From assembly GCA_943736015.1 (NCBI GenBank), contig OX031058.1:1627001-1691000 (forward strand): DNA of 64,000 nt, written 5' to 3'. The position numbers and the translations under genes are program-made. Positions 1 through 64,000 of this stretch are shown piece by piece; the first letter of the stretch is position 1, and each line of letters starts with the position of its first letter. The DNA is from Tridacna crocea. Taxonomy: Eukaryota > Mollusca > Bivalvia > Cardiida > Cardiidae. A model generated the notes under the pieces. That model made no database searches. It was not told the DNA's origin and saw only the letters and a program-made list of their open reading frames with translations.

Positions 1-68
1 AAAAAAAAATTGGCTATGGTCATCTCAAAAATTCAGGTGAGTGATCCAGGGCCATCTTGGCCCTCTTG
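1..68. mobile_element. 3' end of a HINE-like element, inside MITE-A
   Basis: TCAGGTGAG followed by a short hairpin (GGGCCATCTTGGCCC) and CTCTTG is the same terminus as at 15431-15464 and 17471-17508. It abuts the right arm of a MITE-A hairpin. The body is outside the window. Confidence 0.7.
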
Positions 69-152
69 TTTTTTTCTTTTCCCACGATGTTTTCTATAGG
101 TTTTTTTCTCGAGGTAGTCAACATTTGGGATTGTGTGGCAATGGATTAAAAA
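69..152 (-). mobile_element. MITE-A, right part
   Basis: Starts in the hairpin arm (CTTTTCCCACGATGTTTTC) and ends GGGATTGTGTGGCAATGG then atta. The left part is cut off by the HINE-like element at the window edge. Confidence 0.7.
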
Positions 153-495
153 GGCAAACAAATTTTAAGCTTGTGGTTGGAATATGCGTTACTTTTAAAT
201 CTTCATCAGACAAAAAGGAAAACTGACTTGCATATGAGAAGCACATGCAGACCACAAGGTAATTGATGGCATTTGTCTTTGATTTTGAAAAGGAAAAAAC
301 TGTCCCCCCCCCCCCATGTTTCAAAGGTCTTCTGCCACATCATAGATCATGTTATATTCAAACTTCTTGGATCATTTGAGTCATACTCTGAAACTGGTCT
401 GCATATTTGGACAAGGCTAAAATTTTGTCGTCCAGTAGAAGGTTAGCAAATCACTGGTTACAAGAATTAATTTGAGAGTGACAGTATAGAATGAA
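153..495. other. Upstream non-coding sequence
   Basis: AT-rich with a 13-base C run near 304-316. No splice-consistent exon and no recognised repeat. Part may be degenerate MITE-A, judging by an aaattttgtcgtc piece near 420. Confidence 0.4.
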
Positions 496-727
496 TTAAC
501 CCATTACCATGCAATCCCTGCTTTTGACACCCCTGAGAAAGAAGCCTTTAGAAAACATTGTGGGAAAAGGAGAAAATGTTGTCTGTTTACCAGCATTTTC
601 TCCTTTTCTCACAATGTTTTCTACCCTTCACTTAAAAAAATTCAAATTTTCAGTCACTTTTATTTTGTCGTCTGCAAATGCTTTCGATTTGGAAAAGCCT
701 AAAATTTTGTTGTTTGGTAATGAGTTA
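496..727 (+). mobile_element. MITE-A, full length
   Basis: Begins TTAACCCATTACCA, has both hairpin arms and the AT-rich right half with GTCGTCTGCAAATGCTTTC, and ends GGTAATGAGTTA. The loop has a four-base insertion compared with typical copies. Confidence 0.85.
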
Positions 728-958
728 GGTCATTTCAGTCACTTTCTGAAAATTCATCTTACATTTTGCTTTACAGTAATCAGTAGCTCTATTTTTCAGT
801 CATTACAAATATTGGCGCCATCTAGCGCCTTTTTTTTTTGTATTTTAAATATAAATAGATCTATCATGACTCCAATATCATTCTTCCTAAGTCATCATTT
901 ATCTTCAAAGTACAAGTTTTGAATAAAAGGAAATATTCCGGAAATGAAAACATCCGTA

Positions 959-1173
959 ACAAAGAAACAAATAAATGCATAGGTCAAATACAAACCGCAT
1001 TAGGCGTGATTCGAACCCTTGAAGGAACAAATATACTTATTTTTCGAGATTTAAAAGACCAATACCATAACCACTGAGCCAAAGAGAATTCTCTCTGACG
1101 CAGTTATCATGTATTAATTTTTTACGGGAAAGCTATGCAGTTAGGAAGGAGTGATCTCCTGTAACAGGCATCA
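959..1173 (-). mobile_element. tRNA-derived SINE (SINE-1)
   Basis: Read on the minus strand, TGGCTCAGTGGTTATGG resembles a pol III A box and GGGTTCGAATC a B box, spaced as in a tRNA. Related copies lie at 29080, 29424, 39506 and 51340. It stands about 100 bp upstream of the first recognised splice acceptor. Confidence 0.75.
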
Positions 1174-1286
1174 AAATGTCTCATGTTGACTAGTCCTGCT
1201 TGAATCATAAAGGGTGGTCCGATGCTGAAATACTGAGTAAATAGACAATCAAAAATAGATTCTACATTTCAGATAAACAGAGGATC

Positions 1287-1292
1287 ATGTGA
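1287..1292 (+). promoter_or_regulatory. Minimal upstream ORF ATG-TGA in the 5' UTR
   Basis: The bases ATGTGA lie 26 bp before the chosen start codon and within the transcript if the acceptor at 1272 is used. A start codon followed at once by a stop is the shortest possible upstream ORF; in other genes such start-stop elements stall ribosomes. Use here is inference. Confidence 0.4.
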
Positions 1293-1312
1293 GAAGAAAG
1301 AGAGAAACCAAC

Positions 1313-1554
1313 ATGCCTTCATTTATAGCACCAATTGAGCACACACGCAGTTTCTCTCTGAAACCTGCAGAAGGTCTTCGATATGGAAACTTTGAGGGTG
1401 TCGTAAATTTACCTCCAGTGATTAAGACAAAGAAATTAGGAGAACACAGTTTTTCCACACTGAACAATCAACAGATTTATAAAACCATCTGTGAATGGTA
1501 TGAAGGTTGGAGGGCATGGCAGCAAAAAATTCTTTTATGTGGAATTGTTGACAG
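1313..1554 (+). CDS. FBXW10: Exon 1 coding part, residues 1-80
   Basis: Begins MPSFIAPIEHTRSF. The ATG at 1313 sits in an accaacATG context. An acceptor-like ttctacatttcag ends at 1272, so this is probably the second transcribed exon, with 5' UTR from 1273. An upstream ATG at 1287 is followed at once by TGA. The exon ends IVDR split across a phase-2 donor (ACAG|gtctgt). The ICEWYEGWRAWQQKILLCG segment begins a conserved-looking helical block that continues into exon 2. Confidence 0.88.
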
Positions 1555-4500
1555 GTCTGTATTGTCATGATGTATTACCTGTACAGAAAACTTTTATTAC
1601 CTTTAATCAAAGTTTAACCCTTTTATTTCCCAAACAACAAATTTTAGACTCTTCCAAACTAAGCATCCACAGATGACAAATACAGTATTGGTGCAAATAA
1701 GCTTTAGGTCTCTGATAAGGTAGAAAAAGAATTTTGGGAAAGGGGGAACATGATGTTACTACTATATTTGGTACATAGTTAAAAGAGCTGAGGATATTTT
1801 CTATTTTCAGATTACCAATTACGTGATAGTATATAGAGTATCTTTGATGCTATTTTCAGATGTTCAACCAGACAGGTAGACATCCTTGCAACAACACTTG
1901 AACCTATCAGACACAGAGACTATGTTGTGGCAGCTGGTCAAACCTACCCTATTTCTCCACTAAAAAAGGTGAGAGAAGCTCAGCCTCACAACAGGAGAAA
2001 GAAGAAAAAGGTCAAACGGAAGGAAACACAAAAACATCAAGACCATGTACCTGAAAGCCTTATTGATGGCAGTGGTATCATCACTTATGCTGGCGAGGCA
2101 CTCCTGGGGGCTGAAACTCCTGTGTCCATCATTGAACCAGATCCAACATTTTTTACACCCCGTGTAGAGTCCGATCTCCTTAAAAAGCTCATATTTCCAC
2201 ATGAATCTAGTGAGAACCATGCAAGATCAAAGGAGTTTACGACTTTGGAAAGAGATTATAGTAGTGTCAGTGGTTTTGCAGATACATTGGCTACAAGAAT
2301 CATAGAAGAGAGCTTACCCAGAACTATATCTGTGTTTGAGCCTTCGGAGCTGTATGCCCAGGATCTGGCTAGTAGTATTCTGCAGCAGGCATTAGATAAT
2401 GTTGGAAATTTGATGAACGAAAAGGCCAAATCAATTGAATCAAAAGCCAGGTTAGATGATCAGGTTGCCAGTCAAGGTCTTGCCCGAGGAGATGCAAAGA
2501 ACAATAACATTGATATACCGGTTACTGATAAGAGAGATGCTGTGCACCAAGAGAAAGATAGAAATGACAAATTGCATAGAGTTAAATCAAGGGCTGACTT
2601 GAGCCAGCCTATAGACTTCTCTTTGCTGGATAAGTATAAAAAATACACACCACCGCCAAAGCCCAAACATGACAAGGAATTGAAAGATAAACGACCAAAG
2701 TCCCTGGTCAGACTTGTTATACCTGACCATGACACTGGTGAAAGCAATGGACTGGAGAGACGGTTAGGCAGTGCCCACTCAGGTGTGTCGAAGAGTTTAT
2801 CTGTGATTACGAGAAGCAGTTTGGAGAACATGAGATATAAATTGTTTGCAACCAATGCTATTTCAACCCCAGATTTCTTCAAGGTGAATGGAGTCACCAA
2901 ATTACCTGGTAAGCTTTTAGCTTTTTATGTAAATTCTGCCATGGCTGTTTAAGTCTGTTGCAGACCGCAAAAGTTATCAAGATTTTCTAACAAGATTTTC
3001 ATGAGTGTTTTTAATATCAGGAAAGCAGTTCACTTTCATTTTCTCCTTTTACAAAAGGTTTCATTTTTAGGGTTGTTAAACCTCATGGTTCACAAAGAAT
3101 TTTATGACTATCAGTATGACTAAAGAAACTGCAGCCAAAATTTTGGACTAGTCCAAATTGAAAGCATTTGCAGATGACAATAGATCTGAATCAGAAATTG
3201 AAAGTTGATTTGGAAAGGGTAGAAAATACTGTGGGAAAAGGTGAAAATGCTGGTAACCCGCATTTTCTTCTTTTCCTACAATGTTTTCAAAAGGTTTCTT
3301 TCTGAGGGTCATTTTATGTCGTCATTGTGTGGTAAAGGGTAAATTGATCCAGGTAGATTGCAAATTTATCATGTTCAATTTATACATGATTGTTTATTTT
3401 CAGGAGGCCATCAGCATCTGCGGTATGGAATGGTGAGACAACCACATGGAATACACAATATACCTGTTCCAGTTGCCAGAATGTACAAAAACATAAAATG
3501 GTGGACAGAAAGTGAAAGAGAGGGAAGGATCATGCTTAAAGCAGAGAAAGAAGAACTGAAATTGAATTTTAAGGAACAGTTGGACCAAGTTTGGGATGTA
3601 AGTTTATATAATGAAAATACAAATAGACATTATAAGGAGGGACTACTTTCAGGGAAAAATAAAAAAGTTTAAAACACAGTCACAACTTTAACCCCTCACA
3701 ACAACTGTGCATTTGCAGACAGAAAATAACATGCCAACAAAATGACAAAATGATCAATGTATTTGATAGGCATGAAAACATTGTTGGAAAAGGAGAAAAT
3801 GCTGGTTACAAGCATTTTCTCCTTTTCCAACAATATTTTCAAAAAGCTTCTCTTGAAGGGTTGTTAAAAGTCGGTAGTGTGTAGTAAACAGTTAGCCCTT
3901 TACCACACAATGCTGTCTTTTGACGCCCCTGGAAAAAAAGCCTTTTGAAAACAATGTGGGAAAAGAAGAAAATGCAGCATTTTCTCCTTTGCCCACAATG
4001 TTTTCTTCTCTATCAAGAAAAATTACACAATTTGAGCCACACTGAAATTGTCGTCTGCAAATCCTTTCAGTTCAGACATGGCTAAGAATTTGTTGTCTGG
4101 GAAAGGGTTAAATGCCCCTCGAAAATAAAGACTTTTGCAAATATTGTGGGAAAAGAAGAAAATGCTGGTAAACCAGCATTTTCTCTTTTTCCAAAAATAT
4201 TTTCTACCAAAGCCGATAAACTAAGCCTAATGCAATTTGTCATCTGCAAGTGCATTCAGTTGAACTAGATTAAAATTTTATAATAAACAGAAAATCAATC
4301 AACACATTGATTGTCATATATATTGGGTTCACACCATGATGATCAGCCTGCATAGGTTAGGCGGTAGAGCACAGGACTCATGATCACAAGGGCGTGGGTT
4401 TGATCCCCACGGCTGGCCATCTAAAATTACTAATAGTCTTTAGGATGAGATGTAAACGGAGGTCCCGTGTAACAGTGCTATACACTTAGGACGTTAAAGA

Positions 4501-7500
4501 ACCAGGCGAAACTTAGGATGGGTTTCATCCTGAATTTGCAATATTCCCTGTAACAATCCTAACAGCCTTCAGGGTGCATTGCACATATGGGAAACCGGTG
4601 GTGTCGATAAATAAACACAAAGTCAATCACACCATGATGCTTACCGGTATATCCCATTACTATCATTAACATGTTATTTATAAATATCAGAGTTTTCATA
4701 CATGCAGTCATCCTTTAAGATAAGGATAGGATGTTGGCTGATATATGGGACTGTAAACATTTTCTCTGTACTCCATCTTTTACCCAAGTTGTCCCATCTT
4801 GTACTATACAATAGATTAAGTCATTATCATATGAAAAAATTTTGGACATGTCCCAATGAAAGCAAAATTAATGCAGGCGACAAATTAAAGGTAGGGAATA
4901 TGACACAGTTTTTGCTTGATAGAGCAGAAAATATAGTGGACAAAGGAGAAAATGCTGGTTACCAGCATTTTCTCCGTTTTTCACAGTATTTTTCAAAAGG
5001 CTACACTAGTCCAAATTCAAACCACTTGCAGACAAGAAAATAATTACGACTGAACGATTGAGATTAGTTTTTGGAAGAGTAGAAAACGCTGTGGGGAAAG
5101 GAGATAATGCTTGTTACCAGCATTTTCTCCTTTTCCCACAGTGTTTTCAAAAGGCTTCTCTCGCAGATTTTTGAAAAGGCCTCTCTCTTAGGGTTGCTAA
5201 AAGTTGAGATAGGTTAGTAAAGGGGTATTCAGTTTATAAAGACTTCTTCTTGCTTATCACAGTGGATGAATCTATGGGAAGACTTTGAAAAAATAGCACT
5301 GCTGAAGGAACTGTTGAAACTGTGTGTAGCTGAAGACTTGAACTTTATATGCAGTCATATACAGCAGAGGTATGTTATAGTATGATAATTAGCAATGCTT
5401 TGTGAAAAAGGGGGCTTAACTCTTTACCACAAAATCCCGACTTTTAACGACTCTCAGATAGAAGCCTTCTGAAAAAATTGTGGGAAAAGGAGAAAATGCT
5501 GGTATCCAGCATTTTCTCCTTTTCCAACAATTTTTTCTACCCTTCACGAAACAAATTTCAAATTTTCAGTCACTTCTATTTTTGTCGTCTGTAAATGCTT
5601 TCGATTTAGACAAACCTAAAATTTTGCTGTTTGGTAAAGAGTTAATGCATCTCCATGGTGATGCATGACAGCAATTGAGTCATCACAATGTCATAACTAC
5701 AAGTATAGATCTATAGAGTCCATTCTGTCAAACAACCAATCATATTCTGAGGTAGAAAATTAAGAATTTCCACATGGCAGTACTTTCACAATCTTAAATC
5801 AGATTAAGAATGAAATTAAGATTGATTGGTGAATATTAACCCTGGGACCCAACAAACCTCATCTGGAATTTTACATTGACTTTGGACTACTAGTCTGACC
5901 TTTCATTCTTTGGTGTCAGGTTAACTTCACCACACAATCCCGAGTTTTGACGTCCGTAAAGAAAAAGCCTATGGAAAACATCGTGGGAAAAGGAGAAAAT
6001 GTTGCTAACCAGTTCTCCTTTTCCCGCAATGTTTTCTACCCTTCCAAAAACAAATTTCAGTTTTTGAGCAATGTTTTTTTTGTCGTCTACAAGTGCTTTG
6101 AATTTGGACCAGCGTGAAATGTTTTCATTTGGTAAAGATTTAATGATAAAATGGTTCTAAAGAAACCAAGAAACAGATTTTTTTTTTTTTAATAATTTAC
6201 CTTCTTTCTATTACAGGGTGAGAGATACCAGAGATGTGAACAGACTACCAGATAAACTTTTGTTGTACATTTTCTCTTTTTTAGATGCCCCAAAAATTCA
6301 CAAAGCTGCGAGGGTAATTTCTCTTAATTTTGTCATTTGGAAAAGAGTTTGTAAGAACAGTTAGGGCGTATTCCTTTCACCTGTTCTGGCACAAATGTTC
6401 AGTGTTTTGGAAAGTTGTTCTGGAATGTGCGAAAGGAATATTTCAGAACACATACAGTGTTCGGGAAATATGTTCTGAATGGAGCATTTTCTGAACATTG
6501 TTCAAAACCATATTGAAATGAAAGTATATTGCCATGATGGCTGTTGCAAGAGCTACTGTCTTAGCTGTGTAAGTGGGGGATGTGATTAGATGGACTAGAG
6601 ACAAGTAAACAATGCTCCTATTTATGACATTCTTATCGTAAAAAAGACAATGGCAAGTTTTGCCATGAATTTTCCGTCTTCAGCCACCTTGCATCACCTA
6701 GCAACTGTTCAGCAGGTGCGCTGCACCTCAATTGAATTAGAACAGTCAGAACATCTTTTGAAGAACGCAGCACAATGTTCCAAAATACTCCATTGACGTA
6801 GAGCATGTTCAGAGTGTTCGGAGTAGCGAAATGAATATGCTCTAAATGACTAATAATGGACATGGACTGTGCTTGTGTTTAAAAGTTTGGCAAACAGCAG
6901 TGCACTTTCTGGCAAAATGTATATATGATGGGAGCTGTTGCAACATGATATGTCTCCTTGTCTTAACTCTTTACCAAACGACAAAATTGTAGACTAGTCC
7001 AAATTGAAAGTACTTGCAGACGACACAATAAACGTGACTCAAAAATGGAAATTTATCTCCTGCAGGGTATAAAACTTTGTGGGAAAAGGAGAAAATGCTG
7101 GTTGCCAGCATTTTCTCCTTTTCCCACAATGTTTTCAAAAGGCTTCTATCTCCTGGTCGTAGAAACAAGGGAATTTTGGTAAAGGGTTAAAACAGGCAAA
7201 TTGCCATTTAATTATGGATCCATAAAATCAATTTTTGTCAAACAGCCAACTTAATCTGGTGGTAGAATGGTCCATGGACAATGTAGAAAGTTTATCCAGA
7301 GCAAAACGTTTTGTCTCATGTCAGCCTGCATAAACTGGGAGAGTCCATTGGTATGCAGAAAATTTTCAAATAGCAAAAACTTTAAACCCATTTGGATCCA
7401 TAAAATCAGTTTTGTCAAACAACTAATTGAATCTTTTGGTAGAATGGTCCTTGTATTAACCTTTACCAAACAATCCCTGGCTTTTATGGTCCTGAGATAG

Positions 7501-10500
7501 AAACTTTTTGAAAACATTGTCGGAAAAAGAGAAAATGCTGGTAACCAGCATTTTCTCCTTTTCCCACAATGTTTTCTACCCTTCACAGAACAAATTTCAA
7601 ATGTTCAGTCAGTTTTATTTTGTCGTTTGCAAATGCTGTTGATTTGGATAAACCTAAAATTTTGACGTTTGGTAAAGGGTTAAAAGATCTTTTCTCCCAC
7701 CATGACTCATGTATATTGGTCTGCAACAGGTGAAATGGGGCATTCAAACACTTTTGTAAAGTATCCTCCTGAATCAGCCTGGACAGTCTGTGCAGACCAA
7801 TTGGAAACAACACTTTCCCTTTTGTAAATTTTCTGACTGGCACAAGTCTACTGTAGGACAAAATCTAGTGTAGTTGTAAAGTGTTGTCTTGGATCAGCTT
7901 GCACAGGCCATGCAGGCTGATCCAAGAGGACAAATGTTTGAATGCTCCTTCTCGCGTGTTGCAGGCCATATGAGAGGGACTCTTTCAAGAGGGTATTTAA
8001 TGCATCTTGGTGTTGCATTATATAAAGAAAGTCGTCACATAATTATAGGCTTACAAAATCGGTGTTGTCCTGCAACTAACTTCTGAGTTAGAGGGTCTTT
8101 GGGAATGCAGGAATTCACAAATAGCAAAAAGTTTCAACCCATGTAAACCTGTTAGGAATGTGCAGGATGGAATAAGTTGACATTTTTTATACTGCTGAAG
8201 ATTCAATTGTTTGTCCCTCCGTCTGTTTGTCTGTCCATCCATCTGTCTGTCAGTCTGTTAGTAATTTCTTGTGTGCGCAACTCCTACAGTTTTCATTAGT
8301 AAAAGTTCAAACTTACCACAATGAATCTCTATGGTGTATAGTTGTCCATATGCATTTTAGTGTTTGGATATCTGCAGGTGTTCTAGATTTTAACCCATTT
8401 CACAGGCAAGCCCCTTTGTGCATATATGCGCAGCTCTGCCTTGCTCTTGTTGCAGATGAGTTACACCAGAGTTTCCACATAGTATGATTTATACATTCTA
8501 TTTCAAGTCTTTTTTATAATTATCTAGGTTTGTAGACGATGGAGGTTCCTCTGTGCAACAGATGACCTGTGGATGATCAAATGTCATGAATTAGGTATAA
8601 TGTTTTATGATGAATGCTTTAGCTGTTTTGTCTTTTTTGAATTTAGAGTAAGAAGTGAGTTAGATTGATAAATATGACTTTAACCCAATACCACACAATC
8701 CTTACGTTTGACGATCCTGAGAAAGAAGCCTTTGGTATACATTGTGGGAAAAGGAGGAAATGCTGGTCACCAAAATGTTCCAAAAGCCTACCTCATTAAC
8801 ATTGTTAAAACCTGTGATGGTTTGATAAAGGGTCAAACACATTTGAACCACACACGGGCAAAAAGTGCTCAATGCAGTTCCATGATGCATGTTTTCATAC
8901 AGTCTTGGTTCCTTAACATTCATTTTGTCTTACATCCAGCTGAATCATAAATTAGAAATGTCCATTGACAAGCAGAAAATTGACCATTAGGAAAAAGTTT
9001 GTATACCAGGTCAGGCCTGTGTGGACTGTGCAGGCTGACCTGGGTAGACACTTGCCATAGACATTTTAAATCCCATTTTCAGATTGCAAAGCTTATTATA
9101 CCCCCACAAAACAAATGTTTTGGGGGGTATACTGGAATCAGCCTGTCTGTCGGTGTGTGTGTCTCTCCGTCTGTGTACAAAATACAGTTAAATCTGTGTA
9201 CAGCAGCCAATCAAGGAATGTGCCCAAATTGGCTGCTGTACACAGATTGGCTGCTATTCACAGTGCTTATTTCTCACACGTTATTATCATACTATAGTTC
9301 GTACTTTGCAGTATTGCATGATGTACTGTACTAGTAATTTTTTTCATTCTACTAGGGCTAAAGGAAGGTATACAAAACCTGGAGAAAATGATAGTAAAGG
9401 CGAAAGGCTACAGGATGGTGATAGACTGGAGAATGGCTTACGAGGAGCTGCAGAGGATAACACAGATGATGAAAATTGGATTTATGAAAAAGAAGCCTAA
9501 AGTTTCAAAAAAGGGTAAATTTTTTTTCAAGAACTCTTATAAGTAATAATCGCATAGAGGGGCCTAATTTTTAGATTTCTTTGCCTTTCATCAACATTTC
9601 ATGTAAAACAAAGATAAATAAAACAACAAAGTTGTTTCTCAAGACATATAAATTTATGTACAGTTACATTAGATAAAAAGGTGCTATTTTGCTTTAGTGC
9701 CTCTCATGACTATACATGAGTATAGATTGACTGTAGTTGATTCTGTGGCCACTGTAGAGCAGGATCAGAATGCACAAAATGTGCAGTCTGATTTTTGATC
9801 TACACTGTCTGCTTTGTTTAATCTTTATGGACAAAAGCAATAATGAAATTAAATCTTTTTGATTTTACTCTTTGACTGAAAAAGTCCATTCAGTTATTTG
9901 GCACCTTAAAGGTTAAGATATTATCAATGTCTGAAGCATCTATCAAATTTCAAGTTGAGGATGAGCTTATCTGTGCAAGAGCCCCACTTTTATTAAACAT
10001 GGAGCCTGAAGAAGATCAGTTTTAGCAATCTATATTTACATGGATTTTTTCAGGAAGAAATGTTGAATTCAAGGCAGAACTGGAGAAGTTAAAGAGCAGA
10101 GGTAAGACCATTTTAGATAATGATTCATAGTGGGATTTTCATAGTTCCATGATGATCATAATTTTACAGCACAACTCTAACTTTTAATGACCTCCATGGA
10201 AAAGGACATTTGAAAACATTGTGGGGAAAAGGAGAAAATGCTGTAGCATTTTCTCCTTTTCCCCCACAATGTTTTTCACCCTGTCGAATACAGAAATCAT
10301 TATTTTAGAGACTTTTAATTTGTTGTCTGTTGTTTGGTAGTGAGTTAACTCTTTACCACACAATCCCGACTTTTAACGACCCTGAGAAAGAAGCCTTTTG
10401 GAAACACAGTTGGAAAAGGAGAAAATGCCTGTAACCAGCATTTTCTCCTTTTCCAACAGTGTTTTCTACCCTTCGCAGACCCAATTTCAATTTTTCAGCC

Positions 10501-13500
10501 ATCTTTTTTTTTATCATCTGCAGATGCTTTTAATTTGGACCAGTCCAAAATTTTCTTGTGTGGTAAGAGTTAAGCCTTTACGTACTGTAAACATGGGAGG
10601 GAACTTTTGGTGATGTTAGAATTAAGATCAGTCTTATCTTTTGCATTTTAAGTCAATCCTCGTACATAAAATTATTTCCAATTTTCAGTGTATTGTAGTT
10701 TTGGTTGTTAAAAAAAAAATCAGATTTACTCTGAAACCCACCATTGTTCAATTTTTCCTTACATTAATTTATATGGAACACATACAATAGCTTAAATGGT
10801 GCATTATATGATGTGCCTCATACTAATTATTTATTCTATAAGACAACGCTCATATGGCTTCAGTATATTTGTTTATTGGTATAATTATTGTGTTTTTGTA
10901 TCTGGGGCTGGGAATTGTATATGCACAGGAATAGGAAGTTCTTTGAATTATTTGACCTACAATGAGATACTTGGAGATAATAGATATTGATAACAGACAC
11001 CATCGTGAATTTATTTCAAAATGAATAGAATTTAGCTCTGTTTTTTATTTGTTATTTAACTGGAATGTTGACCTACATAAAATACATGCATGTTCATCAC
11101 AGTAAAAAAGTTGCCATGTTTGTTTACACACAACCTTAAATTTTAACAACTCTGAAGGAGAGGACTTTTGAAAACATTATAGAAAAAGGAGAAATTGCTG
11201 GTAGCCAGCATTTTCTCCTTTTCCTATCTTAACATTGCACTGTAAGACCCTATGTTCATCTGTGGAATAGTAAGTGCCATGTTTAGGATTTGTAAATATC
11301 CGGGTTGCTCACACAAAACATAGTACAGTATAACAAAACATTTCACTTCACTATGCTATATTACACTTTGCTGCATTAAACTACACTATGCTACACAATG
11401 CACACACACATACTCACATATAACATAGCATAACATTATTTAACAATAAGCAACACTACATTACACTATGCAACACACTGTACACACATATACTCACACA
11501 TAACATACATGTAGCATAGCATTATGCAACAATATGCTACACTTCACAACATTACACTATGCAACACACTGTACACACATATACTCATATATGTATAGCA
11601 TAGGATTATGTAACACTACACTACACTTCACTACATTACACTATGCTATACACATATACTCATATATGTATAGCATAGCATTATGTAACAATACACTACA
11701 CTTCACTACATTACAGTATGCAACACACTGTACACACGTATACTCATATATGTATAGCATAGGATTATGTAACAATACACTACACTTCACTACATTACAC
11801 TATGCTTCACACATATACTCATATATGTATAGCATAGCATTATGTAACAATACACTACACTTCACTACATTACACTATGCTACACTAGTGCTACATTTTA
11901 TTGATGAATTTTCAGATGAGAAAAACAAGAGAATACCTAGTGCACAAAGTTTCAGTGATTTAGCTGAATGTGAGTTCCTGATGCAGTCTAATGCACTAGT
12001 CTTGTTTGCCATGCACTGTTTGGATAGATAGATATCTCTCTCTCCCTCTCTCTGTCAGCCTGATTCACAATTCTGTTGGTACATGAGAGGTTCAGATATG
12101 GGATATCAGGATTTTGTTGATTTACTTAGTTTTTCATGAAAATCTGCGCTATTTGCACTAATTAGAACAAGATTAATATAAGTTGCAAGAAGTTGTTTCT
12201 CTATTGATATAAAATTAATATATTTAAACTAAACTCATTAGAATGATTATATTTTGATAAATCTTATTAGGAGCCACAAATAATGTTTCTTGGTATCTAG
12301 ACTAACTTTTTGGGCAGTTGTCCCAAAACATTTATTTAGCAAATTAGGGTTTAATCTCATGAATCCGAGTAAGGTCCTAGATTAAAGGTATCCCTTTTCA
12401 AAGTTTCGATGTGCATCAGGTAGCAGAACACTGTTAAAATCAATTCTTAATTTCAACCTGTTACTTGATGACAAAATTGTAGCCATGTCTGAATTGAAAG
12501 TGACCCAAATTAACGGTGAGATTTTGTCTTCAGAGGCTTTTGAAAACAATGTGAAAAAAGAAAATGCTGGTAACCAGCATTTTCTCCTTTTTTCACAGTG
12601 TTATTAAAGGCTTCTACATGTACCTCAGGGTTGTTTCGACTGGGCACTGTGCAGTAACGGATTAATGAAAGAAATGCATTTTCAAATCAATTGATTTTCT
12701 GTATTTACTGGTTGCCTATATAGGCAAAGCCTCTAAAATACTATTGTTCATGTTATATACAGGATGAAACTCATGCTAAGATATTCCTCTGACGTACATA
12801 GTGTATGGGACTGTCACATGGAAACTAGGTTGAACATTTGTTTTGAAAGATCTCAAAGTCATTTTAGATGGCCAGCTTGGTTTCAGACTTTGATGTTGCC
12901 CCTTTTTATCTGAACTTCTGATGTACATGAATTTTTATTAATGTTCCAAATACCACTGAAACTTTTCGTTAAGTCTTTGATTAAAGATCTTACTTGACGA
13001 TTAACTAATTGATAGTGCCAATTAACATGTTGTGCCTAAATTTTTCTTTACCTTTAAGAAGATCAGAAAAATGATGTAGCTAAAGCAGATGCAAAATTCA
13101 ACCTTTAACCCTATACCACACAATCCCAACTTTTAACTCATTACCAAAAGATAATACTTTAGGGTTTTCAAGATTGAAAGCATTTGCAGATGACAAGATA
13201 AATGTGACTGAAAATTTGAAATTTGTTTGGTGAAGGGAAGAAAACATTGTGGGAAAAGGAGAAAATGCTGTTTACCAGCATTTTCTCCTTTTCTCACAAT
13301 GTTTTCTAAAGGCTTCTTTCCAGGGTCATCAAAAGTTGGTATTGTGTGGTAATGGGTTGACACAACCCTGGGAAAGAAGCCTTTTCAATCTGGACAAACC
13401 TAAAACACTGTTGTTTGGTAATGAGTTATAACACATGTTATTTATAAATCTTCACCAAATGACAAAATTCTAAATTGATCCAAATAGAAGGCAGTGCAGC

Positions 13501-16500
13501 TGACAAATCAAATATTGCTAAACTGATAGGGTTTGTTTCTTAGAGGGTAGAAGACATTTTGGAAAAGAAAGAAAATGTTGGCTTGTTACCAGTATTTTCT
13601 CCTTTTTCCACAATTTTCTCAAAAGCTGTCTTCCTCAGGGTCATTTATACAGGATTGTTTGGTTAACCCTTTACCAAACAACAAAATTTTTATACCAAAT
13701 TGAAGGCATTTGCAGACGACAAATGTGACTAAAGAGTTGAAATTTGTTCTAGGAAAGGAAGAAAACATTGTGGGAAAAGGAGAAAATGCTGGTTAACAGC
13801 ATTTTCTCCTTTTACCCACAATGTTTTTAAAAGGCTTCTTGTCTTTAAAGTCGGGATTGTGCAGTAAGGGGTTAAAGAGTTGAAGTATAGTATTTTTAAG
13901 ATTTCAAATGTAACAAAATTATCTATTGCTTGTGCTTTTGTTCATGAAAGTGACATAGAATTTAAAAGAAATATCATTGTCTATCTGCAGTTATAGCTGG
14001 TAAGTTGCAAACTCTAATGTTATTGGTATTAAGTTAAAGTTAACCTGCTGAATGCATTGGAAGAATTGTCATTTGGATGTGGAAAATTTTATAACAGATT
14101 GAGGAAATCTTAATATTTGCTTTATAATTGCTTTATGATAAAACTATGATAAAATAGCCACTGTTGTTTGAATTTTTTAAAGTTAATATTTGTTGTTTAT
14201 GACTGTTTATTTTAACCTATAACCATACAATCCTTACTTTTGATGGAAGAAAGAAGCCTTTAAAAAACAATGTGGGAAAAGGACAAAATGCTGGTTACCA
14301 GCATTTTCTCCTTTTCCCACAATGTTTTCTACCCTTCACAAAACAAATTTCAAATTTTCAGTCATTTTTATTTTGTCATGCTTTCTATATGGACAAGCCT
14401 AAAATTTTGTTGTTTGATAAAGAGTTAGGTGAATGAACCTTGAAGTTGCTATTTTTACCCTCTGTACAAAAAAATTAATGATCCTGTGAAAGTAAAAATA
14501 GATTATATTTATGAACTAAAAACTTTTACATATCAACAATCCATAGGAAGGACTTTTCAGATAATTTTGGGAAAGCAGAAAATGCTGGTTTCTGGACCTG
14601 TGCAGGTACTGTAGAATAAGATCAGACTGCACAGACTGTTTAGACAGTCCAACCGTCTAGTCAGGCTATAACATAGAAATTTGTCCGTGTTTCAGAGGAT
14701 TTTACTTTCTGTTGTATAATTTTCTGCAAATATTTTCGATACGGACACAACTAGAATTTTGACATTTAATAAGAAAATTTTTGTTTTATTTTTCTGAAAG
14801 TGTCTTTAGTTATCTTTTAACCCTTTACCTCATAATCCTGACTTTTAATGACCCTATGCAAGAAGGCTTTTGAAAACATTGTGGGAAAAGGAGAAAATTC
14901 TGGTGACCAGCATTTTCCCCTTTTTCCCACATTTTTTTCAACATATCCAACAACAAATTTTGAATTTTTCAATCACATTTATTTTGTCATCTGCAAATGA
15001 TTTCAGTTTGGACCAGTCTAAAATTTTGTCATTCGGTGAAGAGTTAAATGACAAATACAAATTAACGTAACCCTAATAACTTAGCATTATAATACTTGTA
15101 CATTAATAAACTTACCTGGGTGAATATGTGTGTAGTCACTAAGATACTAAGTATTAAAAGGGTGGTGTGTGCTTAATATTATTTTGCTTTGTTATATTTC
15201 AGATAAACTGTGGGTTCTTCTTATCTTTATATCTATTTTTTTCTTTCCCTGTAGTTCAGAGCGATCTCCCCTCATAAACAGACTTGGGGTATATATTTAC
15301 ATATTTAGTTGTTTTTTATTTCTTATTCATCTTTTTTAAACCACTTTATGCTTTTGCTGTAGCAACACTGTTGAAGATGAATAGGGGTCACATTTTCTGT
15401 TCATAATGTTGTGAAATCCAACATTTTTAGTCAGGTGAGCACTCCAGGGCCAATGGCCCTCTTGTCAAAATTTTGTGACAGAATTAGAAGCCTACCTCTG
15501 AAGACTATGATTATGTGTTAAGTGTTCCATAAACTTTGTTGTTACAGTCGTGTATGCTAGTTAGAAAGTTAGGATGCCAGAGATTTTCATGTCCCTGTAA
15601 ACACAGTTAGTGAATGTGTGAAAAGAATTAATTGAATGATTTGCCAGTCAGATTTTGTTTGCCAGTTCAACCCACAAGCATTCATGTAATGGCAAACTTC
15701 TCCACATACATAATGTTATGTATAAGACAAATGACCACAGGTAGTGTTCGGCATGGCCGAAATCTAGTTGGACACCCTGTCTTATATATAGCATTATATA
15801 GGTGGCTAACTTCATTATAATATGAATGCCTATGGTTCAACCCCTTTACCAAATAGCTCCTTGTTTTATCAACAGTAACATAAAATGCTTTTGGAAACAT
15901 TGGGTTAGGGTGGGTGTTTCACAAACTTTTTTGTTACAGTTTTGTATGCCAGTTAGAAAGTTTAGATTCCAGATTTTTTATGTATCTAAAGCATAGTAAG
16001 TACCAGTTTGAAAAGAATAACTTAATGATTTGCTGGTACAAGTTTGTTTGTTGGTTTACCTGTTATCAGAAAACCCCATGTTTTATTAAATCCTAGGAAG
16101 AATTACTTTTGGAAATATTGTTGGAAAAGGAGAAAATGCAGTGACCATTTTTTTTAGCTCACCTGAGCACGAAGTGCTCATGGTGAGCTTTTGTGATCTC
16201 CCAATGTCCGGCGTCTGTCGTCCGTCGTGTGTCGTCTGTCGTCCACAATTTCTTTAAACATCTTCTCCTCCTAAAGCACTAAGCCAATCTTGATGAAACT
16301 TGGCAGGGATGTTCCTTGGGTGAAGCTCCACCAAGGTGTTGAAGAGAATGAATTCCATCCATAATTCTGGTTGCCATTGCAACCAGAAGGAAAACAATAG
16401 CAAAATCGTTGAAAATCTTCTTCTCTAAAACTAGAAGGCGTAGAGCTTTGATATTTGGTATGTAGCATGTCCTAGTTGACCTCTACAAAGATTATTCATT

Positions 16501-19500
16501 TGATTTCCCTGAGGTCAAAACTGGCCCCACCCCGAGGGTCACAAGTTTGAAACATAGGAACAAAGAAGGAAAACTTTAAAATTTCTCTTCTCTGAAACTA
16601 GAAGGTGCAGGGCTTTGATATTTGGTATGTAGCATCTGCTAGTAGACCTCTACCAAGATTGTTCATATGATGTCCCTGGGGTCAAAACTGGCCTCGCCCT
16701 GGGGGTCACAAGTTTGAAACATAGAAATAAAGAAGGAAAACTTCAAAATTCTTCTTCTCTGAAACTAGAAGATGTAGAGCTTTGATATTTGGTAAGTAGG
16801 ATTTCCTTGTGGACTTCTACAATGTTTGTTCATATGATGTCCCTGGGGTCAAAACTTGCCCTTCCCAGTGGGTCACAAGTTTGAAACATAGGAACAAAGA
16901 AGGAAAACTTTAAAAGTCTTCATCTCTGAAACTGGAAGGAGTAGAGCTTCGATATTTGGTATAAAGCATCTCCTAGTGGACCTCTGCCAAGTTTATTCAT
17001 ATGATGCCCCTGGGGTCATAATTGGCCCAGCCTCTGGGGTCACAAGCTTAAACATTGGAACTAAAAAGGAAAAATCTAAAATTCTTCTTCTCTGAAACCA
17101 GAAGGTGTAGAGCTTTGATATTTGGTATGTAGCATCTACTAGTGGACCTCCACCAAGTTTGTTCATAAGATGCCCCAGGGGTCAAAACTGGCCGGGCCCA
17201 GGGGGTCACAAGTTCTATACATATGAACAAAAAAGAAAAACTTTTAAAATTCTTCAGAGAGCTTTGATATTTGGTATGTCAAATTAACTTGAGAATTCAG
17301 GTGAACATGTTTGTTGTATTGCCTGCCCTTTGCAACTATTATACCTCCTCGACAACTGCCGGTGGGATGGGCATATGTTGCGACAATTTGCCAGTCTTGT
17401 TTCATTATCATTTGGCCTTGAACCTCAATATTTGGTATTTACCTTCATTGTAGACCTTTACTGCTTAGTACTCAGGTGAGGGATATAGGACCATCACGGT
17501 CTTCTTGTTTTTCATTTTCCCACATTGGTTCCCACTGTTTCTTAACCCCATACCAAACAATCTCGGGATTTAAAGACCCTCAGAACAAAACCTTTTGCAA
17601 ACATTAGTAACAAGCATTTTCCTCTTTTTCCACAATTTTCCTACTCTGTCAAGAACAAATTCCACCATTTAATTTTCAATCTGCAAATGCTTTCATCTTG
17701 GACAAGTCTAAAATATTGTTGTTTGGTAAAGAGTTATAATTACAAATATCATCATACAGGTTATATATAATTTTGCAAATGCTTTCAGCATGGACATTTA
17801 AAATCTAAAATTTTATTTTCAAGTCAAAATTGTGAGTTTTAAACTTATTTTACTTCTTTGTACTGTGGGATCAACATCAGGGGAATTTGGTGTTTTTTGT
17901 GTGTAAATGTATAATTTTGTTTGCACAGTCAGCACAGATATTTTGTTTTCAACCCTTCAATTTAAAAGAGCTTTCATGAAAATTCCTTGTTAGTTTTATA
18001 TGAAGTTCATTTGTTATTCATCTCACAAGCACCTTCACTGATGAAACATATTGTAAATAGAAAGAAGATTTGAAATGTTGTGATATAAAATTGACTGCAA
18101 AAAGTGAAAAAAATTAAAAAATAAGAACATGCAACCACTAGTAGTTGGGTCATGATTTGGAGCTGAGAGGTAAAGTTAACAAGTATTTTGTTTAACCCAT
18201 TACCACACAATCCCTACTTTTGACGCCCCTGAGAAAGAAGCCTTTTGAAAACACTGTAGGAAAAGGAGAAAATGCTGGTAACCAGCATTTTCTCCTTTTC
18301 CTACAGTGTTTTCTACCCTTCCCAGAACAAATTTCAATTTTTCAGTCACCTTTATTTTGTCGTCTGCAAATGCTTTCAATTTGGACCAGTCTAAAATTTT
18401 CTCGTGTGGTATAGAGTTAATGCATATTGTCTTTTCTCACAATGTTTTCAAAAGGCTTCTATCTCAGGTTCATAAAAACCGGGGGTTGTTTGATAAAGGG
18501 TTGATAATATTAGAATTTAATGTACTGCACTCTTCAAAGTAGTTATGCAACAACACTACATGTATTTACTTGTATATTTTCAATTCTAACAAGATGTCAG
18601 CATATTAGCTTCCAAGCTTTAACACTTTACCAAAAAAGCCCTGGTTTTTACGCCCCCAAGGAAGAAGCCTTTTGAAAACATTGTGGGAAAAGGAGAAAAT
18701 GCTGGTAACCAGCATTTTCTCCTTTTCCCACAATGTTTTCTACTCTTCTAAAGTTAGTTTCAATTTTTGAGTCATGCTTATTCGTCTGCAAATGCTTTGA
18801 ATTTGCACAAGGATGAAATTTTGTCGTTTGGTAAAGGGTTAAATGAGTACCATTTGTTTATCAATGGTATGCCAAACTTAAATATTTGATAGGATAGATT
18901 TTAAAACTAGAAACATATAATAATTTATAGTGTTTGATAGTAAAATGTGTCCTTTTCTTGTCGCTTAACTTTTTGTGATGAGACTCTATTATTTTTTAAT
19001 GTGAGGAGTACCCGAATATTAGACTCTCTATCAGACGACAAAATTTTAGACTAGTCCAAATTGAAAGCATTTGTAGACAACAAAATAAATGTGGCTCAAA
19101 AACTGAAACTTGACTTTAGAAGAGTAGAAAACATTGTGGGAAAGAGAGAAAATACCAGCATTTTCTCCTATTCCCAGTATGTTTTTAGGAGGGCTTCTAC
19201 CTCTGGGTCATAAAAACCAGGGATTTTTGGTAAAGGGTTAAAGTGTTGCTGTGTCTTTTTGTATTTACCATATTTAAACTCTTGTACCTTTTTGGTTGAA
19301 ACAGAGTTTTGACCTCCAAGTGTTAAAGTTTGCCATAGATTTAAATTGGCTGAACAAGGTGTTTCATTCAAAAATGATGTCACACAAACGTAATATCAAA
19401 CATGCTTGATATCAGAAAATTCGTAATGAGTATATTACACTGAAAGCAAGGGACCTTATGTGATAAATTTTTATATTATTTAAAGACCTAGAGATTTTTC

Positions 19501-22500
19501 TTCACTTTCACAGTCTAGATAAATATATAGAATTAGTGTACATGAAATATGTAGTAGGACATCTGAATCACAGGTACTAGGCATGTTGCTCTTACGACCC
19601 TGGGAACATATACAAATCATCTTTATCCCTGTTTCAGACTTTGCTAAAATTTCATTATTAGGTACATGTATATAATAAAATTTCAGCAAAGTCTGAATCG
19701 GGGATAGAAATGATTTGTATAGTTATGTTCCCAAGGTCGTAAGAGCAATGCGCCTAGTACCTGTAATCTGAAAAGTATGAAAGAAGAAACTTATAATTAC
19801 AAGGTGTATTAAAAGAAATATTATAGAGTGTATCATTATTGTCCTTCAAGTGCCCTGACTTTGTAAATTTATTATTTGAGCCACATTTATTGTGACTTTC
19901 AAATATTTTAAATTTCAAATCTAAAATTTTGGGATTGTTTCCTTTGGTATACCCCTAATTTTCTTGTATTCCCATTCTGTCTTCACTCTTCAAATTTTTC
20001 ACAATTGTGTCAAAATGGCAAATGACGAAATGGGATAAAGCATTATTGTAATGTCTTGTTAAAAGTCAAGGAGTAAAACGTATAATTAGTCATGTATTGC
20101 AGACCTACATATCATAAAGCTGAATATAAAAGAAATATAGTACTCTAGCCATATTCTTCATTATATGTATACATGTATATCTATTCTCAGTCTCTTGTAT
20201 ATCCTAACTATTATAATCATTAGTATACATAATAATCATTTTACCCTATTTCCATGCAATCCTGAGTTTTAATGACCTTTAAGTAAAATGATTGTGAAAA
20301 ACATTTTGGAAAAAGCAGAAAATGCTGGTTTCTAGCATTTTCTGCTTTTTCCAAAATGTTTTTTCTATATCCCTTTCAAAGACGAATCCTGTCATTTGAG
20401 CCATATTTAGTTTGCTTGTATTCAACTGCTTTCAATTTGGACACACTGAAGTTTTGTCATTTAGCTAAAGGTTGACTGTACACCCCATAGTTCAAGAATT
20501 TTTAGCAAATTTTTTGTTTTGACATTAAAATTTAGATTTGGTTCAAGGTAATAATTGAAAAAAGTAAGACCTCTGCAAGATCTCTCTCCAATTTTTGATA
20601 AAATATTGATAAAATAAAAGTTCTGTGTTTAAAAACCATATCTTTTCTGGATTACCAAACAATCTTTCCATCTAAGACATAGGAAAATGGGATTTTAGTT
20701 TGTATTGATTGAACGCAAGCGGGAAACAAAGTTTTTGTCTGGTTCAGTTTTATCATAAAAACCATTTCATTACAGCTGATGATACTTCCAACACGGATTT
20801 AGACACTTTACATCATAGATTTGAGTTTCGTAATCGTGTCAATCCAATTCACAATCCCCACGGGGATTCCTTGACACATGAACAGCTCCACAGTATTCTC
20901 AAAAGAATACTATTTGAACCTGAAGGTACAATTCTCCCCAATACTCACTGTGCTTTGAGCTGCACCCTATTTACATATATGTATCTATATAACATGTTCA
21001 TGATATTAACCAGTTTGAATGATTCTCCTCATGTAACCTTAATGTAATCTATTATTATAGCTTCTATCACTAGATCTCTTCTAACTGACTGTAACTGATT
21101 AGCTGTAGAACCTCCAAGCAAACGTGGGTATTCACTATCTGTAGCTCTACTGATCTAGAACCTGAGAAGTAAAAAAGTTCATTAGTTTGTCAAAGGCTTT
21201 CTTAACTTTTTACCAAATTACAACAGTTTAGACTGTTTATGACTTAACCCTTTACCAAACAATCCCTGGTTTTTACAACCCTGAGAAAAAAGCGTTTTGA
21301 AAACATTGTGGGAAAAGGAGAAAATGCTGGTAACCAGCATTTTCTCCTTTTCCCACAATGTTTTTTACCCTGCTGGATAAAAAAAATCAATTTTTGAGTT
21401 GCGTTTATTTTGTTGTCTACAATTAAATGCTTTCAATTTGGACCAGTCAAAAATTTTGTTGTTTGGTAAAATTTGCAATTACAATGTGAGACATTACGAA
21501 ATTCAGCGATGATTATGAGATTTTGGTTTGAAAGAGTAGAACACATCTTGGAGAAAAGGAGAAAATGCTGGTGACTCGGCATTTTCTCCTTTTTTGAAAA
21601 ATATATTCGAAAGCTGTCCTCCCGAGGGTCGTTAAAATTTGGGATAATTTTGTAGGGGGTTAATGAGATTTTTATCTGCTTAAGTAATATAATATCTCAA
21701 ACACCATCTAGTGACAAATCCTACAACCATTTGTTGCATGAACACAGGCCTTTGAATGGAATAGTGAAATTTTCATTTTCAACACTGTTGCTGTAAATAG
21801 CTCAGTGGCAACTGCCTTTTCGGTGTAGATATAAGAAAAGCTTGTCTTATAATATAGAATAAAGAGGGATTCACCAATGTGCTATTTATAGTAATGGTGT
21901 TCAATAATGAAAAATTCTTTATCCAGTGATAGACCAAGCGAGGATCCAGATATCTTTCTCAGGGGGAGTCCCACCGAAAACAAAATTGTCTTATTATATG
22001 ATGCTTTGAATTCCGGATTTCAGTGGGTGTAAGCCGTTTACAAGAAAAGTCAATGTTTCCAGTTCTAACCCTGAGGGGACCTTTTTTTTTTTTTAAATTT
22101 ATGACTGTATTTTACATAAATGCTGTGCAATATCAAACCAGCACCATTTCACAAATCCGAAAAACACATTTTTGCCAAAATTCCAGGGGGGGTCCGGACC
22201 CCCGGTCCCCCCCTCTGGATCCGCCTATGTAGACCAATGGAATTTCAGAGGCCTGAGCATGAATATACATTGTATCTCCTAGTTGAATATGAGGCCAGCA
22301 GGTAAATATGGTACATACATGTATCTATTTTTTTGTTTTTCCGAAAGATCTTTTTGATATTTGAAGTTGTTGATACATGTACCCTTAGTGTGTTATCTCA
22401 TTACCAAACGACAAAATTTTAGGCTTGTCAAAATCGAAAGCATTTGCAGACAACAAGATAAAAGTTAAGGAAAATTTAAAATTTGTTTTGTGAAGGGTAG

Positions 22501-25500
22501 AAAACATTGTGGAAAAAGAAAATGCTGGTTACCAGCATTTTCTCCTTTTCCCACAATGTTTTCTAAAGGCTTCTTTCTTAGGGTCGTCAAAAGTAGGGAT
22601 TGTGTGGTAATGGGTTATGCATGTTTTACTTGTAAAAAGCTTGGAGTGTTCCTGCCTTTAGATTTCTATCTCTGTAGATGCTCTCTGTTAAGATTTCGGT
22701 TTCAATATTTACAAAGCAAAAAGGTTTTAGACTGTCCAAACTGAAAGTATTTGCAGCCAGATGACAAAGCATATGTCAGGGTTCAAATAAGAAAAGTTGC
22801 CTTTGAAAACATTGGTGGAAAAGGAAAAAAAAAGTTTTTCCTTCAGGGTCGTTAAAAGTTGGGATTGTGTGGTAAAGGGTTATGATAAGCTTACGATTAA
22901 CATACCTTATAGAATAGCACTTTCCGTCCAATAGCTTCATTTTATAGCTATGATAAGCTGTCTGTTTCTATAGTCATTATAAGTTGTATGGTCAGGTGGC
23001 AGGGGACATGGAAACTTGTTCAGGGCTATGGTGAATCACGTCGCCCCGAGCCGAAGGCGAGGTGGCGACATGATTAAACACAACCTTGAACAAGTTTCAA
23101 AGTCCCCTGCCACCTGGCCATACAACAAATTTATTATACTGCAAAGTTTTACCTTTTCAAAGCGTGTGAAGCGAAATTTTCCTGTTTTATCGTCTCACAA
23201 ATAGAGTATGCTTACGAAATAGAAATACCCTTCTGGGTGCCCCAATTCAATGAAAACTGACGTCACTGGAAACTGTCGTCACTAAAACATGCAGTTTGGC
23301 GCATGAACATGCAGTCTGGTGATTGATCAACACAGCCATTATGGATGTTGTGTAGCGGGTGTAGTGATGTTTACACGGTGATGTTTAAGGGAAACTGGCT
23401 TCACATGGTTTTTGCCAGGATATTATGTTCCAGGCATGTTAACCAATCAGATCAGGAGAAATGTCTTTGCAGTATAATGATATTTTTTGTCAAGGATAAT
23501 TTTATGTACATATCTTCCAGATTGACTCAAGACAAAATTAATTGCTGCCAGTTTAGTTGGGATATATTTTGTATACCACAATATCTCGTATTATGGCCTC
23601 CCCATCTTAATTCTTTACCAAACGACAAAATTTTAGACTGGTCAAAATTGAAAGCATTTACAGATGACAAAGTAAAGGTAACTTAAAAATTGAAATTTGT
23701 ATTGAAGAGGAGAGAAAACATTGTGGGAAAAGGAGAAAATGCTGGTTACCAGCATTTTCTCCTTTTCCCACAATGTTTTCAAAAGGCTTCTTTCTCAGGG
23801 TCATCAAAAGTCGGCACTGTGCAGTAAAGGGTTAATTAACATCACCCTCAGCTTTATTTCTTTCCAAAAATAGGCTTACAAGACATCCAGTCCATCAATA
23901 AAATTGAAGTAAATCAGAACAAATTTTTGGCATGGACATAATCCTTTAAGTTACTTCACAAACTGATGTGATTAACACTTGACTATCTCATTTTACATAC
24001 ATTTCCGATAACGTCGTTATAAACTGCTGGTAGCACAAAATTTCTCGACAAACTTGAAAACTTCAACTCTTTACCACAGTTGGTAAAGGTGAAGAAAGTG
24101 AAATTATCTAAGACCATAGTCCCAAATTACAGGTAGTTGTGAATGCTATTTTATGGCCAAATGAATCATAATGGTTGGTTACATATAATTGTTGATATTC
24201 TGCATTAATACAATTGATTTCACAGAGAGCAATTGCTTTACATTCAGTGTTAACTAAAAGGTTATTGTCATCCTCAGAAAATTCTCTGACGTTTTACTGC
24301 TATAAATCACCCTTCCTGTTAGACACCCATGTAGGTGTTAAACGGAGACAATAATTATGGTATATCTGTTTACAGCAATATGGATCAAAAGATGCTTAAC
24401 CCTTTCCCAAACAATCCCTGGTTTTTACAGGTCAGGAATAGAAGCCTTTTGAAAACATTGTGGGAAAAGGAGAAAATGCTGGTAACCAGCATTTTCTCCT
24501 TTTTATACGCCCGTCGAAGACGGGACGTATTATGGGATCACCCGTGGCGGGCGGGCGGGCGGGCGGGCGGCGTCCAGTTCTTTGTCCGGAGCATATCTCC
24601 AAAACTATACAACCTAGGGTTATGAAATTTCATGGGTGGATAGATCTCATCGAGGCGGAGTGCAGTGCACAGGAATCATAACTCTTGCTCGCTTAATTTT
24701 TGAGTTATTGCCCTTTGTTGTTTTTCATACTTGAATTTTGTCCGGAGCATATCTCCAAAACTATACTAGCTAGGGTTATGAAATTTCATGGGTGGATAGA
24801 TCTCATCCAGGGGGAGTGCAGTGCACAAGAATCATAACTCTTGCTTGCTTAATTTTTGAGTTATTGCCCTTTGTTGTTTTTCATACTTGAATTTTGTCCG
24901 GAGCATATCTCCAAAACTATACTAGCTAGGGTTATGAAATTTCATGGGTGGATAGATCTCATCCAGGGGGAGTGCAGTGCACAAGAATCATAACTCTTGC
25001 TTGCTTAATTTTTGAGTTATTGCCCTTTGTTGTTTTTCATACTTGAATTTTGTCCGGAGCATATCTCCAAAACTATAGTAGCTAGGGTTATGAAATTTCA
25101 TGGGTGGATAGATCTCACTGAGGGGGAGTGCAGTGCACAAGAATCATAACTCTTGCTTGCTTAATTTTTGAGTTATTGCCCTTTGTCGTTTTTTATACTT
25201 GAATTTTGTCCGGTGAATATCTCCAAAACTATACTAGCTAGGGTTATGAAATTTCATGGGTGGATAGATCTCACCGAGGCAGAGTGCAGTGCACAGGAAT
25301 CATAACTCTTGCTTGCTTAATTTTTGAGTTATTGCCCTTTGTCGTTTTTCATACTTGATTTTTGTCCGAAGCATATCACCAATACTATACTACCTAGGGT
25401 TATGAAATTTCATGGGTGGATAGATCTCATGGATTGGGGGTGCAGTGCACTTAAATCACAACTCTTGCTTACTTAATTTTTGAGTTATTGCCCTTTGTTG

Positions 25501-28500
25501 TTTTTCATACTTGAATTTTGTCCGGAGCATATCTCCAAAACTATAGTAGCTAGGGTTATGAAATTTCATGGGTGGATAGATCTCACTGAGGGGGAGTGCA
25601 GTGCACAAGAATCATAACTCTTGCTTTCTTAATTTTTCAGTTATTGCCCTTTGTCATTTTTTATACTTGAATTTTGTCCGGTGAATATCTCCAAAACTAT
25701 ACTAGCTAGGGTTATGAAATTTCATGGGTGGATAGATCTCACTGAGGCGGAGTGCAGTGCACAGGAATCATAACTCTTGCTTGCTTAATTTTTGAGTTAT
25801 TGCCCTTTGTCGTTTTTCATACTTGACTTTTGTCAGAAGCATATCTCTAAAACTATACTAGCTAGGGTTATGAAATTTCATTGGTGGATAGATCTCATCA
25901 AGGGGGAGTGCAGTGCACCAAAATCACAACTCTTGCTTACTTAATTTTTGAGTTATTGCCCTTTGTTGTTTTTCATACTTGAATTTTGTCTGGTGCATGC
26001 CCCAGCTTTACAACTTGGGGTAAGACGGGCGTATCTTGCGACAATTTGCCGCTCTTGTTCCCGCAATGTTTTCTACCCTATCATGTAGAAAAATCATCTT
26101 TTTAGCAACTGTTAATTTGTCATCTGCAAAATGCTTTGAATTTGGCCTGGTCCAAATTTTGCTGTTTGGGAAAGGGCTAACTCTTTACCACACGTTACAG
26201 ACTTTAACAACATAGAGAAAAAAAGCCATTTAAAACATTGTTTGAAAAGGAGAAAATGTTGGTAACCAGCATTATCTGCTTTTCCCACAATGTTTTCTAC
26301 CTTTCCTAAATCAAATTTCAATTTTACAGTCACATTTATTTTATCGTCTGCAAATGCTTTAAAATTTGTCGTTTGGTAAAGAGTTAAACTGACATCTGTT
26401 CATACTTCGAATTTGTATGACTTTTTTCCTTTGTTTGGTAAAGAGTTTGAAGTGCATGTGATAAAAGCTGTGTCAAACATAGAAATCGTCTGTAAACAGT
26501 TTCAAATAGGATACATAAAAAATAATGCCATTTGATCTTCCTGGGATTTGAGCCTAGTAGTTTAGATTGCATTTGACAGGGCTAGCATTCTATTGTAGCA
26601 AAATCACTTATCCCAGCTTATCTAAGTGTTGTGAAATTGCAAAGAACTTATGATATTTTTTAGATTTTATTCTTTTCAGTACAGGTATGGTTTTTATTTT
26701 TCATTTTCAACTGTTTTCAATATTGCTAAAATGATAACATTTGTTTTTAGATTTAAAGATATTTTATTCATCATAAATAATTATTATGATATACTAAAAA
26801 CAACAATACAACATATTAGCATTTTTCTTTGTAATCTTTATAATATTGTAGGAAAAAGTAGTACGGTAAATTTAGTCCCCATTTGTTTTTAAGCTAGCAG
26901 AAAAGATTGTGGGAAAGGCAGAAAATGCTGGTTACCAGCATTTTCTTATTTCCCTTCAATGTTTACAAATATCGCACCATGGTTCATCAAAACATGGGGT
27001 TGTTTGGTAAAGAGACAATCCTAGATTAGCATAATAATGATTTGTTGTTATTCATGATAGAGGCCGAGAAAAAGAGGGCAGAAAGTCGCGGAACTCCAGT
27101 TATAGGTAATCTGTACAGATAAATCATTAACAGAGCTTTAGAACAGCTACTTTTCTCAGCTTTTTAACAACAGCTTCTGTACTGCTACCTGTACTCCTTG
27201 CATACTTTGCTGATTTTATCTTCTTAACCGTTTACCACACAATCCCAACTTTTGATGACCATGAGACAGAAAGACATTGAAAACATTGTGAGGAAAGGAG
27301 AAAATGCTAGTTAACAGAATTTTCTCCTTTTCCCACAAAGTTTTCTACCCTATCAAAGTAAGGTTGCTTCATTTGAGCCACCATGAAATTGTTGCCTGCA
27401 AATGCTTTCAATTTGGATGGGCCTAAAATTTTGCTGCGTGGTAAGGGGCTAAAGATGCCTAATTTGTTTTTTATGCTGTAATTCACTTAATCAAAATTTC
27501 TAGTAAAATATCAAGAAATACATAGACAATATTTGTTTTTTTTTCTTTGGTGAAAGTTCGAAATTTATATCATCAAATGAAAATTATTGGTACATGTATT
27601 ATTTTTGGTCTTGGCATAGCCACAAATATAAATATCTCAGATGATGTTCATGGGATGACAGAAATTTCGATCTTTCACTTAAAAAAAAAAATCTATTTAT
27701 TTCATGCTAGGGCCAAATTTGGCATGTACCTTTATCTGGTGGACCTCTACCAAGTTTCTTCAAATTATAGTCCTGGGGTCAAATTTGATCCCGCCCCGGG
27801 GTCACAAGTTTTATATGAGCCTAATATAGGGAAAAACTTGGAAAATCTGCTTGTATCTAGCCATAAGGCGTAAGGCTACCAAATTTGGCATGTATCTTTA
27901 TGAAGTGGGCATCTACTAACAATACCCAATTTATAGCCTTGAGGTCAAGTTTGGCTCCAGCCCAGTGGTCTCAAATGTTACATGGGTTTTTATAGTGAAA
28001 ACTGTATAAATCTTCCTGTTACCAGATGTAGGGCTAGGGTTAGCTCTGTCTCAGGGGCCTCATGCTTTACAGAGCCTTTCATTGAGGAAATTTTGAAAAT
28101 CTTTTTGTGTATAACCGCATATTCCAGACCTGTATTTTTTTGTATGGGACTTTATCTTATGGACCTCCACCAGGATTCAAGTAATTATAGCTTTATAGTC
28201 AAAAACGGCTTTACTCTGGGGCCATAACTTTCTCTTAGGATTTTATAGACAAAATTGTATGTCTTCAAGTTTGAAACCAATTGGCCAAGTATTGTAATGT
28301 TTGGGTTGTAGTGTTTTTACTTATTAGCCAGTGGAGCAATACAGGGCCATCATGACCCTCTTGTTTATGAAAACTTTTCAATGAATTGATACTTTTGATA
28401 AGGCAGTATTGTTAGGTGCTGATTGTTTCATATACATATATTGACAATCTTATGTAAGTTTTATATATAATCGCTTTCAGTAATTCAAGCAACAGTTTAT

Positions 28501-31500
28501 TAGACTGGTCCTACAAAAAAGTACTTGCAGGCAAAGAAATGAGCTGTCTCCAAAAGGATAGAAAACATTGTGGGAAAAGGAGGAGAAATTCAATGCTGGT
28601 TACCAACATATTCTTCTTTTCCTACAATGTTCTATATAGCCTTTGCCCTCAGGCTCTTTAGAACTTGGGATTGTGTTGTAAAAGTTAAAAAAATGCTTAA
28701 CTCTTTACCAAACAACAAAATTTTAGACTGGTCAAATTTGAAAGCACTTGCAGACAACAAAATAACTCAAAAATTGAAATTTGTTTCCAGCATGACAGAA
28801 AACATTGTGGGAAAAGGAGAAAATGCTGGTTACCAGCATTTTCTCCTTTTTCCACGATGTTTTCAATAGGCTTGTGTTGTTTGGTACAGGGTTAAGAGTA
28901 GCTAGTTTGCTCAGCTTTTTAACAACAGCTTTTGTACTACTGCCTCTATTCTTTACCTACATTGCTGACTTTATGATCGTAAGTCTGTTCAAAATAAAAA
29001 TTTTTATGAAAAAAGTTCTGATGAAATTTCTTTTATGATGAGATAGTTTATCCTATTCTTACATACAAAATCCATATTTAACAAAGAAACAAATAAATGC
29101 ATAGCTCAAATACAAACGGCATCTAGCAGGATTCGAACCCTTGAAGGGACAAATAACCTCGCTTTTGAGGATTAAAATAAAAAACCAATAACAAAACCAA
29201 TGAGCCAAAGAGATTTCCCTGACGCAGTTGTCAGGTATTGTATTTAAATCGGGACGAAGCTATGCTTGGAGAGTAGTCTCCCGTAACACCCCCCATCTTA
29301 TAGTCATTATTTATTGATGACTCAAAACCTTATTAAAATGGCAGAAATTTTGGACAACAAATGGGATTAATGGCTCAATGGACAATCCCAGACGAGCCCC
29401 CATCTTACAAACAAGGGTCGTAAGAAAGAAACAAATAATGCATAGCTCAAATACAAACTGTATATGGTGGAATTGGAACCCTTGAAGGGACAAATAAGCT
29501 AGTCTTTCGGGCTTTATAAGACCAATACCATAACCACTGAGCCAAAGAGAATTCTCTCTGATGTAGTTGTTAGGTATTGTATTTAAATCGGGACGAAGCT
29601 ATGCATGGAGGAGTGGTCTCCTGTAACACTGTCACTTGCAGCCTCTTCCACCCAACAAAGGGTACCATATCCTCAAGATTTGTAAAGTTTTTTTTTTTTT
29701 ACAAAACTTTCAACATTATGTTGATACTTGTTGTCTTTCGTAGTAATCTGATGTTGAATAACTTGCTTTGATTCTTCGTTTCTTCATTTTCTCATAATAT
29801 ACTGCTCAGAAAAAATGTTATCCTGCTTTTTGTTCTTTTCTGTGTCATAGTCAGTGTCAGTATTAATGAATGAATAGACATTTAAATTTTCTTATAGAAT
29901 GTTGGTAGTGTTTTTCAACATAATCTTTCAGTCTCAATAAACTGTAAAATAGAAAATATCTCAATTTATTAATCATGGTAATACAAGCTAAAGTGCAGTC
30001 TAACTACAAGTTCGAACCAGTTATGTAAAAATATATGTTACCATTTTATTTTCTCACAATGTTTTCTAAAGGCTTTCTCTTCAGAATTGTTTAAAGTAGG
30101 CATTGTGTGGTAAAGGATCTAAGAACAGGCCAGTGAAGTCATTTATACCAAATGACAAAATTTTAGGCTTGTCCAAACTGACAGCATTTGCAGAGGACCA
30201 AAAAAAAAAGAGACTGAAAATTTGAATTTCGTTTTGGGAAGGGTAGAAAACATTGTGGGAAAAGGAGAAAATGCTGGTAACCAGCATTTTCTCCTTTTCC
30301 CACAATGTTTTCTAAAGGCTTCTTTCTCAGGGTCGTCAAAAGTAGGGATTGTGTGGTAATAGGTTATAAGACCAAAATGTCAGATGCCAGAGTTATTGAG
30401 CCCCAGGATTGTAACAGTTTTGGTTATAAACAGTGACAAACAAGTTATATACTCTATCTTAGTGAAAAAACTTCTATACAGATTCCTCATGTTTCTTTGT
30501 AAACTGATAATAATTACTGTTAGCTCTTACGTTACATATCACGACTCACTGACCTTTTGCAGACAGTATAGATCAAGATCAGACTTCACAGAACGTGCAG
30601 TCTGATGTTTGATCTACACTGTGGCACAAGGAGATATTATTTCCAGAAACATAATTATCTCTGAAATAGCAATATTTGGATTCGAAATCAAAAATTTCAT
30701 TTTAGTTATTTAGCAGGATAAAGGTTAGAGTTCAATTCTAAACAGATTTCCTATGTTTATTTGTAAACTGATAATTACAGTTTAACTTAAAGTACCGGTA
30801 CCTGATAATTACAGTTAATCTTGGTACCATTTAGTTTTATATCTGTGTTGAGTTGTGAGGATAAATAATTCAAACAGTGGATTCTTTTTGAAGTTTAATC
30901 CATTACCACACAATCCCTACTTTTGACGACCCTGAGAAAAAAGCCTTCAGAAAACATTGTGGGAAAAGGAGAAAATGCTGGATATTAGCATTTTCTCCTT
31001 TTCCCTCAATGTTTTCTACCCTTCCCAAACCAAGTTTTATTTTTCAAGTTATGTTTAATTTGTTGTCTGCAATTGCTTTCAGTTTGGACAAGTCTAAAAT
31101 GTTATTGTTTGGTGAAGATTTAAACATAGTACCATTTAGTTTTATATCTGTGATGTGTTGTGAGGATAGATAATTCAAACAGTGGATTCTTTTTTGAAGT
31201 TTTATCAGTCAGGTATTAGGAGTTTTCATGATTAAAACTAGAACCATTTGTCCAAAGGGGTCCTACATGGCTCAGCGGTAAAGTTTAGGACTTTAGGGCT
31301 GGATTATGGTTTTTTGTCAGAGAGCCCTTGGGCAAGACACTCTAGAGCCCTAGCCTAGTACTGGTTTAACTCATTACCAAACAACAATATTTCAGGCTTG
31401 TCCAAATCGAAAGCATTTTCAGACGACAAAATGAAGACTTAAAATTTGAAATTTGTTTTTTGAAGAGTAGAAAACATTGTAGCTAAACATTGCTGGTTAC

Positions 31501-34500
31501 CATCATTTTCTCCTTTTTTCACAATGTTTTAAGAGCTATATCAGTAAGGACTGTTTAAAGTTGGAATTGCTTCAATAATTGGGCAGTTAAACATTTAACT
31601 TTTCACCAAACAACCTTAAGTTTTAGTGACCCATATAAGACGGCTTTTGAAAATGTCATGAGAAAAGAGAAAGTGCTGCTAACCAGTATTTTCTCCCTTT
31701 CCTACAACATTTTCTTGCTTTGCATAGATAAATCCCAAAATTTTAGCCACAATTTATGTTTTGTTCAAAGTTAATGCTTTGAATATGGAAAAGTCCAAAA
31801 TTTTATTGTGTGACAGAGTTGATTACCAAACAAATTGCATCTCAGTGTCTTTGTAGTAACTTGTGATACAAAATTCTGATTATCATCACATTTTTCATTT
31901 TCTTGTGCAGTTGAACTGGAAGTGTTGCGAGGAACTTTATCTTCAATCAGAAGACAAGAGCGGGGTCAGCATGATGATGAGAACAGTGTGATATCGGAGG
32001 ATCTCCGAGAATACGACGATGAATTTAAACTACAGTGGGAGGACCGGAGAAGTGAGTACTGTCCTTATACTGTATGTGAAATCAGGGAATGCAGTCTACA
32101 TGTTTTTAGCTTGGCTTTTTTCAAAGAAAAAGTTGAGGTTTTCTCATATCACTGTTGTAAATTTCTGCCTGTATTTGTGACATGGAGCTGGTGGGGGGTA
32201 TAATCATGTTTAGTGATAGCTCTAGTTGCATTCTAATTCTTAAAACTTTCTAAATTTCAACTCTGACTCTTTACCAACTGACAAAATTTGTTTGTGAATG
32301 GGTAGAAAACCTTGTGGTAAAAGGAGAAAATGCTGGTTACCAGCATTTTCTCCTTTTCCCACATGGCTTCAAAAGCTTTCCTGAAAACCAGGGCTTGGAT
32401 GGTAAAGAGTTAGGTAGTAAGGAAATGCAAGACCAAGATAATAATTATGCATTGTTTTACAATTACAAAGCCATAGTTGAAGGTTACAGATTCACACTAT
32501 GGGAAAAGGAGAAAATGCTGGTCTCCTTTTCCACAACGTTTTCTAAAGCTTTCTTTCCAAGGGTCATGAAAACCAGGGCTTGTTTAGTAAAGAGATAGGC
32601 AGTATAGAAATACAAGGCGATAGTGATAATCATGTCTTGTTTTACAGTTATAAAGCCACAGTCCAAGGTTAGAGATTCACTGATAAATGAAGATATGGAA
32701 GTAACTACTGCTGCTGAGGGGACAATGGAGAAGATTAAAAGAATGCAGAAAGGAACAGAGTAAGAATTTGGTCCACATCTTAACCCCTAAAAGTGCCCTT
32801 CACGACCACTAACCAGCATTTTCTCCTTTTATCACAATGTTTTCTACTAAAGCAAGTTGCCTCATTTGAGGTACCCTTGGTTTGTTGTCTGCATATGTTT
32901 TGAATTCAAACAAGTTTAAGATTTTCTCATGTGGTAAAGGGTTAAGCATTAACTCTTTACCAAACGACAACATTGTTGGCTTGTCCAAATTGAAAGCATT
33001 TGCAGACGACAAAATAAAATTGACTGGAAAATTGAAATTTGTTTTATTGAAGGGTAGAAAACATTGTGGAAAAAAAGGAGAAAATACTGGTCACCAGCAT
33101 ATTCTCCCTTTTCCTACAATGTTTTCTAAAGACTTCCTTCTCAGCGTCCTCAGAAGTAGGTTTGGGATTTTTCTTTGGCCCACACATTTGGTGTGAGTGC
33201 TGGTGTAGTTCCCAGGAAGCCGAATTGAGAGAGATTAGTATAACTTGTAAGAACTTGTTTCTCAATGGATGTAAAATAAATATGTTTAAACTAAAAATAG
33301 GTATTGTGTGGTAATGGGTTAACCCTTTACCAAACAATCACTGATTTCAAGAAACCTGAGAAAGAAGCCTCTTGAAAACATTGTGTGGAAAAGGAAAATT
33401 GCTGGTAGCCAACATTTTTACATCCACAGTATTACTATTTTCTATCCTTTCAAAGCCAGAATTCATCTTTTGAGGTACATTAAATTTGTCATTTACAAAT
33501 TCCTTCAGTTTGGTTTAGTCCACAATGTTATTGTTTGGTAAAGGGTTAAGCACCTTCTTCAAGAGTACCTCTCATATTTATTCCACCAAATGTTGTTAAC
33601 CTTTTACCACACAGTCCCAACTTTAACAACTTGATCGAAGATGTCTTTTGAAAACATAGTGGGAAATGGAGAAAATGCTGGTTACCAGCATTTTCTCCAT
33701 TTCCCACAATGTTTTCTTCCATACAAAAGAATTGTATCCCAGATGAGTCAAATTGAAATTGTCGTCTGAAAATGCTTTGAATTTCTAAATTTTTCTTGTG
33801 TGATAAAGAGTTAAGCTTTTCATGTCCTTTGTAGAATGTCGACAAAACCTTCCATGCTGAAAAGAAGAAAGACAGAAATGGCTGATGATGCTGATGCTGA
33901 AGATGCTGCTTTTGATATCAGACCTGAGCTGATGCCGGCTGATGATATATTAGTAAGCTTTTAAAATGTGAAAGTTTTATGAAAAATTATGTGAAAAAGG
34001 TAGAAATGGTGGTAGCCAGCATTATCGCTTTTTCTCATAATTATTTCAAAAGGGTTAACTCCTTACCAAACAATTTCTGGTTTTTACGACTCTGTAAAAG
34101 AAGACTTTTGAAAACATGGGAAAAGGAGAAAATCCTGGTAGGCAGCATTTTCTCCTTTCTGCAAAATATTTTCTACTCGTCCAAAATCAAGTTTCAATTT
34201 TTGAATAACATTTATTTTGTGAATGCTTTCAATATGGACCAGTCTAAAATCTTGTCATCTGGTAGAGAGTTAAGGATGATTATCTACGTACAGGGGAAAG
34301 CAAAGTCCAGTATGAGTTTGCAATGGCATCAGGTGAAGAAAAAACATAAACAAGACAGTGATGATGATGATGATGATGATTATTACAGACCAAGACGGAC
34401 ACCTCGATTTGTTGGTGAAGTAAAAAGTGTGCTCAGGGCCAGAAAACTGCAGGTTAGATTATTTTCAGATGTTTTTTACACAAGCTTCTTGGCTATTGAT

Positions 34501-37500
34501 GAAGCCGTCTTCTCTCCTTGATAAAAGAAATGTTCATGGACGTGAAAGTAAATAGAAAGATAGTGGTAGTAGTCAGAAATCATACCAGGGCTCGTATTTA
34601 CCATCTAGAATTTCCTGTACTTGAAAGTAACATTACTTCTGATTGGCTAAACCATTCGGTTTAGCCAATCAGAAGTTATGTTACTTACAAATGTAGAAAA
34701 TTTTGGAGATTAAAACTAATAATATTATCAAGAATGGTTGGTGAATACAGGCCTAGATTGTTGTTTATTTTACTGAAGCTTTGATTAATTTGATTATTAT
34801 GTAAAACCCCCTTTATGCATATTTTAGGGCAAGACTCAAAGTATGGTAATGAGGTATGAAGTAATTTGCATACTGCAGGGTTATCTTGAAAGCAAAAGAT
34901 TGCACACAGAATATATATTTACCTGAAAGCTTTTTGATTAATTAGTTGGTGGCAGCTTTTTAACCCTTATCTATAACAACAAAGCTATGTTACATCCTAG
35001 TGTATCCATGCATTTAGCATGCATCCTCATCTATTTTTAGCTTGGCCTGTCTTTATGATGGTGTCACTGCAAACAGAAATATGCCTTATCAGTATGCTTT
35101 CATCAATTTCTTTGAGATTAAGAAAAGGAATACAATTCAGAATGGTTGCAGAATACGGCCCTAGATTCCAAGACCTACAGACTGGTACTGTTTAGGTTAA
35201 TTTGTTGGACATCTGAAGTAGGAGGGGGCCATAGTCTATGACACACCTGAACTTTTTTTCAGGGGATATCAACGGAGAAATGTGCATACAATGCATATAT
35301 GTGGTACATATGTTTATGTGTTGAACCTTTGACTTTATTCTTTTTCATGAACATAAAGTTGGATTTCTCATATACAATGCACAGATTGGGTTCTGTATAT
35401 ATGTAAAACATATGACTGTTTTCTTTTTCAGGGACATATGAGTGGGATTACATGTATACAGTATGACAAAAGAAGGTTGATTTCTGCTGGACTGGACAGA
35501 CTTATTCGTATGTGGGACATCAGAAGTGGGCGGAGCCTGCACAAGTTTTACGGACACAAGGTAGGGAATCATCAAGAGTTATATCTTTATCACACAGCTA
35601 AAATATAGACTTTTCCAAAAAGAAAGCATTTGCAGATGATAATTCAAATTTACCTTATATGATGAAAGTTGTCTTTCATAGGTTAGAAAACATTGAGGGA
35701 AAAGGAGAAAATGCTGGTCACCAGCATTTTCTCCTTTTCCCATAATGTTTTCTGAAGGCTTCTTTCTTAAGGTGGTTTAAACCTGGGATTGTGTGGTAAA
35801 GGGTTACCTCTTTATGGATCATAACATTTTAGACTTATCTGAATATGAATTATTGGTAAGCAAGCTACAAATTTACTCTTTTCCAAACAATCCTGATTTT
35901 AAACACCTGGAGGAAGATACTTTTGAAGACATTATGGGAAGAGAAAAAATTTCTGTTATTTTCTCCTATTGATGTTTTAACTTTTTAATGGCAAGTTCCT
36001 GTTTTTTTGTATAATTATACCCCCACAAAATGAATAATTTCTGGGGTATACTGTCTGTTGGCCCATGTGTATGTCAGTCTATGTGTTCATCTGTGTGTCT
36101 GTCCGTGTACAAAATACTGTCATCATATACAGTCGAAACTGTCTTAAGCAGCCAACCAAGGGACAAGCCAAAATTGGCTGCATACGACAGTTGGCTGCTT
36201 AACACAGATCAGATTAGCAAAACTGTTTTCCATTCTTTCACAACAAATTCAAAATTTTCAATCACATTTATGATTTACATGGTTGTCTGCAAAAGCTTTC
36301 AATTTGGACAAGTCCATTTTTTTTTTAATTCCTCTGCCGATGATAACTGTTGAAAACATTGTGGAATGAAAATAGAAATCATTCCTCATGAGCACTTTCA
36401 CCTCTTCCAGTCTTTCTCTGCTAAAGATTTTTATTGAAATCAGTAGATTTCCTTCGTTATCCAAGACCCATAACGTGTATAACGTGTGTACATCCGAAGT
36501 TGACATCTAGAGTTGACACGCGTGCGTGTATTTTAGGTCAATCGAGTTCATTGTTTATAAATAGAAATAAAGGTACACAGTTTTACCCATGGTCAATCGA
36601 TCGATTTGAAAACGGTCCGAGCAGGTAGGCTACTTGTCAGAGTGGAATTAATGTTGTTCACCTCACGTAAATGTAAAGCAGGTAAATTACATGTATGTTG
36701 TGAATTTTATCTACAAACGCAAAATAACATATTCATCGCGATCCCATGATGCAGGCAATATTGAGCGAAAAGTTAATAATCAACGAAAACGATGATAAAA
36801 AGCGAAGTTTTAAACTCTTGTGCTCAAACTGATCGGTGGAATTCCAATCAATCTAAAAATAGACAACCTGCAAACCTGACATCACTGACGTTCAACGTCG
36901 GCAATATTCGACGGGTTAGCCAGTGACTTTCAGTACGTCAGATTGCCTTGTTTGATCGTATTTTTTCTTGTAGACCACAGTATTGGGAAACGAAAAAGAA
37001 TAATAATTTTTTACTGTCCCAAAATTTACGCAAATTACGGTAATCGACGCCATTTTGGAAATTGGTAACCTCGTTTTCAATAGTAATGTAAAGCATTGCG
37101 GGGAAGCAGCGTCTATCTGCCGATCAGCAAAGAATAGCCCGCTATAACGCCGTTTATGCAAAGTATACACCTACACTATGAAGTTCAATTGTTTATCACA
37201 CATGTTGATTGGTATAGCGTCGCGGTGTATGCACACGGAGACAGACGTGTTTAATTAATTTTTCACACCACCTGCTAGCATTTAGTCGGGTCGCGTGACC
37301 ACTTTATGGGATATGCTTTAAGTGCAATTAAGATCTTCAAACGTGACCGCTGACCACATATCACAGTTTACCGTTAATTAAAGGAATTTAAAGAGTTAAT
37401 TTGCACGGGCGGGCCTGAACTGACCGTTAATCACAGATTGGCCGCTACGCACGTATGACCGCTAACTCAGATTCGACTGTATTTTGTCATCTTCAAATTT

Positions 37501-40500
37501 CGTCATTTAGCAGAAATGTAAAATCTAGACACCTAGTCTGTATTCACCAACCATTCTTAAGGAAATTCTTGGTCCTATCCTTCAAAATTTCCTGAACATG
37601 AAAGTAACAGGACTTCTGATTGGCTAAATCATTTGGTTTAGCCAATCAGACGTCCTGTTACTTTCACATTGACAAAATTCTGAAGAATAAGACTAAGAAT
37701 GTTCTTAAGAATGGTTGGTGAATACAGACCCTGGAAGAAGGTTAGATGAGGCAATGATGATGGAATTTGTCTTTAAAAAATCAGAAATTTTGGGGGAATA
37801 AAGAAGAAAGTGTTTGTTAGTGGCATGTTATTCATTTGTCCACACTGTGTATATTCAAAAGTTTACTTTCCTTGGATAGTTAAAACATTGGATTGTTTGA
37901 CTACCTCTTTACTGAATGACAAAATTTTAGCCTTGTCTAAATGTTAACTATTTTTTTAGACAGGGAATATGATGCATTCAAATTGCTGGGATTTGTTTTT
38001 GGTAGGTATGAAAACATTGTAGAAAAAGGAGAAAATGCTGATAATCAGCATTTTCTCCTTTTCCCACAATGTTTTGAAAAGCTCTCTTGCTTAAGGTGGT
38101 TAAAGCTTTGGGTTTCTCCTTTTCCTGCAACATCTTTATAAGCTCTCTTGCTTAAGCTGGTTAATACTTTGTATAATTTGATGATAGGTTCTTTAAGGTT
38201 CAGAAATAATTTTTGATAGAAAAACCAATGCCAGACTGTCTGTATTCTATTGCAGGGTGGTATCCGATGTATGGTATTTGTGGGAAATGAACTTCTCACG
38301 GGATCCTGGGATACAACTATCATGGTAAGATATTGAACAATTTTTTTTGTGGATTGATATATGTCACAATATCAGAATTCTAAACAGATTGTAGATTTTA
38401 ATATGATGATTTTTCAGTTCCTCTTAACCCTTTACCACACAATCCCTACTTTTAACGACCTTGAGAAAATGACCTTTTGAAAACATTGTGGGAAAAGGAG
38501 AAAATGCTGGTACTCAGCATTTTCTCCTTTTCCTACAATTTTTCTACCTTTTCAGGAACAAGTATTATCATTCAAAACACATGTGTATTGTCCACTGTGA
38601 ATTCCATGAATGAAGACCTGTCTGAAATTGTGCTGTGTGGTAAAGGGTTAAAGGGTCCATATTTACTGACCATTCTTTACAAAATTTGCTGGTTACCAGC
38701 ATTTTCTCCTATTCCCACAATGTTTTCAGAAGGCTTCTATCTCAGGGTCATAAACACCAGGGATTGTTTGGTAAAGGGTTGAAACCCCAGCCTGCGGTTT
38801 GACAGAGCCAGGCAATTTAACCCTTTCCCAAACAAGCCCTGGTTTTTACGGGCCAGGGATAAAAGCCTTTTGAAAACATTGTGGGAAAAGGAGAAAATGC
38901 TGGTAACCAGCATTTTCTCCTTTTCCCACAATGTTTTCTACCCTATCATATAGAAAAATCATCTTTTTAGAAACTGTTAAGTTGTCATCTGCAAATTGCT
39001 TTCAGTTTGGTGTGGTCCAAAATCTGTTGTTAACAAAAATATTTTGCAAGTTCAAGAGGAGATTACCATTGAATCATAGGGAGTAGATGAGTTTGAATAC
39101 TGTGTCTTGCACAACTTCAATATATGATCAATATATCTGTAAAGTTTCCATACAATTGAAGGAAACCTGTAGGAGGAGTTTGCGACACAAAATTATTAAT
39201 ATTTTGTACACAGACAGAAACACAGATGGACGGACAGACAGGCTGATTCCAGTATACCCCTGAAAACATTTTTTTTGCGGGATTATAATGATGGGGTAGA
39301 ATGGCAGAAAATTTATGAAAAGCATACGGTGTTGATTCATATCAGCCTGCGCAGAACAAAGTAAAATAGACTATAGTACATTTACCTTACATGTCTGCAA
39401 GTGCTCCTATTTTGAATTATATGAAATTTATCGCTCATGAAAGAGTTAGACTGCTTAGTGGCTCACAGGCCTTTTCTATGAAAAGTGTTGTTACTAATAA
39501 AGTCTGTAACAAAGAAACAAATGCATAGAAATACAGGGACTGGACTGGATTTGAACCTAGGATGCCTGGATAAAAGACCAACACCATAACCACTGAGCCA
39601 AAGAGAATTCTCCCTTATGCAGTTGTTAGGTATTGTATTTAACTCATTACCAAACAACAAAATTTTAGGTTTATCCAAATAGAAAGAATTTGCAGGCAAG
39701 ATAATAAAAGTGACTGAAAATTTGAAATTTGTTTTGTGAAGGACAGAAAACATTGTGGGTAAAGGAGAAAATGCTGGTTACCAGCATTTTCTCCTTTTCC
39801 CACAGTGTTTTCCAAAGGCTTCTTTCTCAAGGTTGTCAAAAGTAGGGATAGTGTGGTAATGGGTTAAACCAGGACGAAGCCATGCATGAAGGAGTGGTCT
39901 CCCATAACAGTGTGTGTCAAGACCAGATTGGACAGAAATTGTAGTCTGGGTCCATATTCACCAACATTCTTTATCTTATTCTTCAAGATTTCCTGACTGA
40001 AAGTAACAGAACCTCTGACTGGCTAAACCGTATGGTTTAGCCAATCAGAAGTTCTGTTACTTTCACATTGACAAAATTCAGAAGAATAAGACTAAGAATG
40101 TTCTTAAGAATGATTGATGAATACAGACCCTGATCTTGAATCTTTACTTCCAATTAAGTGCCAAGAAGAGCTTTTAACCCTTGACCAAACAAACCCTGGA
40201 TTTAACGACCCTGAGGAAGAAGCCTTCTGAAAACATCAGGGGAAAAGGAGACAATACTGGTAACCAGCAAAAAAGAAAACTTCTAAAAACATTATGGGAA
40301 AGAAGAAAAAAAATACTTGTAACCATCCTTGCATCCTTTCTCCACAATGCTTTTCTTCTGTTTCAAAAATTTTCAGTCACATGTATTTTGTTGCCTGCCA
40401 ATGCATTTGAACCATGTATCACATACCAATGCATGGATCACATACCCATGAATCCATAATATCCGCTTCTTTAAACAACCAACTTAACAATGAGATAGAC

Positions 40501-43500
40501 AGGTCCTTAGACATAATTATAGAAAATTGACCAGTTGTGAAGTTTCGGCCCAGATCAGCCTGTACAGACTGCGCTGACTGACCTGGGTCAATAGTTTTCC
40601 CAAATGTTTTAAGCCCCCTTTTCACAGAGCTTCGCTTATTTCATTTTGACTTGTCTTAACCCATTACAACACAATCCCTACTTTTGACGCCCCCGAGAAA
40701 GAAGCCTTTTGAAAACACTGTAGGAAAAGGAGAAAATGCTGGTAACCAGCATTTTCTCCTTTTCCCAGTGTTTTCTACCCTTCCCAGAGCAAATTTCACT
40801 TTTTCAGTCATCTTTATTTTGTCGTCTGCAAATGCTTTCAATTTGAACCAGTCTAAAATGTTGTCGTGTGGTAATGGGTTAATATTATGTGGTTTGATAA
40901 GGAGTAAAGGAAAAACTTTCATACAATTTGACAGTTTACTCAACAGCAACTCTTTTTATTACAGATATGGGATCTGCGTAATCTGTGCAGGAAATATATC
41001 TTAACTGACCACACTGACAGCGTGACATGTCTTGCCATGAACCAGGAGTTTGTGTAAGTTTACTGAATATGAAGTCTTTTTCTGAAGGCAAAATTTTAGA
41101 CTGGTGCGACTTGAAGGCATTTGGAGATGAAAAATTAACTTTAACTTGAAACTCCATGCCCTCTTCAGTGTTTCAGCCAGGATGTGCCCTTGCGGGATTC
41201 CCGCAAAAAAATTAGGATTCTCGCACATCTCCAAACATGGCATGCATGATCTGGAGCTTAAAAATCATAATAGGCTCCCAAAAATAGATTTACCTGTATA
41301 CGACCGCATCAAGGTGCAAAAGTGTATGGGACGAAAGTGCATTGCGTACGAAAATTAATGGAACGAAATCATGACTGGCTTCATATTTTTAACGCTGTAA
41401 TACTACATAAACTATCGAATGAGCGGAACCAGTCGTACTTTTTTTTGTACTGGTTCCTCGCCTTTAACATCTAACGTTTGTAAATTGAGAAAAAAACTAC
41501 AAAGAGCGGGTAATCTGTTTATCGTAATGTTTTCATGAACTACGAAACAACTGGCGGAAAAATGAAAAGAAGAATAAACTACTTTTTCACACATCCAAAT
41601 GAAAGTGAAGAGGCAGGCCATCAAATAATGGAAAATAGCAAAAGTAGTCTAATAGGATCACAAACTTCAGGTGATCGTTAATCTGGCGATGTATGAAAGG
41701 TCGCAATGACAAGAAAACAAAGATTTTAACTTGTTTGACTTCGGCAAAGCTCCACAAAAATGGAAAAACTTGAAAGGAAGGAGAATCTTTAGTTCGTAAA
41801 GTATTTTAAAAAGGATGTTACAGACAAGTATTCAGTCTAATATTGAAAGAATACACTCCCCCCACCTACTCCCCCTTGCTCAAGATGATTGGCCCCTGTT
41901 TAGGATTTCAGGGGGCCAACTGGCCCCTTTTTTATCAAAGCTGGCTGAAACACTGCCTCTTCAATGAAAAAATTGGGCACAGAAATTAAGATGAATCATT
42001 AACCCTTTTCCACACAATAATGACTTTTAACAACACTGAGGAAGAAGCTTTTTGAAAACATTGTGGGAAAAGGAGAAAATGCTGGTAACCAGCATTTTCC
42101 CAGAAAGTTTTCTACCCTATCATAGAAAAATTGCCTTATTTGAGCCGCTATGAAATTCAGGTTCTGAGAAAGGGGGGCTTAATGCATCTTCGTGATCCTT
42201 GGTACCAAGCCAATCATCATATACTTACGGATCCATAATTTCCACCTTTTTTTTTTTTTAACCAACCAACTTAATCATGAGATAGACTGGTCCTTTGGCA
42301 TACAGACAATTGACCAATAGCAAAAAAGTTTTGGCCCAGGTCGGCTTGCACACTCTGTGCAGGCTGACCTAGATTGATACTTTTCGCAAAGGCATTTAGT
42401 TCCCTTTTAACCCATTACCAAATGACAAAATTTTGGACTGGTCCAAATTGAAAGCATTTGCAGACGACAAAATAAAAGTGACTGAAAATTTGAAATTTGT
42501 TTTGTGAAGGGTAGAAAACATTGTGGGAAAAGGAGAAAATGCTGGTTACCAGCATTTTCTCCTCTTCCCACAATGTTTTCTAAAGGCTTCTTTCACATGG
42601 TCATCAGAAGTAGGAATTGTGTGGTAATGGGTTAACAGAACATAGGTCATTTATTTTTCTCCTTTGTACAGAGTGTCAGGGTCGGAAGATTGGACTGTTA
42701 GGGTGTGGAGACGGGCCAGCTACTTGTGTTGCAATGTTTTAAGGGGTCACAAAGGGCCTGTGACCAGTGTAGCATTTGATGGGACCCATGCCATCTCAGG
42801 ATCTCTTGACAGGTAAACTGAAAGTTTTCATCAGAGTTCCAGGTAAGAGGGAGTGATGGTATTCTAAATCCATTATTTCTCTTCCAAACCCTATGTTGTG
42901 GGTACTCCGTAGAATCGGCTCGATGAGATGATTCTAATGAGTACCCATAACATAGGGTTTAGTGGAGAATAATTGATATATTCAGTTTTGAAATCAAAAT
43001 CACTCCCTCTATCTGGAGATCTGTTTTCATCTTTACAGAATTACAAAATTTTTGACTTATCCATAGGGAAAATAGTTGCAGACCATTGGTTAACCTTTTC
43101 CTACATGTAGATGATCTTGACTTACAACTCTGAGAGAAAAGCTTTTAGAAACACTGGGTAAAGAAAATGCTTTTTTCCTGCATTTTATCATTGTTCTACA
43201 GTGTTTTCAGAAGTTTTAATCTCAGGGTGTTTAAGAAAGGGCATCCTAATTGTATTCGTGTAACATCGCCTTTCAAGGCTAAATTCTAACAGATTCAGCT
43301 AAGAGTCTGGTAATCAGTAGTCTGTGCGGGGAAGCATCTGATATCGGCAGAGTGATTATGGATTACCCATGTCTAAGCTCAATCTGTATGTTTTCGGTAA
43401 TGAAAGACTGTGATACACAAATCTCATTCGGGTGCCGTATCCTTAAACCTCAGAATTGTGCCTTAACCCTATCCCAAACGACAAAATTTGAGCATTAGAA

Positions 43501-46500
43501 GACGACAAAATAAATGTAACTCAAAAAAATGAAATTTGTTGCCAGTAGGGTAGAAAACATTGTGGAAAAAGGAGTAAATGCTGGTTACCAGCATTTTCTC
43601 CTTTTCCCTCAATGTTTTCAAAAGGCTTTTATCTTAGGGTCGTAAAAACCAGGGCGGTGTCCGTGGTCGTGAGGTAGAGTGTCGGCATTTGCTCACACAT
43701 TCGGTGCGAGCACTGGTGTAGTTCCCAGGAAGCAGAATCGAGAGAGATTAGTATAAGTTGTCAGAACTTGTTTCTCAAACGATGTAAAATAAATATGTTT
43801 AAACTTAAAACCAGGGATTGTTTGGTAAAGTGTTAATGTGTAAAAAGTGCCAAACTGCAGAAGGTGAAAGGTTTTCCTGTCTCAGTTGTGAAGGTTATTT
43901 ATTAATGATTAACTCTTTACCCAACGACAAAATTTTAGATTGGTTCAAATTGAAAGCATTTGCAGACGACAAAATAAAGGTGACTGAAAAATTTAAATTT
44001 GTTCTGGGAAGGGTAGAAAACACTGTAGGAAAAGGAGAAAATGCTGGTTACCAGCATTTTCTCCTTTTCCTACAGTGTTTTCAAAAGGCTTCTTTCTCAG
44101 GGGCGTTAAAAGTAGGGATTGTGTGGTAATGGGTTAAAAGGTTTCTGGTGAAATTCCCACTGTTTGCATAAGCTGTATGGTAGTAGTCTTGGAGACGACA
44201 CATCGGATACAAGCTTTGTACCGATGAACCCGAATAAATTTGTGAGCTGTTGCCTTGATTTGGATAAACACATTTTTAAAAGAAAAGTAACCCTGCCAAA
44301 CAATCCCTGGTTTTTACAACCCAGAGGAAGAAGTCTTCTGAAAACATTGTGGGAAAAGGAGAAAATGATGGTAAGCATTTTCTCCTTTTTCTACAATGTT
44401 TTTTACTTTTATAAAGTCAATTTTTGAGCCATGTTATTTTTGTTGTTGTTGTTGTCCACAAATGCTTTGAAATTTGGACAAGTCTAAAACTTTGTTGTTT
44501 GGTAAAGAGTCAAAGAAGCAAGATAAATCCAAGTTTTGGGGTTATCAAGAAATACAACTCATACAGTTTTCGAAATTTGGTATCACTCAGAGTTGTTTCT
44601 CTTGTCTTGCCTGCATGCTGACTGTTAAATCTTTGAAAGCTTAACTCTGACTCTGCTAAGAGTGACTCACCGACCTATGCAGACAGTGTAGATCAAGATC
44701 AGATTGCAAAGAACATGCACTCTGATCTTGGATCTACACTATCTGATAAGAAGATACTATTCCCCAAAACACGACTTTAGTATAGCAGTATTTGGGCTTT
44801 ACTATTGGATTAAAAATTGAACCCTTCTGAAAACATTGTGGGAAAAGTAGAAAATACTGGTAACCAGCATTTTCTACTTTTCCCACAATGTTTTCTACTC
44901 TTCAAAAATCAAGTTGCAATTTTTGAGTCATGTTTGTTTTGTGGTCTGCTAATGCTTTTAATTTGGAACAGTCTAAGATTTTGTTGTTTAGTAAAGAGTT
45001 CATTTTGGTTATTTAGCAGAATAAGGGTTAAAAGGTAAAACAGGATGAATCTTCCTTTCATACAATTTAATACCTAAACCCTTTCCCAAACAAACCCTGG
45101 TTTTTACGGGTTAGGAATAGAAGCCTTTTGAAAACATTGTGGGAAAAGGAGAAAATGCTGGTAACCAGCATTTTCTCCTTTTCCCACAATCTTTTCTACC
45201 CTATCATATAGAAAAATCATCTTTTTAGCAACTGTTGATTTGTCATCTGCAAGATGCTTTCAATTTGGTCTGGTCCAAAATTTGCCGTTTGGGAAAGGGT
45301 TAACTCTTATTTTGCCATTTATAGCCTGATTTGCTTTTGTGATCAGTGTAGGCCAAGATCAGAATGCAAAAAATTTGCAGTCTGATCTATGATCAGCCAT
45401 GTCCGTTTTTCTGAGATATTCCAACCACTTGAAGCAATGAACCTGCAATTTTTTTATTTCAGTCTCGTATCTGGACTGAAAACGTTCTTTTTGTTCACTT
45501 AGGAATAACTCGTTATCACAGAAGCATGATTTTAATGATTCCTAACCCATTACCACACAGTCCCTAATTTTGACTACCCTCAAAAAGAAGCCTTTGGAAA
45601 ACATTATGGTAACCAGCATTTTCTCCGTTTCCCACCATGTTTTCTACCCTTTCACAAAACAAATTTCAAATTTCCAGTCACTTTTATTTTGTGGTCTGCA
45701 AATGCTTTTGATTTGGACAAACCTAAAATTTTGTCGTTTGGTAATGAGTTACAGAGAAGGCTTTTTAAAACATTGTTGAAAAAGGAAAAAGAATGCTGCT
45801 AACTAGCATTTTTCCTTTTCAAATCATCAAATTTTGAGCTTCATTTTTTTTCTTCAAATGCTTTCATTTTGTTCTAGTCTAAAATTTTGTTGTTTGGTTA
45901 ACCCAAACAATCCATTGTTTTTACAACTCAGAGGTAGAAGACTTAAAAACACTGTGGTAAAAGGAGAAAATGCTGGTACCCAGCATTTTCTCTTTTTCCC
46001 ACAATGTTTTGTACCCTTCCCAAACCAAATTTCAATTTTTCAGTTGCATTTATACATACTCCCCGAAAGCTTTCAATTTGGACCAGTCTAAAATTTTCTC
46101 ATGTGGTAAAGAGTTAAACTATGCCCTTAGAAGTGTTACTTCAATCAGTAGTTGGTATTTTTTGGCCTGCCACAGTTCTACTTAAAATTTACTTGAATGT
46201 TTGATGCTTACATCTTGTATTTTAAAACCCATTACTGCATAGGACTGACTTTTAACTCTTTACTACTGTTGGGCAATCGGTTTAAAATCTCAATCGATTA
46301 TCGCTATGTAATCTGAAGAGCACACCAACCAGCTATCGGTTGTACAATCAGTTTCTCCATTCAACTGAGAATGCCTTTTTGCTTTAAATACCGTGACAAT
46401 ATTGAATAGATCTACATGATATTAAGTTTATAAAGATGTTGTGTCCTGTACTTTAATCAACGGAAATACATTACGATTAAATTTTCTGCTTTATTAAATA

Positions 46501-49500
46501 CCATTCATTTTTTCCATATATTTTGAATTCCAAACGAGTTAAAAAAAGAACAATCAGACATACTCCAAGCATTTGCAGACAACCCCTTCTTACTCCACCC
46601 TTGTCTGCTACAGATCTATATTTTCATTTTGTAAAACAACAACATTTTTTTTTTTCCACTCATGAACGGAAATTTAACTTCCATTTGTTGCTTTATTCAG
46701 AGATTTGTGTAAGTTTACTGTTTGAATTCATTATTAAAGATGAGAGGATGGTTTGAAGTCCCTCTGATCTGACAATGCCACGCTGCTCATTGCAGTGTCA
46801 TGGGTTTTCACGCTTTTTTGGCAATCTATTTTTTCATGACAATTAATTTTTGGAGAAGTATTACTACATGATTTGACATCAGTTAGTCACATTAATTAGC
46901 AAGTAACTTAAAAATCTGTCAGTTTACACTAGATAAGAGGAATAATACCTTTGTTACTTTGTCATAAATGACTTGCCAGCTTCATTATCCGCATGTCTTT
47001 CACATGTTATACTGATCGTGTTTAGCCAATATTTCTGCCGGATGCATGCAAGCTAGGTTATATGAAACTCTATACCATAATTTCATGCATCATATTGACA
47101 TTTAGGCAGATATTTTTCATTGTCAAAGACAGGTCATTTCAAATTTAAAAGTGTCAAAACCTGGTTCATGGATCAAATGAGAAACATGCCTAAACGACTA
47201 CAATCAATTCAGGGATTTCTTGATCGATTATCGGAATCAGAAGCCAAAACCAACTGACTTTCGACAACAGTCGATAATGGGCCCACCATTACTCTTTACC
47301 AAACCAACAAATTAAAAGCATTTGAAGACAAGGAAATACCTGGAAAATTGAAATTTGTCTCCAGTACAGTAGAAAACATTGTGGGGAAAAAGGAGAAAAT
47401 GCTGATTACCAGCATTGTCTCCTTCCTTTTCCCACAGTGTTTTCGAAAGGCTATTTTAAGATCGTAAAACCAGGGATTGTTTGGTAAAGGGTTAAAGACC
47501 CTGGGCAGGGAAAGGACCGACTGTTGAAAACTGTAAAAGAAGAAAATGCTGGTAACCTTCTACCCTATCTAAGAAAAATTGCACCATTTGAGCAGCATTG
47601 ACATTGTTGTCTGCAAATGCTTTCGATTTGGACAAGTCTAAAACTTTATCGTCTGGTAAAGAGTTAACCCTTTCCTAAACGACAAATTTTTGGACTAGAC
47701 CAAATTGAAAGCATTTGCAGACAATTCAACTCTTGCTGAAAAGATGATTTCTATCTATGGTAGGGTAGAAAACATTGTGGGAAAAGGAGAAAATGCTGGT
47801 TACCAGCATTTTCTCCTTTTCCCACAATGTTTTCTAAAAGCTACTATTCCAGACCCGTAAAAACCAGGGAATGTTTGGGAAAGGGTTAAAATAAGGTGTG
47901 ACCATCCCCCAATTAGAAATCGGCTGTGTCTGTATTTATCAACCAAATATCTCAAGCATATTCTTTGGCTAATTCTCAAGAATTTTTTAGATCTGAAAGT
48001 AAAACAACTTCTGATTGGCTGAACCAAATGGTTTAACCAATCAAAAGTTGTGTTAGTTTCAAGTGGTACTGTTTGATGAAGGGTAAACATCCTGTTATTA
48101 AATATTTTCTTGACTACGAAATTTAAGACATGCGGAAATCAAAAGCATTTGCAGACGTAAATGTAAATGCAACCCTAATGATTTGATTTTCTTTTGAAAG
48201 ATTAGAAAACATTGTAGAAAAAGGAGGAAATGCTGGTTTCCAGCATTTTCTCCTTTTCCTGCAATTTTTCCAAGAGGCTTCCTCGTCAGGGGTGTTCAAA
48301 TTTTGGATTGTACAGTCAAGAGTTACTAGCTATATTCTAGGCTATGAAAATTTAATTGCAGCAAATAAAGTTATCTGAAAATCAGTTGTTAAATTTTGCA
48401 GATACGGTCTTGTTAGCATATTTCTGAGGTGTGTTCAACTCTTTACCGAACGACAAAATTTTGTACAAGTCCAAATTGAAAGGATTTGCAGACGACAACA
48501 TAACTGTGAATCAAAAATTGAAATTTGAGTTGGAAAGGATAGAAAACATGGTGGAAAAAGGAGAAAATCCTCATTACCAGGATTTTCTTCTATTCCCACA
48601 TTGTTTTCAAAAGCTTTTGTTCTCAGGGTTGTCAAAAGTCAGGACTATGTGGTAATGGGTTAACTCTGTACCAAACGACAAAATTTTAGACTGGTCCAAA
48701 TTCAAAGCATTTGCAGATAACAAAACAAAGGTGACTTGAAGTTTGTTTTAGGAAGGGTAGAAAACAATGTGGGAAAAGAAGAAAATGCTGGTTACCAGCA
48801 TTTTCTTCTTTTCCCACAATGTTTTCAAAAGATTTTCTTTTACAGTGTCTTTTAAAGTCGGGATTGTGTGGTAAAGAGTTAACCCCTTTCAGTCTAGAAG
48901 CTAAAATGGCTTTCTCGGATTGCATAGACCAAGATCAGACTGCACAAAACATGTTCTTTGATCTACCTTTTCCGCTTGTTTTAAGTCCTTTTTTTTTTGA
49001 TAACCAAACTGTTTACACATATTGATTGGAACACACCCAAGGAGTTTAAATGATACTAAAGAAAAAGCCTTTTCAAAAGATTGTGGGAAAAGGAGAAAAT
49101 GCTGGTAACCAGCATTTTCTCCTTTTCCCACAATCTTTTCAAAAGGCTTTTTCCAATGTTTTCTACTCTTCCCAAAACAAATTTCAATTTTCAAGTCATC
49201 TTTAATGTGTCATCAGCAATAATTGCTTTAAATTTGGACAGGTCTCAAATTTTGGCATTTGGTAACAAGTTTTAGGACCTACTTTGTCCCTATGTATTTG
49301 CATGATGATTTGGAAGAAAGTATGCAGTACTTTTCCATATTGCATACTTTGATCATATTATATAGCTTAGAGCTTTTTTCACTTACCTAAGTACTGAACT
49401 ATTTTAAAACCGGCCATATCTCTAAAAATCATAATGTGAAGGGCTGCTATTATAAAAAAATTCAGAGTTAGAGATGTTTTACGAACTTTTCAATGCATAG

Positions 49501-52500
49501 TTCATATAATAAACTTGAAAAATAAACAATTTATTTATTTCCTGAATATCAGTGACTACAAAGGTATGAAAAATTTGTCTATCGAATATGTTTATCAATG
49601 ATGAAATTATTAAGCTATGAAAAAAGATCTGCAGTGGCCATCTTATTTGTTTACATACCTTTAGCAACTGTCAGATGTTGTCAAAAGCCAGTGTTAAAAA
49701 GTCCGCCAAACAATGATAGGTCGACAAAACAGATTTCTTATCGCTTTTAGAATTTTAAAATAAGCAAAATAAATTAAGTAGTTTGATGAAAACACTGTTA
49801 AATCAGTTGAAATTATGTAACAATATCAAAGTATATAATAAAAAGGTCATTGCATCTGTATGGGAATATATTGTGTTGAACTCGTTCTTTTGATATAGTT
49901 GCCCTTGCAAGCTCGGGCAGCTCTGCCAAAAGAACTTGTTCAACACAGTATTAATGATTATTGCACTTGTATTGGAATATATTGTGTTAAACTTGTTCTT
50001 TTGATGTAGTTGCCCTTGCAAGCTCGGGCGGCTCTGCCAAAAGAACTTGTTCAACACAATATCATGTGTTATTGCACTTGTATTTGAATATATTGTGTAG
50101 AATATGTTCTTTTGGTGTTACAAAGTTGCCCTTGCAAGCTCAGGCAGCTCTGCCAAAAGAACTCATAATTATGACATATTATATTCCCATGCAAGTGCAA
50201 TAACCTATAATATGAGACCCAAATGATACACTATAGCAGTTATGCTGTAGCTGAGGAAGGGTGAAAATTACACTTGCATGTCCTTCTCAATATACATACG
50301 TAATTACAAAGAAATTAGTACAGTAATGAAATTCAATTTGTGAAACATTAAACAACCACAATGTCCTCACATTAGTCTGTAATATATGATCTTTTTATGT
50401 CAAGTTTTCTTTTGTTGGGAAATTTATAGAGTGTTAGAAATTAGTTGAAAAGAGTTATCCCTTTGCCAAAAAATCCCTGGTTTTTACCACCCTGAGATAG
50501 AAGTCTTTTGAAAACATTGTGGGAAAAGGAGAAAATGCTGGTAACCAGCATTTTCTCCTTTTCCCACAATGTTTTCTACCCTTCACAAAACAAATTTCAG
50601 ATTTTAAGTCGCTTTTTATTTTGTCTCTGCAAATGCTATCAATTTGGAGGAGTCTAGAATTTTGTTGTTTGGTAAAGAGTTCCATATCCCCCTGTGAGCT
50701 GGACTCTTTACATAACAGTACAACATTTTTTCTCATGCAAAGATGTTAGACTTTAGACAATGTATAGTTGGAAAAGGAGCAAATGCTGGTGGCTAGCGAT
50801 GTCTACTGTCCTTACAATGTTTTGTACCTTTTCATTGATAAATCCCAACGTATGGAGCACATTTGTCTTCTGCACACACTGTTTGTATAGGTTTGAGTAC
50901 AATCTTGTTGATAGGTAGAGGCTTGACCCTTTAAGCACCTACTATTGAACCACATCATCTATCGATGGCTGAAAATTTAATGCACTGAAACTCAGATTCT
51001 TATAATATATACTTGACTAAACAAGTGGACAGCATAGATCCACGATCAGACTGCACATTCTGTGCAGTCTGATCTTGATCTATGATGTCCACAAAAGCTT
51101 GTATAGTTGCAGATGGCCATGAAGGGACAAATGATCTAACAGCCCTTTAATGATGTAATGAATGATAATTGATTCTAAGTGCTTCAAATCAAGGCCGTCC
51201 TACCACATTGCCCAAGGCAAACAACTTTTTTTGCCTTGCAGACTGGGACCCAACACAGGAAATATTGCTGCATAAGGGAAAACTGTTACTTGTAAGCAAT
51301 TTCTTCATTTCTGCAATATTTTCGCTTTTGTTACAGTAGACCACTCCTTCATGCATGGTTTTGGCTCTGATTTATTCATACAATACCTAACAGCTGCATT
51401 AGAGAGACGTCTCTCCAACTCAATGGTTATGGTATTGGTCTTTTAAACCTTGAAAAACAAGGATATTTTCTTGTCATGGGTTCAAATCCGGCCAGAGGGT
51501 GTTTTATATTTCAGTTTATGCATTTGTTGCAAACTTTCATGTTCGTAAGATGGGGGCTGGTCCGGAATTGGCCACTGAGTCATTAATCCCATTTGTTGTC
51601 CAAAAACCGACTTTCTGCCTAATAAGGCTTCGAGTCATCAATAAATGATGACTTTGATGGGGAACTTGAAGTGTAGGTAACTTTGGCAGATCTGTTCTTG
51701 ATGGGTACGGTATCTACCTGTTGCCGATATAAGACTTGACGATTTCACAGAGTGAGTGCAATTATAAGACATTAACGCCCAGGTTTGCATTATCAGTATC
51801 CGCAATCTGGGCTTACCTTATAAACAAACTGTAAGAATTTGCACCATACTAGATCCTCTATATGGCTTGTCTTTGATGATTTAAGGTCTCTGTGAATGTT
51901 AACGACCTCAAAAACATGAATTAACCCTATATTAACCCATCCTGTAATAATCGGAAAGCACGTTGCAGTTGGGGTAGAACATATAATTTTGGCCTGATCA
52001 TGCCTGAAGCCCTTGTCATATCAAACCTGTTCCTATGAAGTCTTACCTGGGGCAACAAAATAGTAAAAAGGGATTGGACATGTAATGTCGATCAACAAAA
52101 TACAAAAATGTTCGGAACAAAGTGAGAACGAGTTTGGTGCGACAGGGGTATAAAACACGGCAAAATAGCCTGTAATAGCTTTGTGAAGGGTGAACAATTT
52201 ATTTATTGACTTTAACTACATAATAAATCTTCCTTATTTTATGGTAATCTTGCCTTCTCATAAGATGAATTTGTCTTTTAGTTTTTGAACTGTATCTTTT
52301 GCTGTGTGACTTAACTCTTTACCAAACAACAAAATCTTAGTCTGGCCCAAATTGGAAGCATTTGCTGATAACAAAATAAACATTACTCAAAAAAGGAAAC
52401 TTGTATTTAAAAGAGTGGAAAACATTGCGGGAAAGGGAGAAAATGCTGGTTACCAGCATTTTCTCCTTTTTCCACAATGTTTTCAGAAGGCTTCTTCCTC

Positions 52501-55500
52501 AGGGTCTTTAAAACCAGGGATTGGTTGTTGAAGAGTTAGATTAAGCGTTATTTTTTTTTTATTTATTTGACAATTTCAGTTGCCTTCAAAACCAGAATTA
52601 TAGGCAATCCAACTGTTATAATTTTGCTCAACTCTGTACCAAACAATAAGATTTTGGACTTGACCAAATTGAAAGGATTTGCAAACAACAATTTCAATGT
52701 GGCTCATTTAATGGAGCATTTTATCCTTTTCCCTCTATGTTTTCCTAAGGCTTCTTTCCGAGGGGTGTTAGATTTGTTGGCATTGTGAGGTAAAGGATTA
52801 ACACTTTACCACACTTTATACCCTGTCTGCACTCTGACAGTATTTTGTACACAGGTGGACACACAGGCGGACACAGGGACAGACACACTTATGGATGGAC
52901 ACACAGACAGACAGGCTGATGCCATATCCCCAAAAACATTCATTTTGTGGGGGTATAATTATGGACTTGTTCATATAAAAGCATTTGCAAACAACAACTT
53001 CATTGTAGCTCAGAGGATAAAACACTCTTTGAAATGGAAGGAAATATTGTGGGAAAGAGGAGAAAATACTGGTTACCAGCATTTTCTTATTTTCCCACAA
53101 TGTCTTCAAAAGGCTTTTTCCTCAAGGTTGGGATTGTGTGGATAGAGTTAACTCTTTACCAAATGACAATATTTTAGGCTTGTCCAAATCAAAAGCATTT
53201 GCAGATGACAAAATAAAAGTGAATAAAAAATTTGAATTTTTTTTTCGTAAAGGGTAGAAAACATTGTGGGAAAAGGAGAAAATGCTGGTTACCAGCATTT
53301 TCACCTTTTCCCATGATGTTTTCTAAAGGCTTCTTTCTCAGGGTCGTCAAAAGTAGGGATTGTGTTTTAAATTAATGGCTTTACTGTCGGCTACCTAAGT
53401 ACTCAAATTGGTTCAGACTTTTAATGCTTTACAAACCAGACCTGTGTTTTGAGGACACTACAAGAGAGGACTTTTAAATGTTGTGGAAAAAAGAGAAAAT
53501 GCTGGTCACAGAAAATTTGAGTCAAATGGTGTAAACGATGGAAAGTGTACAGACAAAGTAAACTAGAGCTGCCACTAAATGTGTCTTAATACCCGCGCAA
53601 GCGCTTTGACAGAAATAGGCAATTACTAGTATTTTGTACATGGACTGACACACAGGTAGACAGGCTGATTCCAGTATACCCCCAAAAACATTCATTTTGC
53701 TGGGATATAATGATTGGTAGAAAGTAGGGGATTTGAAATGACAATGTGGACGGTAAGAAAATTTTATGCCAATCTTGGAATGTCACCTGTCAAGAGTCAA
53801 AACAAAAATGTTGTTCTAAAACGTTTAAAAATGTTTCTGGAGCACAGGGCTCGGTTTTACGAAGGTAGTTACGAACAAAATTTGCGTAAGTTTTATGTAA
53901 CTAGTATATGTAACTGCTGTGAGATAAATCAAAGTTTGTTGGAAATTTTTCATCTAGATAAGATGAAAAGATAACATTTTCAGGAAACTAAATATAATAT
54001 AAATCTATTTCGCAATAGTTTTCTAAAATAACCACGATAGTTATCATATATCTTGTGGCAGATTAATGCCACTATTCTGTAGTTACATAAAACTTACAGA
54101 AATTTTGTTTGTAACTACTTAGTGAAATGGGGCCTCCTGGGTTACAAGTGTGGCATGTTCTAAAACAGATTAACCCATTACCAAACAACAATATTTTAGA
54201 CTGGTCCAAATTGAAAGCATTTGCAGATGACAAAATAAAAGTAACTGAAAATTTGAAATTTGTTTTGTGAAGGGTAGAAAACATTGAGGGAAAAGGAGAA
54301 AATGCTGGTTACCAGCATTTTCTCCTTTTCCCACAATGTTTTCTAAAGGCTTCTTTCTCAGGGGCGTCAAAAGTAGGGATTGTGTGGTAATGGGTTAAAA
54401 GTCAAAGAAAAGTCCAAATGAATGAAAAAACCTGTTTATGAAATAAAAGTAAATTTCATTTTTACCATGTAAAAAAATGGCGATTATTATGACTCACGAA
54501 ATGTAAAGATGCAGTTCATAAAAGTTCCAGTCAATGGCAGATGGGTTATCTGAGAGATTTTCGAGTTATAAATGGTGAAAATTATCTAGTTTAGTAATTA
54601 ACTTGGCATTGATCTTATCAAGCCCGTGGTCTAAATCTTGGAATAAGACTAAGAACATTATTACGAATGGAATGGTTGGTGATTATGCTAGACCAGAAGT
54701 TTTTATCTCCTTGAATCAATCTTCAGAATCTTCTATATAAGTAATGTAAGTAACACAACTTCTGATTGGCTAAACTATTCGCTTTAGCCAATCAGAAGTT
54801 GTGTTATTTATAAATTTAGAAAATCGTGGAGGATAAGACTAAGAAAATTCTCAAGAATGGTTGGGGAAATGCTGGCCCAGAAGTTTTTATCTCGATGAAT
54901 CAATCAGGCCCACCTGTGACCAAACACCTGTATAAAACAGTGGAAGTGATGGATTGATGAAGGTAGAACCTTTCACCATAGAGACTATCAATTTCATTCT
55001 GTCTGCTGTTTTGCAGGCCTTTGACAATTATGTGGATTATCTGGGTTTTTTTTTCTGTCTGTCTCCCCTAAATTTTGTCAAAATGCGACTGACACTGATA
55101 GTTCTTCTAATTGTTCCTCATTGTTGGTTGTTGTGTGTTTATGCCTTAACTTTTTACCAAACAACAAATTTCTAGACTGGTCCAAATTGAAAGCATTTGC
55201 AGACAACAAGATAAATGTGGCTCAAAAATTGAAATTTGATTTGGGGAGGGTAGAAAATATTGTGGGAATTTTCTCCTTTTCCCACAATGTTTTCTACAGG
55301 CTTTATACTCGGGACCTTTAAAAGTCGGCATTGTGCGTTTAAACACTTTACCAAACAATCCCAACTTTAAATGACTCTGAGAAAATAGCGTGTAGAAAAC
55401 ATTGTGGGAAAAGGAGAAAATGCTGGTAACCAGCATTTTCTCCTTTTCCCACAATGTTTTTTACCCAATTAAAGGAAAATTGAGCCATTTGAGCAGAATC

Positions 55501-58500
55501 GAAATAGTAGTCTGCATAATTATGCTTTCAATCTCGACTCGGCTGAAATTTTGTTGCATGGTACACGGTTAATTTTTTACCAAACCGCTATATTTTAGAC
55601 TGAATCCAAATTGAAAGTGATTAGAGAAGAAATTCAAATGTAATTAAAATGATAGCATTTGTTCTTTACATGGAAGAAAACATTATTGGCAAAAGACAAA
55701 ATGCTGATAAGAAGCATTTTCTCCTTTTCCCACAATTTTATCAGAAGGCCTCTTCTTCACATTTGTTAAAACCCTGGGTTGTGTGGAAAAGGCTTAAAAC
55801 ATAAAAGATCTGAGATTTTATTGGTCTGAATTTTTTAGTATGCATGAAGATTTGGTAATCTTTTAGTATACTATTAGGTAAAATAAATACCATTTTATAA
55901 CCTATCGTATTTTGTTTGAGATAAAGAATTATATGAAATATTGAGGCAAAATTGATGGTTGTTTCTGTAGAATTCTAATCTTTTACTACACAATCCAAAG
56001 TTTTATCGACCCTGAGAAAGAAGCTTCCTGAAAACATCATGGGGAAAGTAGAAAATGCTGGTAACCAGCATTTTCTTCTTTCCCCACAATGTTTTCTAAC
56101 CTTTCATAGGTAAGTTTCCAAATTTGTACTCTATTAAGATCAAAATTATTATTTGAGTCACATTTAAATTGATGCCTGCGAATGCTTTCAATTTGGACAA
56201 GGCTAGAATTTTTTCATCTGGTAAAGAGTTAATAATGCAAATATCATTGAAAGCATTTTGCTGCCAAAATCAGAAATGTGACTGAAAAATTGTGTTTATT
56301 TTTTGAAAGGGTAGAAGACATTGTTGGAAAAGTGGAAGATGTTTTTTACCAACATTTTCTCACAATGTTTTGAAAAGCCTTTTTCCCCCCCTGACGGTGG
56401 CAAAAACCTGAGATTCTTTGGTTAAACTTTAACTCTTAAAGCGCCTTTCATATCTACAGTTGCCTATCTGGCGAGTGTAAATTAAGATCAGACTGCACAT
56501 TCTGTGCAGTCTGATCTATGAACTATATTATCTGTTCTTTTGTGACATTCTGTATAAGATTGACCATAAAATTGCGAGTGTATATTATGTCTTAATTCTA
56601 GACAAAAAATGTGGCCATTTTTTTAATGAGCTGTTAAAGGTTAACCCTTTACCACACAATCCCAACTTTTAGAGAAAAGAAGCCTCTCATAAAGGAATTT
56701 CGCCTTTGAGGAAAACAAGCCTGTAAAAAAGTAGCCAGAAAAGCAGAAAATGCTGGTTACAACATTTTTTTTCCTTTTTCTACAATGTTTTTTATGCTTT
56801 GAAAGATAAATTTATTGTTTTATCGCATTACCAAAAGGTAATATTTTAGACTGGTCCAAACTGAGAGCATTTGCAGACAGCAAATTAAATGAAGCTGAAG
56901 TTATGGAATTGTGGCTGAAAGAGTGTAAAACATTATGGAAAAAGGAGAAGATGCTGGTTGCAAGTAATTTTTATCCTTTTGTCACAATATTTTCAAAAGC
57001 ATCTTTTGTTAAGGTTGTTGTGGATGACAAAATAACTAGAGTTCAAAATGATTCGATCTGACTAAGATAGTATAGAAAACATAGTGTGGAAAGGAGAAAA
57101 TGCTGGTTACCAGCATTTTCTCCTTCTCCCACAATGTTTTGAGAGGGCTTCTTCCTCAGGATCATTAAACTAAGGACTGTTTGGTAAAGGGTTAAGAAGA
57201 GGCATACAAAGTTGTATTTTAAAGAAGGGTTATTTTCAAAGGCCTTCATATATTGATGAGAGTGGTTTTAACTCGAGGCACTGTCTTTCATTGAACAAAG
57301 ATGTATTTATTCGAATTTTGATCCTATCAAATTATAGAGAAAATCACTAAAACAGGTGTCGGAATTTTCAAACTGTTTTGATTTTAAAAGAATACGCAAA
57401 TTACAGCAATTGATCAAAGGTTTAAGAAGTAAAAGAAATTGCACTAACATGATCTGAGGTTAAAATTTTACCCTTAACATGTTTTGCCCCCTACCAGTGA
57501 GCAAAACGGAGAAAGAGGACCCTTGAAAACATTATGGGGAAAAAGAAAATACCAGCATTTCTTCCATTAAAAAAAAGACCCTCTTACTGACTTTACTTAT
57601 TTTACTATACTTAACTTACTTTAAAAATTTTTTTTTTACTTGTCAAGTTGACCTAAAAGTCGTTACAGATGACAAATGAACTCTTTACCAAACAACAAAT
57701 TTTTTGACTGGACCAAATTCAAATCATCTGCAGACATCAAATTAAATCTTGTTAATATGATGATTTCTGAATTTGATAGGGTAGAAAATATTGTCGGAAA
57801 ATGAGAAAATGCTGTTTACATTAGCATTTTCTCGTTTTCCCATAATGTCTTCGATAGGCTTCTTTCTCAGAGTCGTTAAATGTTGGGATTGTGTGGTAAA
57901 CAGTTAAATATAGCTTAACTCTTTACCACACAATCCTGACTTTTAACAACCCTGAGAAAGAAAGCATTTAAAAACATTGTTTCAAAAGGAGAAAAACACT
58001 GGTAACCTGCATTTTTTCCTCTTTCTTCAATGTTTTCTACCCTTTCGAAATCATATTTCACTTTTCTATTTACATGTACATTCAATTTGTCATCTGCAAA
58101 TGCTTTCAATTTGGACAAGTTAAGAATTTTGTTGTTTGGTAAAGAGTTTAATGGTGGTTTAGGTATTGGATAGAATAGAAAACAGTGTGGGAAAAGGAGA
58201 AAATGCTGGTTACCAGCATTTTCTCATTTTCCCACAATGTTTTCAAAAGCCCTCTCATTCAGGATTGTAGAACTCAGGATTGTGCGGTAAAGAGTTAAAT
58301 AACACCCCTGTATGGTAACACTTTACCCCATAAGGCATTTCTATGGTATCTCTAACTGACCCTAAATTATAACAGCAAGAATGAAGTTGTTTCTTATGTG
58401 TATATGACACCTTTTGATAGCATAGAAAACATTGTGGCAAAAGATGAAATTGCTCGTCACGAGCAATTTCACCTTTTGCCACAATGTTTTCCAAAGGCTT

Positions 58501-60764: not shown

Positions 60765-60854
60765 GTAAGAATTCTTTCATCTTCCACCAGTGACATCGTT
60801 TGTTTGAGATTGGTTAGTTCCACTTGCTGAAGGCTTATAAGCATATTGTCGGTT

Positions 60855-61290
60855 TACTTCAAAAACCTCGTAACTACAGCTTGTTTCACGCTGTAGCTAC
60901 AAGGTTTTTTAATTAATCCGACGGTATGCCATAGCCCTGTGTCTGTGGTTGTCCATCTGTGATTAGGTTTTATTTCAAACATCTCTGAAACTACCCATCC
61001 AGATTTTAGAAAACTTCACAGAAATGATCCTGTATGACCCTCTCCAGAATCCAATTGCAAAGAAATTGATTCCAGTTAAACCCTGCTTTGGAAAAAAGGC
61101 AGAAAAACATTGGAATTCTTAGAGAATATTTTTGTTCAAATCATAAGGCTGACAGAATTAGGCATATAGCTTATGTGAGCTTATAATGGCCAAAGCTTTA
61201 AAAGTCTTCTCTTTACCATTCATAAGGTAAAACACTACCAAACTTGGTATATATCATTATCTAAAGGACCTCCCTTCAACATTATTTCAT
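60855..61290 (+). mobile_element. Hairpin-led HINE-like remnant
   Basis: AAAAACCTCGTAACTACAGC and GCTGTAGCTACAAGGTTTTT form a start hairpin. It is followed by GTGTCTGTGGTTGTCC and core-like CAAACATCTCTGAAACTACC and CTACCAAACTTGGTATATATC. No end is identified. Confidence 0.55.
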
Positions 61291-61548
61291 TTATATAGCT
61301 GCAGTTAGTTCATCTATCCATCCTTTTCTCAAGTTTTTGTTACCAGTACTTTGTGCAGTATTCTTCCCAAGCCATGTGCTGCTTTCCCATTTAATCATCA
61401 CAAAAACAAAGATCAGGAGTGAGAGGGCAATGGATTCTGTTGTAATATCCACCATCAATCCTTGGGGAGAAATTAGTTGGGTTGGGATTCAAACCAGCTA
61501 CCCTGTTCCCAAGACCTGTACTTTATTAGTTGTACTGTCACTGTGGCA

Positions 61549-61745
61549 GGGGACTTGAAAACTTCTTCACGGCTGTGGTGAATCATGTCGCCCCGAGCCG
61601 TTTGGCCGGTAACCAGCATTTTCTCCTTTTCCCGCCATTTTTTCTACTCTTCAGAAAACAAATTTCAAATTTCAGTCACTTTTACTTTGTCATCTGCAAA
61701 TGCTTTCGATTTTGACAAGCCTAAACATTGTCATTTGGTAATGAG
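61549..61745 (+). mobile_element. Half foldback joined to a MITE-A right half
   Basis: GGCAGGGGACTTGAAAACTTC to CGCCCCGAGCCG is half of the 22990 element. At 61606 it passes into GGTAACCAGCATTTTC of MITE-A, ending GGTAATGAGTTAA. Confidence 0.75.
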
Positions 61746-61749
61746 TTAA

Positions 61750-62030
61750 ACGCTGTTGTGTGATATGGGGTTTTTTGAGAATGCTCAATGATAAAACAGT
61801 GAGCATCAATAGAAAGTACACAGTCATTGTGTCTGTCAAATCAACAATTGTTCATGTATAATAAATTTCATTTTATTCCCGTTAATTTCCCAATTATAGT
61901 AGAACATACACTCTACCTCATGGCAACTCTATGTGATCTTTGAAGCATTTTTAAATGGGTGGGGTATTTTGTTCCTTTTTTTTCCTTTTTCTGCGTTTGT
62001 ACAAAGAAGAAAATGACAATTTGTATCTTA
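61750..62030. other. Intron 20 sequence without recognised features
   Basis: AT-rich, with a T run at 61970-61990. Nothing coding is seen. Confidence 0.4.
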
Positions 62031-62389
62031 ACTCGCTACAACATGACAAAATTTCTGACATATTCAAGTTGAAAGATTTGTAGAAGACAACTTGTAATGT
62101 AGTTTAAATTATAGAATATGACTATTTCAAACTTTACCACACAATCCCAGTTTTAAACACTGTGTGAAAATCAATCAATTATTGTGGTCACTTTTTGCGA
62201 CAGCCTCGTCATATATAGTGAAAATAAATTTAGGGTGTGTCAGCCTTAAGCCGTTTGTATATGAAGACTGTCTGATAGAAAGAATACCTTGAAGATAACC
62301 AGCATTTTTCGCCTTTTGCAACAATTTTTTCTACCAAATCAGAGATAAAAGTTTGGCAGCTTTCATCTCCTTATGCAAATACTTTAACA

Positions 62390-62740
62390 GATGACAAAAA
62401 TTTAGCCCTATCCAAATTGCAAGCATTTGCAGCTGACAAATTAAATGTGGCTTTAACCCATTACCACACAATCCCTACTTTTGACGCCCCTGAGAAAGAA
62501 GCCTTTTGAAAACACTATGGGAAAAGGAGAAAATGCTGGTAACCAGCATTTTCTCCTTTTCCCACAGTGTTTTCTACCCTTCCCAGAACAAATTTCGATT
62601 TTTGAGTTACGTTCATTTTGTCGTCTGCACATGCTTTCAATTTGGACTAGTCTAAAATTTTGTCGTGTGGTAAAGGGTTAAATATCAAATTTGCCTTTGG
62701 AAAGGTACAAAATTTTTTGACTTTGCTAAATTAAAAGTCA
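62390..62740. mobile_element. MITE-A (62453-62681, plus) inserted into another MITE-A (minus)
   Basis: The host reads GCAAGCATTTGCAGCTGACA and AATGTGGCT, then the insert TTAACCCATTACCACAC to GGTAAAGGGTTAA, then the host continues ATATCAAATTTGCC and GGAAAGGTAC. The insert is a nearly perfect copy. Confidence 0.8.
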
Positions 62741-62754
62741 TTACAAACAACAAA

Positions 62755-63154
62755 TTAATGCTTTACCAAGTGACAAATTTTTGGACTGTATCAAATTCAA
62801 ATCATTATGGAAAAAGGAGAAAATGCTGTTTACTAGTAATTTCTCCTTTTCCCATAATGTTTTCATAAGCCTTTCTTGCTGGGGTTGCGAAAACAAGTGA
62901 TGTTTGGTTAATTATGGACTGGTCTTAACCCATTACCACACAATCCCTACTTTTGACGACCCTGAGAAAAAAGCATTTTGAAAACATTGTGGGAAAAGAA
63001 CAAAATGCTGGTAACCAGCATTTTCTCCTTTTTCCACAATGTTTTCTACCCTTTCCAAAACAGATTTCAATTTTTGAGCCACATTAATTTTGTCGTCTGC
63101 AAACGCTTTAAATTTGGACATGTCTACAATTTTGTCGTTTTGGTAAACAGTTAA
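62755..63154. mobile_element. Two MITE-A copies
   Basis: 62755-62912 minus with a deleted GCATTTGC block. 62925-63154 plus, TTAACCCATTACCACAC to GGTAAACAGTTAA, with good arms. Confidence 0.82.
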
Positions 63155-63170
63155 ATCCATTTGATAAAGA

Positions 63171-63580
63171 GTTAACCCTTTACTGTTCAAAATTATATTT
63201 TTAACCACTCTCTGGAAGAAGGCTTTTTTAAACATGGTAGAAAAAAAGGAGATGTTTATAACCAGGAATTTCTCCTTTTCCCACAACATTTTCTTTTAAC
63301 TCTTTACCTACCACACAACTCCGAGTTTTAACAACCCTGAAGAAGAAAGCCTCAATCCATTACCACACAATCCCTATTCTTGATGACCCTGAGAAAGGAG
63401 TCTTGTGAAAACATTGTGGGAAAAGGAGAAAATGCTGGTAAACAGCATTTTCTCCCTTTCCCACAATATTTTCAACCCTTCAAAAAACAAATTTCAAATT
63501 TTTAGTCACTTTTATTTTGTTGTCTGCAAATGTTTCCGATTTGGACAAACCTGAAATTTTGTGGTTTGGTAATGAGTTAA
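63171..63580 (+). mobile_element. Three plus-oriented MITE-A copies, two truncated
   Basis: 63171-63299 hairpin half, 63297-63352 left end only, 63354-63580 complete from ATCCATTACCACAC to GGTAATGAGTTAA. Confidence 0.8.
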
Positions 63581-63589
63581 ATTGAAAAC

Positions 63590-63745
63590 ACGGTTAGAAA
63601 GGAGAATGGTGTTAAGCAGGAATTTCTCCTTTTCCCACAAAGTTTCAAAAGGCTTCTTTCTCAGGGTCATCACCAATTTTTATTTGTTGTCTGCAAAATG
63701 CTTAAAACTTCGAAGGGTCTAAACTTTGATAGTTATAATGGTGTA
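63590..63745 (-). mobile_element. MITE-A scrambled copy
   Basis: Weak hairpin, TTCAAAAGGCTTCTTTCTC, then a plus-type TTGTTGTCTGCAAAATGC tail, so two copies have recombined. Confidence 0.6.
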
Positions 63746-63969
63746 GAGTTGAACACATTTAGCATGATGTACCGATTTTACCAGGTGTTTGAATGTTCAA
63801 AAAAATATGTTTGTTTTTTAGTACAATATAATTACAATTAAAAGATCATAAATCGCAGGTTTGTTGGGAGCGGGAAAGGTTATTATTAAAGGTGAATGTG
63901 AATTGATTTTTTTTGTGGATTTGAATAACTTTAAATCTTTATCTAATAATAACATTTAAGATGAATTCT

Positions 63970-64000
63970 TTAACTCTTTACAAAACAACAAAATTTTAGA
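63970..64000 (-). mobile_element. MITE-A left end, cut by window edge
   Basis: TTAACTCTTTACAAAACAAC followed by AAAATTTTAGA. Confidence 0.75.

Follow-up and report, generated by a model that had tools for sequence, protein, structure and literature searches.

The most abundant repeat of the window (the whole stretch of 64,000 nucleotides under analysis), MITE-A, is very probably a non-autonomous piggyBac MITE that is mobilised by a transposase encoded in the same genome, duplicates TTAA upon insertion and has recurrently entered a second repeat, SINE-1. As far as sequence can tell, its target-site duplication, its ends and a lineage of partner elements (carrying PF13843 transposases) place it in the piggyBac group, as the preliminary description of this DNA had proposed, and its classification through filled sites and a partner lineage provides a solid annotation of this repeat. 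We envisage that a piggyBac transposase from another locus of this genome, most likely that of the A64/A72 lineage described below, would recognise the CYC(T/A)TTACC ends, cut MITE-A out and insert it at a TTAA sequence that would thereby be duplicated, and that SINE-1 would collect such insertions over and over because its TTAA lies at a fixed place.

A MITE-A insertion in SINE-1 and its empty counterparts

The features of the filled site and of the SINE-1 copies compared with it are as follows.

39489 to 39638, minus strand: SINE-1 part left of the MITE-A insertion (outer edge by eye; minus-strand motifs resembling A and B boxes)
39639 to 39642: left TTAA of the filled site (sequence, flank alignment)
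39643 to 39863, plus strand: MITE-A copy of 221 bp with the ends CTCATTACCA / TGGTAATGGG (sequence, profile match)
39746 to 39812: central palindrome of this MITE-A copy (reverse-strand self match; in the consensus, 33-bp arms around one base)
39864 to 39867: right TTAA of the filled site (sequence, flank alignment)
39868 to 39909, minus strand: SINE-1 part right of the MITE-A insertion (outer edge by eye)
29400 to 29632, minus strand: empty SINE-1 copy with its TTAA at 29583-29586 (sequence, flank alignment)
29079 to 29289, minus strand: empty SINE-1 copy with its TTAA at 29244-29247 (sequence, flank alignment)
51329 to 51524, plus strand: SINE-1 copy with the mutated site GTATGAATAAAT (flank alignment)
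955 to 1166, minus strand: further, contiguous SINE-1 copy without MITE-A inside

The preliminary description had reported that 221 bp of MITE-A split the SINE-1 copy at 39506, and both the sequence and the two empty copies (29244, 29583) agree with this. The MITE-A copy at 39643-39863 is flanked by TTAA on each side; it is directly preceded by GTATTGTATTTAA (39630-39642; the left flank ends in GTATTTAA) and directly followed by TTAAACCAGG (the right flank starts with TTAAACC). In the two empty SINE-1 copies, the unsplit site reads GTATTGTATTTAAATCGGG (also given as GTATTTAAATCGGG) and contains a single TTAA. The flanks of the insertion align with the empty copy at 29515-29632 at 93% identity over 72 bp on the left and at 86% over 50 bp on the right, and with that at 29177-29288 at 85% and 83%, respectively. 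Exactly four bases, TTAA, are doubled in the filled copy relative to each of the good empty copies; the claimed duplication of TTAA was thereby borne out, and it recurs in both orientations at SINE-1 loci elsewhere in the genome. In a third comparison, with a SINE-1 match running from 51445 to 51329 (minus) whose site is mutated, two bases were found instead of four.

When the flanks of 59 MITE-A copies were aligned against all other parts of the window, nine of these copies gave candidate empty sites. One is the copy at 39643-39863, with 4 bp against both good SINE-1 copies, and three are MITE-A copies nested in another MITE-A copy:

62457 to 62677, minus strand: 4 bp in seven of nine comparisons
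13137 to 13356, plus strand: 30 of 32 comparisons offset by 6 bp
63356 to 63576, minus strand: 16 of 20 comparisons offset by 7 bp

The collection of more empty sites, a check that had been suggested at the outset, supported four bases at the first of these copies but not at the other two. At 62457-62677, the other two comparisons gave 3 and 1 bp, and the right flank is poorly matched (E 0.19 in the three alignments inspected). The copies at 13137-13356 and 63356-63576 are not clean events; we read their 6- and 7-bp offsets as TTAA plus host indels, because mutations have altered TTAA at these copies and their hosts are old. Of the remaining five candidates, each with one comparison, four hit only the right flank of the element itself, and 55344-55568 matched another neighbouring MITE-A end pair with a 13-base gap, so that these sites are uninformative.

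Copy number and ends of MITE-A

An iterated profile yielded 131 non-overlapping MITE-A matches in the window, covering 21,838 bp or 34.1% of its length, in keeping with the initial claim that MITE-A is its most abundant repeat; the same profile gave 0 matches on five simulated sequences of 64 kb. The element has the attributes of a MITE, being short and uniform in size, with TIRs and a high copy number. Near-full-length copies numbered 58 by a first rule and 59 by a slightly wider, later one. TTAA is present at the left end in 37, at the right end in 39 and at both ends in 27 of the 59, while the chance level is 4.3% per end (random positions, with a tolerance equal to that allowed for the MITE-A ends). 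When the copies were aligned to a consensus, as had been recommended, each of the four TTAA positions was 80-90% conserved, the bases beyond were close to random (76 left and 69 right ends), and CYC/CCC ends were evident.

Read inwards, the left end is TTAA-CYC(T/A)TTACCAAACRAC and the right end TTAA-CCC(T/A)TTACCACACAATCCC. Of the 76 left ends, 51 have T and 20 have C as their second base, so that this end is mostly CTC, and the right end is CCC(T/A). The original description of the ends as CYC and GGG calls for one amendment: the family consensus end is CYCTTTACC, and CYCATTACC, present in the copy at 39643-39863, marks a subset. The commonest left end, CTC, departs from the usual piggyBac terminal motif CC[C/T]T (PMC2872659).

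Open frames of about 100 amino acids run through MITE-A copies and are taken as chance occurrences. The MITE-A core pattern had 0 matches in the viral_contigs collection, from which records of the window's own genome are perhaps excluded, and Rfam had 0 matches to the window at the gathering score.

MITE-A-like sequence made up 22.4% of 26 kb from 14 arbitrary places in the genome (L098-L111; bootstrap 14-33%), a small sample picked by round-number coordinates in which the profile counts fragments as well; three of the 14 places were without it. If this sample holds, the MITE-A-like group occupies about 140-345 Mb, and it may be among the largest components of the genome.

Candidate autonomous partners of MITE-A

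TTAA together with CYC/GGG ends had been put forward as diagnostic of piggyBac. These features are suggestive, but they are not diagnostic alone, because Kolobok also uses TTAA; the window by itself, which had been held to contain its own proof of mechanism, is for this reason not a full proof, and the piggyBac elements of the host genome decide. Sola3 is a further TTAA-targeting superfamily. An origin of MITE-A in either of these superfamilies is scarcely credible. The T2-MITE/Kolobok elements of Xenopus do include MITEs that target TTAA like MITE-A, and Kolobok duplicates TTAA, but according to PMC6004289 their ends are RR/AGGRR and their transposase is another one, whereas MITE-A carries CYC; RR (AG) termini inside the TTAA were not found, and its ends misfit a Kolobok origin. 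Moreover, elements encoding PF13843 transposases have ends that match those of MITE-A, which speaks against both Kolobok and Sola3.

The assembly containing the window comprises 1.05 Gb in 31 contigs and has at least 118 matches to PF13843, the piggyBac transposase domain, many of them within long open frames; 30 loci were extracted. There are autonomous, TTAA-flanked piggyBac families of 2.6-2.9 kb, one of which (2765 bp) has ends such as CCCTTTATATAC and copies that are up to 99.9% identical. One transposase clade in an unrooted tree (L010, L024, L025-L029, L034 and L037; local support 1.0) resides in elements of 6.4 kb and 7.2 kb with MITE-A-like ends. The first of these, A64 (L046:1154-7529), is 6376 bp long, carries a PF13843 transposase in an ORF of 481 amino acids and reads TTAA-CTCTTTCCCACA at both ends, with CTC at both. 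Compared with MITE-A's right end, its left end is identical at 34 of 38 bases when TTAA is included and at 30 of 38 inside TTAA, against a best simulated value of 22 (one 64-kb sequence). The second, A72 (L041:203-7405), is 7203 bp long with an ORF of 486 amino acids and has the ends, read inwards, TTAA-CCCATTACCG and TTAA-CTCATTACCA. Across eight autonomous elements, the 38-base end scores against MITE-A were 30 for A64, 25 for A72 and at most 18 for the others.

Four further copies of A72 (L039, L040, L042 and L043) lie on other contigs with different flanks and are 99.6-99.96% identical to the L041 element over its length; TTAA is absent on one side in two of the six A72 copies whose ends were inspected (on the right in L042, on the left in L043). 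These near-identical copies on five contigs and the 486-amino-acid transposase ORF in L041 indicate that A72 has been mobile recently. Both the A64 and the A72 ORF are uninterrupted and match PF13843 end to end. The A72 transposase aligns with solved chains of piggyBac and piggyBat and, with positions counted by hand from the alignment, has an aspartate opposite each of D268, D346 and D447 of chain 6x67, which we take to be the catalytic residues. A transposase of the A64/A72 lineage may well have moved MITE-A, presumably by cut-and-paste chemistry and with precise excision.

The proposed search for an autonomous partner was accordingly successful as to the piggyBac transposase, its DDD residues and the similar ends, but the subterminal match is confined to one end: the other MITE-A end shares just the TIR with A64. 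Within its interior, MITE-A matches A64 and A72 solely through stretches that resemble nested MITE-A copies. MITE-A therefore did not arise from either element merely by loss of internal sequence, which weighs against the proposed relationship. Also discarded as a partner was the element around the L010 ORF (in L047), whose perfect 12-bp TIR, CCCTATCCTCCA, is not that of MITE-A.

The left subterminal region of A64 (L046:1154-1300) contains about four direct copies of a unit of about 35 bp (with CAATCCCGACTTTTAACGACCC), one of which is kept at the right end of MITE-A; these direct repeats are possible transposase binding repeats.

SINE-1 as a probable recurrent target

The SINE-1 copy at 29438-29640 contains no TTAA other than the one that is occupied at 39639-39867, and 29100-29300 contains just one more besides it, so that insertions into SINE-1 need no special preference. 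When a 407-bp SINE-1 plus MITE-A sequence served as query, many genomic loci showed 82-89% identity and shared both site and orientation (40 scored of 9839 candidates). Among 19 such loci, the 39643 copy included, TTAA was seen by eye at every left end and at 17 right ends, the exceptions being L003 (TTTA) and L052 (GTAA).

These data could also be explained by one old SINE-1 plus MITE-A composite that multiplied as a whole, in which case the 39643 copy would record a single ancestral event rather than an insertion at this place. The constant site and orientation, the outer edges, which by eye are similar in most of the 19 aligned loci, and the changes that L053, L054 and L055 share in both their SINE and MITE parts (these could be copies of one combined element) fit such a composite. 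Uniform orientation, however, was forced by the query, and three further observations oppose the view that the combined loci stem mainly from an amplified composite, an explanation that we regard as unlikely. First, mean divergence across 16 loci is 20.3% for the SINE parts, about twice the 10.0% of the MITE parts, and the two divergences are uncorrelated (Mantel r -0.11, p 0.76); L004, L006 and L050, three of the 19 loci, were excluded from this test, their left part being another SINE-1 subfamily. Second, the MITE parts are not monophyletic: the smallest clade that contains them has 36 of 78 tips, window copies included, and free MITE-A copies of the window are among their nearest relatives. 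Third, 39 SINE-1 copies were collected with the left flank as sole criterion (40 of 3380 candidates scored, leaving aside the copy at 39643), and in this sample MITE-A occupies the SINE-1 site in both orientations, albeit in just three copies, namely L065 (minus), L091 (minus) and L093 (plus); these are 83, 91 and 76% identical to the consensus, belong to different subfamilies and have TTAA on both sides. As the SINE and MITE divergences are unequal and uncorrelated, the combined loci would mostly be separate insertions. Repeated insertion into the TTAA of SINE-1 is the better reading, even if three filled copies are few.

In the same flank-only sample, 30 of the 39 copies were empty, 22 of these with an intact TTAA (by eye); among the rest, one contained another repeat, one had MITE-A at a new downstream TTAA and four were undecided. 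That the empty copies are excision products rather than pre-insertion sites is very unlikely. Excision of piggyBac elements is usually precise, so that excised and pre-insertion sites look alike (PMC2872659), but with 30 empty against three filled copies an empty ancestor is simplest, and excision would leave the superfamily assignment unchanged. With its repeated insertions into one sequence, SINE-1 lends itself as a natural assay of integration, showing how faithfully TTAA is used and in which orientation elements enter.

By eye, the minus strand of SINE-1 shows motifs that resemble the A and B boxes of pol III promoters; ARAGORN detected no tRNA in the window. Most SINE-1 copies (39489-39909; L002-L008, L048-L058) have sharp outer edges with short inverted ends, T[C/G]TTACG ... 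CGTAACA, and thus combine such ends with tRNA-like A/B-box motifs. A second palindromic, MITE-like repeat with the ends GGGTC..TATTCACCAA is present at 39944-40137, 37536-37733, 34610-34753, 47928-48061 and 54745-54863, and in L066 a sequence resembling it fills SINE-1 at the place of MITE-A.

The central palindrome of MITE-A

The MITE-A consensus has a perfect palindrome of 33+1+33 bp in its centre, and this is the most conserved part of the element: in 81 copies, identity to the consensus is 94% in the palindrome arms, 82% in the rest and 83-85% in the terminal 20 bases. In these copies we counted 31 double changes that preserve pairing, with 6.1 expected (permutation; maximum 15 of 1000), and 1-5 when the partners were shifted by 1-3 columns. 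A larger set of 188 distinct hairpins, drawn from the window and from loci fetched for piggyBac or SINE-1 (264 non-overlapping matches, 201 of them spanning the model, from which near-identical rows were removed), contained 104 compensated double changes against 24.5 expected (permutation; maximum 38 of 500) and 11-23 with shifts of 1-4. They are of 36 kinds, 16 of which occur once; one double change accounts for 21 cells and is probably a subfamily mark, and 83 are left without it. The permutation and slide controls do not remove relatedness among the MITE-A copies. Arm-to-arm complementarity is 0.874, a modest gap to the 0.844 expected from independent divergence. An alternative palindrome centre at AAAATTTT (13 pairs) proved to be wrong, with 9 double changes against a null of 7.0 and hence no excess.

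Single-sided mismatches comprised 212 G.T and 187 A.C, about equal numbers that favour no RNA strand; we therefore set aside a one-strand RNA constraint on the palindrome. A role at the DNA level, or self-correction of the palindrome, accords better with this near equality than does a strand-specific RNA. The paired changes would arise either because spreading lineages kept the hairpin or because self-correction of the palindrome copies changes between its arms. We tentatively entertain the idea that the palindrome is a working part of MITE-A, such that the lineages that spread kept a near-perfect hairpin of 33+33 bp while its letters changed in pairs, in a group that would have grown to about one fifth of the 1.05-Gb genome; this is a possibility to which we give somewhat less than even credence.

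Comparison with known TTAA-targeting elements

The closest published case that we found are the CMITEs of Acropora corals, of about 100 bp and with about 1600 copies estimated in A. millepora (PMC2872659). Like MITE-A, they are short, TTAA-flanked MITEs with CCC-type ends and a filled/empty pair (alleles in the case of CMITEs), are tied to piggyBac-like autonomous elements and have an interior that is more conserved than the ends; in both, a new element arose by insertion of a MITE at TTAA (PMC2872659). They differ in that MITE-A is 221 bp long and far denser, and in that its best-conserved region forms a palindrome whose arms carry compensated changes, while 'hairpin' and 'palindrom' occur 0 times in the text of PMC2872659. 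The paired changes in the palindrome make a question posed by the coral CMITEs testable, namely why the interiors of some piggyBac MITEs are more conserved than their ends. In a search of the open-access literature, none of the titles and abstract openings listed names MITE-A.

In Daphnia, Pokey and mPok likewise combine autonomous elements with MITEs that have similar short TIRs, and Pokey inserts repeatedly at one site of a repeated target, the 28S rRNA genes (PMC4912750); Pokey is listed as a piggyBac clade (PMC10813416). The targets differ, being rDNA for Pokey (PMC4912750) and a TTAA within a dispersed SINE for MITE-A. The piggyBac elements of animals share with those described here the TTAA duplication, terminal motifs such as CCCTT/CCCAT, a length of 1.23-9.51 kb and a DDD transposase (PMC10813416). 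A64 and A72 are long within this size range, and their ORFs of 481 and 486 amino acids are just below the approximately 500 amino acids given there; as a further difference, their ends include CTC.

Other features of the window

Open frames of 97, 371 and 109 amino acids at 1277-3672 resemble exons of a protein gene; these frames had no Pfam match above the cut-off, and the 371-amino-acid frame had no notable PDB match. Six frames of the window compared with Pfam gave one match, below the cut-off, and one of these frames compared with PDB chains gave one match, at E 0.44. Tandem arrays are located at 24581-25998 (period 156 bp), 16412-17255 (167 bp), 11405-11885 (75-159 bp) and 49849-50163 (111 bp).
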